From Propionivibrio sp. (lineage in GTDB: Bacteria > Pseudomonadota > Gammaproteobacteria > Burkholderiales > Rhodocyclaceae): 64,000 nucleotides of DNA. A model generated the notes under the pieces. It worked only from the letters and a program-made list of their open reading frames with translations, ran no database searches and was not told where the DNA came from. The translations under genes were made by a program, and so were the position numbers. Positions 1-64,000 of this stretch are shown piece after piece. Within the stretch, counting starts at the first letter, position 1, and each line of letters opens with the position of its first letter. The stretch is from the NCBI GenBank assembly GCA_016705685.1, contig JADJLB010000004.1, positions 103,145-167,144 of the forward strand. Direction: 5' to 3'.

Positions 1-108
1 ATCTCGCAGCATCATCGATCGACCGTGGGTTGCCAGCGCTCGCAGCAGGCGAGCGCCAACCTCAATGGACTGTATTCCCTGGCGTTGTTTGGTTATTTCA
101 GTTGTCAT
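1..108 (-). CDS. IclR-family transcriptional regulator, N-terminal fragment (cut by window edge)
   Basis: Reading leftward from an ATG at 108, 36 codons stay open to the window edge. The peptide contains SIEVGARLLRALATHG followed by MMLRD, which resembles the start of the winged-helix domain of IclR-type regulators. These usually bind as dimers near the operon they control. It is divergent from the ParA-like gene, with about 150 bases between the two starts. Only the first part of the DNA-binding domain is visible, so ligand and targets cannot be inferred. Confidence 0.6.
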   Translation of the reverse strand, partial: MTTEITKQRQGIQSIEVGARLLRALATHGRSMMLRD

Positions 109-259
109 GTCAAGTGTGCCCGAAGGGTGTTCGATGCATTGTAGCGACTTGACGTTTCACATGCTCGGTATCAAGAGAATCTACATCGTAAAATTTCATG
201 CCTATAATTACGCGTTGTCGCGAAAGTTGGCGCAGCTTGCAAAATATCAGGGAGAAATA

Positions 260-877
260 ATGCGTTCAGTGCTCATTGCCAATCCAAAAGGCGGTGCGGG
301 TAAAACCACGCTGGCTACCAATCTGACAGGTCATTTTGCCAACAACGGATTGAAGGTCACTTTGTGCGACCTCGACCGTCAGCAGTCTTCGCTACGCTGG
401 ATGGCTTTCCGCGATCCGGCGATGGCCCCGGTAAATGGCTATTTTGCCGGCAACCAGATGCTGATCAGTCTCCCCAAAGATCCGGATTGGGTCGTGCTGG
501 ACGCGCCCGCCGGACTTCAAGGTTATAAACTTACGGATTACCTGCGTCTGGCGGATAAAGTGATTATTCCGGTGGTGCCCTCGGTATTCGATATGGCGGC
601 TACGGAAGACTTTCTGGCTTCGATACGCCAGGACATGCGCGGACGGCGTCACGCCATCGGGATCGTAGCCATGCGTGTCGACCCGCGAACACGGGCGGCG
701 GCGATGCTCGAGGAATTCTTGAAACATTTCGACCTGCCAATTGTAAGTTACATCCGGCATACGCAAAACTATGTCAATGCCGCTGCCAGCGGACTCACGG
801 TTTTCGATCCGCCCGGTTCGCGCCATCGCCGCGATGTCGAACAATGGAAACCCTTGTTGAAATGGTTGCACGACTAA
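260..877 (+). CDS. ParA/MinD-like P-loop ATPase (orphan)
   Basis: A 205-residue ParA-type ATPase. The deviant Walker A motif KGGAGKTT lies near residues 10-17, followed by the DLDRQQSS switch-like segment and WVVLDAPAG as Walker B. The frame is open further upstream, but the ATG at 260 has GGAG eight bases before it and begins directly at the conserved beta strand MRSVLIANPKGG, so this start is preferred. Family members position DNA, plasmids or protein clusters by ATP-dependent dimerisation on the nucleoid. No ParB partner or parS-like site is adjacent, so its cargo is unknown. Confidence 0.85.
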   Translation: MRSVLIANPKGGAGKTTLATNLTGHFANNGLKVTLCDLDRQQSSLRWMAFRDPAMAPVNGYFAGNQMLISLPKDPDWVVLDAPAGLQGYKLTDYLRLADKVIIPVVPSVFDMAATEDFLASIRQDMRGRRHAIGIVAMRVDPRTRAAAMLEEFLKHFDLPIVSYIRHTQNYVNAAASGLTVFDPPGSRHRRDVEQWKPLLKWLHD

Positions 878-1032
878 TCCATGCGGCAACCCCGCGCTGT
901 ACGGTGGATTGACAGACGATTTTCGGGCGGCCGGTACTATGCTGTCGCGCGAATTGCTTGCGTGGGCCGAATGAACTCTGTAGAATCACGCGTTCTTAAT
1001 TAACCCTTCAGACTCGTCAGGAATATCAATAC

Positions 1033-1299
1033 ATGGCCAATAGCGCCCAAGCCCGCAAGCGCGCCCGCCAAGCCGTCAAACAACGCGCCCACAATGCCGG
1101 TCTCCGTTCTACGCTGCGTACCGCAGTAAAACGTGTGCAGAAGGCGATTGTTGCCGGTGACAAGACGGCGGCTCAAAGCATTTTTCAGGAATCCGTCGCA
1201 GTGATCGACCGCATTGCCGACAAGAAAATAATCCACAAGAACAAGGCATCGCGCCACAAGGGCCGCCTCTCGGCTCAGATCAAGGCACTGTCGGCTTGA
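1033..1299 (+). CDS. rpsT: 30S ribosomal protein S20
   Basis: An 88-residue, lysine/arginine-rich, helical protein beginning [13 protein letters not shown] and containing [15 protein letters not shown] near the C-terminus, both typical of S20. S20 binds 16S rRNA early in assembly of the small subunit. Length matches the family. It is a single-gene unit followed closely by a strong intrinsic terminator. Confidence 0.97.
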
Positions 1300-1323
1300 T
1301 TCGTGCCGTTAGTGTTGCCTCCG

Positions 1324-1349
1324 AAAACGGCGCCTGATGGCGCCGTTTT
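1324..1349 (+). terminator. Intrinsic terminator of rpsT
   Basis: AAAACGGCGCC and GGCGCCGTTTT form an 11-bp inverted repeat around a TGAT loop, 25 bases past the rpsT stop. The arms end in A and T runs, so it may work in both directions. Confidence 0.85.
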
Positions 1350-1387
1350 GCATTTGCACCGTAAATAGGCGATCTTCCACAAAAGAA

Positions 1388-1407
1388 AAACGCCCCGCAG
1401 GGCGTTT
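1388..1407 (-). terminator. Intrinsic terminator of the glycine-zipper gene
   Basis: A short GC-rich hairpin built on ACGCCC and GGGCGT lies just beyond the stop of the minus-strand gene. On the minus strand the stem is followed by a T-rich run, which fits rho-independent termination. Confidence 0.75.
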
Positions 1408-1429
1408 GTCGGAGGTCTGCCGAAACCCT

Positions 1430-2185
1430 TTACATGCGGCTCAGCTGGCCATTGGAAATACGGACGCGATCTCCGCGTTGTAATGAGGGTGGCTGCGATT
1501 CGGTAAATACGCGCGTGTTGCCATCGTCAAGGCGAACCGTGATTTCATAGTGTTTTGTGCTGCGCACGTTCTTTTCAACCTCGTTTCCTGCATAGGCACC
1601 GCCGACGGCCCCGACAACGGCTCCGACGGTACGCCCCCGGCCGTTACCAATCTGGTTGCCCAGAAGTCCGCCCACCACGCCGCCGCTGACGGCGCCAAGC
1701 CCGCTGCCTTCACCGCTCTGCTTGACTTCACGTACGCTTTCCACTGTGGCGCAGTCCCGGCAGCGATTTGAGTACTGAGGTTCCTGTTGGGGATATTGCC
1801 GGCTGTTTTCGACATAGACGCCGCTGTCATTCATCGGGTAGTTGCCAACCGGCGTGGCACCGCGATACCCAGAGTTCGGTGTCGATTCATAGGCCATGTC
1901 ATCTTGTTGTCTGTGGGTTCTGCGCGGTGCGGGAGAGCGAGCCGGAGCGGGCCTCTCGGCAGCAACGGGGGCCGCAGCGACTGGCGCTGCCGGTTTGGCA
2001 ATGACAGGCTCCGGAGTGGGAGTTGCTGCGGGGGCCGGCGCAACGGCTACTTGCGCTGCCGGAGCTGCACTGTTGCTACTGGGTATCCAGCCGGCAAACG
2101 AGGCAATGGCCGCCAGGCTGGCGATCGTCAACGTTGTCGCGGCAACGATGATCATCGGGTGAGTGTTTCGTGACTGATTTTCCAT
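1430..2185 (-). CDS. Glycine-zipper 2TM domain protein, membrane-anchored
   Basis: A 251-residue protein with an N-terminal hydrophobic segment (about residues 12-34), a long Ala/Pro-rich linker, and a glycine-zipper domain (GGVVGGLLGNQIGNG then VGAVVGAVGGAYAGNE) at about residues 165-205. A beta-rich C-terminal tail (ITVRLDDGNTRVF) follows. SlyB/17-kDa-antigen-like proteins share this glycine zipper and sit in the cell envelope. A GTG start 12 bases upstream is possible, but the ATG at 2185 has GAGG at good spacing. No lipobox is seen, so it is probably held by the N-terminal membrane segment. Role unknown. Confidence 0.8.
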   Translation of the reverse strand: MENQSRNTHPMIIVAATTLTIASLAAIASFAGWIPSSNSAAPAAQVAVAPAPAATPTPEPVIAKPAAPVAAAPVAAERPAPARSPAPRRTHRQQDDMAYESTPNSGYRGATPVGNYPMNDSGVYVENSRQYPQQEPQYSNRCRDCATVESVREVKQSGEGSGLGAVSGGVVGGLLGNQIGNGRGRTVGAVVGAVGGAYAGNEVEKNVRSTKHYEITVRLDDGNTRVFTESQPPSLQRGDRVRISNGQLSRM

Positions 2186-2350
2186 GATCTGCCTCACAGA
2201 TTATTGATGGTGAGCGGTAAACGATCCAGTTTGGCGTTTGGTATACGCCTGATACAAATCAATACAATTGTGCCCCTTGGGCAAATTGGACAGTTGCCCG
2301 GCAAGTATGGATCGCTTTGGCAACAATGGCAATCTAGCGCTCCAAGTCGC

Positions 2351-3865
2351 TTATTCAGGCTTCATTTGCGGGAAGAGGATGACGTCGCGGATATTTGCCG
2401 AGTCCGTCAGCAGCATGACCAGACGATCGATTCCGATCCCACAGCCTCCGGTCGGGGGAAGGCCGTATTCGAGGGCGCGGATATAGTCCGCGTCGTAGTA
2501 CATGGCTTCCTCGTCACCGGCGTCCATGGCCCTGGCTTGTTCCAGGAAGCGCGCCGCCTGGTCCTCAGGGTCGTTCAGTTCGGAAAAGCCATTGGCGATC
2601 TCACGGCCGACGATGAACAATTCAAAGCGCTCGGTGACCTCCGGGTTGCTGTCGCTGCGTCTTGCCAGCGGGCTGACTTCAGCGGGGTAGTCGATGATGA
2701 AGGTCGGTTCCCACAGATCGGCTTCGGCCGTTTCCTCGAACATCAACAGTTGCAGGGTGCCCAGTCCCATGCCGTGTTTGACTTCGACCTTGACCGCGGT
2801 CAGTTCCTGCTTGAGCCATTCGGCGTCATTCAGTTGGTCGAGCGTATATTGAGGGTGGTACTTGCGGATGGCCTCGACCATGGTCAGCCGGTGAAACGGC
2901 TTGGACAGGTCAAGCGGGCGTCCCTGGTACTCAAAAATTTCGGTGCCCAGCGCGTCGCGTGCGGCATGGCGCAACAGCCCTTCGGTGAAATCCATCAATT
3001 TGCGGTATTCGGTATAGGCTTCGTAGAACTCCATCATGGTGAACTCGGGATTGTGTCGCGGGCTCATTCCCTCGTTGCGGAAGTTGCGGTTCATTTCGAA
3101 GACTTTTTCAAAGCCGCCGACGACCAGCTTCTTCAGATAAAGCTCCGGCGCGATACGCAGAAAAAGCTCCATGTCGAGCGCATTGTGGTGCGTCTTGAAG
3201 GGGCGGGCCGCCGCCCCGCCGGGAATCGGGTGCATCATCGGCGTTTCGACTTCAAGAAAGCCATGATCGCTCATATAGTTGCGGATCGACTGCACCATGC
3301 GGCTGCGGGCGACGAAAGTGAAGCGCGACTGCTCGTTGGTGATCAGGTCGAGGTAGCGCATGCGGTACTTCTGTTCCTGATCGGTCAGGCCGTGAAACTT
3401 TTCGGGCAGCGGACGCAATGATTTGGAGAGCAGGCGGATCTCCGAACTCTGAACGGTCAGTTCGCCGGTCTTGGTGCGAAACAAGGTGCCGATGGCGCCG
3501 ATGATGTCGCCGATGTCCCAGCGCTTGAAGGCCGCGTAAGTTTCTTCGCCAACCTTGTCGCGGGCGATATAGAGTTGGAGACGCCCGGAGAGGTCGGCAA
3601 TGCTGATGAATGAGGCTTTGCCCATAACGCGTTTGAGCATGATGCGGCCCGCGACCTTGACTTCAACTGGTGTGGCCTCAAGTTCTTCGCCAGACTTGGA
3701 TTCGTAGATTTCGGCAATCTTGCCGGCGGTGTTTTCGCGCAGGAAATCGTTCGGGTAGGCCTTGCCCGTAGCGCGCCACTCCGCAAGTTTCGCCCGGCGT
3801 TCAGTGATGATGTGGTTTTCGTCATGCTCTGGAGCGTTGACCGGCGCGTCGTTGGATTCAGACAT
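2351..3865 (-). CDS. lysS: Lysyl-tRNA synthetase, class II
   Basis: Charges tRNA-Lys with lysine in the cytoplasm. The protein is about 504 residues, the usual length. It has an N-terminal OB fold for the anticodon, the class II motif 2 [18 protein letters not shown], and motif 3 [14 protein letters not shown] near the C-terminus. The frame opens at 3883, but the ATG at 3865 (MSESNDAP) is the more family-like start. It lies downstream of prfB on the same strand, the prfB-lysS order known from enterobacteria, and the two are probably cotranscribed. Confidence 0.96.
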
Positions 3866-3923
3866 GTTGTGTCTCGCAATCAATGATTAATCGTGCTAAG
3901 GGCATAGAGGAGTAGGGCCAGGG

Positions 3924-5028
3924 TCAGACGCCCTGTTTCAGGCTGGCTTCAATGAACTGATCGAGATCACCGTCGAGTACGCTTTGCGTGTTGCCGACTT
4001 CGACATTGGTGCGCAGATCTTTGATGCGCGACTGGTCCAGCACATACGAACGAATCTGGTGCCCCCAGCCGATATCGGTCTTGGCGTCTTCGAGCTTCTG
4101 TTGATCGGCCTGGCGTTTGCGGATTTCAGCTTCGTACATGCGCGATTTGAGCATAGCCATCGCCTCGGCCCGATTACGATGCTGAGAACGGTCATTCTGA
4201 CACTGCACGACGATGCCGGACGGGAGGTGCGTGATGCGCACTGCCGAGTCGGTTTTGTTGATGTGCTGTCCTCCGGCACCGGAGGCTCGGTAGGTATCAA
4301 TTCGCAGATCGGCGGGGTTGATCTCGATTTCAAACGAATCGTCGATTTCCGGATAGGCGAAGACGGAGCAGAAACTGGTGTGACGACGGGCATTCGAGTC
4401 GAACGGCGATTTGCGTACCAGGCGGTGGATACCGGTTTCCGAGCGTAACATGCCGAAACAATATTCTCCCGAAAGTTTGATCGTCGCCGTCTTGATGCCG
4501 GCAACGTCGCCTTGGGATTCTTCGAGTATGTCGACGGCGTATCCCTTGCGCTCGCCATAGCGGATGTACATGCGCAGCAGCATTGCCGCCCAGTCCTGCG
4601 CTTCGGTGCCTCCCGCGCCGGCCTGTATGTCCACAAAGCAGTTGAGCGGATCGGCCGGGTTGTTGAACATGCGGCGGAATTCGAGCGAGGCGATTTCTTT
4701 TTCGATGGCGTTGACATCGTCGGCTACGGCAACCAGGGTGTCGTCGTCGGCTTCGTCGCGCGCCATGGCAAATAGTTCGTCGGCATCCTTGAGGCTGTCG
4801 TCTACACGGTCGAGCGTCAGGACGACGTTCTCAAGCGATTTTTTTTCGCGCGAAAGTTCCTGGGCGCGCTCGGCGTTATCCCAGACCTTGGGGTCTTCGA
4901 GTTCGCGGGAAACCGCGCTTAACTGATCGAATTTCTGATCATAGTCAAAGATACCTCCGCAACTCAGTGGTCCGCTGAGCGATATCCACGAGTCGGTTGG
5001 CGATGCTATTGATTTGTTCAGCTTCCAT
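3924..5028 (-). CDS. prfB: Peptide chain release factor 2, programmed +1 frameshift
   Basis: RF2 recognises UGA and UAA and triggers peptide release. Translation starts at the ATG at 5028 ([13 protein letters not shown]) and reaches an in-frame TGA at codon 28 (4945-4947). A +1 shift there gives a product of about 367 residues with the SPF codon-recognition motif (RKSPFDSN) and the catalytic GGQ ([12 protein letters not shown]). The part after the shift is open to 3924. The in-frame UGA lets RF2 autoregulate: when RF2 is scarce, ribosomes pause at UGA and shift. lysS follows 58 bases downstream. Confidence 0.95.
4944..4958 (-). other. prfB programmed +1 frameshift signal
   Basis: On the minus strand the sequence reads GGAGG, TAT, CTT, TGA, C. 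This is the conserved RF2 element: an internal Shine-Dalgarno-like GGAGG three bases before the CTT slippery codon, an in-frame TGA, and a C after the stop. Downstream coding resumes in the +1 frame with Asp-Tyr-Asp. Confidence 0.95.
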
Positions 5029-5326
5029 GTGTCTTCAGGCGTAAGCGCTAAGTCTTAAACGGTGGATTATATACGTTGAATGCTCGGTATTTGGGGATGG
5101 CGCACGCGAACGATCAAATTGGGGCCGTTGCCGATCGTTCGTTTCAACCGTCAATCGCGATGAAATCTATTGCCGCAGTCAGCTCAGCGTAGCGTTACGT
5201 GGAAAGGGGCGGAAATTGCCGAAATGAGGCCATTCCGGTACAATCCGGGCGTGTTCAAGTTGTCAAGCGGGAGGGCTCGCGCCCAGCCCGCTTTTGCGTG
5301 TTTACGCTGCGAATCTGGAGTTTCCC
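5029..5326. promoter_or_regulatory. Divergent prfB/carA intergenic region
   Basis: About 300 bases separate the divergent prfB and carA starts and must hold both promoters. No convincing coding frame, attenuator hairpin or known operator was identified by eye. A TTG at 5294 could extend CarA by 11 residues, but the GTG at 5327 has a better ribosome-binding site. Confidence 0.4.
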
Positions 5327-6475
5327 GTGTCGTTGTTACCTACTTTCCCGCCTGCAATTCTTGCACTCGCCGACGGCACGGTTTTCCGTGCTCACTCCAT
5401 TGGTTCGCCCGGAACAACGAGTGGCGAAGTCGTGTTCAACACGGCGATGACCGGTTATCAGGAAATCCTTACCGACCCTTCCTATTGCCGCCAGATTGTG
5501 ACATTAACTTATCCGCATATTGGTAATACCGGCTGCAATGACGAGGATTTTGAATCCCGGGCCAATTTCGCGGCAGGCCTGGTGATCCGTGACCTGCCGA
5601 TTCGCGCCGAAAACTGGCGCATGCAGCTCACATTGCCCGACTATCTGAAAAAGCATGGCGTCGTTGCCATCGCCGGAATCGATACGCGCAGGTTGACCCG
5701 AATCTTGCGCGAAAATGGGGCGCAAGCCGGATGCATCATGGCCGATGAGGTCGATGAGGCGAAAGCAATTGCTGAGGCGCGTGCTTTTCCTGGGCTGGCA
5801 GGAATGGATCTGGCCAAGGTGGTCAGCATCGATACGCCTTACGCGTGGGGCGAAGGTACGTGGTCGTTAGACGGGTATCGGCCGGCGACCGAAACCAAGT
5901 TTCACGTCGTCGCCTATGATTATGGCATCAAGCGCAATATCCTGCGCATGCTCACTGCCCGAGGTTGCCGGGTGACGGTTGTGCCGGCACAAACATCTGC
6001 CGACGAGGTGCTCAAGTACCATCCCGATGGCGTATTTCTGTCCAATGGCCCCGGTGACCCGGAGCCCTGCGACTATGCGATAAAGGCCATCGCCGAATTG
6101 CTGGCACGGAGAATGCCAACGTACGGGATTTGCCTCGGCCACCAGCTGCTGGCGCTGGCCTCGGGGGCCAAGACGATCAAGATGAAGTTTGGCCATCATG
6201 GCGCCAATCACCCGGTGAAAGACCTTGACACCCAGCAGGTCATGATCACCAGCCAGAACCATGGTTTCGCCGTCGACCCCGACACACTGCCAGCCACGTT
6301 GCGGCCTACGCATGTTTCCCTGTTCGACGGCTCCTTGCAGGGCGTTGCACGCACCGATGTGCCGGCATTCTCGTTCCAGGGTCACCCCGAAGCGAGCCCC
6401 GGTCCGCACGACGTGGCCTACCTGTTCGACCGCTTCATCCAGCTGATGGAAAACAACAAGGCCGAGGGAAAGTAA
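5327..6475 (+). CDS. carA: Carbamoyl-phosphate synthase small (glutaminase) subunit
   Basis: Hydrolyses glutamine and channels ammonia to CarB for carbamoyl phosphate, feeding arginine and pyrimidine synthesis. The 382-residue product has the N-terminal CPSase domain and a class I amidotransferase domain with the nucleophile Cys in [12 protein letters not shown] and the His/Glu pair in [11 protein letters not shown]. The start is taken as GTG at 5327 because GGAG precedes it by about six bases and the product length then matches the family. The carB start follows after three bases, so the two form one operon. Confidence 0.95.
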
Positions 6476-6478
6476 GCC

Positions 6479-9400
6479 ATGCCCAAGCGTACCGACCTGA
6501 AAAGCATACTCATCATTGGCGCCGGGCCGATTGTTATCGGTCAGGCCTGCGAGTTCGATTACTCCGGAGCGCAAGCCTGCAAGGCCTTGCGCGAGGAAGG
6601 TTACAAGGTAATCCTGGTCAATTCGAATCCAGCGACGATCATGACCGATCCGGAAATGGCCGATGTCACCTACATCGAGCCGATCACTTGGAACGTCGTC
6701 GAGAAGATCATTGAAAAGGAGCGTCCTGACGCTCTTCTGCCGACCATGGGCGGTCAGACGGCACTCAACTGCGCGCTCGATCTGGCCAGACATGGCGTGC
6801 TCGAGAAATTCGGTGTCGAGATGATTGGTGCGTCAAAGGATGCCATCGACAAGGCTGAGGATCGCGAAAAATTCAAGAACGCGATGACCCGGATCGGCCT
6901 CGGTTCGGCACGTTCGGCGATGGCGCACTCGATGGAGGAAGCGCAGCAAGTGCAGGCAGCGCTGGGTTTCCCGACGATCATCCGGCCGTCATTCACCATG
7001 GGCGGGTCGGGCGGCGGTATCGCCTACAATCAGGAAGAGTTCGTTGAAATCTGCAAGCGCGGGCTTGAAGCCAGCCCGACCCACGAGCTGCTGATCGAGG
7101 AATCGCTGATCGGCTGGAAAGAATTCGAGATGGAGGTGGTCCGCGACAAAAAGGACAACTGCATCATCGTCTGCTCGATCGAAAACCTCGATCCGATGGG
7201 TGTGCATACCGGCGATTCGATCACCGTTGCGCCGGCGCAAACGCTGACCGACAAGGAATACCAGATCCTGCGTGACGCCTCGGTGGCCGTCTTGCGCGAG
7301 ATCGGGGTGGATACCGGCGGGTCGAACGTGCAGTTTTCGATCTGCCCGACAGACGGCCGCATGGTCGTTATCGAAATGAACCCGCGTGTTTCGCGCTCGT
7401 CGGCGTTAGCGTCGAAGGCCACCGGTTTTCCGATTGCCAAGGTGGCGGCCAAGTTGGCCGTGGGGTACACGCTTGATGAACTGGCCAACGAAATCACGGG
7501 CGGCAAGACTCCTGTTTCTTTCGAACCGTCAATTGACTATGTCGTGACCAAGGTGCCGCGCTTTGCCTTCGAGAAGTTTCCGCAAGCCGATTCGCATCTC
7601 ACCACACAGATGAAGTCGGTGGGCGAAGTGATGGCCATCGGACGCACGTTCCAGGAATCCTTCCAGAAGGCGTTGCGCGGCCTCGAAGTGGGCGTCGATG
7701 GGATGAATCAACGGACAACCGACCGCGAGGAGCTGGAACGTGAGCTGGGCGAGCCCGGACCCGAGCGCATCTGGTACGTCGGCGATGCTTTCGAGAACGG
7801 ATTTACCCTGGATGAAGTCCATGCCCTGACGCATATCGATCCCTGGTTTCTGGCACAGATCGAGGATATCGTCAGGATCGAAATGAAGCTCGACGACATG
7901 GTGTTCGGCGAGATAGACGCCGCCACCTTGCGCGAGCTCAAGCGCAAGGGCTTTTCAGATCGGCGCCTGGCCAAGCTGCTCAAGACCACCGAAGCGCAGG
8001 TTCGCGCCCGTCGTCATTTGCTGGGCATTCGACCTGTCTATAAACGCGTCGACACCTGCGCCGCCGAGTTTGCGACCAGCACCGCTTACATGTATTCGAC
8101 CTATGAAGATGAATGCGAATCGCATCCGAGCGACAGGAAGAAGATCATGGTACTCGGTGGTGGGCCGAACCGCATCGGGCAGGGCATCGAGTTCGATTAC
8201 TGTTGTGTGCATGCGGCACTCGCGCTACGCGAAGATGGCTACGAAACAATCATGGTCAATTGCAATCCGGAGACTGTGTCTACGGATTACGACACATCGG
8301 ATCGACTCTATTTTGAGCCGCTGACGCTCGAAGACGTGCTCGAAATTGTCGCCGTCGAAAAGCCGGTCGGCGTCATCGTGCAGTTTGGTGGCCAGACACC
8401 GCTCAAATTGGCGCGCGACCTCGAAGCGAATGGCGTGCCTATCATCGGCACCAGCCCGGACATGATCGATGCGGCGGAAGACCGGGAACGTTTTCAGAAG
8501 CTGCTTCAGGCGCTTGGCCTCAAGCAGCCCCCGAATCGCACGGCGCGTACCGAACCTGATGCCTTGAGGCTGGCTGCCGAAATCGGCTACCCGCTGGTTG
8601 TCCGTCCGTCCTATGTTCTGGGGGGGAGGGCGATGGAAATTGTTCATGAGGCACGTGACCTCGAGCGTTACATGCGTGAAGCGGTCAAGGTCTCAAACGA
8701 TTCGCCGGTGCTGCTTGATCGGTTTCTTAACGACGCCGTTGAAGTCGATGTCGATGCCCTGTCGGATGGCAAGGAAACGATCATCGGCGGTGTCATGGAG
8801 CATATCGAACAGGCCGGCGTTCATTCCGGTGACTCGGCCTGTTCGCTGCCCCCCTATTCGTTATCGGCCGAGGTGCAGAATGAACTGCGCCGGCAGACCG
8901 GATTGATGGCCAGGGCGCTCAATGTGTGCGGACTGATGAATGTTCAGTTTGCCATTCAGCATGACGTGGTCTACGTTCTGGAAGTGAATCCGCGGGCCTC
9001 GCGCACGGTGCCCTTCGTATCAAAGGCGACGGGGCTGCAACTGGCGAAGGTCGCCGCACGCTGCATGGCTGGGCAATCGCTGGCCAGCCAAGGGGTGACC
9101 CGGGAAATCGTCCCGCCCTATTTCTCGGTTAAAGAGGCGGTGTTTCCGTTCAACAAGTTTCCCGGTGTGGATACCATTCTCGGCCCGGAAATGAAATCGA
9201 CCGGTGAGGTCATGGGCGTCGGCAAGACTTTCGAAGAAGCCTTCGTGAAGAGTCAGATGGCCGCCAGTGTTAAACTGCCTTCGTCCGGCAAAGTCTTTAT
9301 CAGCGTCAAGGAATCGGACAAGAGTAAAGTGGTCGACATCGCCAGGGACTTGCATTCCGCCGGGTTCAGCATCTTGGCAACGCGAGGTACCGCAGCAACG

Positions 9401-9685
9401 ATAGCCAAGATGGGGATTCCGGTTTCAGTGGTCAATAAGGTCGCTGAAGGACGTCCGCATATCGTCGATATGATCAAGAACAAGGAGATTTCATTGATCA
9501 TCAATACGGTGGATGAGAAACGCCAGGCGATCAGCGACTCGCGTTCGATTCGCACGACCGGACTGGCGGCTCGCGTTACGATGTACACCACGATATGGGG
9601 TGCCGAAGCCGCGAGCGTCGGGATCAAGAACCGTGGTGATCTGGTGGTCTATCCAATCCAGACACTGCACGCGCAGCTGGGTTGA
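6479..9685 (+). CDS. carB: Carbamoyl-phosphate synthase large subunit
   Basis: Makes carbamoyl phosphate from bicarbonate, ammonia and two ATP. The 1068-residue protein shows the internal duplication of the family: two ATP-grasp halves, the first beginning [20 protein letters not shown] and the second [18 protein letters not shown] at about residue 558. A C-terminal allosteric MGS-like domain follows ([11 protein letters not shown] onward). It is full length with no frame break and lies three bases after carA. Confidence 0.97.
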
Positions 9686-9825
9686 CGGTGATCGGGGCGT
9701 TTCGGCCGCAGGCACTTCGCCACCCGGTTTTGTGATTCACGCGCGCCGTGCGCACAAATTAACCCTTGGAACGTGCTTGATCCCCATGGCATGGGTGAAG
9801 GCGGTCTGACAAAGGTAACAAAACG

Positions 9826-10302
9826 ATGAGCAAAGTGCCTTTAACCATCAACGGTGCGGAAAAACTGCGCACTGAACTGCATCAACTGAAAACGGGTGAG
9901 CGGCCATCTGTGATCGCGGCCATCGCCGAAGCACGCGCACACGGCGACCTGTCGGAAAATGCCGAATACGATGCCGCCAAGGAGCGTCAGGGTTTCGTCG
10001 AAGGCCGCATCAAGGAAATCGAGGGAAAGCTCTCGAATGCGCAGATCATCGACCCCAAACTGCTTGACGCGGACGGTCGGTGCGTCTTCGGGGCGACGCT
10101 TGATCTTGAAGATCAGGAGAGCGGGTTGCCCGTAACGTATCAGATCGTCGGTGAAGATGAGGCTGACATAAAACAGGGAAAGATTTCCATCAATTCGCCG
10201 ATCGCCCGTGCGCTGATCGGTAAATATGCCGGCGATATTGCTCAGGTGCAGGCGCCGGGCGGCTTGCGCGAGTACGAGATCCTCGACATTCGATACGAGT
10301 AG
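9826..10302 (+). CDS. greA: Transcription elongation factor GreA
   Basis: Rescues backtracked RNA polymerase by stimulating cleavage of the nascent transcript through its secondary channel. The 158-residue protein has the N-terminal coiled coil with the acidic tip motif [15 protein letters not shown], then the C-terminal FKBP-like domain ([14 protein letters not shown]). It lies 140 bases after carB on the same strand, the carAB-greA order common in betaproteobacteria. Confidence 0.96.
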
Positions 10303-10339
10303 GCCGTCAATCCATGCTATCCATCCCTGAGGCTCGTTG

Positions 10340-10801
10340 ATGCGACGTATTTCCGAAGCGCTCTATTCAGTAACGCTGACCCTGTGGGTCGGTGGCTTGT
10401 GGGCGGTTGGCGGCCTGGTCGCTCCGACGCTGTTTGCCACGTTGTCCAATCGGCCGCTGGCCGGCATGATAGCCGGCAAGCTGTTCGCCGTACTGGGCTG
10501 GGTCGGTCTGGCCTGTGCGGCCTATCTGCTGATCTTCATCTTGGTTCGCGAAGGCAGATCGGCGCTGAAAAGACGTGTTTTCTGGATCGTCCTGGCGATG
10601 CTGGCGCTGACGGCAGCCGGCCAGTTCGGCGTTCATCCCTTGCTGTCGCGGTTGAAGTCCGAAGCGTTGCCGAGTGAGGTCATGGACAGTGTCCTGCGAG
10701 ATCGGTTTGTTGCCTGGCACGGCATTTCGAGCGTTCTCTACCTGCTGCAGAGCGTGCTGGGTCTGCTGCTCGTCATCGGGCCGGATCGCCGGGTGAAATA
10801 G
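10340..10801 (+). CDS. DUF4149 family membrane protein
   Basis: A 153-residue inner-membrane protein with four hydrophobic segments and the motif LWVGGLWAVGGLVAPTLF near the N-terminus, typical of DUF4149 proteins. GAGG precedes the ATG at 10340 by about seven bases, so this start is preferred over a TTG three bases earlier. It follows greA closely and converges with yhbY. DUF4149 has no established biochemical role; the greA neighbourhood is conserved but gives no function. Confidence 0.8.
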   Translation: MRRISEALYSVTLTLWVGGLWAVGGLVAPTLFATLSNRPLAGMIAGKLFAVLGWVGLACAAYLLIFILVREGRSALKRRVFWIVLAMLALTAAGQFGVHPLLSRLKSEALPSEVMDSVLRDRFVAWHGISSVLYLLQSVLGLLLVIGPDRRVK

Positions 10802-10850
10802 GCGGGCTCTGGCAGGTGCAATTCGCTCAGGCTTGACACGCCGCCTGAAG

Positions 10851-11201
10851 TCAGCGGCTGGAGTCACCCTGGAAGCTGCGCTTGCTGCGATGTGGTTCAC
10901 GAGGGCGACGGCGCAGTCCGGGCGCGGTTGGTGGTCGTGGACGCCAGATCACGAGCAGTTTGCCGATATGCTGCACAGCGGCCGCGCCGAGTTGGTCGCA
11001 GATCGTGGCCAGATACTGTTCGCGTTCTTGGCGCGCGTCGTTGAAGACACGGATTTTGATCAATTCGTGGCTTTCGAGACTGATGCCGATTTCATGCATG
11101 ACGGATTCTGAAAGCCCGTTCTGGCTGATGGTAACCACGGGTTTCAGCGCGTGCGCACGAGCGCGCAACGCACGACGCTGGTCGGTAGATATATCGAGCA
11201 T
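10851..11201 (-). CDS. yhbY: YhbY-type RNA-binding protein (CRM domain)
   Basis: A 116-residue protein with the CRS1/YhbY fold. It begins LDISTDQRRALRARAHALKP and carries the conserved GLSESVMHEI and LIKIRVF segments. YhbY associates with pre-50S particles and is thought to assist ribosome assembly. The C-terminal 25 residues are an arginine-rich tail beyond the core domain. It is divergent from rlmE with 43 bases between the starts, the classical yhbY/rlmE arrangement. Confidence 0.9.
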   Translation of the reverse strand: MLDISTDQRRALRARAHALKPVVTISQNGLSESVMHEIGISLESHELIKIRVFNDARQEREQYLATICDQLGAAAVQHIGKLLVIWRPRPPTAPGLRRRPREPHRSKRSFQGDSSR

Positions 11202-11244
11202 TTGGTTAACCTGCGCAAAGCACGCATTTTACTGAGTTTAGGCC

Positions 11245-11865
11245 ATGAAACGAACACGAACGAGCCATGCCTGGTTGCGCGAACACGAAAATGACCATTA
11301 CGTCCAGCGCGCCAGGGCCGAGGGCTACCGGTCCCGGGCCTCGTTCAAACTGATGGAAATCGACGACCGGGATCGCTTGATTCGCTCCGGCGAGGTTGTC
11401 GTTGATCTTGGGGCGACCCCCGGCGGTTGGTCGCAGGTGGCTGCGCAGCGGTTGAAGGGCCGTGGCCAAGTCATTGCCCTGGATCTTCTGGTCATGGAGC
11501 CCTTGCCGGGCGTGGACTTCATTCACGGCGATTTTCGCGAAGAAGAGGTGTTGCAGCAGCTGGAAACGATGTTGGCGAATCGGCGGGTAGGGCTTGTACT
11601 TTCCGATATGGCCCCCAATATATCGGGCATAGTGCTCTCCGATCAGGCGCGAGTGATGCATTTGGCCGAACTGGGGCTCGATTTCTCAAGGAAATGGCTC
11701 AAACCGGAAGGCGTCTTTCTGGTCAAGGTATTTCAGGGCTATGGGTTTGAAGACTTCGTACGAGAGATGCGGCAGGTCTTCAAGACAGTTTCCTCGCGTA
11801 AACCGGATGCGTCGCGGGATCGCAGTGCCGAAGTCTACCTGCTGGGCCGGGGGTTGATCGTCTGA
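11245..11865 (+). CDS. rlmE: 23S rRNA (uridine-2552) 2'-O-methyltransferase
   Basis: RlmE (FtsJ/RrmJ) methylates U2552 of 23S rRNA late in 50S assembly using S-adenosylmethionine. The 206-residue protein has the SAM site [12 protein letters not shown], the catalytic-region aspartate in SDMAPNISG, and the lysine in VFLVKVFQG. Length matches the family. It is followed by ftsH after 142 bases, the heat-shock-linked rlmE-ftsH pair of enterobacteria. No clear sigma-32 promoter was verified. Confidence 0.95.
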
Positions 11866-12007
11866 TGATCGTTTCGATGTCTCGGGATTGCTCCGCCCAA
11901 TTTCCTTGAGAAGGTTTAGAATGTGACACTGGGTTGTTTTCGGTCTTCGATATCGTTTCAGGAGTTTCCTGGAGAGTTCTACAGAGCATTTTGGAAGAGG
12001 TACAGCG

Positions 12008-13891
12008 TTGAATAATATGTTCAAGAATATGGCCGTGTGGCTGGTGATCGGACTGGTGCTGATGACGGTCTTCAACCAGTTCAACAGCCGTCAGGTGGCC
12101 CAGGCGTCGATGGAATATTCACAGTTCATGGACGAGGTCGGGCGCGGCACCATTGCCAAGGTGGTGATCGAAGGGCGGGTACTCAAGGCCACGACGATAG
12201 ACGGGCGGAAGCTGACTTCCTATGCACCGGCCGATCTTTGGATGGTTTCCGATTTGCTAAAAAACGGGGTCAAGGTTGAGGCCAAGCCCGAAGAGGAACA
12301 GTCCTTCCTGATGAGCATCTTCGTCAGCTGGTTCCCGATGCTGCTGCTGATCGGCGTCTGGGTCTTCTTCATGCGCCAGATGCAGGGCGGTGGCCGTGGT
12401 GGCGCGTTCTCCTTCGGCAAGAGCAAGGCGCGCCTGCTCGACGAGTCGACCAACAGCATAACCTTTGCCGATGTGGCCGGTTGCGACGAGGCCAAGGAAG
12501 AAGTCTCCGAACTGGTCGATTTTTTGCGCGATCCGTCAAAATTCCAGAAGCTGGGCGGTCGCATTCCGAAAGGCGTGCTGCTCGTCGGCAACCCCGGTAC
12601 CGGCAAGACATTGCTGGCCAAGGCAATTGCCGGCGAAGCCAAAGTGCCCTTCTTCTCGATTTCAGGTTCCGATTTCGTCGAAATGTTTGTCGGCGTGGGC
12701 GCCGCACGCGTACGCGACATGTTCGAGAACGCCAAGAAACATTCGCCGTGTATCGTCTTTATTGACGAGTTGGACGCTGTCGGCCGCCAGCGTGGCGCCG
12801 GACTGGGTGGCGGTAATGACGAGCGCGAGCAGACCTTGAACCAGATGCTGGTCGAGATGGATGGCTTCGAGGCCAGCGTGGGGGTCATCGTGATCGCCGC
12901 GACCAACCGCCCGGACGTGCTGGATCCGGCGCTGATGCGCCCGGGTCGTTTCGACCGTCAGGTCGTGGTTCCGTTGCCGGATATCCGTGGCCGGGAACAG
13001 ATACTCATCGTGCATATGCGCAAGGTGCCGCTGTCGCCCGACGTCAAGGCCGACATTCTGGCGCGTGGAACGCCGGGAATGTCCGGTGCCGATCTGGCCA
13101 ATCTGGTCAACGAAGCGGCCCTGTTTGCCGCGCGTGCCAGCAAGCGTCTGGTCGACATGGATGACTTCGAGAAAGCCAAGGACAAAATCCTGATGGGCGC
13201 CGAGCGCCGCAGCATGGTCATGAACGAGGAGGAAAAACGCAATACGGCGTATCACGAATCTGGCCACGCGGTGGTTGCCAAGCTGGTGCCGAAGTCCGAC
13301 CCGGTGCATAAGGTCACCATCATCCCGCGCGGACGTGCGCTGGGCTTGACCATGCAACTGCCTGAAGAAGACCGTTACGCCTATGACCGGGTCTATCTGA
13401 TGAGCCGCATCGCCGTGCTGTTTGGCGGACGCATTGCCGAAGAACTGTTCATGAACCAGATGACAACCGGGGCGTCCAACGACTTCGAGCGGGCGACCCA
13501 GATGGCACGCGATATGGTCACGCGCTATGGCATGTCCGATGCGCTGGGCCCGATGGTCTATGGCGAGAATGAAGGCGAGGTGTTTCTGGGCCGCTCGGTG
13601 ACGACGCACAAGAACATGTCGGAGACGACAATGCAGCAGGTTGATGCCGAAATTCGCCGCATCATTGACGAGCAGTATGCGCTGGCGCGCAAGCTGCTCG
13701 AAGAGAATCGCGACAAGGTCGAAGCAATGACTGCGGCATTGCTTGAGCTGGAAACGATAGATTCCGACCAGATCAATGACATCATGGAGGGCAAGCCGCC
13801 ACGCCCGCCAAAGCAGCCACAACCCGTGGCAACGAATACTTCGGATACGCCGCCGCCGGATGCGGCGCCAACGGCCACCGCGACGGCCTGA
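12008..13891 (+). CDS. ftsH: ATP-dependent zinc metalloprotease FtsH
   Basis: Membrane-anchored AAA+ protease that degrades misfolded membrane proteins and regulatory proteins. The 627-residue protein has two N-terminal membrane segments flanking a small periplasmic domain, Walker A GNPGTGKT, second region of homology [19 protein letters not shown], and the zinc site HESGH. The start is TTG at 12008 with AGAGG about eight bases upstream. The resulting N-terminus [11 protein letters not shown] matches betaproteobacterial FtsH. A Pro/Ala-rich tail ends the protein, followed by a strong terminator. Confidence 0.97.
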
Positions 13892-13910
13892 TCGGTTTGA
13901 ATTCAATCTG

Positions 13911-13942
13911 CCGGAGGAGATCGGTCTCCTCCGGTTTTTTTT
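13911..13942 (+). terminator. Intrinsic terminator of ftsH
   Basis: CCGGAGGAGA and TCTCCTCCGG form a perfect 10-bp stem around TCGG and are followed by eight T. It lies 20 bases after the ftsH stop and 20 bases before folP, so folP probably relies on readthrough or its own promoter. Confidence 0.93.
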
Positions 13943-13961
13943 GTACCGGAATCCATGCTTC

Positions 13962-14780
13962 ATGCTTCGCTGCGGAAAATTTGAACTTTCGCTAGATCGC
14001 CCTTTGCTGATGGGCATCGTCAACCTGACCGCTGATTCCTTTTCCGGCGATGGTCTGGCGTCCGACTCCCGACGCGCGGTTACGTATGCCCTTCGGCAGA
14101 TTGATGCCGGCGCCGATTTGATCGACCTGGGCGCCGAATCGTCACGCCCGGGCGCCGCTCCTGCCACGATTGACGAAGAGCTGGAGCGTCTGTTGCCGGT
14201 TCTACACGACCTCGTCGATTGTGGCGTGCCGATTTCGGTCGACACGTACAAACCTGAGGTGATGCGTGCGGCCATCGCGCAGGGGGCATCGATGATCAAC
14301 GATATCTATGGCTTACGCAAGCCTGGTGCGCGCGAGGCGGTTGCCGCAAGCCACTGCGCCGTTTGCCTGATGCACATGCAGGGCGAGCCGCTGACCATGC
14401 AGCAGAACCCTTGCTATGCCGACGTGGTGGGGGAAGTACGCGAATTTCTTCGCCAGCAGGTCGAACAAACCGATGCCGTTGGAATTTCCCGTGACCGACT
14501 GGTGCTCGACCCGGGTTTCGGATTTGGCAAGACGCTCGATCAGAACCTTGAACTGCTGCGCGACTTTGACCAGCTATCCTTTGATGGACTGCCCCTGCTC
14601 GCCGGTATATCGCGCAAATCAATGCTGGGTGCCATTACCGGCAGGCCGGTGGCGCAACGCCTGCCCGGTAGCCTCGCCGCCGCCTTGCTGGCTGTACAGC
14701 GTGGCGCACGCATTCTTCGGGTGCATGACGTGGCTGAAACGAAAGACGCGCTGGCGGTCTGGCAGGCGGGCTCCAGGTAA
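13962..14780 (+). CDS. folP: Dihydropteroate synthase
   Basis: Condenses p-aminobenzoate with the pterin diphosphate in folate synthesis; target of sulfonamides. The 272-residue TIM-barrel protein has MGIVNLTADSFSGDG near the start, DLGAESSRPGA, FGFGKTLDQN and GISRKS. An upstream extension of the frame overlaps ftsH and the terminator, so the ATG at 13962 is used. In many proteobacteria folP is followed directly by glmM; here the pst operon and a CYTH-CHAD gene lie between. Confidence 0.94.
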   Translation: MLRCGKFELSLDRPLLMGIVNLTADSFSGDGLASDSRRAVTYALRQIDAGADLIDLGAESSRPGAAPATIDEELERLLPVLHDLVDCGVPISVDTYKPEVMRAAIAQGASMINDIYGLRKPGAREAVAASHCAVCLMHMQGEPLTMQQNPCYADVVGEVREFLRQQVEQTDAVGISRDRLVLDPGFGFGKTLDQNLELLRDFDQLSFDGLPLLAGISRKSMLGAITGRPVAQRLPGSLAAALLAVQRGARILRVHDVAETKDALAVWQAGSR

Positions 14781-14795
14781 CGACAGCGTCAGCGG

Positions 14796-15599
14796 TCAAC
14801 CAAACCGTCCGGTGATGTAATCCTCGGTCTGCTTCTTCTTCGGCTTGATGAAAACCTGGTCCGTGAAACCGAATTCGACCATTTCACCCAGATACATGTA
14901 GGCCGTGTAGTCGGAGATGCGCGCCGCCTGCTGCATGTTGTGGGTGACGATGGCGATGGTGAATTCGGTCTTCAACTCGGAGATCAGTTCTTCGATGAAC
15001 ATCGTCGAAATCGGGTCGAGTGCCGAGGTAGGTTCGTCGAGCAGCAACACGATCGGTTTGACGGCGATGCCGCGGGCGATGCATAAACGTTGTTGTTGCC
15101 CACCGGAGAGGCTCATGCCGCTCTGTGCCAGCTTGTCTTTGGTCTCATCCCACAGCGCCGCCTTCTGGAGCGCCCATTCGACGCGTTCGTCCATTTGGCC
15201 TCGCGAAAGATTTTCGTTCAGGCGGACGCCGAAAGCGATGTTCTCGTAGATCGACATCGGGAACGGCGTCGGTTTCTGGAACACCATGCCGACTTTGGCG
15301 CGCAGCGCATTCACGTCCATCCGGCGGTCGAGAATATTCTGGCCATCGAGCAACAATTCACCCGTGGCGCGTTGTTCCGGATAGAGGTCATACATGCGGT
15401 TCATGGTGCGCAACAGCGTGGATTTTCCGCAGCCCGACGGGCCGATGAAGGCCGTGACATGGCGTTTGTAGATTTCGAGGTTGATGCCCTTTAGCGCATG
15501 GTATTTGCCGTAATAGAAGTCGAGGTTTTTGAAAACCATCTGCGCTTCCAGAGCGGTCGCTTTTTCATTCATCAAAATCGAGTGCGTCTTATCGTTCAT
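14796..15599 (-). CDS. pstB: Phosphate ABC transporter ATP-binding protein
   Basis: Energises high-affinity phosphate import. The 267-residue ATPase has Walker [12 protein letters not shown], signature [14 protein letters not shown] and Walker [13 protein letters not shown], and ends in the PstB-typical DYITGRFG. The frame opens upstream inside pstA; the ATG at 15599, 13 bases after the pstA stop, is the likelier start. It is the last pst gene here: phoU, usually next, is absent and folP converges on it. Confidence 0.96.
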
Positions 15600-15612
15600 G
15601 GTTTGAGCGGTT

Positions 15613-16491
15613 TCACAGTTTGTGCCTGGTGCGGAAGAAGATTCGCGAAGCAATGTTCAGCCCTAGCACGCCCAGCGTGATCAGGAGCACGCCGGCCCAG
15701 GCAAGTTCCTGCCAGTCCTTGAACGGGCTCATGGCGAACTTGAAAATGGTCACCGGCAGATTGGCCATCGGCTTGTCGAGGTCGAGGCTCCAGAACTGAT
15801 TCGACAGTGCAGTAAATAGCAGCGGTGCCGTTTCTCCGGCAATCCGTGCCACAGCCAGCAATATCCCGGTAATGACACCGGCCTTGGCGGCTCTGAGCGT
15901 GATCTGCATGATGACGACCCGTTTGGGCGCGCCGAGTGCGAAGGCGGCCTCACGCAGCGAATTGGGAACCAGCAACAGCATGTTCTCCGTGGTTGATAGC
16001 ACCACCGGGATGACGATCAGCGCCAGGGCGATCACGCCGGAAAAGGCTGAAAAATTGCCCATCCGGGCCACATAGACGGCATAGACAAAGAGGCCGATAA
16101 CAATGGAGGGCGCCGATAGAAGAATGCTGTTGATGAAGCGGGTGGTCGCGCCGAGCCACGTCCGCTGCCCGTACTCGGCCAGATAGATGCCGGCCAGAAT
16201 GCCGATCGGGGCGCCCAGCAAGGTCGCCAGCGCCACCATGTACAGGCTGCCGACGATGGCATTGGCCAGCCCGCCTTCAGCGGAGCCGGGCGGTGGCGTC
16301 ATCTTGGTGAACAAGTTGAACGAGAGTCCGGAGAGGCCGAGTTGCAGCGTCGTGAACAGTATCCACGCCAGCCAGAACAAGCCGAAGGCCATGGCCGCCA
16401 TCGACAGGGTCAGTGCGACTTTATTTGTCAGCTCGCGTCGTTTCAGCCGAGTCATACCCATACCCATACCCATACCCATACGCATACCCAT
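15613..16491 (-). CDS. pstA: Phosphate ABC transporter permease PstA
   Basis: Inner-membrane half of the phosphate channel with six predicted membrane segments and the permease EAA-type loop ([18 protein letters not shown]). Translation could begin at any of seven in-frame ATG codons between 16491 and 16455, because the N-terminus is a Met-Gly repeat encoded by an ATGGGT tandem. From the last one (MTRLKRREL) the protein is 280 residues, the usual length. The first ATG abuts the pstC stop codon. Confidence 0.95.
16453..16491 (-). repeat. ATGGGT hexanucleotide repeat at the pstA start
   Basis: About six and a half units of ATGGGT (one with ATGCGT) are read on the minus strand, giving alternating Met-Gly codons and seven in-frame start codons. 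Because the unit is six bases, copy-number change would not shift frame but would change the number of initiation codons and the distance to the upstream AAGGGG. Confidence 0.9.
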
Positions 16492-17469
16492 CTAGGTTTT
16501 CACCCCTTCTTGCTTCGACAGGTTGAGCAGCAGCAGCTTGGAGAACACCAGAACAATCAGCGTAATGAAGAAAAGAATCAGGCCCAGTTCGATCAGCGAG
16601 GCCGTGTAGATCCCCGGCGTCGCTTCACCGAATTCGTTGGCCAGCGTCGAGGTGATGCTGTTGCCTGGCGCGTAAAGCGACATGCTGGAGAGAAAGTTCG
16701 AGTTGCCGATGATGAACGTCACGGCCATGGTTTCGCCCAGCGCGCGGCCCAGTCCGAGCATGATGCCGCCGATGACGCCAACCCGCGTATAGGGGAGAAC
16801 GATATTCCAGACCACTTCCCAAGTCGTGCATCCGACGCCGTAGGCCGATTCCTTGAGCATGGCGGGTGTGACCTCGAACACGTCGCGCATCACCGAAGCG
16901 ATGAACGGGATGATCATGATGGCCAGAATGATGCCGGCGGAGAGGATGCCTATGCCCAGCGGCGGACCGGAGAACAGCGTGCCGACAAAGGGCAATTGGC
17001 CCAGCGTGCCGGACAGCAGCGGCTGCGCATATTTGGCAAAGATCGGCGCGAAGACCATCAAGCCCCACATGCCATAAACGATGGAGGGAACCGCGGCCAG
17101 CAGTTCGATCGCGATGCCCAGTGGTCGACGCAGCCATACCGGCGACAATTCACTCAAGAAGAGCGCGATGCCGAAGCTGACCGGTACGGCGATGATCAGT
17201 GCGATGAACGAAGTCGAGAGGGTGCCGTAAATCGGGATCAGTGCGCCGAATTGATCCATCGGCGGATTCCAGTCCGAACTCCAGAGGAATCCAAGTCCAA
17301 ATTTATGGATGGATTCACGGGAGCTGACGATCAGCGAGACGACAATGCCGGCCAGCAACAACAACGTCATTGCAGCAAACGCACGAGTCAGGTTGAAGAA
17401 CAACCAGTCGCCGAGCCTATGGTTGCGTACGGAAGATCCGATCGTCTGTGAATCCGGGACCGTACTCAT
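16492..17469 (-). CDS. pstC: Phosphate ABC transporter permease PstC
   Basis: Second permease of the Pst channel, 325 residues, with six or seven membrane segments and the conserved loop [15 protein letters not shown] facing PstB. The N-terminal extension before the first membrane helix is typical of PstC. It lies between pstS (72 bases, with a hairpin in the gap) and pstA (no gap). Confidence 0.95.
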
Positions 17470-17498
17470 GGGGAATTTTGCCAGGAAAGGTTAGGGGA

Positions 17499-17528
17499 GG
17501 TTCGCGCCGAATTTTGTCAGCGCGAACC
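17499..17528 (-). promoter_or_regulatory. Stem-loop between pstS and pstC
   Basis: GGTTCGCGC and GCGCGAACC form a perfect 9-bp stem with a 12-base loop in the pstS-pstC gap, without a T-run. A hairpin here could partly terminate or protect the pstS message, so that the binding protein is made in excess over the membrane proteins. That role is inferred from position. Confidence 0.6.
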
Positions 17529-17541
17529 GCGAAACAGCGTT

Positions 17542-18585
17542 TTACTTGACTACAGCCATGACCGGTTTGCCGGTGGCGTCCTTGAGTTGAGCCCACGAAC
17601 TGTGGATCAGCTTGACCAGGCTGTCGGGGAGCGGCACATAGTCGAGCTCCATCGCCATATTGTCGCCGTTCCTGTACGACCAATCGAAGAACTTGATGAC
17701 TTCGGCCGCCTGCGCCGGCTTGTCCTGAATCTTGTGCATCAGGATGAAGGTGGCGCCAGTGATCGGCCAGGAATCCTTACCCGGCTCGTCGGTCAGGATT
17801 TCGTAAAACGCGGATTTGCTCCAATCGGCGTGGGCCGCTGCCGCCTTGAAACTGGAATCGCCCGGCGTAACAAAACTGCCGGCGCTGTTCTTCAGCATGA
17901 CGTAGGTCATGTTGTTCTGCTTGGCATAGGCGTACTCGACATAGCCAATGGAGCCGGGCAGACGCTGGACGAAGGCCGACACGCCTTCATTGCCTTTGCC
18001 GCCGAGCCCGACCGGCCACTGTACCGCCGTGCCTTCGCCAACCTTCTGTTTCCATTCGGCGCTGACCTTGGACAGATAGTTGCTGAAGATGAAGGTCGTG
18101 CCTGAACCGTCGGCACGCCGAACGACTCCGATATCGTTTGCCGGCAGGGCCAAACCAGGATTGAGTTCGGCAACGGCCTTGTCATTCCATTTGGCGATTT
18201 TGCCGAGGTAAATATCGGCCAGTACGGCGCCGGTCAGCTTGAGTTCTCCGGGCTTGATGCCGGCCAGATTGATCACCGGTACGACGCCCCCGATAACGGT
18301 CGGGAATTGCATGAGTCCGTCCTTGTCAAGCACTTCAGGTTTCAATGGCATGTCCGAGGCGCCGAAATCAACGGTCTTGGCCGTGATTTGCTTGATGCCA
18401 CCACCGGAACCGATGGACTGATAGTTCACCTTGTTGCCGCTTGCCTGATGGTAGGCGGCAGCCCATTTGGCGTAGATCGGGGCGGGGAATGAAGCACCGG
18501 CGCCGGTTACTTCGACGGCTTGAACGGCCATTGACGCGGATACGGCGATCACCGACAAGGAAAGGCTGCGAATGAATCTCGTCAT
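17542..18585 (-). CDS. pstS: Periplasmic phosphate-binding protein PstS
   Basis: Captures phosphate in the periplasm and delivers it to PstCA. The 347-residue protein starts with a Sec signal peptide (cleavage probably after AVQA, about residue 23), then the family motif GAGASFPAPIYAKW, SIGSGGGIKQI and RADGSGTTFIFSNYL, which contribute to phosphate binding. It is the first gene of pstSCAB and is divergent from the CYTH-CHAD gene across 331 bases that hold two Pho-box-like sequences. Confidence 0.96.
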   Translation of the reverse strand: MTRFIRSLSLSVIAVSASMAVQAVEVTGAGASFPAPIYAKWAAAYHQASGNKVNYQSIGSGGGIKQITAKTVDFGASDMPLKPEVLDKDGLMQFPTVIGGVVPVINLAGIKPGELKLTGAVLADIYLGKIAKWNDKAVAELNPGLALPANDIGVVRRADGSGTTFIFSNYLSKVSAEWKQKVGEGTAVQWPVGLGGKGNEGVSAFVQRLPGSIGYVEYAYAKQNNMTYVMLKNSAGSFVTPGDSSFKAAAAHADWSKSAFYEILTDEPGKDSWPITGATFILMHKIQDKPAQAAEVIKFFDWSYRNGDNMAMELDYVPLPDSLVKLIHSSWAQLKDATGKPVMAVVK

Positions 18586-18644
18586 GAGTTACTCCTCTGT
18601 GGATTGACGGAACGGGTAAACGCGGCCAGATTAGCTACCGAATG

Positions 18645-18660
18645 TTTCAACCGCGTTACA
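18645..18660 (-). promoter_or_regulatory. Possible Pho box for pstS
   Basis: On the minus strand TGTAA and TGAAA occur as direct repeats 11 bases apart (TGTAACGCGGTTGAAA), about 60 bases before the pstS start and oriented toward it. This is the spacing of PhoB half-sites. The spacer is less AT-rich than the E. coli consensus, so support is moderate. Confidence 0.4.
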
Positions 18661-18837
18661 ACTTCGAAATCGGCCCGGAAACCGTCGGGCATGCGAGGCT
18701 GTTCGGAGAAATAAAGCAGTACCCAAAGCAGAGCCTTCCCGCTGAATTGTTGATTGCCTGCGGGCCTCGAAAGGAAGGAGCTTGCCGTTTTGTTTCGTGC
18801 TTTTTCCGGGCTACATTGAATTCCCGACCAATCCGGT

Positions 18838-18864
18838 TGTAACAATAACGTAATGATATTGAAC
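18838..18864 (+). promoter_or_regulatory. Probable Pho box upstream of the CYTH-CHAD gene
   Basis: Three 11-base units start TGTAA (18838), CGTAA (18849) and TGAAC (18860), with AT-rich spacers. The core TGTAACAATAACGTAATG fits the PhoB consensus well and is oriented toward the gene starting at 18917, about 55 bases away. The rest of the 331-base pstS/CYTH-CHAD gap shows no coding frame. Confidence 0.5.
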
Positions 18865-18916
18865 AAGACAAGCGACTTTCATCCCTGCTAAACTCAAGCT
18901 CGAAGGGATCACCCGA

Positions 18917-20437
18917 ATGCCAATGGAAATTGAGCTCAAATTACGTTTGTCGCCCGCGCAGGCGCGACGTTTGCCGTCGCTTCCGTCCTTGTCCGGGCGG
19001 GTTCCACAGAAGTATCGATTGCTCAACACCTACTATGACACCCCGGATTTTGCCTTACGCAATCGTGGCATAGCGCTGCGCTTGCGACGCAAGGGCTGGG
19101 CGGTGTGGTTGATGACCGTCAAGTGCGGCGCCTCCGGCGCGGGTGGTCTGGCCCAGCGTAGCGAGTGGGAAGCGCCGACGCAGCCCGGAGTGTTCAATTT
19201 TTCCATTGTCACCGACAACTCCCTGCGCGAGTTTCTGGTTTCTCACCAGCACGCTCTGCAGCCTGTTTTTTCGACCGACTTTACGCGAACCGCGTGGACG
19301 TTGACACTGGCCGGATCGGTCGTCGAACTGGCGCTCGATCGGGGAAAGATCAGCGCGCCGGGAGTCGGTGGCTCCACTGCTCCGGTCAGCAAGCCGCTTT
19401 GCGAGTTGGAGCTGGAGCTGGTGGAGGGCGCATCACCGGATGCGCTTTTTGCTCTGGCCATCGAGTTGGCCGACGAACTGCATCTACACCCCGAGATTGC
19501 CAGCAAGGCGGAGCGCGGCTATGCCTTGTCCGATGCGGCACTGGCCGGCCCGGTCAAGGCTTTCGCTTCCACCGTCACTCAGGATATGAGGCCGATTGAT
19601 GCCTTTCGATCCATCGCCTTATCCTGTCTCTTGCAACTGCAACGCAATGAGGCGGGCGCCGTCGTCGGAGAAAACCCGGAATACGTCCACCAGGCCAGAG
19701 TGGCCATCCGGCGCCTGCGTTCGGCCTTCAAACTGTTTTCTCCGGTGCTTGAAGCCGGCTTTGTCAAGGTCTATGGGCCACGCTGGGGAAAACTGGCGGG
19801 TGGCCTTGGCAGTGCGCGCGACTGGGATGTTTTTCTGACCGAAACGCTGGCGCCACTGGAAGAGGCATTTCCCGGCGATGCCGATCTGGCGGTGTTAAGA
19901 GCCCGGGGCGAGTCGACCAAAGCCAAGGCGCAGGCCGCGGCTGGGGTGACCTTGAAACAGAAAGGGTACAGCCAGCTCCTGCTGGCCTTTACCGCGGCGC
20001 TGTTCAGGGTGGCAGCCCCGACGATAGAAGCATCGGGAAAAGCGTCGCGGACGCGCTTGCGCAAGTTTGCCGCGCGCCGGCTGCAAAAGCGGGCTGAGAT
20101 GATCGAGCTGTTGGTAAACGAACACGCGAAAATGAACGCCGAACGACGTCATGAATTGCGGATTTCATTCAAGAAACTGCGCTACGCGCTCGAATTCTTT
20201 ACGCCGATTTTGCCGCGCAAGCGCCTGTTGGCCTATCAGATTTCCGTGGCCAAGATCCAGGATTTGCTCGGGACGCTCAACGATCAAGTCACGGCTTCGC
20301 GACTGATCAAGGAGATGCATCCGAAAGGCGAGCGCGATTCATTGACCCGGGGTTGGATTGCTGGCCGCACCCAGCTGCTGCTGGAAGCATTGGGTGTCGA
20401 ATTGCGCAAATTCGTGGCGGGGCAGAAACCCTGGTAG
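18917..20437 (+). CDS. CYTH and CHAD domain protein (inorganic triphosphatase / polyphosphate-binding)
   Basis: A 506-residue fusion. The N-terminal CYTH domain (about 1-200) opens with EIELKL, the ExExK signature of triphosphate tunnel enzymes. The C-terminal CHAD domain (about 215-500) is helical, rich in conserved His, Arg and Lys (VHQARVAIRRLRSAFKLF, RHELRISFKKLRYALEFF), and known in the family to bind polyphosphate. E. coli YgiF has the same architecture and hydrolyses inorganic triphosphate. Divergence from pstS behind a Pho-box-like site suggests expression in phosphate starvation and a part in polyphosphate handling. A start six bases later (MEIELKL) is also possible. Confidence 0.9.
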   Translation: MPMEIELKLRLSPAQARRLPSLPSLSGRVPQKYRLLNTYYDTPDFALRNRGIALRLRRKGWAVWLMTVKCGASGAGGLAQRSEWEAPTQPGVFNFSIVTDNSLREFLVSHQHALQPVFSTDFTRTAWTLTLAGSVVELALDRGKISAPGVGGSTAPVSKPLCELELELVEGASPDALFALAIELADELHLHPEIASKAERGYALSDAALAGPVKAFASTVTQDMRPIDAFRSIALSCLLQLQRNEAGAVVGENPEYVHQARVAIRRLRSAFKLFSPVLEAGFVKVYGPRWGKLAGGLGSARDWDVFLTETLAPLEEAFPGDADLAVLRARGESTKAKAQAAAGVTLKQKGYSQLLLAFTAALFRVAAPTIEASGKASRTRLRKFAARRLQKRAEMIELLVNEHAKMNAERRHELRISFKKLRYALEFFTPILPRKRLLAYQISVAKIQDLLGTLNDQVTASRLIKEMHPKGERDSLTRGWIAGRTQLLLEALGVELRKFVAGQKPW

Positions 20438-20614
20438 CGCGGATTCCAAGTTTTTACCCGAGGGGGCTTTCTTTCACTGTTATGGGGATCTCCGCGAGTT
20501 GGGCTCTGTTCGGCTGCTCTTGCGGTAGATTAACCACGGCAAGTTTCAGTACAATGACAGGCTTTAGCGCCTCGCCACTCTGGCGCGGGCGGGCGATGAC
20601 TGGGGACGATTAAA

Positions 20615-21982
20615 ATGACAAGAAAATATTTTGGCACGGACGGTGTGCGCGGTCAGGTCGGGCAGGCGCCGATTACGCCGGAATTCGTGATGCGCCTCGG
20701 CTATTCAGCGGGTAAGGTGCTTGTTGAAGACCCGTCGGCACGCGGCCACCTTAAGGCGGGTGAGCGCCCGGCCGTGCTGATCGGCAAGGACACGCGAATC
20801 TCGGGGTACATGCTGGAAGCCTCGCTGGAAGCCGGTTTCGCGGCGGCGGGGGTCGATGTCTGCCTGGTCGGCCCCATTCCGACGCCGGCCGTGGCTTACC
20901 TGACGCGCGCGCTGCGTCTGCAGGCCGGAATCGTCATCTCGGCTTCGCACAACCCTTTCTACGATAACGGCATCAAGTTTTTTTCGGCGCACGGAACCAA
21001 GCTGGAAGACGCGCTGGAAGCCAAGATTGAAGCCGGAATTGAATCGCCGCTGGTCTGCGTGGCCTCGGCGGATCTGGGGCGTGCGCGACGGATCGACGAT
21101 GCGGCAGGGCGTTATATCGAATTTTGCAAGAGCTCGTTTCCGAACGATCTCGATCTGCGCGGACTGAAGATCGTCGTCGATTGCGCGCATGGAGCGGCGT
21201 ACAACATCGCGCCGCACGTTTTTCACGAGTTGGGGGCCGAGGTGATCGCCATCGGCGCCGAACCCAACGGTCTGAACATCAACAAGGACGTGGGCGCGAC
21301 ATCGACCGGAGCCTTGAGCATGGCCGTCAGAGCGCATCAGGCCGATCTGGGCATTGCCCTCGATGGCGATGCGGACCGCGTGATGATGATTGATGCCGCG
21401 GGCACGGTCTATGACGGCGACCAGTTGCTCCTGGCTGTCGTGCGTAGCCGGCTGCGTCAGGGACCGGTGGCCGGCGTGGTCGGAACGTTGATGACCAATC
21501 TGGCCTTCGAGCACGCTCTGGAGGGCATGAAAGTGCCCTTTGCGCGGGCCGCTGTCGGCGACCGCTACGTACTGGAAATGCTGCGTGAAAAGGGCTGGTT
21601 GTTCGGGGGCGAGAATTCGGGCCATATCCTGTGTCTCGACAAACACACGACCGGCGACGGCATCATCTCGGCCCTGCAGGTACTTTCAGCGTTGTGCGAG
21701 GAAGGCGGCGACCTGACCGCGCTGCTCGGTCAAATGGTTCTCTATCCGCAGGTCCTGATCAATGTGCCACTAGTCAAGGGTTTCCCCTGGAAGGACCATC
21801 CGATGATTGCTGCCGTGCAGCGCGACGTCGAAGCGGCGCTTCGGGGCGAGGGCCGGGTATTGTTGCGCGCTTCGGGCACCGAGCCGCTGTTGCGGGTCAT
21901 GGTCGAAGGGCAGAATGCCGAGAAGGTCCAGGACGCCGCCGAAAAACTTGCCGCGGCAGTGCGCGAGGCGGTTTCGTCTTAA
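20615..21982 (+). CDS. glmM: Phosphoglucosamine mutase
   Basis: Converts glucosamine-6-phosphate to glucosamine-1-phosphate for UDP-GlcNAc and the cell wall. The 455-residue protein has the phosphoserine loop [16 protein letters not shown] near residue 110, metal loop DGDADR, and C-terminal phosphate-binding [15 protein letters not shown]. The start [16 protein letters not shown] is typical. It is normally coupled to folP; here it is 5.8 kb away but in the same direction. Confidence 0.96.
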
Positions 21983-22053
21983 TGTGCCAACTGGCTCGCG
22001 GGCTACCGGTCACTGAACATTCTCCCGACAGTATGAAGGTGCTGTGACGTCCT

Positions 22054-22418
22054 TCAAGCGATCCCCGGGTTGATGACCTCCAGGCCAAGATCAGCAAAGT
22101 CACGAACATTCCGCGTGACGACGGTCATCGCATGCACCAAGGTTGTCGTGGCGATCAGACCGTCACGAACCGGACGGGGGTCAGACACCTGAAGCCGGGC
22201 GCCACGTTGGGCGACGGCCGTATCCACCGACAGAGTCCGTCACGAGAAAGCCGGCAACACCCCGATCTCGAGGTCTCGTACGACGATGACGGACAGATGG
22301 CGGATAGATACAAATCGGTCGCTTCGACGCCGTCGGCCCATCCGGCCACATGACGATTCGCTTTTCCGGAACGGATCTTCCGTAGCTCGGACACAATATT
22401 GGTATCGAGCAAGAACAT
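22054..22418 (-). pseudogene. Decayed VapC-type PIN-domain toxin
   Basis: The start encodes MFLLDTNIVSELRKIRSGKA, the first catalytic region of FitB/VapC-like PIN ribonucleases. The frame then shifts after LYLSAI (LEIGVLPAF continues in another frame), about 40-50 central codons are missing, and the C-terminal part (DTAVAQRGARL, then RDGLIATTTLVHAMTVVTRN and VINPG) resumes in another frame to a stop at 22054. The loss of a whole central segment shows real decay. No antitoxin gene lies upstream. Confidence 0.8.
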
Positions 22419-22484
22419 CAGGAGAAACACGCCGATTGTGCAAGATCACGCGCTGGCGAAGGCCAATACGCCAAAGTATTCGGA

Positions 22485-23453
22485 CTACACCGCGTAGGGC
22501 TGATGTAGCCAGCCGCGCACCACTTCGATATCGCCGTGAGGAAGATAGCCGTAGCCAGACATTGAGTCCTCGATGACGCAATCAGCGACCCAGTGTGGAA
22601 CGGCCTTGGAGGTGAGCATGTGGAAATACCAGGCCATCGGGTAGCCGGATTCTCGATCGAAATGAGAAAGCGCTGCACTCAGTTCGAGCCCGCTACTGCC
22701 TGCTACGGCCTCGAATTCCGGCGCATCACCGGTCTGCGTGGAGATTGGCTGGGCGCGGAAAACAGGTTGATGGTAGTGATCGAGGTGTTCGCGGGTGGCG
22801 ATCACCCAGTGGTTAGAATAAGCGCTGGTACTGCTGGCACTGCTTTTCGACCAATCGGCGAGCATGCGGTGGATGGGTGCCGGTTCGGGCTTTTGCGCCT
22901 GCATACGGCGCAACAAAGCGCCGATGTGCTGAATGCGGTGAAAAGTGTGGAAGGGCAAGCCGACCGGGACCGGCTTGTCATTGCCACCGCGTGGATCGAC
23001 TAGCTCTTCAATGGTACCGGGGTCGTTGGCAAAGAGTCGATGCACGCGCAATTCCTGAAGATCCTCGATTTCCAATTGCAGAAAATCGGCCACTCCCTCG
23101 CCGGCAGCGGCGACCAGGTAGTGCGTCTGGCCCATCAGGCGAGTTGCGTAAAGCTCTTTATCGACAAAATCGTCGGTGAGCTGGCCAAAATCGCCGCCAC
23201 GCTCATTGAGGGCGTTTTCGGCCCAGTTTTCGAGGCTGTCGGAAATGCGATTCCCGTTTCCGTCAAGGACGCCGCCCAGACGATACCAGCCGCCGCGGCT
23301 CAAGGAATGGCGAAACTTCCATTCGGGAAGAGCCTGGCTCAGCGCCTTGATCAACGCCCCCGGGCCACTGCTCACGACCACCTTGGCGCAGGTTTCGACG
23401 ATGGCCGGGGACAGGGATTTGCAATGCTCCAGCCAGGCCAGTGCTTCCTTCAT
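22485..23453 (-). CDS. Hypothetical protein, third gene of a nif-type operon
   Basis: A 322-residue soluble protein that I do not recognise. It starts MKEALAWLEHCKSL with GAGGAAT upstream, and has a Trp/His-rich middle and end (HTFHRIQHIGALLRRM, MAWYFHMLTSK). No membrane segment, P-loop or cysteine cluster is seen. It follows a small gene 73 bases away and the NifV/NafY-like fusion gene on the same strand, behind a sigma-54/NifA promoter, so a link to nitrogen fixation is inferred from position only. Confidence 0.65.
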   Translation of the reverse strand: MKEALAWLEHCKSLSPAIVETCAKVVVSSGPGALIKALSQALPEWKFRHSLSRGGWYRLGGVLDGNGNRISDSLENWAENALNERGGDFGQLTDDFVDKELYATRLMGQTHYLVAAAGEGVADFLQLEIEDLQELRVHRLFANDPGTIEELVDPRGGNDKPVPVGLPFHTFHRIQHIGALLRRMQAQKPEPAPIHRMLADWSKSSASSTSAYSNHWVIATREHLDHYHQPVFRAQPISTQTGDAPEFEAVAGSSGLELSAALSHFDRESGYPMAWYFHMLTSKAVPHWVADCVIEDSMSGYGYLPHGDIEVVRGWLHQPYAV

Positions 23454-23526
23454 GCTTATTCCTCGCGATCGGATTCAGGCGGCAGGCAATTCCGGTTTTC
23501 CGAACCCGGTATCGGTGGAAGTCTTT

Positions 23527-23790
23527 TCACTCCGCATTGACCTTGGCGGCAACGAGAATGCCCGTCGCCTTGCTAAAATCGTTGGTCAGTTTCAGGCATT
23601 CGCCGGTAGCACCGGTAACCAGGTAGAGGTCGTGGCTGTCGAGACTGAGCTCCGGCTGGTGACGTGGTGAAACATCGTCTTCGCTGCACTCGCTAAAGTG
23701 CAGTTGCGGAAATCGCTCGCGCAGCAGTTCAAGGCGCGAACTGAGTTGAATGATTTCGCCCACCTGCGCGAGCTGAAGGGACGTAATCAT
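23527..23790 (-). CDS. Small nif-cluster-associated protein (possibly DUF6129-like)
   Basis: An 87-residue acidic protein starting [18 protein letters not shown] and containing [16 protein letters not shown] and [15 protein letters not shown] recall similar short proteins next to nif genes in Rhodocyclales, but the family name is a tentative memory. Its ATG overlaps the stop of the upstream fusion gene by four bases (ATGA), so the two are translationally coupled. Confidence 0.6.
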
Positions 23791-24590
23791 GCCGGTCCCT
23801 CGGCCTGGACAAGCTCTTCGAAGCGCTTCAGGGAGGCGGCCGGCACACCCATGATCCGCGCCAGCCAGGGCGGCGGGCTGGCCAGACGGCTCTGCAACTC
23901 GATCAGCACTTCGCGGGCGGGTCCGCCTTTCGGCTTCTTGATCGGGTGTACTCCGGCGCGCACCAGCTTGGCGGCGGCCGGGCCGCCTATCGATTGCACG
24001 AAGGCGATCTGGCAGTCGGCGATCAGCGCCGATCGGGCCGCGTTTCTGTCATCGGCAGCATCTGCCTCGACCGTCGAGCGCACGCCGATCAACTTTTGCG
24101 TGGTCAGGTTGACCTGGTAAATCAGGAAGCGCTCGCATGAACCGAAGTGGCCGTCGAGGTTTTCTCCGCGATTGGCGGCAATGGCGACGCGGATAGCGCC
24201 GGGAATATTTCCCTGGTCGGAACTGTCGACCACGGGAAAGTCGCGGCTTTCGACGCCCTGGCCCCAGAGCAGGCGTACGGCCTCCTTGAGCGCCTCGGAG
24301 TCGACACCGACATGGCAGCTCTGTTCGGCGAAATCACCAGCAAGGATCACGCGAATGTCGTCGACGGTCACCATCAGGCGCGGCACCAGTTTCAGCGCAG
24401 CGACGGCGCGTATCGAGTCGCGCTCTTCCTCACCCATGGCCGGGATACCGACTTCCAGCTCCGGAATGCCAATCGCCGCAAGCTGTCGGGCAATTTCCAG
24501 TTTTTCCGCCAGCGAAAACGCCACGCCAGCCGATTGCTCGCCGTCGCGCAAGGTGGTGTCGTTGATGGTGATCCAGGGCAGGTTATTCAT
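23787..24590 (-). CDS. Chimeric NifV N-terminus fused to NafY/NifX-like FeMo-cofactor protein
   Basis: A 267-residue in-frame fusion. Residues 1 to about 75 are the start of homocitrate synthase NifV ([18 protein letters not shown], then [20 protein letters not shown]). From about residue 76 the sequence is a dinitrogenase Fe-Mo cofactor protein of the NifB/NifX/NafY type ([45 protein letters not shown]). The NifV part lacks nearly all of its TIM barrel and cannot be catalytic; the NafY-like part keeps its core domain. GAGGAAAG lies eight bases before the ATG at 24590. This looks like an internal deletion between two nif genes that kept the first promoter. A natural adaptor function is less likely. 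Confidence 0.8.
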
Positions 24591-24613
24591 GGCGCTTTCC
24601 TCTATGCTTACGC

Positions 24614-24630
24614 AGCAAGGATGGTGCCAA
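24614..24630 (-). promoter_or_regulatory. Sigma-54 (-24/-12) promoter
   Basis: On the minus strand TTGGCACCATCCTTGCT matches the sigma-54 consensus: GG and GC separated by ten bases, with TGGCAC and TTGC elements. It lies 24-40 bases before the ATG of the NifV/NafY-like fusion gene. Confidence 0.88.
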
Positions 24631-24690
24631 TCCGCAAGTGATTGTAACGTTAAGTATTTTTTATCGTTCGACGCCGTGGAGTTCGACAAA

Positions 24691-24706
24691 TGTGGTGAAT
24701 GCGACA
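24691..24706 (-). promoter_or_regulatory. NifA upstream activator sequence
   Basis: TGT, ten bases, ACA: the classical NifA-binding palindrome. It lies about 63 bases upstream of the -24 element of the sigma-54 promoter, within the usual range for NifA acting through DNA looping. Confidence 0.75.
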
Positions 24707-24740
24707 ATCGCCAGCAATCGCACCACGAAATCCCGCTGCC

Positions 24741-24779
24741 AAATGAAAAAAGCCACCGCAAGGGTGGCTGTTTTCATTT
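24741..24779 (-). terminator. Terminator downstream of hipA (bidirectional form)
   Basis: AGCCACC and GGTGGCT pair around a short loop; flanking AAATGAAAA and TTTTCATTT extend the symmetry. Read on the minus strand the stem is followed by TTTTTT, so it should end the hipBA transcript before the nif promoter. Confidence 0.8.
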
Positions 24780-24971
24780 GGGGGAGAGGGCGGCAGCCCG
24801 CCCCTAACCGCATTGGAAACACCCGAAATTGTCCTCAATGGCTGGTCACGAGTCCTATGCGCTGCCATCGGCCTGTATTCCAGCTATTGCCCCCCACAAG
24901 GGTTAGCATAAACTTCTGCGGAAAAATGCGGAAGGACTGGGTGGAACCACAATCCACGTCCGTCCAGAGGA

Positions 24972-26266
24972 TCAAGAGGATTGCTCCGTGGCGTTTTCAC
25001 CATCGGCGGCAGGATCAGTTAGCCGCCGAACCGTCAATGCACAGCGTTGTTCAATCAAGGCAATGATTCGCTCAACCACTGTATTGTCAGCAAAGCCGCG
25101 TCCAGGATCGGACTGAAGTTTGCGAGCGGCCAGCGGCAGCGACTTCGCCAACTCCAGAATGCGCCTTTTGGCCTGCGCTCTGGCAAGCCCAGCACCTTCT
25201 GCAAACTGATCCCAGTGTCGCGCCTGGATTTCGCTGAATTTGTACTTGCTGCCGATTTTCATCGCCATTTTGGGCGTCAGTGTTGGATACACCGCTGTAG
25301 ATAGCGTGTCGTAGAACGGGGCCAAGACGGGTATCTCGCTTACGTAAAGCAGTGAGAAGTTTTTTGCATGCGCATCGTGATTACCGATCAGCGCATTGAA
25401 GATCACATAATCGTACAAGCGCAGCACCTGTGGCGCACTGGGACGAGTGACACGACGGACCAGATCGAAGCATTGGGCCAGATCTGGCCCTCCTTCGTTT
25501 TGGTATTTCATTTCAGGTTCCACACCAGGGCCTGACAGAAATCTTCTTGATGAAGACGCAATCGGTGCTCTTGCTCATCAGCGACCCGGTCATAGCGCTC
25601 AACCAGCAGGAACGGCCGATTCAAGACGGTGTGAACTCTTGACTTCGCAGGCTTGAGCTGCATGGCCTCAGCCAGTGCCATGCAGAATCCTTCGTTGATC
25701 ACACTGTCCTCAACGGCGTGGATAGGGGGCTTCAAGATGTGGGAGCTGGGCGTGCCATTGCGAGGCAAACCGAGGCGGTCGCCATCGAAAACCACAGGTA
25801 GTTTGTCTTGGGCACCAGCCAAGGAAAGCCGCAGTCCATCTTTTCCAGCCAACATCGGTCGACGCGGCAATTCATCCAGGATGGCAACGACCTCCTCGTC
25901 GCTCAGCCATTGGACATCGTCACCTTGGGTAGACTCATGCAAAACCTGCCCGGGCTCCAGGAACGTCACTGCCCCGGCGCATTCGCCACCGATGTGGCCC
26001 AGGAGCGCAAAGTCATTCTGGCCAGAAATCTGGAATTGCTGCGCGATCAGGCGGCGCATCTTCCCCTCTGGCAACAGACCGGCAAAGAAGGGGCGAGTCT
26101 TGCGATCATCGAACGGCTCTGCTTGCAGGGGCAGCGAGGCGGACAAAGCAACGGCATTCGGCAACGACAGCCAGCCGGGTGCATAGCAAAAACTCAGTCG
26201 GCCATCGATCAGCGCCAAGGTGCCGACACGGTCGGAGAATAACCAGACTTCCAACTCATGCGCCAT
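24972..26266 (-). pseudogene. hipA: HipA-type Ser/Thr kinase toxin, frameshifted
   Basis: HipA kinases phosphorylate glutamyl-tRNA synthetase in E. coli and induce persistence. Residues from the ATG at 26266 (MAHELEVWLFSDRVGTL) through KDGLRLSLAGAQDKLP are HipA N-terminal and ATP-binding regions. At about 25525 one G appears lost (CTGGTG where CTGGGTG is expected), ending this frame. The catalytic half resumes one frame over with GNHDAHAKNFSLLY and APFYDTLSTAVYP and runs to 24972. With the base restored it would be about 430 residues, normal for HipA. Either a recent knockout or an assembly error. Confidence 0.85.
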
Positions 26267-26514
26267 GGTCGCCTCCCTCACGTTGATCGCCGGCGGCAAC
26301 GGATGGCAATCCGCTCACCTGGATCTCTCCACCCAGCGCATCAATAACCCGCAACACGTTTTCTAGTCGCAAGGTGGGCTTACCTGCTTCAAGGTCGACG
26401 ATAAAGCGTACCAACCCCTGCCGCCAGAGCCAACTGAGGCTGCGTCAGTCCGATCTGCTTGCGAGCGACGCGAAGTGCATCGCCGAGTTGTTGAGGTGAT
26501 CGAATGGATGTCAT
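26257..26514 (-). pseudogene. hipB: HipB-type XRE antitoxin, frameshifted
   Basis: From the ATG at 26514 the frame reads MTSIRSPQQLGDALRVARKQ and the helix-turn-helix part QIGLTQPQLALAAGVGT. Near 26406 the frame breaks and continues in another frame as FIVDLEAGKPTLRLENVLRV to a stop at 26257 that overlaps the hipA start. HipB dimers bind operators upstream of hipBA and neutralise HipA. Three palindromes lie immediately upstream. Confidence 0.8.
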
Positions 26515-26525
26515 GTCTCTTCCAG

Positions 26526-26541
26526 TTTCCCGTTCGGGAAA
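26526..26541. promoter_or_regulatory. hip operator O1
   Basis: TTTCCCGTTCGGGAAA: 7-bp arms around TT, 12 bases upstream of the hipB start. First of three related palindromes with near-constant 50-base spacing; probable HipB binding site. Confidence 0.75.
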
Positions 26542-26575
26542 TTATCGACCAGAATACGCCACGGCGCAAGCCATG

Positions 26576-26590
26576 TTTCCCGATCGGGAA
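26576..26590. promoter_or_regulatory. hip operator O2
   Basis: TTCCCGATCGGGAA (26577-26590) is a perfect 14-bp palindrome of the same type as O1, 50 bases from it. Confidence 0.75.
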
Positions 26591-26624
26591 TGTTTTGTGA
26601 ATTTTGGTCAGAATCTTGCAACAA

Positions 26625-26640
26625 TTACCCGAACGGGAAA
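26625..26640. promoter_or_regulatory. hip operator O3
   Basis: TTACCCGAACGGGAAA: same motif with one arm mismatch, 49 bases from O2. The three sites lie on about the same face of the helix, which would favour looping or cooperative wrapping by HipB. Confidence 0.65.
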
Positions 26641-26769
26641 TTTACGATTTATACAACATACCAAAAAGACACCCAATTACACCCAAGCTGCCGCTGTTTG
26701 GATCTTGTGGAAAATAACTGGCAGAGCCGGCCCCGCGAAATCGGACACGGAGATAAGTGATAGCCTTGC

Positions 26770-26945
26770 TCAATCAGTGACCCTCGGGTCGGACAACGCG
26801 GCGTCGAGCATCGCGCTGATCTCGCCATAGGACGTAAGCCCGGACGCCGCTTCCATGCCGAGCGCGCTCCGAACCAACGTGCCGTAGATGGGAATCACGG
26901 CAATCCCGGGCGGCGCATCAGGCAGACCACGCGGGGGCGGAATTG
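26770..26945 (-). pseudogene. Phage S49 (SppA/ClpP-like) capsid peptidase fragment
   Basis: One minus-strand frame encodes RGLPDAPPGIAVIPIYGTLV followed by GMEAASGLTSYGEISAMLDA and stops at 26770. This resembles the N-terminal part of S49-family head-maturation proteases of tailed phages, just before the catalytic domain. No start and no rest of the gene are present, so it is a prophage scrap. The neighbouring 26946-27180 shows no gene. Confidence 0.6.
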
Positions 26946-27180
26946 GCAGCGCGGATTACTACCCCGAAAACCCTCTCAGAACAAGGGCCTGGCGGCTTTC
27001 AGGGGGTGGTAACCTCGTTTTTTAGTCTGTCACTAAGCAGATGCCGCGCTGTCGCCCCCCGCATGGCTTTTTGGCCAGGAAGGACCCGTCAAAAACTGTT
27101 CAATCAGTTCAGATTTCGCTTCTTGCATTGGCGATTCGTTTCGGCTAGACTTGTACTGTATATTGAACAGGTAGAACATC

Positions 27181-27435
27181 ATGCGCGTTGTTAATTTCTC
27201 TGATGCCCGCAACAGCCTCAAGTCCATCATCGACCAGGTTAGCGACGATGCCGACTACACGGTGATCACCCGACGTGACGCTTCCGATGCTGTCGTGATG
27301 TCGCTCGACACCTTCAACAGCCTCATGGAGACGGTTCATCTGCTGACGTCGCCGGCCAATGCGGCTCACTTGGCGCGCTCGATCGAGCAATACCGCAAGG
27401 GCAAGGTCAAGGCACGGGACTTGGTGGATGCCTAG
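27181..27435 (+). CDS. Phd/YefM-family antitoxin
   Basis: An 84-residue antitoxin with the N-terminal DNA-binding half MRVVNFSDARNSLKSIIDQV, typical VITRRDASDAVVMSLDTFNS, and a charged C-terminal tail for toxin binding. It overlaps the YoeB-like toxin gene by eight bases. An autoregulated operon is expected; an AT-rich promoter-like stretch precedes the ATG, but no clear operator was defined. Confidence 0.9.
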   Translation: MRVVNFSDARNSLKSIIDQVSDDADYTVITRRDASDAVVMSLDTFNSLMETVHLLTSPANAAHLARSIEQYRKGKVKARDLVDA

Positions 27436-27694
27436 CCGCATCACCTGGACGCTCGCCGCCTGGGAGGACTACCAGTACTGGCAAGGGCAGGACCGCAAGA
27501 CACTGAAACGGATCAACGGTGTGATCCGTGATTGTCTGCGCGAACCGTTTGATGGAATCGGCAAGCCCGAACCCCTGAAAGCAAACCTGTCCGGCTTCTG
27601 GTCACGCCGTATCGACGATGCCAATCGCCTCGTCTATTGCGTGGATGGGGATGATCTGGTGATCATCGCCTGCCGGTATCACTACGACAACTAG
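27428..27694 (+). CDS. yoeB: Txe/YoeB-family mRNA interferase toxin
   Basis: An 88-residue RelE-superfamily toxin that cleaves mRNA on the ribosome. It begins MPSRITWTLAAWEDYQYWQ and ends with the family's catalytic region RLVYCV and CRYHYDN, keeping the Arg, His and terminal Tyr seen in E. coli YoeB. The ATG at 27428 overlaps the antitoxin stop. Intact, unlike the nearby hipBA and vapC. Confidence 0.9.
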   Translation: MPSRITWTLAAWEDYQYWQGQDRKTLKRINGVIRDCLREPFDGIGKPEPLKANLSGFWSRRIDDANRLVYCVDGDDLVIIACRYHYDN

Positions 27695-27716
27695 GCAGAC
27701 CGTGTATCACGAACGA

Positions 27717-27744
27717 CGAAGGCCACCGTCTCCGGTGGCCTTCG
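27717..27744 (+). terminator. Hairpin after yoeB
   Basis: CGAAGGCCACCG and CGGTGGCCTTCG are nearly perfectly complementary across a short loop, 22 bases after the yoeB stop. There is no long T-run, so termination may be weak or the hairpin may protect the 3' end. Confidence 0.6.
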
Positions 27745-27876
27745 GTACTGTCGGTCTTTGCTCGCGACCTTAGCAGCAATAATAGCAATATCCGTCTGAA
27801 ATGTTGCAGCCCTAAAAGCGCATGAATCCCGCGTTCGTCCTCACGATTCCGAAGCGATTGGAAAGCGTCATTCATC

Positions 27877-28294
27877 TCACGTAACTTCACTCAGGCAATC
27901 TGGCACATCGATGTCAGCCGCTCCGTTCAGGTTCGCGGCGACCGTAGCCAAAGCCTTCTGCCATGCCCGCCAGGCCGTGGTGCGGTGACAGGCCAGCCGC
28001 CACGCGATGATCTTCCAGTCGATGTCCTTGGCGCGCATCCAGACCAGGTGTCGTTGCTCCTCCTCCAACCAGAACACCCAGCGCATCGTCTCCATCATCC
28101 GCTCGATGGCCTGCGGGCTGGGCGGCAGGGTCATGGACGTGATCGTCTTGGAGCGGACTCCCATACCTCGCGAGCAAAGGCTGGCCATTGGCGTACTCGC
28201 GCCGGGTTGATGGTGCTCTGGTTGCTTCAAGGTATTCGACTTCGGAAAATAATGGGCGCACGGGTGCCTTGCGCCGATGATCGACGTTGCTCAT
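27877..28294 (-). pseudogene. DUF6362-like phage-type protein, frameshifted
   Basis: From the ATG at 28294 (AAAGGA upstream) the frame gives MSNVDHRRKAPVRPL and STRREYANGQPLLAR. Near 28170 the meaningful sequence moves to another frame: MGVRSKTITSMTLPPSPQAI, then RWVFWLEEEQRHLVWMRAK and a helix-turn-helix-like WRLACHRTTAWRAWQKAL, ending at 27877. This C-terminal part resembles DUF6362 proteins, which occur in prophages and resemble small-terminase DNA-binding domains. The join of the two frames is inferred; the N-terminal part might instead belong to a different gene. Confidence 0.5.
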
Positions 28295-28448
28295 GATTGG
28301 ATTCCTTTGTTTGTATGCCAATGGCGAGTACAAAACCGGTTTCACTAACTGTGGTTTTGTGAAACTGCTTGGCGAAAGTGAAAGCGGCACAATTGCCGCT
28401 GGCAAGACATTGGCGGGCCACTTTTTGCGGCCCGCAAAAAACGGTCTG

Positions 28449-28787
28449 CTAATACTCTTCTGGAAAAAGTAAGGTCGTAACTGACCGGTCGGCCTCAGTG
28501 AGAATCCAGAAGCGCTTTCCGCCAACCTCGTAGGCTGACAACACTCGAAAACCGTTCAGCACCGAGAAGTCGTTTTCGCGGATATCTTCGGGCGGTATAT
28601 CCCCCCAATTCCCCCTGACGTGCTGCTCAATGAAGGAATCAGGGCGCGTGCAGTGCTCGATAAAATGGTCCAGCAAAGAGGGAGTGGCGACGATTTTGCC
28701 GAGTGAGAACAGCGGAAGAGTTCGCTTACCGGCGGGAGGTAAGCCTGACGTGCCGGTGGATTTGTTATCGTGGGATTCTTGTTTCAT
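28449..28787 (-). CDS. Conserved hypothetical protein
   Basis: A 112-residue protein, start at MKQESHDN with GGAG upstream. The conserved core is LFSLGKIVATPSLLDHF, then NWGDIPPEDIRENDFS and the end VTTLLFPEEY. I recall this family as common on plasmids and islands, often under misleading names, with no known function. It stands alone between the DUF6362-like gene and a terminator. Confidence 0.75.
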   Translation of the reverse strand: MKQESHDNKSTGTSGLPPAGKRTLPLFSLGKIVATPSLLDHFIEHCTRPDSFIEQHVRGNWGDIPPEDIRENDFSVLNGFRVLSAYEVGGKRFWILTEADRSVTTLLFPEEY

Positions 28788-28847
28788 TGGGAAGACTCCA
28801 TGTTTGGTTGATCCGCACCAGCGATAATCCATAGCTCAGAAATGCAA

Positions 28848-28875
28848 AAAGCCACGACGAGGGAGTCGTGGCTTT
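28848..28875 (-). terminator. Intrinsic terminator of the LRR/J-domain gene pair
   Basis: AAAGCCACGAC and GTCGTGGCTTT pair perfectly around six bases. On the minus strand the stem ends in TTTTT. It lies about 210 bases past the J-domain gene stop. The 28876-29083 interval shows no gene. Confidence 0.75.
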
Positions 28876-29083
28876 CTCTGGTTTCAGCTGCTATTGGCGA
28901 GGTTTGGTGGCGCAGCGCGGTGCAGAAAGCAGCGCATTTTCAGTTTGCCGCAATATCTACTTGGCATCAACAAGCAATAAACTTTCACTAAAAAATCGGC
29001 TCTCCCAATTCCCGCAAGCAGAAATTCAGTCGAAAACGCTTCTGCGATGGTCCTCACACCAAATACGAATTCTGCCGTCTCGG

Positions 29084-29841
29084 TTACTGCTGAAGAATGA
29101 TTCTTGCCGCAGCAATTTTCTTCTGAAGTACGATGGATAATTCCTCCAAGGGATTCCTCCCCGCAGCCTCCTCCGCTTCGACCTTAGTTTTCAGTTGATA
29201 CATATCACCCGTTTTCAAAGCAGCGATCTCCTCTGCGATGGCTTGCAAGCGGATACGCACCTGCGCAAGTCTTCGTATCGCACGTATTAGACGGGAAGCT
29301 ACCTCTTCACCCAGTATTGCATCTGGCGAATTTTCATCTGCCGCAAGTATCCTTCTCAATGCTTCAATATCATTGCGTTGATAAGCGACATTGACTTGCG
29401 CCATGATGTCTGTGCGCGTTCGACAATCTGCATCATCACTTGCACGATCAGGATGGAATCGTTTCGCTGCTTCGCGGTAAAGCCTTTTCAGCTCATCTGA
29501 TGGCTCGAAAGTTTCGCATATCCCTTCTGCTTCGCGAACTTCCCGACAGGTATCGTCCATTCGCTGCTGAGTCGCCCTAAGCCTTTCAGCGCTCTCAGGG
29601 TCAGATGGTTGTCGCATAGCGACTAACTCTGCTGCCTGATACTCAAGAGTGTCCAACTCAGCAAATAGGTGGCCGACAGCGTGGATGTAACGGCTTCTAA
29701 ACGCTTCGATTTTTTTGCTTTTGGGTTACAAAGGTCAAGCTCGCGTTGAACCAACTCATCTTCGAGCAGCTCAACCTCTTTGAGTTTTCTGAAAAGCTCG
29801 ACTTCTTCAGGAGCAGCATTCGCGACCAGAGATTTACTCAT
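29084..29841 (-). CDS. J-domain (DnaJ-like) coiled-coil protein, frame broken at an A7 tract
   Basis: From the ATG at 29841 the frame encodes MSKSLVANAAPEEVELF and a Glu/Leu-rich coiled coil up to NPKAKK. There a run of seven A (29710-29716) marks a shift: IEAFRSRYIHAVGHLFAEL continues one frame back and runs to 29084. The J-domain is small and near the middle (LKRLYREAAKRFHPDRAS, with the HPD motif that stimulates Hsp70). It is followed by helical sequence. Restored length is about 250 residues. The break may be an indel in the homopolymer or slippage; reads must decide. Its ATG overlaps the stop of the LRR gene upstream. Confidence 0.7.
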
Positions 29842-30396
29842 AGAACCGAGCATCCCGGTAACGCCTGTCGAATTCTACTTTTCATCCAAGCAGATACTTT
29901 TGTCCGCTCCAGGTTCAAGTGTTCAAGCGACTGGATTCCAAATAGGAACTCCATACCAGCATCAGGAGCCGCGCAAGTTAAGGCCATTTAGGAACGGCAA
30001 TTCCGCTACATGCTGTAAGCCTTCATCATTGATCTTGGTAAACCTGAAATCAATCTCACGTAGAGCGGAACTAGGATCGCAGTCAACAAAGAATCGGAAA
30101 TCATCTACTGCCTTATCGACCGTTAAATTTGCGAATACTCCACATAGAAGACTAATCGTTCCTTTCGCGTCAATTGATGACGGCTGTTCGAGTCGTTCAA
30201 AACTCGATTGGTAAACAAAATCTAGCTGCCCGTAGACCTTGTCCAAGGGAAATGTTAATCGCCGTTCCCCTGTGAGGTCTTTGCCGTGACTATCGTCGAG
30301 AATCGCAAGGCCACGTGCAGCCATTGCAGATGCGCGAACTGTAAGTCTCTGCCCATGTGGCTGCGCTAACGGCAGATTCTTTTCGTCAGTTGCCAC
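29838..30396 (-). CDS. Leucine-rich-repeat-like protein, frameshifted near its end
   Basis: The main frame (144 residues) begins MATDEKNLPLAQPHGQRL and ends in LRR-like INDEGLQHVAELPFLNGLNL. It stops at 29962, but the repeat continues in the next frame: DAGMEFLFGIQSLEHLNLER, and then IRQALPGCSVL to a stop that overlaps the J-domain start (ATGA). One missing base near 29968 explains this. Restored length is about 185 residues. Coupling to a J-domain gene suggests a two-gene unit; function unknown. Confidence 0.6.
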
Positions 30397-30530
30397 AAAA
30401 AACCACGACAGAAAAGTGCGGCAACAGACCGATTTGGCAAGGCATCAAGTTAGCAGGTCGGGCCATCGTAACGATCAGCAATCAATTGAGTCAGCGGCTT
30501 TGATTAACATGGGTTCAAAACGATCATTGG

Positions 30531-33281
30531 CTACAACGACGCGACCAAATACCGGCCCGCCAGCGCGGACACCGTCGCGTTATGGGCCACCGCATCATGC
30601 GGCACCAGCAGGTATTTCCAAGGTTTACCGCCCTGCGCCTGCGAATATTCGCTGGCGTTTTTACACCACGTTGCCGCCGCGTCGGCTTTGGCCTTCACGT
30701 CGCTGGCCTCCATATCCTTGGCCGCTTTGGTCTCGATAATCAGGTTGTGGTCGACGGTCGCGGCAACAAAGTCCGGCACGTACTCGGGTTGATTGGCGCC
30801 AGAGCGGTAGTAGATGTTGAACTGCCCAGCCACCGGTCGGAACCAGCGCAGCGCGTCGCGCTCCAGCACGCAGGCGAGAACACGCTCGGTGTCGGAATGA
30901 AACTTCTGCACCGGGTAAGCGCACTTGCTGAAACCACCGTATACGTACTGCGCGATCTTGCCTTTCTCGGCGGGGGCCTGATGCAGCGGCAGGATGTCGC
31001 CCTCGGCGGTAAAGGCGCAGTGCTTCAGCGGCGTGAAACCCTGACTGATGACGACCTCGGATTCGGAAATATCCTCGTAGTAGTGCAGCGCCATTTGCAG
31101 ATGGATGTTCTCGGCGATGGTTTTGCCGTAGTTGCCGAGGATGTTGTGCAGCTCGTCGTCGGTTTGCAGGTAGGTCTTGAAATGCGCGACGGCTTGCCCG
31201 GATAGCTCGTAGATCAGCTCGGCGTGCTCGTCGTAGGACACGTCGTCGTAGTTGATGAGTTCGCGGACGATGTAGTTTTCCAGTTGCGATTCCAGCACCG
31301 TCGACGACTGCCCGTACAGCACCTGCTTGCCGGTTTTCAGGCCTTGGCCGACCAGCGCCATGTCCTGTGGCTGGAAGTTCATCTTCGACAGGTCCAGCTT
31401 GAACAGCTTGTAGCCGCTCTTCACCGGGCCTTTCGGCACCACCGAGATACGCGGAATATCAATCGTGTGCTCGATCAGCACCGCCACCGTCTGCTGAACA
31501 ATATCGGCCACAGGCAATGGCCCAGTAGTTGCCAGCAAGTCACCCTGTTTGGGCACCATGCGTTCCTGTACCCGCTGCGTAATCTGCTGCTGAATGCTGG
31601 CCTGTGTCAGTGCTTGGCTGCTGGCAATGAGCGGCTGGCCGTTTGGTCCAGGTTCGCGCTCGCGGCTGATTTCGGCGATCACGTCCATGGCGACTTGGCA
31701 ATCTGCCGCTGCTCGTCGGTCTTGAACACGGTGGTCGGCGCGGATGTGCCGTATTGGGCGCTGCCAGCATTGCCTAGGCACCTGTTGGGTGCCAGCCGTC
31801 AACGTTCCCAACATCGCATTGGCCGTAGGCTGCACCGAAATGCTCTTCAGGCTGCTGCCACTGCCAGTATCCGGCGTCAGCACCAAGGCCTGCATGCGAA
31901 TCGGCGAATCACCGCGCCCCGCCTCGTCGATGACCTCCTGAAACTTGTCGTGAGCAATGATGTTCAGCCGATCCACCACATCGACGCCGGTCTTGCGGCC
32001 ATAGGGCAAACGCAGGCCTCGACCGATGGACTGTTCGATCAGGGTGCGGGCATTGGCGGCGCGCAGCGGCACGATGGTGTAGAGGTTGGTCACGTCCCAG
32101 CCTTCTTTCAGCATGTTGACGTGAATCACGATCTCGGTCGGCTCGTCGTAGCTCTCCACCGCCAGCAAGCGCCGAATCATTTCCTCTTCCTCGGCACCGG
32201 AACGGCTCGAATCGACCTGAATGACCTTGCCCTTGTAACGGCCAGCGAAGAACTCGTTGGATTCAATCGTCGCCATCAACTGGGCCGCGTGCGTGGTGTC
32301 GCGGGCAATGACCAGCATGAAAGGCTTCACCAACTTTTCACCGGTCTGCTGCGCGTAGGTCAGCAAATGGACCTTGGTTTCCTCATGCACCCGCACGCCG
32401 TCTTGCAGCTTGATGGTTTCCAGCGCACCGGCACTATGGGCGCTCGGGTCGAAGTTCTGCTGCGTGACGACCGCCGGTTCCTTGACGAAACCATCCTCGA
32501 TGGCACGCGCCAGCGGATAATCCATCACCACGTTCTTGAACGGCGTCGTCTTGCCGCCGGTGCCTTCAACAAAAGGTGTCGCGGTCAGTTCAAGGCCCAG
32601 CAAGGGGCGCAACTCGTTCAGCGACCGAATGCCCGCACTCGCCCGGTAGCGATGCGACTCGTCCATGATGAGGACCAGATCATCCAGCCCGGCCAGATAC
32701 TCGAAATAGCTCTGCCCAAGGTATTCCGACAGGCGCTTGATCTTCGGCGACTTGCCGCCACGCACCTCGGAATTGATCTTCGAGATGTTGAAGATATTGA
32801 CCTCGATGCCGCCCAGCAGACTCAGGCTGCCGCGCTGCTCGTAGTTGTCGCCGGTAATCACCTCGGGCGGTGTGCTGGCGAATTCGGCAATGCCCTTGAA
32901 TACGTACTTGGGCGAGTTCGGTGAGAAATCGCCGATCAGCTTATCGTAGATGGTCAGGTTCGGCGCCAGCACGAAGAAATGCTTGTAGCCGTAGGCCGCA
33001 TGCAGATAGCTGATGAATGCTCCCATCAAGCGCGTCTTGCCAACGCCGGTTGCCAGCGCGAAACACAAGGACGGGAAGTCGCGCTCGAAGTCGGCCAGTG
33101 TTGGAAACTGGCCGGTCAGCGCGTCCTGCATCGCCTTCAATTCTTCCGGCGACCGCGCTTTCGCGTCGCGCAGCGCGGGCACCTGATCGACCGCCCAATG
33201 CAGGCGGCGCAGGCTTTCGGCTTGTGGCTCGCGCAGACTCAGGCGACCGCTGACCGAGCGAACGATGTTTTCCAGACTCAT
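30531..33281 (-). CDS. Type III restriction enzyme Res subunit (DEAD/DEAH helicase-nuclease)
   Basis: A 916-residue superfamily 2 helicase with Walker A ATGVGKTRLM (about residue 77), DEAH-like MDESHRYR, SAT-region LTATPF, and the late motif QSIGRGLRLPYG. A C-terminal PD-(D/E)xK nuclease site is visible in PEYVPDFVAATVDHNLIIET. With Mod it would cut unmethylated DNA after ATP-driven communication between sites. Between about 31775 and 31692 the natural sequence (NAGSAQYGTSAPTTVFKTDE) lies in another frame, so two compensating indels scramble about 28 residues. Its ATG overlaps the stop of the 62-residue gene. Confidence 0.88.
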   Translation of the reverse strand: MSLENIVRSVSGRLSLREPQAESLRRLHWAVDQVPALRDAKARSPEELKAMQDALTGQFPTLADFERDFPSLCFALATGVGKTRLMGAFISYLHAAYGYKHFFVLAPNLTIYDKLIGDFSPNSPKYVFKGIAEFASTPPEVITGDNYEQRGSLSLLGGIEVNIFNISKINSEVRGGKSPKIKRLSEYLGQSYFEYLAGLDDLVLIMDESHRYRASAGIRSLNELRPLLGLELTATPFVEGTGGKTTPFKNVVMDYPLARAIEDGFVKEPAVVTQQNFDPSAHSAGALETIKLQDGVRVHEETKVHLLTYAQQTGEKLVKPFMLVIARDTTHAAQLMATIESNEFFAGRYKGKVIQVDSSRSGAEEEEMIRRLLAVESYDEPTEIVIHVNMLKEGWDVTNLYTIVPLRAANARTLIEQSIGRGLRLPYGRKTGVDVVDRLNIIAHDKFQEVIDEAGRGDSPIRMQALVLTPDTGSGSSLKSISVQPTANAMLGTLTAGTQQVPRQCWQRPIRHIRADHRVQDRRAAADCQVAMDVIAEISREREPGPNGQPLIASSQALTQASIQQQITQRVQERMVPKQGDLLATTGPLPVADIVQQTVAVLIEHTIDIPRISVVPKGPVKSGYKLFKLDLSKMNFQPQDMALVGQGLKTGKQVLYGQSSTVLESQLENYIVRELINYDDVSYDEHAELIYELSGQAVAHFKTYLQTDDELHNILGNYGKTIAENIHLQMALHYYEDISESEVVISQGFTPLKHCAFTAEGDILPLHQAPAEKGKIAQYVYGGFSKCAYPVQKFHSDTERVLACVLERDALRWFRPVAGQFNIYYRSGANQPEYVPDFVAATVDHNLIIETKAAKDMEASDVKAKADAAATWCKNASEYSQAQGGKPWKYLLVPHDAVAHNATVSALAGRYLVASL

Positions 33282-33466
33282 GCGCTGGCCTTCTTGCGGA
33301 GGTCATCCGCCGTCACCCGAACGATCTTCTTGTCCTGTACCACGACAATCGCCGTGTCGGTCTGCACCGCCGCCTTGCGGGCCATCGCCGCCGCCCGTTT
33401 CATGGCCGCCATCGAGGTCACGAGGTCCTTGTCCTTTGCCTTGCCGAGTTCATGCCGGGTCATCAT
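33278..33466 (-). CDS. Small helical protein between zeta-like kinase and Res
   Basis: A 62-residue basic protein, MTRHELGKAKDKDLVTSM then KRAAAMARKAAVQTDTAIVV, with a C-terminal VVVQDKKIVRVTADDLRKK. It is preceded by GGGGAG and overlaps the zeta-like gene on one side and res on the other by four bases, so all are translationally coupled. No family is recognised. It might be a partner or neutraliser of the kinase-like protein; that is inference from position and size. Confidence 0.65.
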   Translation of the reverse strand: MMTRHELGKAKDKDLVTSMAAMKRAAAMARKAAVQTDTAIVVVQDKKIVRVTADDLRKKASA

Positions 33467-33978
33467 CGTTCTCCCCATTCAATCATTACGGGTTCGTCGC
33501 CCGAGTTGTCGTACAGCGCCCAGGCATCCACCGCCGCACGGTAGTCGCGCTCAAAGTTGGCCTTGCCAGCAGCAAAGCGCCGCCGAATCACTGGTTCCGG
33601 GATGTTGTGCCCGCCCTGCTGTACCCGCTCGGCCACGCGGGCAATTGCCACTTCGGCAGTCGGCAGACCAAGGAAAAACAGGCTGACGTGATAACCCGCC
33701 TGCTGCCATTCGCGGATATGGCGCAGATACGCCACGCCCGAAAGCGTGGTTTCAAAGGCGAAGCTCTCGCCCTTGGCCGCGCAAGCCGCGATCTCCTGCA
33801 ACATCAGGCGTCCCGCCTTCACCGCCGCCGACTCCGGCGCAAACGGCGACAAACCGGCGGCGATCAGATCGGCGTTGATGAAGTGCGGGCACTGCGCCTC
33901 TTCAGGCAGGAAGGCACGGGCGAAGGTGGTTTTACCGGCTCCATTCGGGCCAGCGATGATGATGATTTTCTTGCTCAT
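33463..33978 (-). CDS. Zeta-toxin-like P-loop kinase embedded in the type III RM operon
   Basis: A 171-residue protein with Walker A AGPNGAGKTTFARAF, then FINADLIAAGLSPF and FAFETTLSG, the pattern of zeta-type kinases. Zeta toxins phosphorylate UDP-GlcNAc and poison wall synthesis; shorter zeta-like ATPases of unknown substrate are also common. Its ATG overlaps the mod stop and its stop overlaps the next start, so it is made together with Mod and Res. It could act as a suicide arm or as an accessory ATPase; the sequence does not decide. Confidence 0.8.
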   Translation of the reverse strand: MSKKIIIIAGPNGAGKTTFARAFLPEEAQCPHFINADLIAAGLSPFAPESAAVKAGRLMLQEIAACAAKGESFAFETTLSGVAYLRHIREWQQAGYHVSLFFLGLPTAEVAIARVAERVQQGGHNIPEPVIRRRFAAGKANFERDYRAAVDAWALYDNSGDEPVMIEWGER

Positions 33979-35693
33979 TCGCCGCCCCCATCAAAGAGGC
34001 CTGCTTGACCGGCGTCGACAGCCTTTGCGCCCTTACGCACGCTCGATGCAGGCGCCGCCGCAGTAACAGCAGGTTCCGGCGAAGACGCCATCGGCAGATT
34101 CTCGACGTTCAGGCTGTAATCGTCGTGCCCCCACTCGCAGCTGGACAAGACCATCTTGGGAATCTTCTTGACGGTGAGATTGGGGTAACGGTTTGCGTCG
34201 CCCCGGAATGCCGAACAGCAGACCAGCAGGCTGCGCTCCTTTTCGCCGACTTCATCGCTCAAGGCCTGCAACTGTTCCGGCGTCAGGCTTTGTGTGGTGA
34301 CGTAGATGAAGTCGTTTTCGGTGCTCTTGCCGTGCTGCCAGTAGTGCGCGTCGCTGGGCGCGTAGGTGAAGCCCTCCAGCTTGCAGATCGCCGCCGCCAG
34401 CATTTCGGCGTTGTAGTCCTTGTTGATGACCCACTGGCCCCAACGGTCTTGCTGCAATAGGCTGGGGGCGAGGCGGTAATAGCGGAAGCCACCGCCGCCT
34501 TTCCAGTTCACGGCCTGGCTGATGCCGCCTTGATCCTCGCCGTCGATGACTTTTTTTAGGCGTGGAATAATGTGGGTATGACAGTGTTCGCCCAACTCTA
34601 TCATAATCCAGCGGCGACCCATTTTGTGGGCGACTGCGCCAGTAGTACCAGAACCGGCGAACGAGTCGAGAACGAGATCGCCGGGATTAGTGGCTATTTC
34701 GACTACACGCTTCAACAAGAACTCGGGTTTAGGCGTTGAGAATATTGCTTGCTCATTGAATATGGTTATTTCTTTCTTTGCGTCCTGCGTGTGCCCAACC
34801 TCATCGAACGGCCAGAGTGTTTGCGGGACACGCCCATCCTTTGTCTCGCTTAAGAAACGCTTCAAAGCGGGGCCATTGCTCCCATCTTTTCCCCACCAAA
34901 TCCTTTTTTGAGCGTCGAGCTCAAGGAACTTTTCTTTCGAGACGCGCCAACTTGTTCCGGAGCGAGGGGTGAATACCTTTCCGGTAGGCCCAACGATTTC
35001 GTATATATCTTTTGAAAATCCAGACTTCGCGAACTGTGCTCCCCGCTGCCCTCCGGTCAGACTAGCTAGCAGATTGTCAGATCGCCACAACCCGCGAGGG
35101 TCATTGTCAACATTCTTATAATTACTGTTCTGCTTTTCAGTGCGCGGCAAAGGATTCGGAATCCATTTTTCCGCGTTCTTCGAGAAAACCAATACGTGGT
35201 CATGATCTGTAGAAAAATAGCGCGCCGCATTTTTAGGGGCATAAACTTTCTGCCATATAACATTAGCAATGAAGTTGGCTCGTCCAAAAATCTCATCGCA
35301 TAGTACCTTGAGGTAGTGCGCCTCGTTATCGTCAATCGTTATCCAAAGCGACCCATCCTCCGCCATCAAGCGCCGAATAATCTCCAAACGATCACGCATC
35401 AATGAGAGCCAGATTGAATGCTCCACGCCATCATCGTAGTGAGCAAATGCGCTGCCGGTGTTGTATGGCGGGTCGATGAATACGCACTTCACCTTGCCCG
35501 CGTATTCCTGCTCCAACGCCTTCAACGCCAGCAGGTTGTCGCCGAAGATGAGTTGGTTGTCGAAAAAGTCGGCGCTGGTGACACGGTGTTTCGCGTGATA
35601 GCTCTTCTCCGGGTCGCCCAACAAAATGCGCGGTTCCAGCTTCGGTCGCGCATCCTTGCCAATCCATGTCAGTTCTAGTTTTTGCTTTGCCAT
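33975..35693 (-). CDS. Type III DNA-adenine methyltransferase Mod (beta class)
   Basis: A 572-residue methyltransferase. The catalytic motif DPPYNTG lies at about residues 74-80 and the SAM-binding motif DSFAGSGTTGAVAHKMG far downstream near residue 350, the beta-class order of type III Mod proteins. The central part between them should contain the target-recognition domain. It methylates one strand of an asymmetric site, and provides recognition for Res. Intact, starting six bases after the PHP-ATPase gene. Confidence 0.92.
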   Translation of the reverse strand: MAKQKLELTWIGKDARPKLEPRILLGDPEKSYHAKHRVTSADFFDNQLIFGDNLLALKALEQEYAGKVKCVFIDPPYNTGSAFAHYDDGVEHSIWLSLMRDRLEIIRRLMAEDGSLWITIDDNEAHYLKVLCDEIFGRANFIANVIWQKVYAPKNAARYFSTDHDHVLVFSKNAEKWIPNPLPRTEKQNSNYKNVDNDPRGLWRSDNLLASLTGGQRGAQFAKSGFSKDIYEIVGPTGKVFTPRSGTSWRVSKEKFLELDAQKRIWWGKDGSNGPALKRFLSETKDGRVPQTLWPFDEVGHTQDAKKEITIFNEQAIFSTPKPEFLLKRVVEIATNPGDLVLDSFAGSGTTGAVAHKMGRRWIMIELGEHCHTHIIPRLKKVIDGEDQGGISQAVNWKGGGGFRYYRLAPSLLQQDRWGQWVINKDYNAEMLAAAICKLEGFTYAPSDAHYWQHGKSTENDFIYVTTQSLTPEQLQALSDEVGEKERSLLVCCSAFRGDANRYPNLTVKKIPKMVLSSCEWGHDDYSLNVENLPMASSPEPAVTAAAPASSVRKGAKAVDAGQAGLFDGGGE

Positions 35694-35699
35694 AATCGC

Positions 35700-38600
35700 C
35701 TAGTGGTACTTAACGCGTCGATTGTCGAATGCTGGTTTTGTCCCTTCCAGAACATTGACGACGTGAGAATTAGTAATTGGGTTTTCAATTGAGCCTGCGC
35801 GATAGGTAATCTTTGACGCGTTTTTTCGATCAAAACTTGAGTAGATGACCTGCTCAGCGTCGCAAACTACTGCCAGATTAGGGTTATGTGTAACCATGAT
35901 GATCTGTCGCTTCTTTTTTGCTTCACTCAGTACGGGCACCAGCAGGCTCACCACAGTTTCGTTATCGAGGTTTTCTTCAGGCTGATCCAGAATGATTGGA
36001 TTTCTGCCCTTATCCACCAGAAGATAGAAGATCAACAGCAATGCACCTCGCTGGCCCGGAGAAAGCTGTTCGATTTGCGTATCCTGAAACAATAGCGAGT
36101 ACCTCGGCTCCAAGAATGACAAACCAAAGAGCAGGTCATAAACATCACTCACCGCTTTGTCTTTTCTTAAGATGGACGCGATACCAATTGCACCTTTGCT
36201 ACCGCCAGTGGCCGCGCCAACGATTTTTTCGTGCAGCGTCGTGATGAACCCTAAAATATCCGCACGCTTATTGAAGTCGTATTGTTCGGCTACCTTTCTC
36301 ACAGCACCGTAGCTTTCATCTTCTCCACGAAAGTCCCCAGAGTTTTGTTTGATGAGCGCGAAGAGGGAACCAGCAACAGAATCTGATGAACCGCCCAACG
36401 TGGCCTGAAACTGAAGTTTGTATTCATCACGAATCAAACTATTTCCTTGAATGAGGTCTTGTACGGGCGCAAAAGCTCTTCTCGTGCTTTCCGCTGAGCG
36501 TTCAGAATGTCAAATATTTCACCGGCCAGACTCAACCGTTGATGCCGTTGCTGATCGAGACTCTTTTGGCAAGCTTTCAAGCTGAGCAATTCTTGCTTGC
36601 AGGCCTTTTTGGGTTTCTGGAGCGTCAGCCGCTCCTGTCAATTCAGCGAGTTTTGCTTCCCAAACCTCAATTGTTTTCAGGTACTGCTGGTAGTGTTGCT
36701 GTGGGGCATTTAATTTTGCATTGAGCGCGACTTGTTCGACCTGGAGCTTCGACTTCTCAACGGCCTCGTTGGCTACCGTACTCTTTCGATTTGCCTGTTC
36801 AAGAGGTATAGCAGACGCCAACTGATCCAAAGGCTGGTCGTTCACGGAGAACGTAACCAAATCCGTAACCTTTAAGCCAAGTGTTTCTAAGTCTTTCGCA
36901 GTGTCGTCTTGGAACTGCTTATGTGATCGTTCCAGCAAACGCATCCGTTCACGCACGTTTTGGATCGCTTTAACCTTCCCTGCGAGAATCAAATCAACAT
37001 TGGCATTTAACGCCGACTTATCTTCAATCGCTTTAATCTTCGCAGAGATTTCGTCCAATGCACTTGCAACAGCCTTCTGATCTTCAGTAAGTTCAGCGGC
37101 GGGTTTTTCAATTGCCGCAGGCTTGATCTTATTGTGTTCGTCAATTTGTCTAGCCTTGAGATTCAGGAGCTCTTGCAAAGCCTGCTTAACCTCTGGCTGG
37201 AGTTGTTCCTCCATGCCAGCAATCTCTTGGTTCAGCTTTTTCAAGTCTTTCCGGAACTCGCTCAACTGATCGCGATAGCTGCTTTCTTGTTGTTCAATCA
37301 ACTGGTCGAAGTCTAGTGCGCCAAGACGAATTGCTTCGCTGGCATGCGAAAATATTACTGCTCTAAGTTCGCGCTCAAACGCATTTGTGCGTCCGGAAAC
37401 GTGGTCGTTGCACAACTCTTCAAAGTGACCTTGAGGGATGTATCGGACGAGCTCTACTTTATCGTCGGGTGGATCATCGTTGAGGTTTCGCTGTACGGTA
37501 CTTGCGTCGCACCAGGTCAACGTACCGGAAAAGTGCTTCGCTGGTTCCCCCGACTTGCCTCGGAATCGGTCTTTTTTTAGGAATGAGAAATGATTTTTCT
37601 GCCGTGAGTTTCCGAGCAGAGCGATGACATCTGCTAACGCACTTTTCCCGCTGCCCTTATTTCCGATAATTGCTATCAGATCTGGATTTAAGGGCAGTGC
37701 GCTTCCATCGAGCCATTTCCCAATGTTCGTAGCAGCAGGATTTTTTTGTACGTCTACCGAGTCAATAAAATACGTCTTGTTTTCGGCAATTTCGGCAAGC
37801 TTCTGAGGGCACTCGCCAATGAACGAACGTTTTGCGGGTTCCATGATGGCTTGAAGCAAACCATGAAATGTGGGGTCCGCTTTTATCCAAGTCGCTTTTC
37901 CAGAAGGGAACTTTCCGTAGTCCGCAAACGAATGAGCATCGCTCCCGGACACAGCCAAATGCGGCTTATTTCCTAATGCGGCTTGGAACGATCCGAACCA
38001 TTTTTTATTGTTCTCGGTCTCAATCCCAACAAACGCTTCCCATTGCTCTTGTCGACGCGTTTCAAAGATCGGCGACGATTGCATAAATCCGACTACATAA
38101 GCGTAGTGCTTTGCCCATTCAGCATCAGCGAGACCGTTGTATGTATCCCACGGCATGAAAGCGATTGCCTTGCCATCGGGCACCTTTGAAATAGCTGTCT
38201 TGTAGGTGTCCGGGATTATTTCTGCGCACTTTGAACCAGCCAGCAGGGCCGCAGAATCATCCGCTTTAACGACTTCAGCCTTCATCCCATGCTTTGTCAG
38301 CAGATCATCACCGAGCTTCTGCCGTGCAAGCCGCCGAAGGCATTCGTCAGAGAGTGCCTGCTCAATGAGGGCAACTCGAAGGTCAGATTTGAAATTGTTT
38401 AAATCTTGATCCGAAACGTCATCCGCAAAAACGACGTGGGCATTGAGCCTGTAACTCGTCGGCGAAACGAGCCTAAGTTCAATACCCGGCAAGACTAACT
38501 TATTGAGCTTTGGTGCGCCGGCTTGAGCTAACCTTTTCTTAAGGGCAAACCAGCCGTCAAAAGTCCAATAATCCATCAAAACAAAGACCGAAGGCACAGC

Positions 38601-38765
38601 TTGATTTATAGCGGTAATCATTTGGTCGACAGTCTGCACAACTTCAGCATCCGTCATGTCAGAAAATCGCTTCCCGCTCCACTGAAACGACGCTGGTGTA
38701 TGCACGTGAAAATCCCACTGCCGCCATTCAGAGCCACGTGGAAATAGATTGCTAGCGTTAAGCAT
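35700..38765 (-). CDS. PHP-domain AAA/SMC-like ATPase (TrlF-like), two frameshifts
   Basis: The first 740 residues contain an N-terminal PHP phosphoesterase site (WDFHVHTPASF, later SGSDAHSFADYGKF), Walker A GNKGSGKSALADVI near residue 370, and long coiled coils. The frame breaks near 36540, continues as QQRHQRLSLAGEIFDILNAQ in a second frame, and changes again near 36470 to FAPVQDLIQGNSLIRDEYK. The C-terminal part has the ABC-type signature LSPGQRGALLL and Walker B NPIILDQPEENLDNETVV. Together it is about 1020 residues: a PHP nuclease/phosphatase joined to an SMC/Rad50-like ATPase, similar to what I know as TrlF-family proteins. It probably senses or processes nucleic acid. Confidence 0.75.
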
Positions 38766-38779
38766 CTCGCGTCCTCGAT

Positions 38780-40078
38780 TTATAACGTCAGTGTTTTAGG
38801 TTGTGGTGCATCTGAACTTAAGGCAGGCAGCTCCAAACCTTCAATCTCCTGCAACGACTTCCCCGCAATCCCTTGCAGATCGCCGTACATGCCGACCGTC
38901 GCCCCCATGACACGCTCGATTTGTTCCTCGCGCTTGGCCCACTGCTTCATGATCGCCTTGCGCTCCTTGTCGAGGTCTTCCTGCATGGTCGAAAACGCTT
39001 CGACGATAGCCTCGACGCGATGCCGGAAGCGCGGACCGGTCAGGTACTGGTAAATCATTTCGGTCTTGGTCTGCTGGCCCTCAGATACCTGCCGCGCCAT
39101 GCCGACCTGTAGCAGCGTGTGACGAAGGACAGTCGCTACCGGCAAAGCCGCACGCGGGCTGGTTACCCAAACGCCGTCGACGACATCGAAGGCTTCAACG
39201 CCTTTGGGCAGCACCTGACTGACGAGGACGGAAATCTCGGCTTTGGCGGTACGCTGGTCCTCGCGCAACTTGATGAGCCAGCCGTCGCTCCAATTCTTGG
39301 TGCGTTTGGATTCCCAAAGGATCGTTCCGCTCTGCTGGCCGCTCTGGCTGACCACGCGTTGCAGGACATCGCCGCCGAATTCGCCCTTGCGGACGGGTTC
39401 GATAGAGTCGAACGGAAACTTGGCACGCAGCAGGTTTTCAAGCTCAAGCTCCTGCACTTCGCCTTGTAGCTGCTGGGAACCTTGCTCGGCCTTCTGCTTG
39501 AGTTCTTCGATCTTTTGCTGCATCGAGGCGATGGTCTGATCCTTTTCCATGACCTTCAGCTTCAGCCCTTCTTCGGCTTCGCGCTTCGCTTTTTCGCGGA
39601 CATCGCCAAGACCTTCCTGCACGCGCTTTTCAACGGTCAGTTCCAGTTCGCGCTTGGCGTCGTCGAGTTCGCGCTGCTTCTTGATGAGTTCGGCCTGCGC
39701 CTGTTGGGCCTCGGCGAGCTTGGCATCGCGGACCTTGAGCACTTCCTGAAGCTCGGCCAGTTCCCGTGCTTTGTTGTCCAACTCGTTGGCTGCCGCCTGC
39801 TTGGCCTTCTTGGATTCTTCCTCGATGACGCGGGAACGCTCGGCTTTGAGCTGGGCGGCGACCTGATCGGCCACCTGTGTTTCAAGGTTGCGCTTGGCTT
39901 CGGCGACTTGCTTTTCCTTTTCGCGGATGCCTTGCTCGCGCTTGGCGATCTCTTCATCCTTCTGCGATAGCTGTTGCTCGAACTGTTTTCTGGTTGCTGC
40001 AATTAGCGGAGCCGCCAACGATTCGGTCAACCGGATTTCGGTCTTGCAGTTCGGGCATGTAATTGTTGGTTCTGTCAT
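38780..40078 (-). CDS. DUF2130 family protein, coiled coil plus restriction-like nuclease domain
   Basis: A 432-residue protein. It starts with a CxxC pair (TITCPNCKTEIRL), followed by a very long Glu/Lys-rich coiled coil (about 30-215). A C-terminal domain then reads EFGGDVLQRVV and GTILWESKRTKNW, which resembles a PD-(D/E)xK active site. DUF2130 has no settled function. GGGAGG precedes the ATG at 40078. It lies 12 bases after the SNF2 gene and 14 before the PHP-ATPase, so it belongs to the same operon. Confidence 0.85.
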   Translation of the reverse strand: MTEPTITCPNCKTEIRLTESLAAPLIAATRKQFEQQLSQKDEEIAKREQGIREKEKQVAEAKRNLETQVADQVAAQLKAERSRVIEEESKKAKQAAANELDNKARELAELQEVLKVRDAKLAEAQQAQAELIKKQRELDDAKRELELTVEKRVQEGLGDVREKAKREAEEGLKLKVMEKDQTIASMQQKIEELKQKAEQGSQQLQGEVQELELENLLRAKFPFDSIEPVRKGEFGGDVLQRVVSQSGQQSGTILWESKRTKNWSDGWLIKLREDQRTAKAEISVLVSQVLPKGVEAFDVVDGVWVTSPRAALPVATVLRHTLLQVGMARQVSEGQQTKTEMIYQYLTGPRFRHRVEAIVEAFSTMQEDLDKERKAIMKQWAKREEQIERVMGATVGMYGDLQGIAGKSLQEIEGLELPALSSDAPQPKTLTL

Positions 40079-40090
40079 GCCACCTCCCAT

Positions 40091-43055
40091 TCACAGCTGA
40101 ACAAGGTTCTCTGAGATATATTTTTGGTCCAACTGGCCCTCAAGCTCTTCAATCAGTTGGTCACGTCTTGGCTTGAATTTCGTCTTGCCGGTTAAACAGT
40201 TCTCGGCGCTTCTTGTCGCGCTGCCCTTCAAGATCGCGTTGTTCTTTTTGCGCTTGCAGCTTGTCGGCCAGGTTGCCGCCCCCTTGCCCTTCAGGTGCGA
40301 GCTTCCTTGATTTGCCGGTCAAGGTCTTTGATCTCCGCTCAAGGCCAACCTTCAGGTCGTCGGCCCACGCATCGAGGCTTTTCGGTCTCCTGTGAGAAGA
40401 AAGTCAGGTTGCGCGACTCCAGATCGGTAATTACCAGTGCCTTTTGCTGGTCGATCTGCTGTTGCAGCGCTGGCGCAATGACAATATTGGGCACATTGGC
40501 GGCGGCGAAATCGAGCATGTTCTGCTGCGCCGGGGCAAGGTCATCCGAGAGCGATTGCTGAACGGTGCGCCGTCGACACGAGGCAACGGCACGGTATGGC
40601 CGGGCATGCCGAGCAGACGGTCAGTTACGTCGGCATCGAAGACGTTTCCATCTGCGTCAATGGCAGCTGCCAGCAGATGCTCTTCGGTCGCGCCCAGTGA
40701 ATGGATGCGCAAGTGCTGAACCATCAGCGTGCCAGTCTGGCCCCGCAAGGCCTCGATGACTGACACCTTCGCCCCGTAGGCGTCGTAGTCGAGCACCAGC
40801 TTGCTGGGGGTGAGCGGCACACGTTGGGCGTAATCAATCAGCCCCTGCGCGAGTGGGTGCGCCATCCGGTAGATGTGGGCCTCTTCGCTCCGGCGCGGCA
40901 GTTCATAACGGCCCAAGGGAATCGCGGTCGCGTTTCCGTCCTGCACGCCATCGGGCAATCTGGTCAGTAGGAAGCCGGTATCGTCCTCGTCAAAGCTCGC
41001 ATACCCGTTGAGCGCGGCGCGGGTAAAACGCATCAACAGGCGTTCCAGTCTGCCGAGCGAGGCGTGGGCATCCATGTTGCGAAGGCGTAGCCGCTCTTGC
41101 ACGTCCTCGTCGAAGTTTTCCAGCAGCGCCTTGCGGGCGTTGAGCATGGCGTCTGAAATCTCGCCGGCCAGATCGAGTTGCAGTTGCTCGAAGGCGGTAT
41201 GAATGGCCTCGGGATGGCGGCAGGTTTGATAAATCTCGGCGATGCGGCGCTCGAAATCGACGCCGGACTCCACGGCCCCCAGCACTTCATCGCTGGCCCC
41301 GAATACGCCATCGAATAGCTGGAACTTCTGCGCCAGCAGTTGATAGACGCGCCGGTCGGCATCATTGTCACGATTCAGGAAGTTGACGACGACAACATCG
41401 TGCTTCTGCCCGTAGCGGTGGCAACGCCCGATGCGCTGTTCGATGCGCTGCGGATTCCACGGCAAGTCGTAGTTGATGACCATCGAGCAGAACTGAAGGT
41501 TGATGCCCTCAGCGCCTGCTTCTGTGGCAATCATGATGCTGCCCTGCTCGCGGAAGTAATCGACCAACGCGGCGCGGGTATCGGCAGTGCGGGAGCCTGA
41601 TACCCGGTCGGTGCCGGCATGCCGGGCGATCCACTCGGCGTAGATTTCCTTGGCCTTGGCGTCCGTGTTGCTGCCGTTGAAGAGCACCACGCCGGAGCCA
41701 TGATCGGTGCCTGCCAACAGCTTCAGCAGGTATTCCTGCGTGCGGCGGGATTCGGTAAAGACAATGGCCTTCTTCGCCGCGCCGAGTTCGTCCAGTTTCT
41801 TGAAGGCCACGCTGAGGGCTTGTAACAACGCGGTGCCCTTGGCGTTCTCGGTGATGGAAATGGCCAGATTGCGGAACGATTCGAGTTCGCCGACTTCGGC
41901 CCGGATGGCGGTGATTTCGGCTACGGTTGATACCTTGGTGGTGCCAACAGCGACGGCATCCAGCTCGTCAGCCAGTTCGTCGAGGGCTTCATAGTCCTGG
42001 TCTAGTTCGTCTGCAAGGTCGGTAGTCGCCGCCTTTTCGTCGAGCGTCTGGCCTAGGCGTTTGATGAGGGTTTCCAGTGCCCCGGCGATGGCGAAGGTGG
42101 AAGACGCCAGCAGCTTGCGCAGGACCAGGGTTATCAGTTGCCGCTGGCTGTTGGGCAACGCATACAGCGAAGGCCGTTGCAGGAATTCCGAAACGTAGTT
42201 GTAGAGCTTGGTTTCGTCGGCACCGGGCACAAACTCTTGCAGCATCGGGATGCGCCGGGTGTATTTGACGTAGGCCTCGACCTGTCGGCGCAGCGTGCGC
42301 TTGCAGATCGGGGCGATACGGTTCTTCAAAGCGTCGAAACTGGCGGCGTCCTTGAGTTGCCCGAATTGAGCACGGAAGCTATCCAGATCGCCGAATACGC
42401 GCTCGTCGACAAAGCTGACCAGTCCATATAGTTCCAGCAAGGAATTCTGGAGCGGCGTTGCCGTCAGCAAGACCTTGTGCGGCAGCGTGAGTGCATCGCG
42501 CAGGATACGGGCCGTCTTGTTTTCCGGCTTATAGACATTGCGCAGGCGGTGCGCTTCGTCGATGACTACCAAGTCCCACGGCACGGATTGCACGTCCTTG
42601 GCTTTGCCTGCCGCAAACTGGTAGGAGCAGATGAGCACCGTGGCGCTATTGCCTGCGAGGTCAAACGGGTTGGTGGCGCCTTCCTTGATGGCTTGGCGGT
42701 AGGACTTGGCTTCAAGCAGGCTGGCGGCGATACCGAACTTGTCCGCCAGTTCCTGATGCCACTGCTTGCGCAGGTTGGCCGGGGTGATGACCAGAATTCG
42801 ACGTTTGCGCTCGGCCCATTTCTGGGCGATCAACAAACCTGCTTCGATGGTTTTGCCGAGACCGACTTCGTCCGCAAGGATGGCGCCCTTGGACAGCGGG
42901 TTACTCGTCGCGAACAGGGCGGCATCGATCTGGTGCGGGTTCAAGTCGACTTGAGCATCCAGCAGCGCACCGGCCATGCGGTCCATGGAATTGGACGCGG
43001 CACGGCGGGTTAATTGATGCGCGAAATACGCCAGCTGGTGCGGACTGTAGCTCAT
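40091..43055 (-). CDS. SNF2/RapA-like helicase, C-terminus broken by several indels
   Basis: About 860 residues are intact, with Walker A LADEVGLGKTIEAG, Walker B DEAHRLRN, LLTATPLQNS, and the helicase C-terminal motifs ATEAGAEGINLQFC and QRIGRCHRYGQ. This is an ATP-dependent DNA translocase of the type found in DISARM and other defence loci. After about 40560 the continuation (QQSLSDDLAPAQQNMLDF, QALVITDLESRNL-like sequence, then RDQLIEELEGQLDQKYISEN) hops between frames at least four times before a natural stop at 40091, just ahead of DUF2130. The expected full length is about 985 residues with a C-terminal coiled coil. Confidence 0.85.
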
Positions 43056-43102
43056 TGTTTGTTGTTTTTCCCCTGTATGACGAATACTACTATGGCGTTG
43101 GT

Positions 43103-43492
43103 CTATCGTCCCCAGTTGCCTTCAAAGTCGAACGAGAGTTGCCGCTGATGCCTGATGGCGAGGAGGTAAATCGTTCCGCCAATCGGCGCGTAGAGCATCA
43201 AGTAGTCCTTGAGGACGTATTCGCGCAAGGCGTCCGTGTCTGGTGTCAGCGCCGACAACTTTGCACGGAGGGTTGTCAGCGCGTTGGTGGTCTCGACCGA
43301 GCGCGGCTGGCGGGCCATAAACGGCCTGCTCATTTCGGGGAAGCGCTCAAGGTTGGGAATCACCGTTTCGAGCAATTCATCCAGCAAGCCATCGAAGGTC
43401 TGCGGCGCTTCCACTTCGGTCAGGAAAAGTTCGATGCCTTCGAGGTTACGCTCGAAATTTGCGGTGAATTTGACGACAGGTTTTTTTGCCAC
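43103..43492 (-). CDS. RelE/ParE-family toxin
   Basis: A 129-residue protein starting MAKKPVVKFTANFERNLEGI, with LREYVLKDYLMLYAPIGGTI and IRHQRQLSFDF, the layout of ParE/RelE-type plasmid-stabilisation toxins. It follows its antitoxin gene by 18 bases. ParE members poison gyrase and RelE members cut mRNA; the sequence does not decide. It is slightly longer than most members. Confidence 0.85.
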   Translation of the reverse strand: MAKKPVVKFTANFERNLEGIELFLTEVEAPQTFDGLLDELLETVIPNLERFPEMSRPFMARQPRSVETTNALTTLRAKLSALTPDTDALREYVLKDYLMLYAPIGGTIYLLAIRHQRQLSFDFEGNWGR

Positions 43493-43510
43493 AAGCAGCC
43501 CCGCCCCAAC

Positions 43511-43801
43511 TTATGCGCTGCGGCGGCGCTTGATAGCCTGAATCACACTGCGGGCGTCCTTCACCTTGCCAGCGGCAACGTCGTCGAGCCCCTTGGAGGC
43601 CTCGTCGATCAGCAGCAAGTGAATGCGCTCGCGCTCCAGCTGGTGGTAGTAGTCCAGACGGCTGGCGTCGATCAGGGCGATATAGCTCTCGCCGTTCTTG
43701 GTGATGATCTTCTCGGCGCCGCCCTTAACCTCTTCAGCCAGTTCGGAGAAGTTCGCTCGGGCGTGCGAGAGAGGGATAACGTCGCTTGCGGAAATTCCCA
43801 T
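43511..43801 (-). CDS. Phd/YefM-family antitoxin
   Basis: A 96-residue antitoxin starting MGISASDVIPLSHARANFSE with AGGAGG six bases upstream, then IITKNGESYIALIDASRLDY typical of Phd/YefM. It forms an operon with the downstream ParE/RelE toxin, just upstream of the SNF2-type III RM cluster, and may help retain that cluster. Confidence 0.88.
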   Translation of the reverse strand: MGISASDVIPLSHARANFSELAEEVKGGAEKIITKNGESYIALIDASRLDYYHQLERERIHLLLIDEASKGLDDVAAGKVKDARSVIQAIKRRRSA

Positions 43802-43843
43802 AACAGCCTCCTGAACCACACAAGATGTGCAGTATTTTGTACA

Positions 43844-44575
43844 TCATACGCTTTGGCAGTCAGGGGCGAAAGTGAAACCTGCGCGACTCCTTGGGGTGTT
43901 TAGCCGGGACATGACGGCATGCAGTTGGTTCGCTATGTGCCGATCCAACGCATCGAAGACATCAAACATCGGAGTGTCGCCGTTGAAGCGGTTGAACCAT
44001 TCTTCGTTGGAGAACGCCATCGCCAAGTCTGCTTCGCGCTGAAGACGATTCATCACGGCATCGGCCCTGCGATTACGGACGCCCTCAAAAGCGAAGGGCG
44101 TTACCACGGCGGCAACCGTAACTACTCCGGCATCACGCGCTAACCGGGACAAAATCGGCGTAACGCCGCTTCCTGATCCACCGCCGAGTCCAGCGAGTAG
44201 AACGACCATGTCGGAACCGGCGAGCAATTCCGCCAAGATGGCTCGATGGTGCAAACAGGCAGCGCGTGCTGCATTGACTCGTCCGCCAGCACGAACCGGA
44301 GCCAGCATCAGTGTCTTGATCGGTGCCAGCGCAGGACAGGCATCGTTGGCAATATCAACGAACTCCAACGCGTGCGGGCCGAGATCGATGCAAACATAGC
44401 TCAGTGCCGCACCCGCTCGATCCAGAATATTGCTCGCCCGTAGCGCAGTGGCAAGGTTGCAGCCAGCCGCACCGATGCCGATGATCTTGCATGAGGGGGC
44501 TGGCGATGCGAAAGCTGGAAGACTCAGGCTGGCAACACCGGCACCGAACGTTTGCAGGAACATCCTGCGATCCAT
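43844..44575 (-). CDS. Single-domain FtsZ/tubulin-like GTPase with Tat-like leader
   Basis: A 243-residue protein. The core follows FtsZ: KIIGIGAAGCNLATAL (T1 loop region), LAGLGGGSGSGVTPILSRLA (the GGGTGTG-type T4 phosphate loop), VVTPFAFEGVRNRRADA, and NGDTPMFDVFDALDRHIANQ. It ends where the FtsZ GTPase domain ends; the T7-containing C-terminal domain is missing or minimal. Uniquely, it begins MDRRMFLQTFGAGVASLSLP, resembling a twin-arginine signal with AFASPA as a cleavage site. Possible uses include export as a folded protein or membrane tethering. A MazE-like gene lies 27 bases upstream on the same strand. Function unknown. Confidence 0.8.
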   Translation of the reverse strand: MDRRMFLQTFGAGVASLSLPAFASPAPSCKIIGIGAAGCNLATALRASNILDRAGAALSYVCIDLGPHALEFVDIANDACPALAPIKTLMLAPVRAGGRVNAARAACLHHRAILAELLAGSDMVVLLAGLGGGSGSGVTPILSRLARDAGVVTVAAVVTPFAFEGVRNRRADAVMNRLQREADLAMAFSNEEWFNRFNGDTPMFDVFDALDRHIANQLHAVMSRLNTPRSRAGFTFAPDCQSV

Positions 44576-44602
44576 GTTGGTTTCCTTGTCGTAGAGGCGC
44601 GA

Positions 44603-44842
44603 CTACCAGTTGGCGAGTACCTCCTCGTCAGTGGGCGCACCTTGTTTGAATTTCGGAGGCGCGTCGTCCGCTGCGTAACCGGCATGAACATCGCGCTCCT
44701 TGACCGGACGAATGACAATGTCCCCAGCGTCGGTGAGGCGCACAAACAAGTAATCGCCGGGACGCAGCCCAGTGCGCTCAATCACGTACTGGGGGAGGCG
44801 TAATCCCAGGCTGTTGCCCCACTTGCATAGTTTCGTCGGCAT
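44603..44842 (-). CDS. MazE/AbrB-type (SpoVT-AbrB fold) protein without MazF
   Basis: A 79-residue protein starting MPTKLCKWGNSLGLRLPQYV, the swapped-hairpin DNA-binding fold of MazE antitoxins, then LRPGDYLFVRL and an acidic tail. No MazF-like toxin is adjacent; the next gene downstream encodes the FtsZ-like protein. It may therefore be an autoregulator of that gene or an antitoxin for it. A start at 44881 is possible but lacks family support. Confidence 0.8.
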   Translation of the reverse strand: MPTKLCKWGNSLGLRLPQYVIERTGLRPGDYLFVRLTDAGDIVIRPVKERDVHAGYAADDAPPKFKQGAPTDEEVLANW

Positions 44843-44969
44843 GGTAGTTCGATAACCTCGCTGATACGCAATGGCTATCAAATTGCGATCCGGGGTTACG
44901 GGCCACCCGTGAAGCTATCTGGCTACGGTGAAACCTGCACTGGGTGGGTTGCTGGCTGACTCACCTAAA

Positions 44970-44998
44970 GCCGCCGATACCAAGTAGGCACCGGCGGC
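44970..44998 (-). terminator. Hairpin after the C39-like gene
   Basis: GCCGCCG and CGGCGGC pair across 15 bases, just past the stop of the minus-strand papain-fold gene. The T-run on the minus side is weak (CTTTAGG), so it may be an inefficient terminator. Confidence 0.4.
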
Positions 44999-45005
44999 GG
45001 TCCGG

Positions 45006-45512
45006 CTATTTGCCGGCAGGCTTCATTGGTGTGACTCCGATGTACCAGCTGATCGGGAAGCCTTTGATGTCAGTACGAACCTGCTGGCTTTCGGCTACCC
45101 ATGGTGCAGGGTCGATGATGTACTCGACATTCGGCTTGCCCGCTGCACCTCGCTGACGGACGAAAACGACATGGCGACCGATCTCAGTTTCCGGGTTGTA
45201 GTCGACCATGCCAATGCACACGTCTGGGAGTGCAGCGATGCCGGCACTCTCTTTGTATACCGTGGCAGTGAAAGACCAGTTGGCGAGTAGCTTGGCGATC
45301 AGGCCTTCATCCATGAATGTGTAAGGACCATTCTTGGGAAACTTGAAACGGTCGGCAGCGACCTGACGAACCTCAGCCAGTGGACGATTGACGATCATCG
45401 CGATGCAGGCCAGCCAGCAATCGAAGTCGTTGGTCTGTGCGACGCGTTTGAACGCGGGTTGAAATCCCGATGCCGGGGCTTGGTTTGCTGCGGGAGTAGG
45501 ACTGGTTGCCAT
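45006..45512 (-). CDS. C39-like papain-fold cysteine peptidase domain protein
   Basis: A 168-residue protein. After a Pro/Ala-rich N-terminus it reads QTNDFDCWLACIAMIVNRPL, with Cys32 in the position of a papain-like nucleophile, IGRHVVFVR with His114, and YIIDPAPW with Asp134. This Cys-His-Asp order matches C39-type peptidases, which cut double-glycine leaders or processing sites. No signal peptide or transporter is attached. It lies 160 bases upstream of the MazE-like and FtsZ-like genes on the same strand. Substrate unknown. Confidence 0.7.
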   Translation of the reverse strand: MATSPTPAANQAPASGFQPAFKRVAQTNDFDCWLACIAMIVNRPLAEVRQVAADRFKFPKNGPYTFMDEGLIAKLLANWSFTATVYKESAGIAALPDVCIGMVDYNPETEIGRHVVFVRQRGAAGKPNVEYIIDPAPWVAESQQVRTDIKGFPISWYIGVTPMKPAGK

Positions 45513-45964
45513 TTGGCGCTCCTGGGAAAATGATGCGAAGGAAACGCGCAGCAGCGCTCACCCGATAGGCGACGCCTCGGAGACATATTCAGCGTGAGGG
45601 AATTGTGCTCGGCAGAGATACCGTGCCCGATGAAGCTCGGGCCGCACCGAACAAGCGGGGGTTGCTGCGCGGAGAAATCGCGCCTACCGGTAGGCCGATG
45701 GCGTTACCACAAGCGCGATACGTCAGCATGTCACAGGTAACAGTCTGATTGGAAAGAAAAAATTTTGCCGCTTGCGAAGCTAGAATATTGGCTGTCTGGA
45801 TTCAGCTGCGGCAGCCAGTGGAAGTCTGGTATGGGTTTATAGTCTTCGTGGAGGGCGGCAACTTGGCGATCACGTTGGCTTTACCGGTATCAATGCTTAC
45901 GCGTGCGCGAAGCGCAGTAAAATTCGTTTGTGAGTGGCTTTGTAAGTTTGCCGTCGTCTTACAA
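45513..45964. other. Intergenic region without a supported gene
   Basis: About 450 bases between the C39-like gene and the tRNA terminator. A 72-codon plus-strand frame (45749-45967) is open, but has no family resemblance, an AT-rich start and no convincing ribosome-binding site. Promoters for the C39-like gene are expected here. Nothing else is recognised. Confidence 0.4.
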
Positions 45965-45969
45965 TAAAA

Positions 45970-45992
45970 AACGCCATTAAATTCATGGCGTT
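45970..45992 (-). terminator. Intrinsic terminator of tRNA-Ser
   Basis: AACGCCAT and ATGGCGTT form an 8-bp stem with a seven-base loop. On the minus strand it is followed by TTTTTT, 14 bases past the tRNA 3' end. Confidence 0.85.
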
Positions 45993-46004
45993 AGTTTATT
46001 TCTA

Positions 46005-46096
<92 letters not shown>

Positions 46097-46209
46097 GGAA
46101 GAGGGCGGATTCTAGCAGAAGTGCAGGGGATCAACAAACTCGGGGTAGTGGAAAGGCGTTGCCTGCGCTTTGATTGAACAATGTAACGCTCTTCGCTCGC
46201 TCTGATCGC

Positions 46210-49200
46210 TCACTCTGCCCATTTTCGTGCGTTACGGAACATGCGCATCCAGGGGGAATCGTCGCCCCAATCTGCCGGATGCCATGACATCTGCACGCTG
46301 CGGAAAACGCGCTCGGGGTGCGGCATCATGATGGTGAAGCGCCCGTCGGCCGTGGTCACGCCGGTGAGCCCACCCGGCGAGCCGTTCGGATTGTATGGGT
46401 AGACCTCGCTAGGCTGGCCGGCATTGTCCAGGAAGCGCATCGTGACCAGCGCCTTTGTCTGCTGGTCTACCGAATCGAATACGGCCTGACCTTCACCGTG
46501 CGAGACGACCACCGGCAAACGGCTGCCGGTCATACCATCGAAGAAGAGCGACGGTGATTTGGGCAGTTCGACCATGGTGAATCGCGCTTCGAACTGCTCG
46601 ACCTTGTTGCGCTCGAAACGCGGCCACGCATCGGCCCCGGGAATCAGCGTCTTCAAGGCACTCATCATCTGGCAACCATTGCAGACGCCTAGCGCGAAGG
46701 TGTCGCCTCGTCCGAAAAAGCCTGAAAACTCGTCGCGCGCACGCGCATTGAAGAGGATCGTTCTGGCCCAGCCCTTGCCGGCACCGAGCACATCGCCGTA
46801 GGAGAAGCCGCCGCAGGCCACCGCGCCCCGGAAGCCGGAGAGTGAAACGCGGCCGGAGAGAATATCGCTCATGTGGACGTCGACCGCGGCAAACCCGGCG
46901 TGGTCGAAGGCCGCCGCCATTTCGACGTGGCCGTTTACGCCCTGTTCGCGCAGGATGGCGACCTGGGGACGCGCTCCGCTGTTGATGAACGGGGCCGCGA
47001 TGTCTTCCGCCGGATCGAATGTCAACGAGACCGACAGGCCGGCATCGGCCGCATCGAGAATGCGGTCGTATTCCTGCTGCGCGCATTCGGGGTTATCCCG
47101 CAGCGCCTGCATGCGGTAGCTTGTCTCCGACCAGGCGCGCTGCACGTCGATGCGCTTCTCGCGAAATGCCGCTTTGGCATTGCGGATGATGCGGATTTCG
47201 TTCCACGGGTTGGGCGATCCGATGAAATGGGTACATGCCCCGAGGCCGGCAGCACGCAGCACGCCCATCACCGGCGCTCGCTCGCTGCGACGGATCTGCA
47301 GCACGGCGCCAAGTTCTTCATTGAACAGAGCGCACATCAAATGCTCGAAGTCACGGGCCGCCGAGCAGGTTCGGCTTTTTCTCGGCGCCGTCGACATCGT
47401 TGGTCAGCGGGTCGTAACACAGGCCGTCCATATCCACCGACACACCGCAATGTGCGGCGAAAGCCATTTCGGCGATGGTGGCGAAGAGGCCGCCGTCCGA
47501 GCGGTCGTGGTAGGCGAGCAAGCGATTGTCGCTGGCGAGCTGCTGTACGGCGCCGAAAAAGGCCGCCAGCTTTTCCGGATCGTCGACGTCCGGAGCTTCC
47601 GATCCGGTGGCGTTGAACACTTGCACCAGCGCCGAACCGCCCAGACGATTCCTGCCCGCACCAAGATCGATCAGCAGCAGATCGGTTTCTCCGGCGTCGA
47701 GCCGAAGTTGCGGGGTCAAGGTTTGGCGGGCGTCCGACACCGGGGAAAACGCCGTGACCACCAGCGATAGCGGCGAGACGACCTGCTTCTTGAGTCCGTC
47801 GTCCTCCCATGCTGTACGCATCGAGAGCGAATCCTTGCCGACCGGAATCGAAACACCGATCTGCTGGCAGAGGTCGGAAACGGCGCGCACGGTGTCGAAC
47901 AGACAGGCATCCTCGCCCGGCGAACCGGCGGCGGCCATCCAGTTGGCCGAGAGCTTCACATCGCCCAGCCCGGCGATCCTGGCCGCAGCAATGTTGGTCA
48001 GCGCCTCACCCACCGCCATGCGTCCTGAAGCCGGCGCATTGAGGATTGCCAGCGGCGTACGCTCGCCCATGGCAAAGGCTTCGCCCAGATTTGTCTGATA
48101 GCCCATTGTCGTTACGGCCACGTCGGAGACAGGCACTTGCCAGGGGCCGACCATCTGGTCGCGCGCCGTCAGGCCGCCGACCGAACGGTCGCCAATCGAA
48201 ATCAGGAAGGTCTTGTCGGCCACGGCCGGCAGACGCAGCACGCGATAGGCGGCATCCTTGAGTTCGACTGCGGTCGGGTCGAAGGCAATCCCCGGTGAGG
48301 GCAGATGGGCTGCTTCGCGCGTCATGCGCGGTGGCCTGCCGAGCAGCGCATCCATGTCCATATCGACCGGGTGATCGCCGAAATGACGGTCGGTGACGCG
48401 CAGGCGGTGATCGGCGGTGGCCACGCCGACCACCGCCAGAGGGGGCGCTCGCGCGCGCAAATGGCGGTGACTTCGGGCAGCCTGCTCGGCGGAATGGCCA
48501 GCACGTAACGCTCCTGGGCTTCGTTGCTCCAGATCTCGGCGGGCGACATGCCGGGTTCTTCGATCTTCACGTCGCGCAACTCGAAATGGGCGCCGCAACC
48601 GGCGCCGTGCGCTAACTCGGGAAAGGCATTGGAGAGGCCGCCGGCGCCAACGTCATGCACGGATAAAATCGGATTGCCGTTGCCGGGCGTCGCGGCATCA
48701 TCCTCCAGCTTGCCCAGGGGGGATCCCATTTGCCAGCAGCGGTCGAGTACTTCCTGCGCGCGTCGCTGCATTTCCGCGTTGCCGCGCTGCACTGACGCAA
48801 AATCGAGGTCTTCGCTGTTGCTGCCGGTGCTCATCGAACTGGCCGCGCCGCCGCCCAGGCCAATCAGCATGCCCGGCCCGCCAAGCTGGATGAGCAGGGT
48901 GCCCGGCGGGAAGGTCGTGGGCTTGATCGATTGATCGGCGGCAATATTGCCGATTCCGCCGGCGACCATGATCGGCTTGTGATAGCCGCGCACGACAGCC
49001 GTCGCGCCTTCGCCGACACGCTGCTCGTATGTGCGGAAGTAACCGCAGAGATTGGGCCGACCAGAACTCGTTGTTGAAGGCCGCTGCGCCAATCGGGCCT
49101 TCGAGCATGATCTCTAGCGCCGAGGCGATGCGCGACGGGCGGCCATACGCGGCCATCTCGTGCTCCCAGGGTTGCAGCGCTTCGGGCAGGTACAGGTTGG

Positions 49201-50236
49201 AAACCGAGAAGCCGCAAAGGCCGGCTTTCGGCTTGGAGCCGCGGCCGGTTGCCCCCTCGTCGCGAATCTCGCCGCCCGAGCCGGTTGCCGCGCCGGGGAA
49301 GGGCGAAATTGCCGTCGGATGATTATGCGTTTCGACTTTAGCCAGAATGTGCGTCAGTTCATCGGTCCAGCCGTAGACGCCACCCGGTCCCGGTGCAAAA
49401 CGCTCCACCTTGGCGCCCTCGAAGACCGAGGAGTTGTCGGCGTAGGCGACAACCGTGCCCTGCGGATGCGCCTGATGCGTTTCGCGGATCATGCCGAACA
49501 GTGTTTCGCTGCGCGCCTGGCCATCGATGACCCACGACGCGTTGAAAATTTTGTGGCGGCAGTGTTCGGAGTTGGCCTGGGCGAACATCATCAACTCGAC
49601 ATCGGTCGGATTGCGGCGGGTCTTGATGACGAACAACTCGACGAGGTAGTCGATTTCATCGTCCGACAACGCCAGTCCAAGGCGGCTGTTGGCGGCCACG
49701 AGCGCAACGCGCCCACCACCGAGCAGATCGATCGAGGCCATCGGTGTGGGCGGGAAATGCCGGAACAGTTCAGCCGATTGTTCAAAATCGCCGAGCACGG
49801 TTTCGGTCATACGGTCATGGACGACCGCCGAAATCTTCGTCCTCTCGTCGGCGGACAGCGTTCCCTTGCCGGCCCCGACGCGATAGGCGATGCCACGCTC
49901 AATGCGTTCGATTCGTTCGACGGCTTCCTGACCGCAGTTCCACGCAATGTCGGTGGCTTTCGACGACCACGGCGAGATCGTGCCGATACGTGGCGCGACG
50001 AGAAAGAGCTCGGCGCCCGGAACACACCCGGCGTCATTTTCTGCGCGTTCTTCAAACAGCGCCGCCAGTTGCTGGCGACCCGCATCGCTCAGCGCTTTGT
50101 TCAGCTTGACCAGGTGCCAGTATTCGGCGCTGGCGATACGCGATCCCGGAACAATGGCCTGCAGGCGTTGCTGCAAACCCTGCAAACGAAAAGCGGAAAA
50201 AGCGGGAGCTCCGCGCAGAAAAAGTATGTCGGCCAT
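46210..50236 (-). CDS. purL: Phosphoribosylformylglycinamidine synthase, three frameshifts
   Basis: Fourth step of purine synthesis, glutamine-dependent. The large single-chain form is encoded from the ATG at 50236 ([16 protein letters not shown]) to 46210, about 1340 residues. It has the FGAR-binding domains ([20 protein letters not shown] in the centre, [14 protein letters not shown]) and a C-terminal glutaminase with Cys in GVCNGCQMM. The frame changes at about 49063 (one extra base in TTCTGG), 48441 (one base short in a C run) and 47355 (one extra base in CCC). All four pieces are well conserved, so assembly error is the likely cause. The gene stands alone upstream of tRNA-Ser. Confidence 0.93.
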
Positions 50237-50498
50237 GATGAGCTTTGGATAAGAACGGGGCGCCTGAGGGAATACCCGGCGAAAGCAGGATTATAGCCGA
50301 GAGCGTCAGGCGTCGGACCGGATGGGGTCGGTGGCTTTCAGCGATACGAGCGGAACGGCGTGTTTCCGGCATCGGTGCTGCGCCTGTGGGTATGCCGAAC
50401 AGGTTTCAGTCAGGCGCTGCAATTACCCCGGCAATACTTCTTTAGGTTGCTTCGTGGTTAAATGACGCTTCCCACGGCGATCAATTTCGTTTTCGATC

Positions 50499-52007
50499 AT
50501 GAATTCAATCCCGCTCTACCGCGCTGCCGATTTGCGCCTCACTGAGGCGGCCGCCGGCGATCAGCCGTTGATGCAGCGCGCAGGCCGCGCGGCGGCCGAT
50601 CTTGCCGTGTCGATTTGTTCTGCGCGCGGTGCAGCGATTCTGATTCTTGCCGGCCCCGGCAACAACGGCGGCGACGCTTTCGAAGCCGCGCGCCTGCTGC
50701 GCGAACGCTTCTTCGACTGTCATGTGATATTCATCGGCAAGGCCATGGATTTGCCACAGGACGCGGCGGCGGCCTACCAGCGTTTTGTTGAGGCTGGCGG
50801 CATGACGCACACGACCGTTCCGGCGATTGCGGACGGACCGCGCTGGTCGCTGATCATCGACGGCCTGTTCGGCATCGGCCTCAAGCGCGAGATCGTCGGG
50901 CCTTATGCCGACCTCATTGATCGCGCCAATGCGCTGGCCGCGCGCGACGGTTGCCCGCTGCTTGCGCTCGACTGCCCGAGCGGCCTCGATGCCGACACCG
51001 GGAAGCGGTGGGGCGCGACGATCCGCGCCAGCCATACAATCACCTTTATCGGCGGCAAACCGGGGCTATTCACGGCCGACGGTCCCGATTGTTGCGGTGA
51101 AATTTCCATCGCGCCGCTCGAACTGGAGGCGGAGACCATTCAGCCCGCAACAGGCCGTTGCATTGGACGCGCGCTATTTTCGACACAGTTGAAAGCGCGG
51201 CCGCGCAACAGCCACAAAGGCAGCCATGGCAATGCCGGCATCCTCGGCGGTGCGCGCACGATGGTCGGCGCCGCGCTGCTCGCTGCCCGCGCCGCGCTGC
51301 GCCTGGGGAGCGGCCGGGTTTATGTCGGCTTGTTCGACAAGCACGCGCCAGCGCTCGATATGGAGCAACCCGAACTCATGCTGCGTACGCCCGAGACGCT
51401 GCTCGCCACCGAGCTTACGGCGCTGGCTTGTGGACCCGGCATGGGTACCAGCCATGAGGCGCGAGTGTTGCTTGAGAAGGCCTGCAAACTCGAACTGCCG
51501 CTGGTGCTCGACGCCGATGCGCTCAATCTGGTTGCCGGGGAGGGTGAATTGCACGTTGCGCTGGCCACGCGCCATTCACCAAGCGCGCCTACCGTGCTTA
51601 CCCCACACCCGGCCGAGGCGGCACGACTGCTTGAATGTGGTGTGGTCACCGTTCAGGCCGACCGGCTCGGCGCTGCGCTCGAACTGGCCGCACACTTCAA
51701 CGCGCTGGTCGCGCTCAAGGGTTGTGGCACAGTGGTGGCGACGCCCGACGGCGCGTGGTTCGTCAATACCAGCGGCAATCCGGGGTTGGCCACAGCAGGC
51801 AGCGGCGACGTGCTTACCGGCATGATCACCGCCTTGCTGGCCCAGGGCTGGCCGGTGCTCGACGCGCTGCTGGCGGCCGTGCTTCTGCACGGTTGCGCCG
51901 CCGACCGGCTCGTTGCACAAGGTTGCGGCCCGGTCGGTTTGACCGCCGGCGAATTGATCGACAGCGCTCGCGGCTGCCTCAACGCATGGATCTCAGGTGC
52001 AACTTAG
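50499..52007 (+). CDS. nnr: Bifunctional NAD(P)H-hydrate epimerase/dehydratase
   Basis: Repairs hydrated NADH and NADPH. The 502-residue protein joins a YjeF-N epimerase (about 1-215, with GPGNNGGDAFEAARLL and LALDCPSGLDADTGK) and an ADP-dependent dehydratase of the ribokinase fold (about 225-500, with HKGSHGNAGILGGA, ALACGPGMGTS, VLTPHPAEAARLL and TAGSGDVLTGMI). Intact and of normal length. It overlaps the start of the DMT transporter gene, so the two may be coupled. Confidence 0.94.
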   Translation: MNSIPLYRAADLRLTEAAAGDQPLMQRAGRAAADLAVSICSARGAAILILAGPGNNGGDAFEAARLLRERFFDCHVIFIGKAMDLPQDAAAAYQRFVEAGGMTHTTVPAIADGPRWSLIIDGLFGIGLKREIVGPYADLIDRANALAARDGCPLLALDCPSGLDADTGKRWGATIRASHTITFIGGKPGLFTADGPDCCGEISIAPLELEAETIQPATGRCIGRALFSTQLKARPRNSHKGSHGNAGILGGARTMVGAALLAARAALRLGSGRVYVGLFDKHAPALDMEQPELMLRTPETLLATELTALACGPGMGTSHEARVLLEKACKLELPLVLDADALNLVAGEGELHVALATRHSPSAPTVLTPHPAEAARLLECGVVTVQADRLGAALELAAHFNALVALKGCGTVVATPDGAWFVNTSGNPGLATAGSGDVLTGMITALLAQGWPVLDALLAAVLLHGCAADRLVAQGCGPVGLTAGELIDSARGCLNAWISGAT

Positions 52008-52920
52008 GCAGCATCACGCCGCACACGGCGTTATCCTTTTCCTCACTGCCATCTTTCTGTTCGCCGCACTCGACGCCACAGCGAAGTACCTGACGGCTTT
52101 CTTCGCCGTACCGCTGCTCGTCTGGGCGCGCTATTTCGTCCATCTCGTCGTCATGCTGGCGACCATTGCACCCGGCATGGGGCGCGAGATCGTCGTCACA
52201 AAGCGGCCATGGCTGATGACTTTTCGTGGCCTCATGCTAGTGGGCGTGACGCTGCTTGTTCAGCTTGCGTTTCGCACCTTGCCGCTGGCCGAAACAACGG
52301 CGATTGTCTTCGTCACACCGCTGCTTGTTGCCCTGCTTGCCGGTCCGATGCTCGGGGAGAAAATGCATTTGAATGGATGGTTGGCAACGTTGGCAGGGTT
52401 TGGCGGCGTTCTGCTCATCGCCCGGCCGGGCGGCGCAATGGCCGGCATCGGTGTAATCTACTGCCTCGGCGGCGCGCTCTGCTACGCCCTCTACCAGATT
52501 CTCACACGCAAACTGTTGGCCAGTGAACCGCCGATGCGGCTGCTCTTCTATACGGCGCTGGTCGGCACACTTTCGATGTCGTTTTTCTGCCGACCTACTG
52601 GAGTGGCGAAATGCCTACCCCTGAGGCAAACACTGCTGATTGCCTCGCTCGGGTTTTATGGCGGCATCGGCCATTTTCTGCTCATCCGCGCCTTCCGCGA
52701 AGCACCCGCCTCGACGCTTTCGCCGCTGCTCTACGTCCAGTTGATCTGGGCCATGCTGCTCGGGTGGCTTGTCTTTGGCCAGCTGCCAGATATGCCGGCG
52801 ATTACCGGCATGCTGATCATCGGCGCGTCGGGCTTGAGTCTTGTGATGCGGCGGACACCGGTACTCATTCCCGCAATGCACACGGAAGGTGCGCTGGAAG
52901 ATCGGGCGGCAAGCAAATAA
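51997..52920 (+). CDS. DMT-family (EamA) transporter with local scrambled segment
   Basis: A 307-residue inner-membrane protein with about ten hydrophobic helices in two EamA repeats (LFAALDATAKYL at the start, PASTLSPLLYVQLIWAMLLG in the second). These exporters carry metabolites of unknown identity. The start is a GTG at 51997, overlapping nnr by 11 bases. Between about 52588 and 52626 the natural sequence (LPTYWSGEMPTPE) lies in the next frame, so two compensating indels replace roughly 12 residues with unrelated ones. Confidence 0.85.
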   Translation: MQLRQHHAAHGVILFLTAIFLFAALDATAKYLTAFFAVPLLVWARYFVHLVVMLATIAPGMGREIVVTKRPWLMTFRGLMLVGVTLLVQLAFRTLPLAETTAIVFVTPLLVALLAGPMLGEKMHLNGWLATLAGFGGVLLIARPGGAMAGIGVIYCLGGALCYALYQILTRKLLASEPPMRLLFYTALVGTLSMSFFCRPTGVAKCLPLRQTLLIASLGFYGGIGHFLLIRAFREAPASTLSPLLYVQLIWAMLLGWLVFGQLPDMPAITGMLIIGASGLSLVMRRTPVLIPAMHTEGALEDRAASK

Positions 52921-53011
52921 GCACTGGCTTCGCGGTCAGAGAGAACCTTTTTACTGCCTGCAACTCGAAGAACGTTGTAACATTTTGCTGACTTTATTTT
53001 TGGGGTGCGCA

Positions 53012-53296
53012 ATGAAACACATTATCTGGGTACTCTGGCCGGCCTTCCTCGCGGCTGGAATCGCGGAAATCGTTTTCTTTACGGCAATCGACCCGCAGCA
53101 GCTCTATTTGCTCGGCCAGCCGGTGGAGTTGTCGGCGATTGCCACCTACTCGATCGGCTTTTTGATGTTCTGGGTAATTTGTGCCGGGTCCAGCCTGATG
53201 ACCTGGTTCATGATGCCGCAAGCGATCAAGAGCGCACTGGAGCGCTATGCCGGTGAGCGCGAGGATCTGGCTCGCCCGAAGCGGACCGCCGTCTAA
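53012..53296 (+). CDS. Small conserved membrane protein
   Basis: A 94-residue protein starting MKHIIWVLWPAFLAAGIAEI with two hydrophobic helices (about 5-22 and 47-68) and a charged C-terminal tail (ERYAGEREDLARPKR). I know of similar short proteins in betaproteobacteria without a role. The frame is open upstream, but the ATG at 53012 fits the first helix. It converges with the CHAT gene. Confidence 0.7.
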   Translation: MKHIIWVLWPAFLAAGIAEIVFFTAIDPQQLYLLGQPVELSAIATYSIGFLMFWVICAGSSLMTWFMMPQAIKSALERYAGEREDLARPKRTAV

Positions 53297-53353
53297 GCTT
53301 AGGCTTTCGGCCGGGTCGCTCCGGATCGTGGCGACGAAGCCGCTCCCTGCCCA

Positions 53354-56300
53354 CTATTTGCCGGCATCGCCGACCAGGCCGAACGGGGCCCAGAACGCCG
53401 GGTGGCCATACTCTCGCGAAGACGCCATCAGGCGCAGCATCGAGTGACGCAGGGCTTCGGCTTTCGATTCGTCCGGCTGCACGCTTTGACGCCTAAACAG
53501 CTCAGTGGTCAGCAGACGCGCCGAGACCGTTTCCACCGGCCAGTAGGAGACCAGCAAGCGGCGCGTCCCGGCAAAGAAGAAAGCCCGCCCGAGGCCGGAA
53601 ACCGCTTCCTCGTTCTTGCCGTCGCCGCTGGCCGTATTGCAAGCCGAAAGGACAACCCAATCAGCATTGAGTTTGATACCGAGCACCTCGCTCATGGTCA
53701 GGAAACCGTCGTTGTTCTTGTCATCGGTCAGCATCGGGTTGGCCATGGCCAGGCTGGGTTGATCGAGTCCGCGCAATTCGCCGGGAATTAGACCATGCGT
53801 GGCGAAGGCGACGACGCGATACGCCGCGAGATCGCTATTTTTCACATTGCTTTCCGTGGCTCTCTTGCCGAGGAAGATATCGGTTTTTGGGTTGGCGCCC
53901 AGCGTCTTCCCGATTTCATTCACTTCTTGCGCCGTGTCGGGCAGGAGGGGCAACTGGGCAAAGCCGCGCAGGAGCACCGCGTCGCTGTCGGGAAGCGCTT
54001 CGGCGGCACGCAAAGGCGTGACGGAAAGGTTGCGCACCGAACGCGTATTGGCCGTCTTGCCGCTCGATTCCGTGTTGAACAACGGGTCTCCAAATCCGAC
54101 GAAGGCACGGCGTTCCGCCGCGGTGCGCCCCTGGCCGCGCAGGGAGATCAGCGTTCCAGCTGAAGGCAGTTGCGCCAGCGCCACCTTCTTTAGCAACCAG
54201 GGTTGTTCAGTCGGGTTCTTCGCCAGTGGATTCGCCGCGGGATTCGCCGCGGTCTCCGGGGTCAGCAGTACGGCGAAGGGGAGTTGTCCAAGCGCACCGT
54301 GCGGTATGACGTTCAGTATCCTGGCATCGGCCCACAAGGCTTCGTCCGGGGCCAGCAGCGCATCGTACAGGCCGTGGGCAATCACCGTGTCGTAGGGGTT
54401 GATGAGTGCACCGCTGAGGTCGAAAGCGCGCCGCAGGGCGGCCACCTGTCGGTCGATCTGCTGCCGCGAGATGGCAACTGTCCGGAAGGCAACTTGCGAC
54501 GGGGTGATGGTCCAGACGTACGTTTGTTCATCGGCGACATAGAAAGCGACAAGCGCTTCGTTGTGTTGCAAAACCTTCTGGAGACCCGCCGGGGTCGGGG
54601 GCTTGGGGGCGACCAATTCGGCATACGCCGGATAGCGTTCGGCGAGTTCCCGGCGCAATCGGGCTTGCTCGGATTCCAGACCGGTGACGTCGTTCCGGAT
54701 GTCGGCAATCGTCTTTTCGAGACGATTCGATTCTGGCTCGGAAGCCAGGCGAATCAGCAGCTTGTTGAGCGCGCTAATTTGATTGGACGTGTCCTGTTCG
54801 CGGCGCGCCAGATCGGCCAGTGCGGCGTCGGGCAGCGCGGCCCGTGCGCTACTATTGGCAATGGCCAGTTGAACGCTCGATCCACGCGCCACTTCGGCAA
54901 CCTGGAACGCTTCGACAACGGGATCGGGATCGGCGGTGGCCGATTTCTCATTGGCCAGCCTTGACAATAATTCAAGATAGCCTTCGGCAATCAGACGCAG
55001 CCGGTACGGGCGAATAAAGCCGCCATTCTCCGCGCTGTTGTCGCTTTCAGCCTGGCGGACGATGACGGGAAAGGCTAAGCGGAATTCGGCCAGAGCCGCT
55101 TCGTTCTTGCCGGCATCGACCAGAACGATCGCCAGATAGCCGTGCAGGTACGCCAGATACAGCGGGTCGACAAAGGGCTTTCTGAGATTCCAGTTGATGA
55201 TCGCGCGCAGCATTTTCTCGGCCTCCGCCGTGCGCTGGTTCTTCAGCAAAGCCATCGCCCAGGTGATGTTGTTGGAACCCGTTTTGGCAAACTGCGCCGC
55301 GTTGCTTCTTAGTCCCTGGTCACGTTGTTCATAGACTTTGAGGGCTTCTGCCCAGCGTCCCTGAACGCCGAGCAGGAACCCGATCTCGGCACGCAGATTG
55401 GACAACGATGTCGAATAGGTATGCGTATCGGAATGTTCAAGCGCAGCCAGCGCGAGTTCCTGCAGGCGGCGGGCTTCGTCAATCTGGCCCTGCTGCAGCT
55501 TTATCTTGCCCAGCATGCTGTAGGCATTGGCTGCCGGCAGCGTGTTCTTCCCCGTGCGCGAGAGCGTTTCCTGAAGCGCCTGGCGTGCCAGTATTTCGGC
55601 TTCACCGGTTTTGCCCTGTGCGGACAGAATGCCGGCCAGTAGCCGTTTTCGTTCGATCAGGATACCCAGTGCCAGGCGGCTGTCGAGGTGTTCCGGTGAC
55701 CGCTTGGCTGAGATCGTGGCCAAAAACTCCTGAGCGTAACTTAACGCTTGTCTGCGGAATCGCTCGGATTCGACGAAATTGCCGCGCAGCGCCTGCATCT
55801 TGGCTGCATAGGCGCTGTATCGGCCCATCAGGTTGGCGCCGTAAATAGCCCATGGTCGGCTTTGACGCAAAGACGGGATCAATTCGCCGGCACGTTGAAA
55901 AGACGCTTCGGCCTTGGCCAGGCTAGCCAGATTCAACAGCGCGTCGACGTTCCACAGCAAGGTTGAAAAGTAATGCCATTTATTGCTGTTTTTGTATTCG
56001 TCGCCGACGCTTTGGGCGTAATCGACCAGTTGTAACCAGTCGCCGGATGAATACATCGAGCCGTAGATGTCGCCCTGAAGCCGCCAACGGTCGCACCACA
56101 ATTCCGGTGAAGCAGCCACTTTCATGCCAAGTGCCTGTCGAAAGTCGGCCAGCGACTGCTCGTAGCGGCCAAGCCGCCGATAGGCTTCGCCACGTTTATG
56201 CAGGAAGACGCACAATTCCTGCGCGGAATCGGTGCGGGGGGCGGCACGGCAATCTGCTTCTCCAGTTCGGCCGTGGCCCTGGAGTCATCGGCCAGGATAT

Positions 56301-56382
56301 TCTCGGCTTCCTCGCCGGCGAGCGCGCTGAAAGCGACGAGCAGAAGACAGCCAAGAGCGAGGCGGATTGTGAGTTGGCGCAT
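53354..56382 (-). CDS. Exported TPR-CHAT protease-like protein, one frameshift
   Basis: CHAT domains are caspase-like cysteine proteases, usually fused to helical repeats. The start at 56382 gives a Sec signal peptide (MRQLTIRLALGCLLLVAFSA). At about 56230 the frame changes and KRGEAYRRLGRYEQSLADF begins a long TPR array (to about residue 500), followed by a coiled coil and a C-terminal CHAT domain. The catalytic dyad is visible: His in VAFATHGLIPGEL and Cys in VVLSACNTASGDG. Restored length is about 1008 residues. A periplasmic or secreted location follows from the signal peptide. The substrate is unknown; no partner gene is adjacent. Confidence 0.85.
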
Positions 56383-56530
56383 GGGGGATCGGCAATTCAG
56401 TAACGGCACCGAGCCATTCTCACCCCAAGTTCATGCGCTGCCAAGTCAACTCTGGCAGCCTATGCGTAAGGTATCAAAGCAAATCGTCAAAAAAAGGATG
56501 TGCCGGGGCGTGTTGCGCTCGGCCATAAAG

Positions 56531-56567
56531 AAACGCCGGGAGGCCTGTGCCTTCCCGGCGTTTTTTC
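56531..56567 (-). terminator. Terminator of the parvulin gene
   Basis: ACGCCGGGA and TCCCGGCGT pair around the loop. T-rich flanks occur on both strands (TTTTTT on the plus side, TTTCTTT on the minus side), so it can end the minus-strand parvulin transcript. Confidence 0.8.
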
Positions 56568-56584
56568 TTGCGGCGTCTTGCGTC

Positions 56585-57370
56585 TTATTCGACTTTGGCC
56601 TTGGCGCGCAGTCCATCGACCATCTTGGTGATTTGCTGGCCCTGCGCCTGCTGGAGCAGGCGTGGCTTGATTTCGTCAAATGCAGGCACATTGAGGGGCC
56701 GGCTGTCTTCCAGCAGGATGACGTGATAACCGAATTCGGACTTGACCGGTGTTTCGGTGAATTTGCCCTTGCTCAGGCTGGTCAGCGCATCGCTGAACGG
56801 TTTGACAAAGTTGCCGGCGCTCGACCAACCGAGATCCCCGCCATTGTCCTTGGAGCCAGGGTCAATCGATTGCTTGGCGAGTTCTTCAAACTTTGCGCCT
56901 TTCTTGAGATTGGCAATGATGGCTTTGGCATCATCCTCGCCTTTGACCAGAATATGGCGGGCCTTGTATTCGGTGTTGCCGAGCTTGGACTTGATCTCGT
57001 CATATTGTGTCTTCAACTGTTCGTCGCTGATCGGATTCTTCTTGACGAATTCCTGGATATAGGCCCGGATGTAGACGGCTTGGCGGGCCGCATCGGCTTG
57101 CACGGCGATGTCAGTTTTCTTGTCCACCCCGGCTTTCTTCGCCTCCTGGGCCACCAGTTCGCGCCGGATCAATTCCTCGCGAACCGCGTTTTTCAGCTCC
57201 GGCGTATCGGGCGCGCCCTGGGCTTTCTGTTCGGCCAACAGCGCATTGGCCAGATTTTGCGAAACGGCAACACCATTGACGGTGACGAAGGCACCGCCGG
57301 CGGCCAGCGCCGCGGTCGAGATCAGCGCACCGACGAGCAGTGTGGACGCTAGTTTGGATAGGTTCTGCAT
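56585..57370 (-). CDS. Periplasmic peptidyl-prolyl isomerase (PpiC/SurA-type parvulin)
   Basis: Catalyses cis-trans isomerisation of proline bonds in envelope proteins. The 261-residue protein starts at 57370 with signal peptide MQNLSKLASTLLVGALIST. A SurA-like helical domain follows (about 30-130), then the parvulin domain (about 135-235) with YKARHILVKGEDDAKAII, GGDLGWSSAGNFVKPFSDAL and SEFGYHVILLED. A 30-residue upstream extension of the frame is rejected because it precedes the signal peptide. It follows bolA after 73 bases on the same strand. Confidence 0.93.
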   Translation of the reverse strand: MQNLSKLASTLLVGALISTAALAAGGAFVTVNGVAVSQNLANALLAEQKAQGAPDTPELKNAVREELIRRELVAQEAKKAGVDKKTDIAVQADAARQAVYIRAYIQEFVKKNPISDEQLKTQYDEIKSKLGNTEYKARHILVKGEDDAKAIIANLKKGAKFEELAKQSIDPGSKDNGGDLGWSSAGNFVKPFSDALTSLSKGKFTETPVKSEFGYHVILLEDSRPLNVPAFDEIKPRLLQQAQGQQITKMVDGLRAKAKVE

Positions 57371-57443
57371 GTGGCGTGTTCCTTCTGTCTGAAATGAGGT
57401 GGGTAGGATAGGGTTTCTTGCGAAAAGAGTAAACAAGACACGT

Positions 57444-57740
57444 CTATGGCGTTTCATCTGGCGCCAACGATTGGATGCTCAGCGCATGGATTCTACTACG
57501 CATCAGCTCGCCCAAAGCGTCATAGACCAGCCGATGGCGTGACAGGGTGGATTTCCCGGTGAATGCGTCCGCGACGATGAGCAGGCGATAGTGCCCGCCG
57601 CCGCTTCTGGCGCCAGCATGCCCGGCGTGTTTCGCCGAATCGTCGATCAGCTCCAGGCGGCGCGGGCTGAGCACCGCCAGGCGATCGCGCAGAACGGACT
57701 CGAAGTCGTTTGAGGGCTGGTTCGTGGCGCTTTGGCTCAC
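57444..57740 (-). CDS. bolA: BolA family protein
   Basis: A 98-residue BolA-fold protein with the characteristic [20 protein letters not shown] and [13 protein letters not shown] segment. BolA proteins partner monothiol glutaredoxins in Fe-S handling and also bind DNA. Its ATG overlaps the yciI stop by four bases, in the operon yciB-yciI-bolA-parvulin. Confidence 0.93.
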
Positions 57741-58039
57741 GCCGGCAGGACCTTCTTGAACGGCTTGACCGTAACCCGGGCATAAACGCCGGTCACCCGA
57801 TAGGGGTCGGCATCGGCCCAGTCTTGAGCGCTGGTGAGCGAATCGAAATCGGCGACGATCAGGCTGCCGGAAAAACCGGCCGGGCCGGGGTCGGGCGAAT
57901 CGATGGCGGGAAACGGGCCGGCCAAGATCAGACGGCCCTGTTCTTGCAGCGCCTTCAGGCGCTCGACATGCGCCGGGCGAGCAGCGAGCCGGTCGGCCAG
58001 CGAATCCGGTCGGTCTTCGCCAACGATGGCATAGAGCAT
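57737..58039 (-). CDS. yciI: YciI family protein
   Basis: A 100-residue ferredoxin-fold protein starting [18 protein letters not shown], with [19 protein letters not shown] (the conserved His of the YciI active site) and AGPFPAI, then DPYRVTGVY. Similar proteins act as small dehydrochlorinases or have unknown roles. The ATG overlaps the yciB stop (TAATG) and its stop overlaps bolA. Confidence 0.92.
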
Positions 58040-58578
58040 TATTTTTCCTCCTCGATGTACTTTGACAGGACCAGCCCCTGGATGATTACGAAAACGAGCA
58101 TCAGGCCGACGCCGCCGAACAGCTTGAAGTTGACCCAGTCGTCCGTCGAAAGATTGAAGGCGAAGGCGACGGCCAGATTGGCGAATCCCATGAAAATGAA
58201 GAATCCAGCCCACGACCAGTTCAGCTGATTCCACACGGCCTCGGGAAGCGTCATCTGTTCGGCAAGCAGCGTGCGTATGAGGTTCTTTTTGAAAAAGAGC
58301 ATGCCGAAAATCAGGGCCGCGGCAAATGCCCAATAGAGCACTGTCGGTTTCCATTTGATGAAGGTTTCATCGTGCAGAATCAGCGTCATTCCGCCGAATA
58401 CCGTGATGATGCCCAGGCTGACCCAGAGCATGTTGTCAACCTTGCGGTGCTTGAACCACACCCAGCCGATCTGGGCGAAGGTCGCCGCAATGGCCACGCC
58501 GGTGGCGACAAAGATGCCGCCAAACTTGAAGGCGACGAAAAACAGGATGACCGGAAAGAGGTCGAAGAAAAATTTCAT
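58039..58578 (-). CDS. yciB: Inner membrane septation protein A
   Basis: A 179-residue membrane protein with five hydrophobic helices, starting [20 protein letters not shown] and containing [17 protein letters not shown]. YciB (IspZ/septation protein A) affects cell-envelope synthesis and septation. The frame opens at 58605, but the ATG at 58578 matches the family. First gene of yciB-yciI-bolA-parvulin. Confidence 0.94.
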
Positions 58579-58717
58579 GGGATAACCGGCTAGAATACCG
58601 GGCATTATGGCCGGTTTCGGAGTGCGCTGTCCATGCCTGACGAGGGTGCCTCAGCGAAACCGGAAATGATTCGTTGGCAGACGAATCCCTTGAAGGACCA
58701 ATCCGTTGGAGAACGGC

Positions 58718-59770
58718 ATGAACCACATCGCCATCATCGACGATAGCGAGATCAATCTGACCCTGCTCAGCGCCCTGGTGCGCAAGCTGGGCGATTGCCA
58801 ATCCACGTGCTTTTCCCGGTCACGCGCCGGCCTGGAGTGGTGTTCCGAGAACCTGCCGGATCTGATCGTCGTCGATTACATGATGCCGGAGATGCACGGT
58901 ATCGAGTTCATCTCGCGTTTGCGCACCGTTGCCGGGCGGGAGGAAGTGCCCATTCTGATGATCACTGCCAACGACAGCAAGGATGTGCGCTACGAGGCTC
59001 TGCAACTCGGGGCCACCGATTTCCTGACCAAGCCGGTGGATCGCATCGAGTTCTCCGTGCGGGTGCGCAATATGCTGGCTCTCGGCACCAGCAGGAAGAA
59101 GCTGGCCGACAGGGCGGCCTGGCTGGCCGAAGAAGTGAAGAAGGCGACTGCGGCCGTGCATGACCGCGAGCAGGAACTCTCTTTTCGCATGTCGCGCGCG
59201 GCCGAGTTTCGCGATCCGGATACCGGCGCGCATATTCAGCGCATGGCGCATTTTTCAAGCTTGATCGCCGCCAACCTCGGGATGCCGGCGGAGGATCAGG
59301 CGCTGATCCTGCAGGCCGCACCGATGCATGATATTGGCAAAATTGCCATTCCCGACCATATCCTGCTCAAGCCGGCAAGCTTGTCACCGGAAGAATTTGC
59401 CGTAATGAAGAACCACGTCATGCTCGGCTTCGAGCTGCTCAAGGGAAGCGGGTCGAAGATACTTCAGTCAGCGGCATCGATCGCCATTTCGCACCACGAA
59501 AAATATGACGGTTCGGGCTACCCCTATGGCCTGGTCGGCGATGCCATTCCGTATCTCGGCCGTATCGTCGCCGTTGCCGATGTCTTCGATGCCTTGACGT
59601 CCGAGCGGCCCTATAAAAAAGCCTGGCCGATCGAGCGTGCAGCGGAATACGTGCGCGATGGCGCCGGGGGCCATTTCGACCCGCAGTGCGTCGATGCCTT
59701 TTTGTTATCCTGGGAAGATGTCCTGAGCATCCATGCGCAGTATCAGGACGAGGTGTGCCCGCCGTATTGA
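58718..59770 (+). CDS. Response regulator with HD-GYP c-di-GMP phosphodiesterase domain
   Basis: A 350-residue protein. The N-terminal receiver (1-120) has acidic residues IIDDSE, the phosphorylation Asp in DLIVVDYMMPEMHG and the Lys in FLTKPVDRIEF. After a coiled linker, the HD-GYP domain (about 160-330) shows HDIGKIAIPDHILLKP and HHEKYDGSGYPYGL, the full active site that hydrolyses c-di-GMP. The start is an ATG at 58718 with GGAG upstream; a TTG 12 bases earlier is less likely. A cognate sensor kinase is not in the window. It converges with bioD. Confidence 0.94.
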   Translation: MNHIAIIDDSEINLTLLSALVRKLGDCQSTCFSRSRAGLEWCSENLPDLIVVDYMMPEMHGIEFISRLRTVAGREEVPILMITANDSKDVRYEALQLGATDFLTKPVDRIEFSVRVRNMLALGTSRKKLADRAAWLAEEVKKATAAVHDREQELSFRMSRAAEFRDPDTGAHIQRMAHFSSLIAANLGMPAEDQALILQAAPMHDIGKIAIPDHILLKPASLSPEEFAVMKNHVMLGFELLKGSGSKILQSAASIAISHHEKYDGSGYPYGLVGDAIPYLGRIVAVADVFDALTSERPYKKAWPIERAAEYVRDGAGGHFDPQCVDAFLLSWEDVLSIHAQYQDEVCPPY

Positions 59771-59781
59771 ACCTGGAAACC

Positions 59782-60450
59782 TCAGTCGGGAAGGCGAACC
59801 AGCGTCGCGGCCTGGGTCGGAGTACTACCTGGGGGAACGATGCCGAGCAGCGGCGCGCCGATGCGCACTTTCAGAGTGGTCAGGTTTTCTTCGAAGCGCA
59901 TCATCTCCGGGTCGATGCGGTTGGCCACCCAGCCCGCCAACGTCAAACCGCGCGCGGCAATGGCTTGTTGTGTCAGCAAGGCATGGTTGATACAGCCCAG
60001 ACGCATACCGACGATGAGGATGACCGGCAACCTGAGGGTCTCGGCCAGATCGCCGGTGTCGCTGTGCGGACCGAGCGGTACGCAAAACCCGCCCACGCCT
60101 TCGACCAGTACGGTATCGGCCATCTCGCACAGGGTTTCAAAGGCGGTTACGATCCGGCCGATGTCGATGGCGCGCCCTTCTTCGGCCGCGGCGATATGCG
60201 GGGCGATCGCCGGCTGGAAGAGGTAGGGATTGACGAGACGGCGCGGCGCGGCAACGCCGGATGCGGCGAGCAGTTGTTCGACATCCTCGTTATGCCCGGC
60301 GGCGTCGGTTCCGGCGGAAACGGGCTTCATGCCGATGGCCTTGATGCCCTTGTCGCGCAAGGCCAGCAGCAGCGCGCAGGTGAGAAAGGTCTTGCCGACC
60401 CCGGTGTCGGTGCCGGTCACGAACCAGGCGGATTTGATGTTGGCATTCAT
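59782..60450 (-). CDS. bioD: Dethiobiotin synthetase
   Basis: Carboxylates and closes the ureido ring of dethiobiotin using ATP. The 222-residue protein begins at 60450 (MNANIKSAWFVTGTDTGVGKTF), carrying the P-loop, then KPVSAGTD and VEGVGGFCVPL. Its ATG overlaps the bioC stop by four bases. Last gene of bioFHCD. Confidence 0.95.
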   Translation of the reverse strand: MNANIKSAWFVTGTDTGVGKTFLTCALLLALRDKGIKAIGMKPVSAGTDAAGHNEDVEQLLAASGVAAPRRLVNPYLFQPAIAPHIAAAEEGRAIDIGRIVTAFETLCEMADTVLVEGVGGFCVPLGPHSDTGDLAETLRLPVILIVGMRLGCINHALLTQQAIAARGLTLAGWVANRIDPEMMRFEENLTTLKVRIGAPLLGIVPPGSTPTQAATLVRLPD

Positions 60451-61220
60451 TTGTTGGCGTAACCGAGGATGACGTCGTAGCTGGCCGGCAGGCCGGCGGG
60501 TTGGCGGTGCCGCTCGTATTCTGCTTCCACTTTCAACCAGGCCTGGCGGCCCATCATGCCGCTGCGCCCGCCCGCGCCGACGTTGTGTGCGCCGATGGCC
60601 TTGACGGCACGCAGCAGCGATTTCAGATCGGGGTAATACACGGTGTGCCGTTTGCGCCGCAGGGTGATGTTGCCGAATCCCGCCCGGGCCAGTGCTTCGG
60701 CAATCGAGTCCGGATCGCTGAAGGGCAGCGTGTGGCGATGCTGGTCGACGGCTGAGAAAGCCTCGCGCAGTTCGCCAAAGGTGTCCGGGCCGAGCGTGCT
60801 CAAAGCCAGTTGTCCCGCGGGCGCAAGCACGCGCGACGCTTCCGCAAAGACGCTGTCGGTTTCGCACCACTGAATGGTCAGGCTTGACCACCACAGATCG
60901 AAAGTGCTTTCGCCAAAGGGCAGGTTCTCGATGTCGGCTGCATAACACGCGTCGGTGTCGCGATGGGCATAACCGAGCATCGACGGGGCGAAATCGACGC
61001 CGGTGATGTGCGCGTCCGGCCAGCGCGCGCGCAGCAGGCATGCGCCGTAGCCGGTACCGCAGCCGGCATCGAGGATGCGCGTCAGCGGCTGGCGTGCCGG
61101 CACGAACGCGTCGAGCAAATGTTCGCAAACCTGGCGCTGAACGACCGCGGCGGCGTCGTAGGTGGCGGCGGCGCGTTCGAAGGATTCGCGGATGCGTTGC
61201 TTAATGGATGGCGGGTGCAT
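60447..61220 (-). CDS. bioC: Malonyl-ACP O-methyltransferase
   Basis: Methylates malonyl-ACP to disguise it for the biotin pimeloyl pathway. The 257-residue class I methyltransferase has RILDAGCGTGYGACLLR as SAM motif I and ADIENLPFGESTFDLWWSSL. The ATG at 61220 overlaps bioH by 20 bases. It works with BioH, which removes the methyl group at the end of the cycle. Confidence 0.94.
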   Translation of the reverse strand: MHPPSIKQRIRESFERAAATYDAAAVVQRQVCEHLLDAFVPARQPLTRILDAGCGTGYGACLLRARWPDAHITGVDFAPSMLGYAHRDTDACYAADIENLPFGESTFDLWWSSLTIQWCETDSVFAEASRVLAPAGQLALSTLGPDTFGELREAFSAVDQHRHTLPFSDPDSIAEALARAGFGNITLRRKRHTVYYPDLKSLLRAVKAIGAHNVGAGGRSGMMGRQAWLKVEAEYERHRQPAGLPASYDVILGYANK

Positions 61221-62007
61221 GAAAGAAATCGGCAATCAGTCGGGCAAATCGTTCCGGATCGTTGAGAAAGGGAGCATGGGCGGCGCCCGAGAACACTTCG
61301 AGTTGCGCGTTCGGCCATTGTTCATTCAGCCACAGCGCGGCATGGAGCGGCATCAGCGGGTCATGTTCACCGTGCACCAGCAGGGTCGGAACATCAATCG
61401 CGGCAAGCTGCTGCCGCAGGTCGACATCACGCAGCCAGCCCAGGCCGACGAGCAGCGTTGCCGTATCGGGCAAGGGATCGGCGTGTAGCTGTTTGAGGAA
61501 GGTCCGTCCGAGCGCTCGCGCCTGCGTGTCGCCCTGATTGAGCAGGGCGATAAAACGTTGCAGGGTAACAGCGGCATCTGTGGCCAGCGCGGCGATAAAG
61601 GTGTCGAGCAGCGATTCCGGTTGGGCGTGCGGCCAGTCGACGCCCTGCGTAAAGCGGGGCGTGCTGCCGACGAGGATTAGGCCACGCAGTGTTTTGCCGC
61701 CTTGCGCAGCGAGCAAGGCGGCCTGAAGCGCCAGCATGCCGCCCAGCGACCAGCCGCACAAGATGCACTTGTCGGGAAGGGTTTTGACGAGCGTTTCGGC
61801 CGTTCGAGTGAACGAAGCGGTAGCCTGGATAGGCTCACCCGAGGGCTGACTATTCACGAGGGTTTCCGGCGTGCCATAACCCGGCAGTGCGAGCACATGC
61901 ACATTGAAGCGCAGAGAAAGCAAAGGCAACACCGGTTGCCAGACCGTATGGCCGAGCCCCCAGCCGTGAATCAGAGCGAGGTCGGGTTTCAGGGGCGAGT
62001 TATTCAT
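61201..62007 (-). CDS. bioH: Pimeloyl-ACP methyl ester esterase
   Basis: Alpha/beta hydrolase that frees pimeloyl-ACP. The 268-residue protein has the oxyanion strand ALIHGWGLG, nucleophile Ser in CGWSLGGMLAL, Asp in HGEHDPLMPL and His in GAAHAPFLNDPE. Placement inside the bio operon supports BioH rather than a generic esterase. Confidence 0.92.
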   Translation of the reverse strand: MNNSPLKPDLALIHGWGLGHTVWQPVLPLLSLRFNVHVLALPGYGTPETLVNSQPSGEPIQATASFTRTAETLVKTLPDKCILCGWSLGGMLALQAALLAAQGGKTLRGLILVGSTPRFTQGVDWPHAQPESLLDTFIAALATDAAVTLQRFIALLNQGDTQARALGRTFLKQLHADPLPDTATLLVGLGWLRDVDLRQQLAAIDVPTLLVHGEHDPLMPLHAALWLNEQWPNAQLEVFSGAAHAPFLNDPERFARLIADFFHAPAIH

Positions 62008-62019
62008 GATGGCTGCGCG

Positions 62020-63183
62020 TCACGCGAGATCGTGCAGCGCGTCGATCAGCGCCGCCACCTGCGCCGGCGAATGGGCAGCCGTCATCGAAACGCGCAGGCG
62101 TGCGCTGCCCTTAGGGACGGTCGGGGGGCGGATCGCCGGGACCCACAAGCCGCGCTGATACAGCGCATCGGCTACCCGCAGCACCTCGAAATTGTCGCCG
62201 ATGATTACCGGCTGGATCGCCGTCGGCGAGGGCAGCAGCTTCCAGCGGGTGTCGGTCAGCCCGTCACGCAATTGCGCGGTCAGTCGGCGTAGATGCTCGC
62301 GGCGGGCGTCGCCGTTCTCGATCAGCTTGAGGCTGGCGAGCAAGGCGCAGGCCACGACGGGGCTTGATCCGGTGGTGAAGATATAGCTTCGGGCGTTTTG
62401 CAGCAGGCATTCGATGACCGCTTCGTGCGCGGCGACGAAGGCGCCGGAAGCGCCGGCGGCCTTGCCCAGCGTGCCCATATAGACGAGGCGTTGCGGAAGC
62501 GCCCAGCCTGCAGTGCGCGAGGCTGCCGCGCCCTTGCTCGCCGAGCACGCCGAAGCCATGCGCGTCGTCGACCACCAGCCAGGCGTCGAAGCGTTCGGCG
62601 AGTTCCAGCAGAGCAGGCAATGGCGCCAGATCGCCGTCCATGCTGAACACGGCATCCGTCAGAATCATCTTGCGCCTGGCGCTGCTGCTGGCGAGCAGGC
62701 GTTCGAGTGTGTCCAGATCGCCGTGCGGATAGCGCTTGTTGTCGGCCCGCGAGAGCTGAACGGCATCGATCAGCGAGGCATGGTTGAGCTTGTCGGAAAA
62801 TACGGCATCGCCACGCCCGAGCAATGCCGGCACGATGCCGAGGTTGGCCAGATAGCCGGTGGAAAAGAGCACGGCACACGGGAAGCCGGTGAAGGCGGCC
62901 AGCCGTTCTTCAAGATCTTCGTGCGGACGCATGTGACCACTGACCAGATGCGAAGCGCCGCTGCCGACGCCCCAGACTCTGGCACCGGCGCCGGCTGCTT
63001 CGACCAGCTCCGGGGCATTGGCCAGACCGAGGTAATCATTGCTGCAGAAACTGACCAGATCGCGGCCATCGACGCGTGCCAGTAACCGCACGGGCGTCCA
63101 GGGTGCGTCGGCGGCGCGAGGCCATTTTCGGCCAGTTGAAGCGATTGCGCGGCAAGTTCTGCGTAGAGCGAGGATTCAGACAT
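62020..63183 (-). CDS. bioF: 8-amino-7-oxononanoate synthase, at least three frameshifts
   Basis: PLP enzyme joining pimeloyl-ACP and alanine. From the ATG at 63183 ([20 protein letters not shown]) the frame changes near 63125 ([10 protein letters not shown] follows), again near 63091 ([20 protein letters not shown]), and a third time near 62510. The PLP-lysine region reads [16 protein letters not shown] and the [10 protein letters not shown] metal/PLP site is intact. Corrected length is about 385 residues, normal for BioF. First gene of bioFHCD. Confidence 0.9.
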
Positions 63184-63391
63184 CAGTGTTCAGTGTGGGT
63201 GGCGGGTATTGAGGGTATTCGGGCATTGAATCAAGCGACGAAGCGATGGCCCTGAAGCGGTGGACAGGTTATCAGTTTTGTTGGGTGTTATTTCTGTCCA
63301 GATTGGGAAAGCTCGGCAAGCCGTAGCTTGCCGAGGCTGAAGTAGGCCGTATCGAGAGTCTTTCAGTCAAGTGTTGCGTGCAAAAGACGAC

Positions 63392-64000
63392 CTAAAATTT
63401 GAAATTGAGGCCTGCATACAGGGAGCGTCCAGCGCCTGGAACGGCGAATGCCCCGCGGCATGTTTGCCGCGTTCAGCGCCATCGTGCTGCCCTGACCCAC
63501 ATAGGCACCACCCAGTGGCAGGTCATAACGTTTGTCGAAGAGGTTTTCCACACCAAAATCGATGCGCGCTTGCCGCCACTGATAGCTGGCGCGCAGATTC
63601 ACAGGCTATAGCGGCGGTCTGGACTTTCATTGCGCACGTCCGATACCTGATCCCTGGCTTTCACCATCACCCAGTTCGGCGCTATTATCCCACGCGCCGA
63701 GTTGTTGCGTGAGCAGCTTGGCATTGAACGGCATGAGGCCGCAGATCATCGCCGGTATCGCGGTTCTTGCCATTGGTGTAGCTCAGCAGACCCTTCTGCC
63801 GAACTCTCCAAAGCTAGTCTTGGCTAGCGGCATGTGGCCTCGACACATCAAGGCCGTACAGCCGCGCTGATTGATTGGAAGTGTACGTTGAACTGGTTTA
63901 GCGGGCCGGCCGTCTTGATCGCGTCAATATAGTCGCTGACTCGCGGTAATACGGTGTCGTCTTGAATACCCATTCGCGGGCATGCCAATCGAAAGTGGCG
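63392..64000 (-). pseudogene. TonB-dependent receptor, C-terminal part, several frameshifts, cut by window edge
   Basis: Outer-membrane receptor for siderophores or metal complexes. The longest piece contains DFGVENLFDKRYDLPLGG and QGSTMALNAAN; another frame then gives FAVPGAGRSLYAGLNFKF, a classical beta-barrel end with terminal Phe, to a stop at 63392. Further upstream, pieces such as WVFKTTPYY, VSDYIDAIKTAGPLNQFNV and QSARLYGLDVS resemble barrel strands in changing frames. Too many breaks in 600 bases to be functional as written. The N-terminus and the start lie beyond 64000. Confidence 0.7.

Follow-up and report, generated by a model that had tools for sequence, protein, structure and literature searches.

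A three-gene restriction core of a partly known type in Propionivibrio, with probable passenger genes at two junctions

The window (the whole 64,000-nucleotide stretch of DNA analysed) contains a DNA-cutting immune operon of a partly known three-gene type, made up of a core and its passengers and not one fixed new system (Table 1). The most probable reading is that a core of three restriction genes hosts interchangeable, unrelated defence genes at two fixed junctions. The mobile core would comprise an SNF2 ATPase, a type III Mod, and a type III Res, with the SNF2/Mod and Mod/Res junctions fixed; here DUF2130 and TrlF would occupy the first junction, and a pair formed by the zeta kinase and the small protein the second. 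Both the core and the idea of embedding are already known.

Table 1. Genes of the operon and the adjoining toxin-antitoxin pair (positions within the window)
Feature	Position	Strand	Evidence
Core gene 1: SNF2/RapA-family ATPase	40431..43055	-	874-aa ORF; PF00176 6.5e-34
Passenger, SNF2-Mod junction: DUF2130 protein	38780..40090	-	PF09903 1.2e-83
Passenger, SNF2-Mod junction: TrlF-family PHP + SMC-like ATPase	35700..38765	-	NF045780
Core gene 2: type III Mod, beta-class amino-methyltransferase	33975..35693	-	PADLOC MTase_III 782.6 bits; PF01555
Passenger, Mod-Res junction: zeta-like P-loop kinase	33463..33978	-	PF06414 1.2e-10
Passenger, Mod-Res junction: 62-66 aa kinase partner, candidate antitoxin	33278..33478	-	Small ORF also 3' of zeta relatives elsewhere
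Core gene 3: type III Res, helicase + PD-(D/E)xK nuclease motif	30531..33281	-	PADLOC REase_III 646 bits
Phd/YefM antitoxin	43511-43819	-	PF02604 4.4e-08
ParE toxin	43103-43492	-	PF05016 9.2e-07

An earlier note on this DNA had described seven genes on one strand, running from SNF2 to Res, and this order is confirmed. The gaps of 6-14 bases that it gave hold for DUF2130/TrlF (14 bases) and TrlF/Mod (6 bases), but not for SNF2 and DUF2130, which are 340 bases apart because the SNF2 tail shifts frame repeatedly. Its four-base overlaps are recovered from the coordinates as three overlaps joining four genes: Mod/zeta, zeta/small gene, and small gene/Res. The second of these applies to the 62-residue form of the small ORF, which starts at 33466, the other possible start being 33478. 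Relatives in other genomes were found for all eight ORFs, which are therefore not chance reading frames. No direct repeats of at least 18 bases, a sign of an integrated island, were found at the tRNA-Ser gene. Upstream, the Phd/YefM and ParE gene pair (43103..43819) stops 47 bases short of SNF2 and is possibly a further passenger of the operon.

The SNF2 protein contains the motifs DEVGLGKT and DEAH, and its best matches are DrmD-type models (668 bits in PADLOC). Mod contains DPPY at position 74 and FAGSGT at position 345, the arrangement of a beta-class type III methyltransferase. Res combines SF2 helicase motifs (ATGVGKT and DESH) with a PD-(D/E)xK motif (PDF...ETK) and is encoded beside mod, as in type III systems. 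Models and motifs therefore bear out the previous description of a type III Mod/Res operon amid nucleic-acid enzymes. Based on these families and motifs, Mod would mark host DNA at an asymmetric site and Mod-Res would cut unmarked phage DNA, with the SNF2 translocase assisting restriction in some manner. Motif I of Mod reads FAG in the window; among 85 relatives it reads FAG in 73 and FGG in two, with ten unmatched. The six m4C enzymes of Murray et al. are described with FGG in the accessible text of PMC8259958. If anything, the FAG motif would speak against m4C, and it does not decide the base. DISARM was rejected: the match to NCBIfam DrmD_b (678 bits) falls below the cut-off of 950, and DrmA and DrmB are absent among the matches listed for the ten ORFs scanned, the sole DrmA-like signal coming from SNF2, which cross-matches a DrmA model at 131 bits. 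Core models of BREX and Wadjet are likewise absent among the matches listed for these ten ORFs, SNF2 giving a cross-match to the BREX helicase BrxH. The earlier note had excluded the same three systems.

The conserved unit among relatives is SNF2-Mod-Res. We compared 85 loci, comprising the best 80 of 575 from a genome scan and five from plasmids. SNF2 lies upstream of Mod, in tandem, in 45 of the 55 loci with at least 9 kb of upstream sequence and was not seen in the other ten, while Res lies downstream of Mod in all 63 loci with at least 4 kb downstream. This conserved extra SF2 ATPase 5' of mod is the feature that characterises SNF2-bearing, Eco86II-like type III systems. The five plasmid loci were taken from 20 listed matches (935 records matched; the other 15 were 14 from Salmonella, of near-equal score, and one from Roseomonas). 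All five share the order SNF2, Mod, Res, with differing genes between SNF2 and Mod in three and none in two. All three core genes are visible in 53 of the 85 loci; among the 32 left out, 30 are without SNF2 (20 of these with less than 9 kb upstream) and four without Res, two loci counting in both groups. The association is weaker in 44 loci on viral contigs, which include less similar Mods and many loci with neither partner: SNF2 was found in 13 of the 31 with enough upstream sequence, and Res in 19 of 33. Among the 16 complete viral-contig loci, six have just 443-485 bases between the SNF2 match and Mod, with Res close behind. In seven other genomes of the same genus, SNF2 matches above 50% identity amount to two short stretches, one of 86% over residues 1-87 with one stop inside (G009) and one of 65% over residues 5-145 (G010).

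Most of the 53 complete-core loci carry extra ORFs between the core genes: 48 at the SNF2-Mod junction and 25 at the Mod-Res junction, with five having them at neither. These ORFs were called at a minimum of 50 aa on the core strand and 120 aa on the other, which favours the core strand, and some are short and perhaps spurious; recognised families alone occupy the two junctions in 39 and 15 loci, respectively. The SNF2-Mod junction holds AIPR (15 loci), DUF2130 (6), SMC-like ATPases (6), TrlF (4), OLD-like AAA proteins (4), DUF4276 (3), and others, and the Mod-Res junction holds DUF1016 (7), RhuM (5), zeta (2), and others. Their Pfam and PADLOC names include AbiU/AIPR, PDC-S02 (DUF1016), PDC-S05 (RhuM), IetAS, HEC-01, and Ppl. 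Among the ten passenger proteins scanned, several match systems known elsewhere, namely IetAS (IetS 1364.5 bits), HEC-01, Ppl (452 bits, in L021), and AbiU. Three loci (L044, L056, and L076) share a passenger family with AlbA and RecG-C-terminal-like domains. In E. coli, where four of 101 records were examined, all four have genes at the SNF2-Mod junction: one locus has an Abi-family gene with a hypothetical gene, and three have an AAA ATPase with an S8 peptidase. In three cyanobacterial loci (L014, L016, and L048), AIPR lies 5' of Mod and SNF2 was undetected, with less than 7 kb of upstream sequence in L014 and L016.

Representatives of the recognised families gave 74 matches in 183 kb inside operons and 6 in 532 kb of flanking sequence, a contrast biased by the choice of representatives from inside operons. 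All 74 inside matches lie on the core's strand, the method having no strand bias; among called passenger ORFs, 149 of 152 are co-directional with the core, a count biased by the core-strand preference in calling. When each ORF is started at its first possible codon, a 4-base overlap joins the Mod stop to the passenger that comes first at the Mod-Res junction in 10 of 23 loci, and at the SNF2-Mod junction a 16-base overlap joins the SNF2 stop to the first passenger in 15 of 47. The short spacing and overlaps of the window are thus usual among relatives. At the level of sequence, the conservation of the core and its gene order, the catalytic motifs of Mod, Res, and SNF2, and the same-strand placement of recognised passengers are all evident.

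The earlier note had proposed that the seven genes form one system. In its strict form, this would be an obligate defence system with all seven proteins in one pathway, for which the tight spacing and overlaps are suggestive, as is a relative, L029, with the order SNF2-DUF2130-TrlF-Mod-DUF1016-Res, matching the window up to Mod. L029 is, however, the only one of the 53 loci to carry both DUF2130 and TrlF; DUF2130 occurs in six, TrlF in four, and zeta in two, and none has all three. Furthermore, a congener has RhuM replacing zeta and the small gene (see below). We consider an obligate seven-gene system highly improbable. The earlier note had itself stated that the one-system idea would fail if the three upstream genes seldom accompanied the mod-zeta-res block: SNF2 does travel with Mod and Res in the 45 of 55 loci given above, but DUF2130, TrlF, and zeta seldom do. 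DUF2130, TrlF, zeta, and the small gene are, on this distribution, best described as putative passengers at two junctions.

Of the passengers at the first junction, the DUF2130 protein has a long helix or coiled coil and a PD-(D/E)xK-like motif (GGD...WESK), in which D241, E260, and K262 are invariant in all nine sequences aligned. Its structure model has a pLDDT below 50 over most of the PD-(D/E)xK-like domain, too poor for a fold search, and a viral scan for diverse DUF2130 relatives found none.

The distribution of passengers over related cores is consistent with swapping. In a FastTree phylogeny built from the three core proteins (54 rows; 200 shuffles), state changes numbered 5 for the 5 carriers of TrlF (shuffled mean 4.8), 5 for 5 carriers of RhuM (4.9), 6 for 7 carriers of DUF1016 (6.8), and 6 for 6 carriers of SMC (5.8), and these four families look random on the tree. 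AIPR shows 9 changes for 15 carriers (shuffles 10 to 15, mean 13.4), and DUF2130 shows 4 for 7 carriers (shuffles 4 to 7, mean 6.7). Passengers appear to be partly inherited with the core, with a clear signal for AIPR and one for DUF2130 too. The core of the window is nearest to those of L021, L019, and L033, which have other passenger sets, though L033 has DUF2130. The window's TrlF is nearest to that of L029, its DUF2130 to those of L026 and L033, and its zeta to that of L043.

A draft genome of the same genus (G007) appears to encode Mod-RhuM-Res, with RhuM in the place taken by zeta and the small gene in the window. Its proteins are 88% (Res, residues 1-549) and 77% and 93% (Mod, over two parts) identical to those of the window. 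DNA homology ends at 34089, within the Mod tail, and resumes at 33282, one base before the Res start (33281); at the other end of Mod, it resumes at 35695, two bases before the Mod start (35693). Upstream of Mod lies a divergent radical-SAM gene. The draft is 78% complete, with the operon on two short contigs and Mod cut between them; SNF2, DUF2130, and TrlF were undetected on these contigs, and no close SNF2 match was found in the draft. Judged by sequence comparison, differing passengers sit on related cores with edges at gene boundaries.

The passenger at the second junction is a 171-aa zeta-like kinase that scores above the cut-off of PF06414. The structure predicted for it (mean pLDDT 70) matches PezT and zeta (2p5t, 3q8x, and 1gvn) and, almost as closely, polynucleotide kinase. 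Of 299 genomes in the phylum, 29 have relatives, counting the window's own, and 20 loci carrying them were examined, one being the window itself. In 15 of the other 19, a 60-87 aa ORF overlaps the end of the kinase gene, a count made without a chance control; most of these ORFs are alike by eye, and tblastn confirms the window's small protein in five of the 19. This recurrence favours the earlier suggestion that the zeta-like and small genes form a pair. Three of the 19 adjoin another Mod relative. On Synechocystis pSYSG, a zeta and small-ORF pair lies 3' of a type I specificity-subunit gene and shares its strand; Slr8014/Ssr8013, the pair tested in the accessible part of PMC4963859, is a different, PIN-domain pair. 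In another locus (L015), the small gene is kept and a UPF0175/DUF3368 pair sits in the kinase's place. Kinase family, fold, and small partner are those of a zeta-type toxin-antitoxin, and are the points of likeness to Zeta/PezT. The differences are that the window's 62-66 aa partner lies 3' of the kinase and that its zeta has only 171 aa, the toxin and antitoxin roles of the pair being putative.

The reading frames of the operon require comment, since the earlier note took the PHP-ATPase (TrlF) gene as a single open frame and overlooked breaks in SNF2, TrlF, and Res. TrlF is split into two ORFs of the same frame, 38765-36519 and 36437-35700, which match positions 1-667 and 710-944 of the NF045780 model with 375.6 bits (the first part alone exceeding the cut-off of 350) and 275.9 bits, respectively. 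Alignment to full-length relatives runs from 38765 to 35703 and appears to change frame twice near 36560-36450, and the window's TrlF is 72% identical to the intact gene of L029. The SNF2 tail changes frame several times between ~40600 and ~40080, with homology to relatives running on to ~40078. Res contains an apparent compensating pair of frame changes near 31700, and its ORF stays open. With three genes affected, and a second Res copy, truncated and frame-changed, at the edge of contig C17, the breaks might be read as true pseudogenisation of a decayed operon. However, the housekeeping gene purL (46210-50236), which lies 3 kb upstream of SNF2, is split in like manner over three ORFs, and hipA (24972-26299) over two; moreover, the frames in the operon shift and then return, and protein similarity stays high between breaks, a pattern suggestive of indel errors. 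We find decay improbable and set the pseudogene reading aside. Since purL and hipA show such breaks as well, assembly indels are a probable cause and the likelier one, though given the frame breaks this copy of the operon may not be intact.

Returning to the favoured reading of a core with interchangeable passengers, the families involved suggest that the passengers would be second-line effectors that share the core transcript and act once restriction fails. DUF2130 would act as a nuclease and zeta as a growth-arresting kinase restrained by its small partner, and TrlF would be an ATPase with a distant likeness to the anti-phage protein Ppl. Insertion at a junction would leave passengers co-translated and the core unbroken. 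Gene order alone suggests the coupling of core and passengers.

A tighter coupling can be envisaged, in which the core controls its passengers, the restriction subunits or SNF2 restraining effectors and releasing them on blocked restriction, as PrrI does with PrrC. This precedent and the coupling hypothesis appear in the accessible parts of PMC3710099 and PMC3506569, and the overlapping gene ends and the concentration of recognised passengers within the operon (the biased count above) fit it. Set against this, the passengers belong to varied families, several of them matching complete systems (IetAS and HEC-01), and the zeta gene brings its own partner. SNF2 also persists in passenger-free loci (5 of 53, and the 6 of 16 complete viral-contig loci with 443-485 bases), and AIPR precedes Mod without a detected SNF2 in the three cyanobacterial loci. 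Control by the core is therefore doubtful, and an absolute coupling of cargo to SNF2 is not supported, given the same cargo-free and SNF2-undetected loci. SNF2 is kept by cores that have no passengers, and passengers occur on some cores in which SNF2 was undetected; its role is therefore probably that of a restriction accessory, not of a switch for cargo. The extra ATPase probably serves restriction itself, because it is kept with and without passengers. More speculatively, and in our view with little likelihood, SNF2-Mod-Res may be a general effector platform with the junctions as dedicated cargo bays, in which SNF2 or Mod-Res senses blocked restriction and licenses the loaded effector. If so, one control logic would drive many unrelated toxins. 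The arrangement offers a testable rule, that genes between SNF2, Mod, and Res are candidate defence genes, already delimited, and it bears on what the extra ATPase of type III systems does.

Several known systems resemble parts of this operon. In the accessible text of Makarova 2012 and Anantharaman 2013 (PMC3506569, PMC3710099), restriction is proposed to be coupled to embedded toxins, AIPR and RhuM are named, and AIPR is linked to type III systems. PrrI with PrrC, and type I and III systems with AIPR, HEPN, or RhuM, are alike in that toxin-like genes stand in restriction operons and are repeatedly replaced, whereas an SNF2-Mod-Res core with two fixed junctions and the DUF2130/TrlF/zeta set are not described in the portions of these papers available (PMC3506569, PMC3710099). 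A literature search that covered few subscription papers and no bioRxiv, and so is weak evidence, found no description of the two-junction arrangement with this gene set.

The TrlF family name in NCBIfam presumably derives from the Temperature Restricting Locus of Photorhabdus, a set of trlR, trlF, and trlG by which growth is restricted at 36 C. The TrlF of this locus is the one whose genetics have been published; the accessible part of that report (PMC7554251) traces growth arrest to TrlG, TrlF being unmutated in the mutants, unneeded to account for them, and with no role found, which weighs against the favoured reading. TrlG has a RecG-like helicase domain (PMC7554251, same portion), a likeness by description to the passenger family of L044, L056, and L076. 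The locus differs in that no Mod or Res is described with it there, save for a single Yersinia ruckeri plasmid with two small genes for type I methylase subunits (PMC7554251).

Hma systems share the combination of a helicase-methylase core with passengers, those found here matching the HEC-01, PDC-S02, and PDC-S05 models. A 2024 preprint by Payne reportedly describes defences embedded in Hma systems, under the phrase 'guilt by embedding', and the HEC and PDC names of the PADLOC models presumably come from that embedding work. Hma was nevertheless rejected: Mod is an N6_N4_Mtase whose best 25 PADLOC matches, of 66, do not include HmaB, and the score of SNF2 is 164 bits with HmaA but 668 with DrmD. 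HmaB is an m5C methyltransferase in the accessible text of PMC8565338, whereas Mod is of the beta-class N6/N4 type.

Murray et al. 2021 (PMC8259958), as far as the available text goes, describe a three-gene type III group that includes Eco86II and BspHIV, with an extra ATPase said to accompany Mod and Res closely in over 500 genomes. This ATPase is dispensable for methylation, its function is given as unknown there, and it was undetected by mass spectrometry in partially purified Eco86II, which cut DNA partially (PMC8259958). Members of the group make m4C, and passenger genes are unreported in that text, from which the words 'toxin' and 'intervening' are absent (PMC8259958). In anatomy, compared by description, the group matches the core found here, with an SF2 helicase-like ATPase 5' of mod that is non-homologous to Res and has no PD-ExK motif.

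The tRNA-Ser (GGA) gene lies between purL and the operon. Such genes are a usual site for islands, and flanking repeats of at least 18 bases were sought at this one, with none found. The operon is adjoined by an ORF with a tubulin/FtsZ GTPase domain, and the window also encodes a 953-aa protein combining TPR and CHAT domains. Immediately preceding SNF2 is a Phd/YefM-ParE toxin-antitoxin pair; VapBC occupies the corresponding place in a Roseomonas relative. Outside the operon, purL is split into three ORFs and hipA into two, frame breaks that are likely to be assembly indels.

Further copies and relatives of the operon genes were also observed. The genome carries a second, truncated copy of Res at a contig edge, 87-92% identical at the DNA level, as well as a second zeta relative (67%) amid peptide-transporter genes. 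Two other members of the window's genus hold short fragments of the start of SNF2 (L173 in genome G009, 86%; L172 in genome G010, 65%), which may be remnants of the operon seen here.

Coordinates of features near the operon and of related genes at other loci
Feature	Sequence	Position	Strand
hipA	window	24972-26299	
Phd/YefM-ParE	window	43103-43819	-
Tubulin/FtsZ GTPase-domain ORF	window	43844-44575	-
tRNA-Ser (GGA)	window	46006-46096	-
purL	window	46210-50236	
TPR + CHAT-domain protein	window	53354-56215	-
Second Res copy (L103)	contig C17	1-1658	
Second zeta relative	L171	about 3957-4487	-
AlbA/RecG-C-terminal-like passenger	L076	8707-9999	

Three related core loci (L076, L044, and L056) contain a passenger with AlbA and RecG-C-terminal-like domains. 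In their domains these passengers recall TrlG, which partners TrlF in the Photorhabdus Temperature Restricting Locus (PMC7554251).
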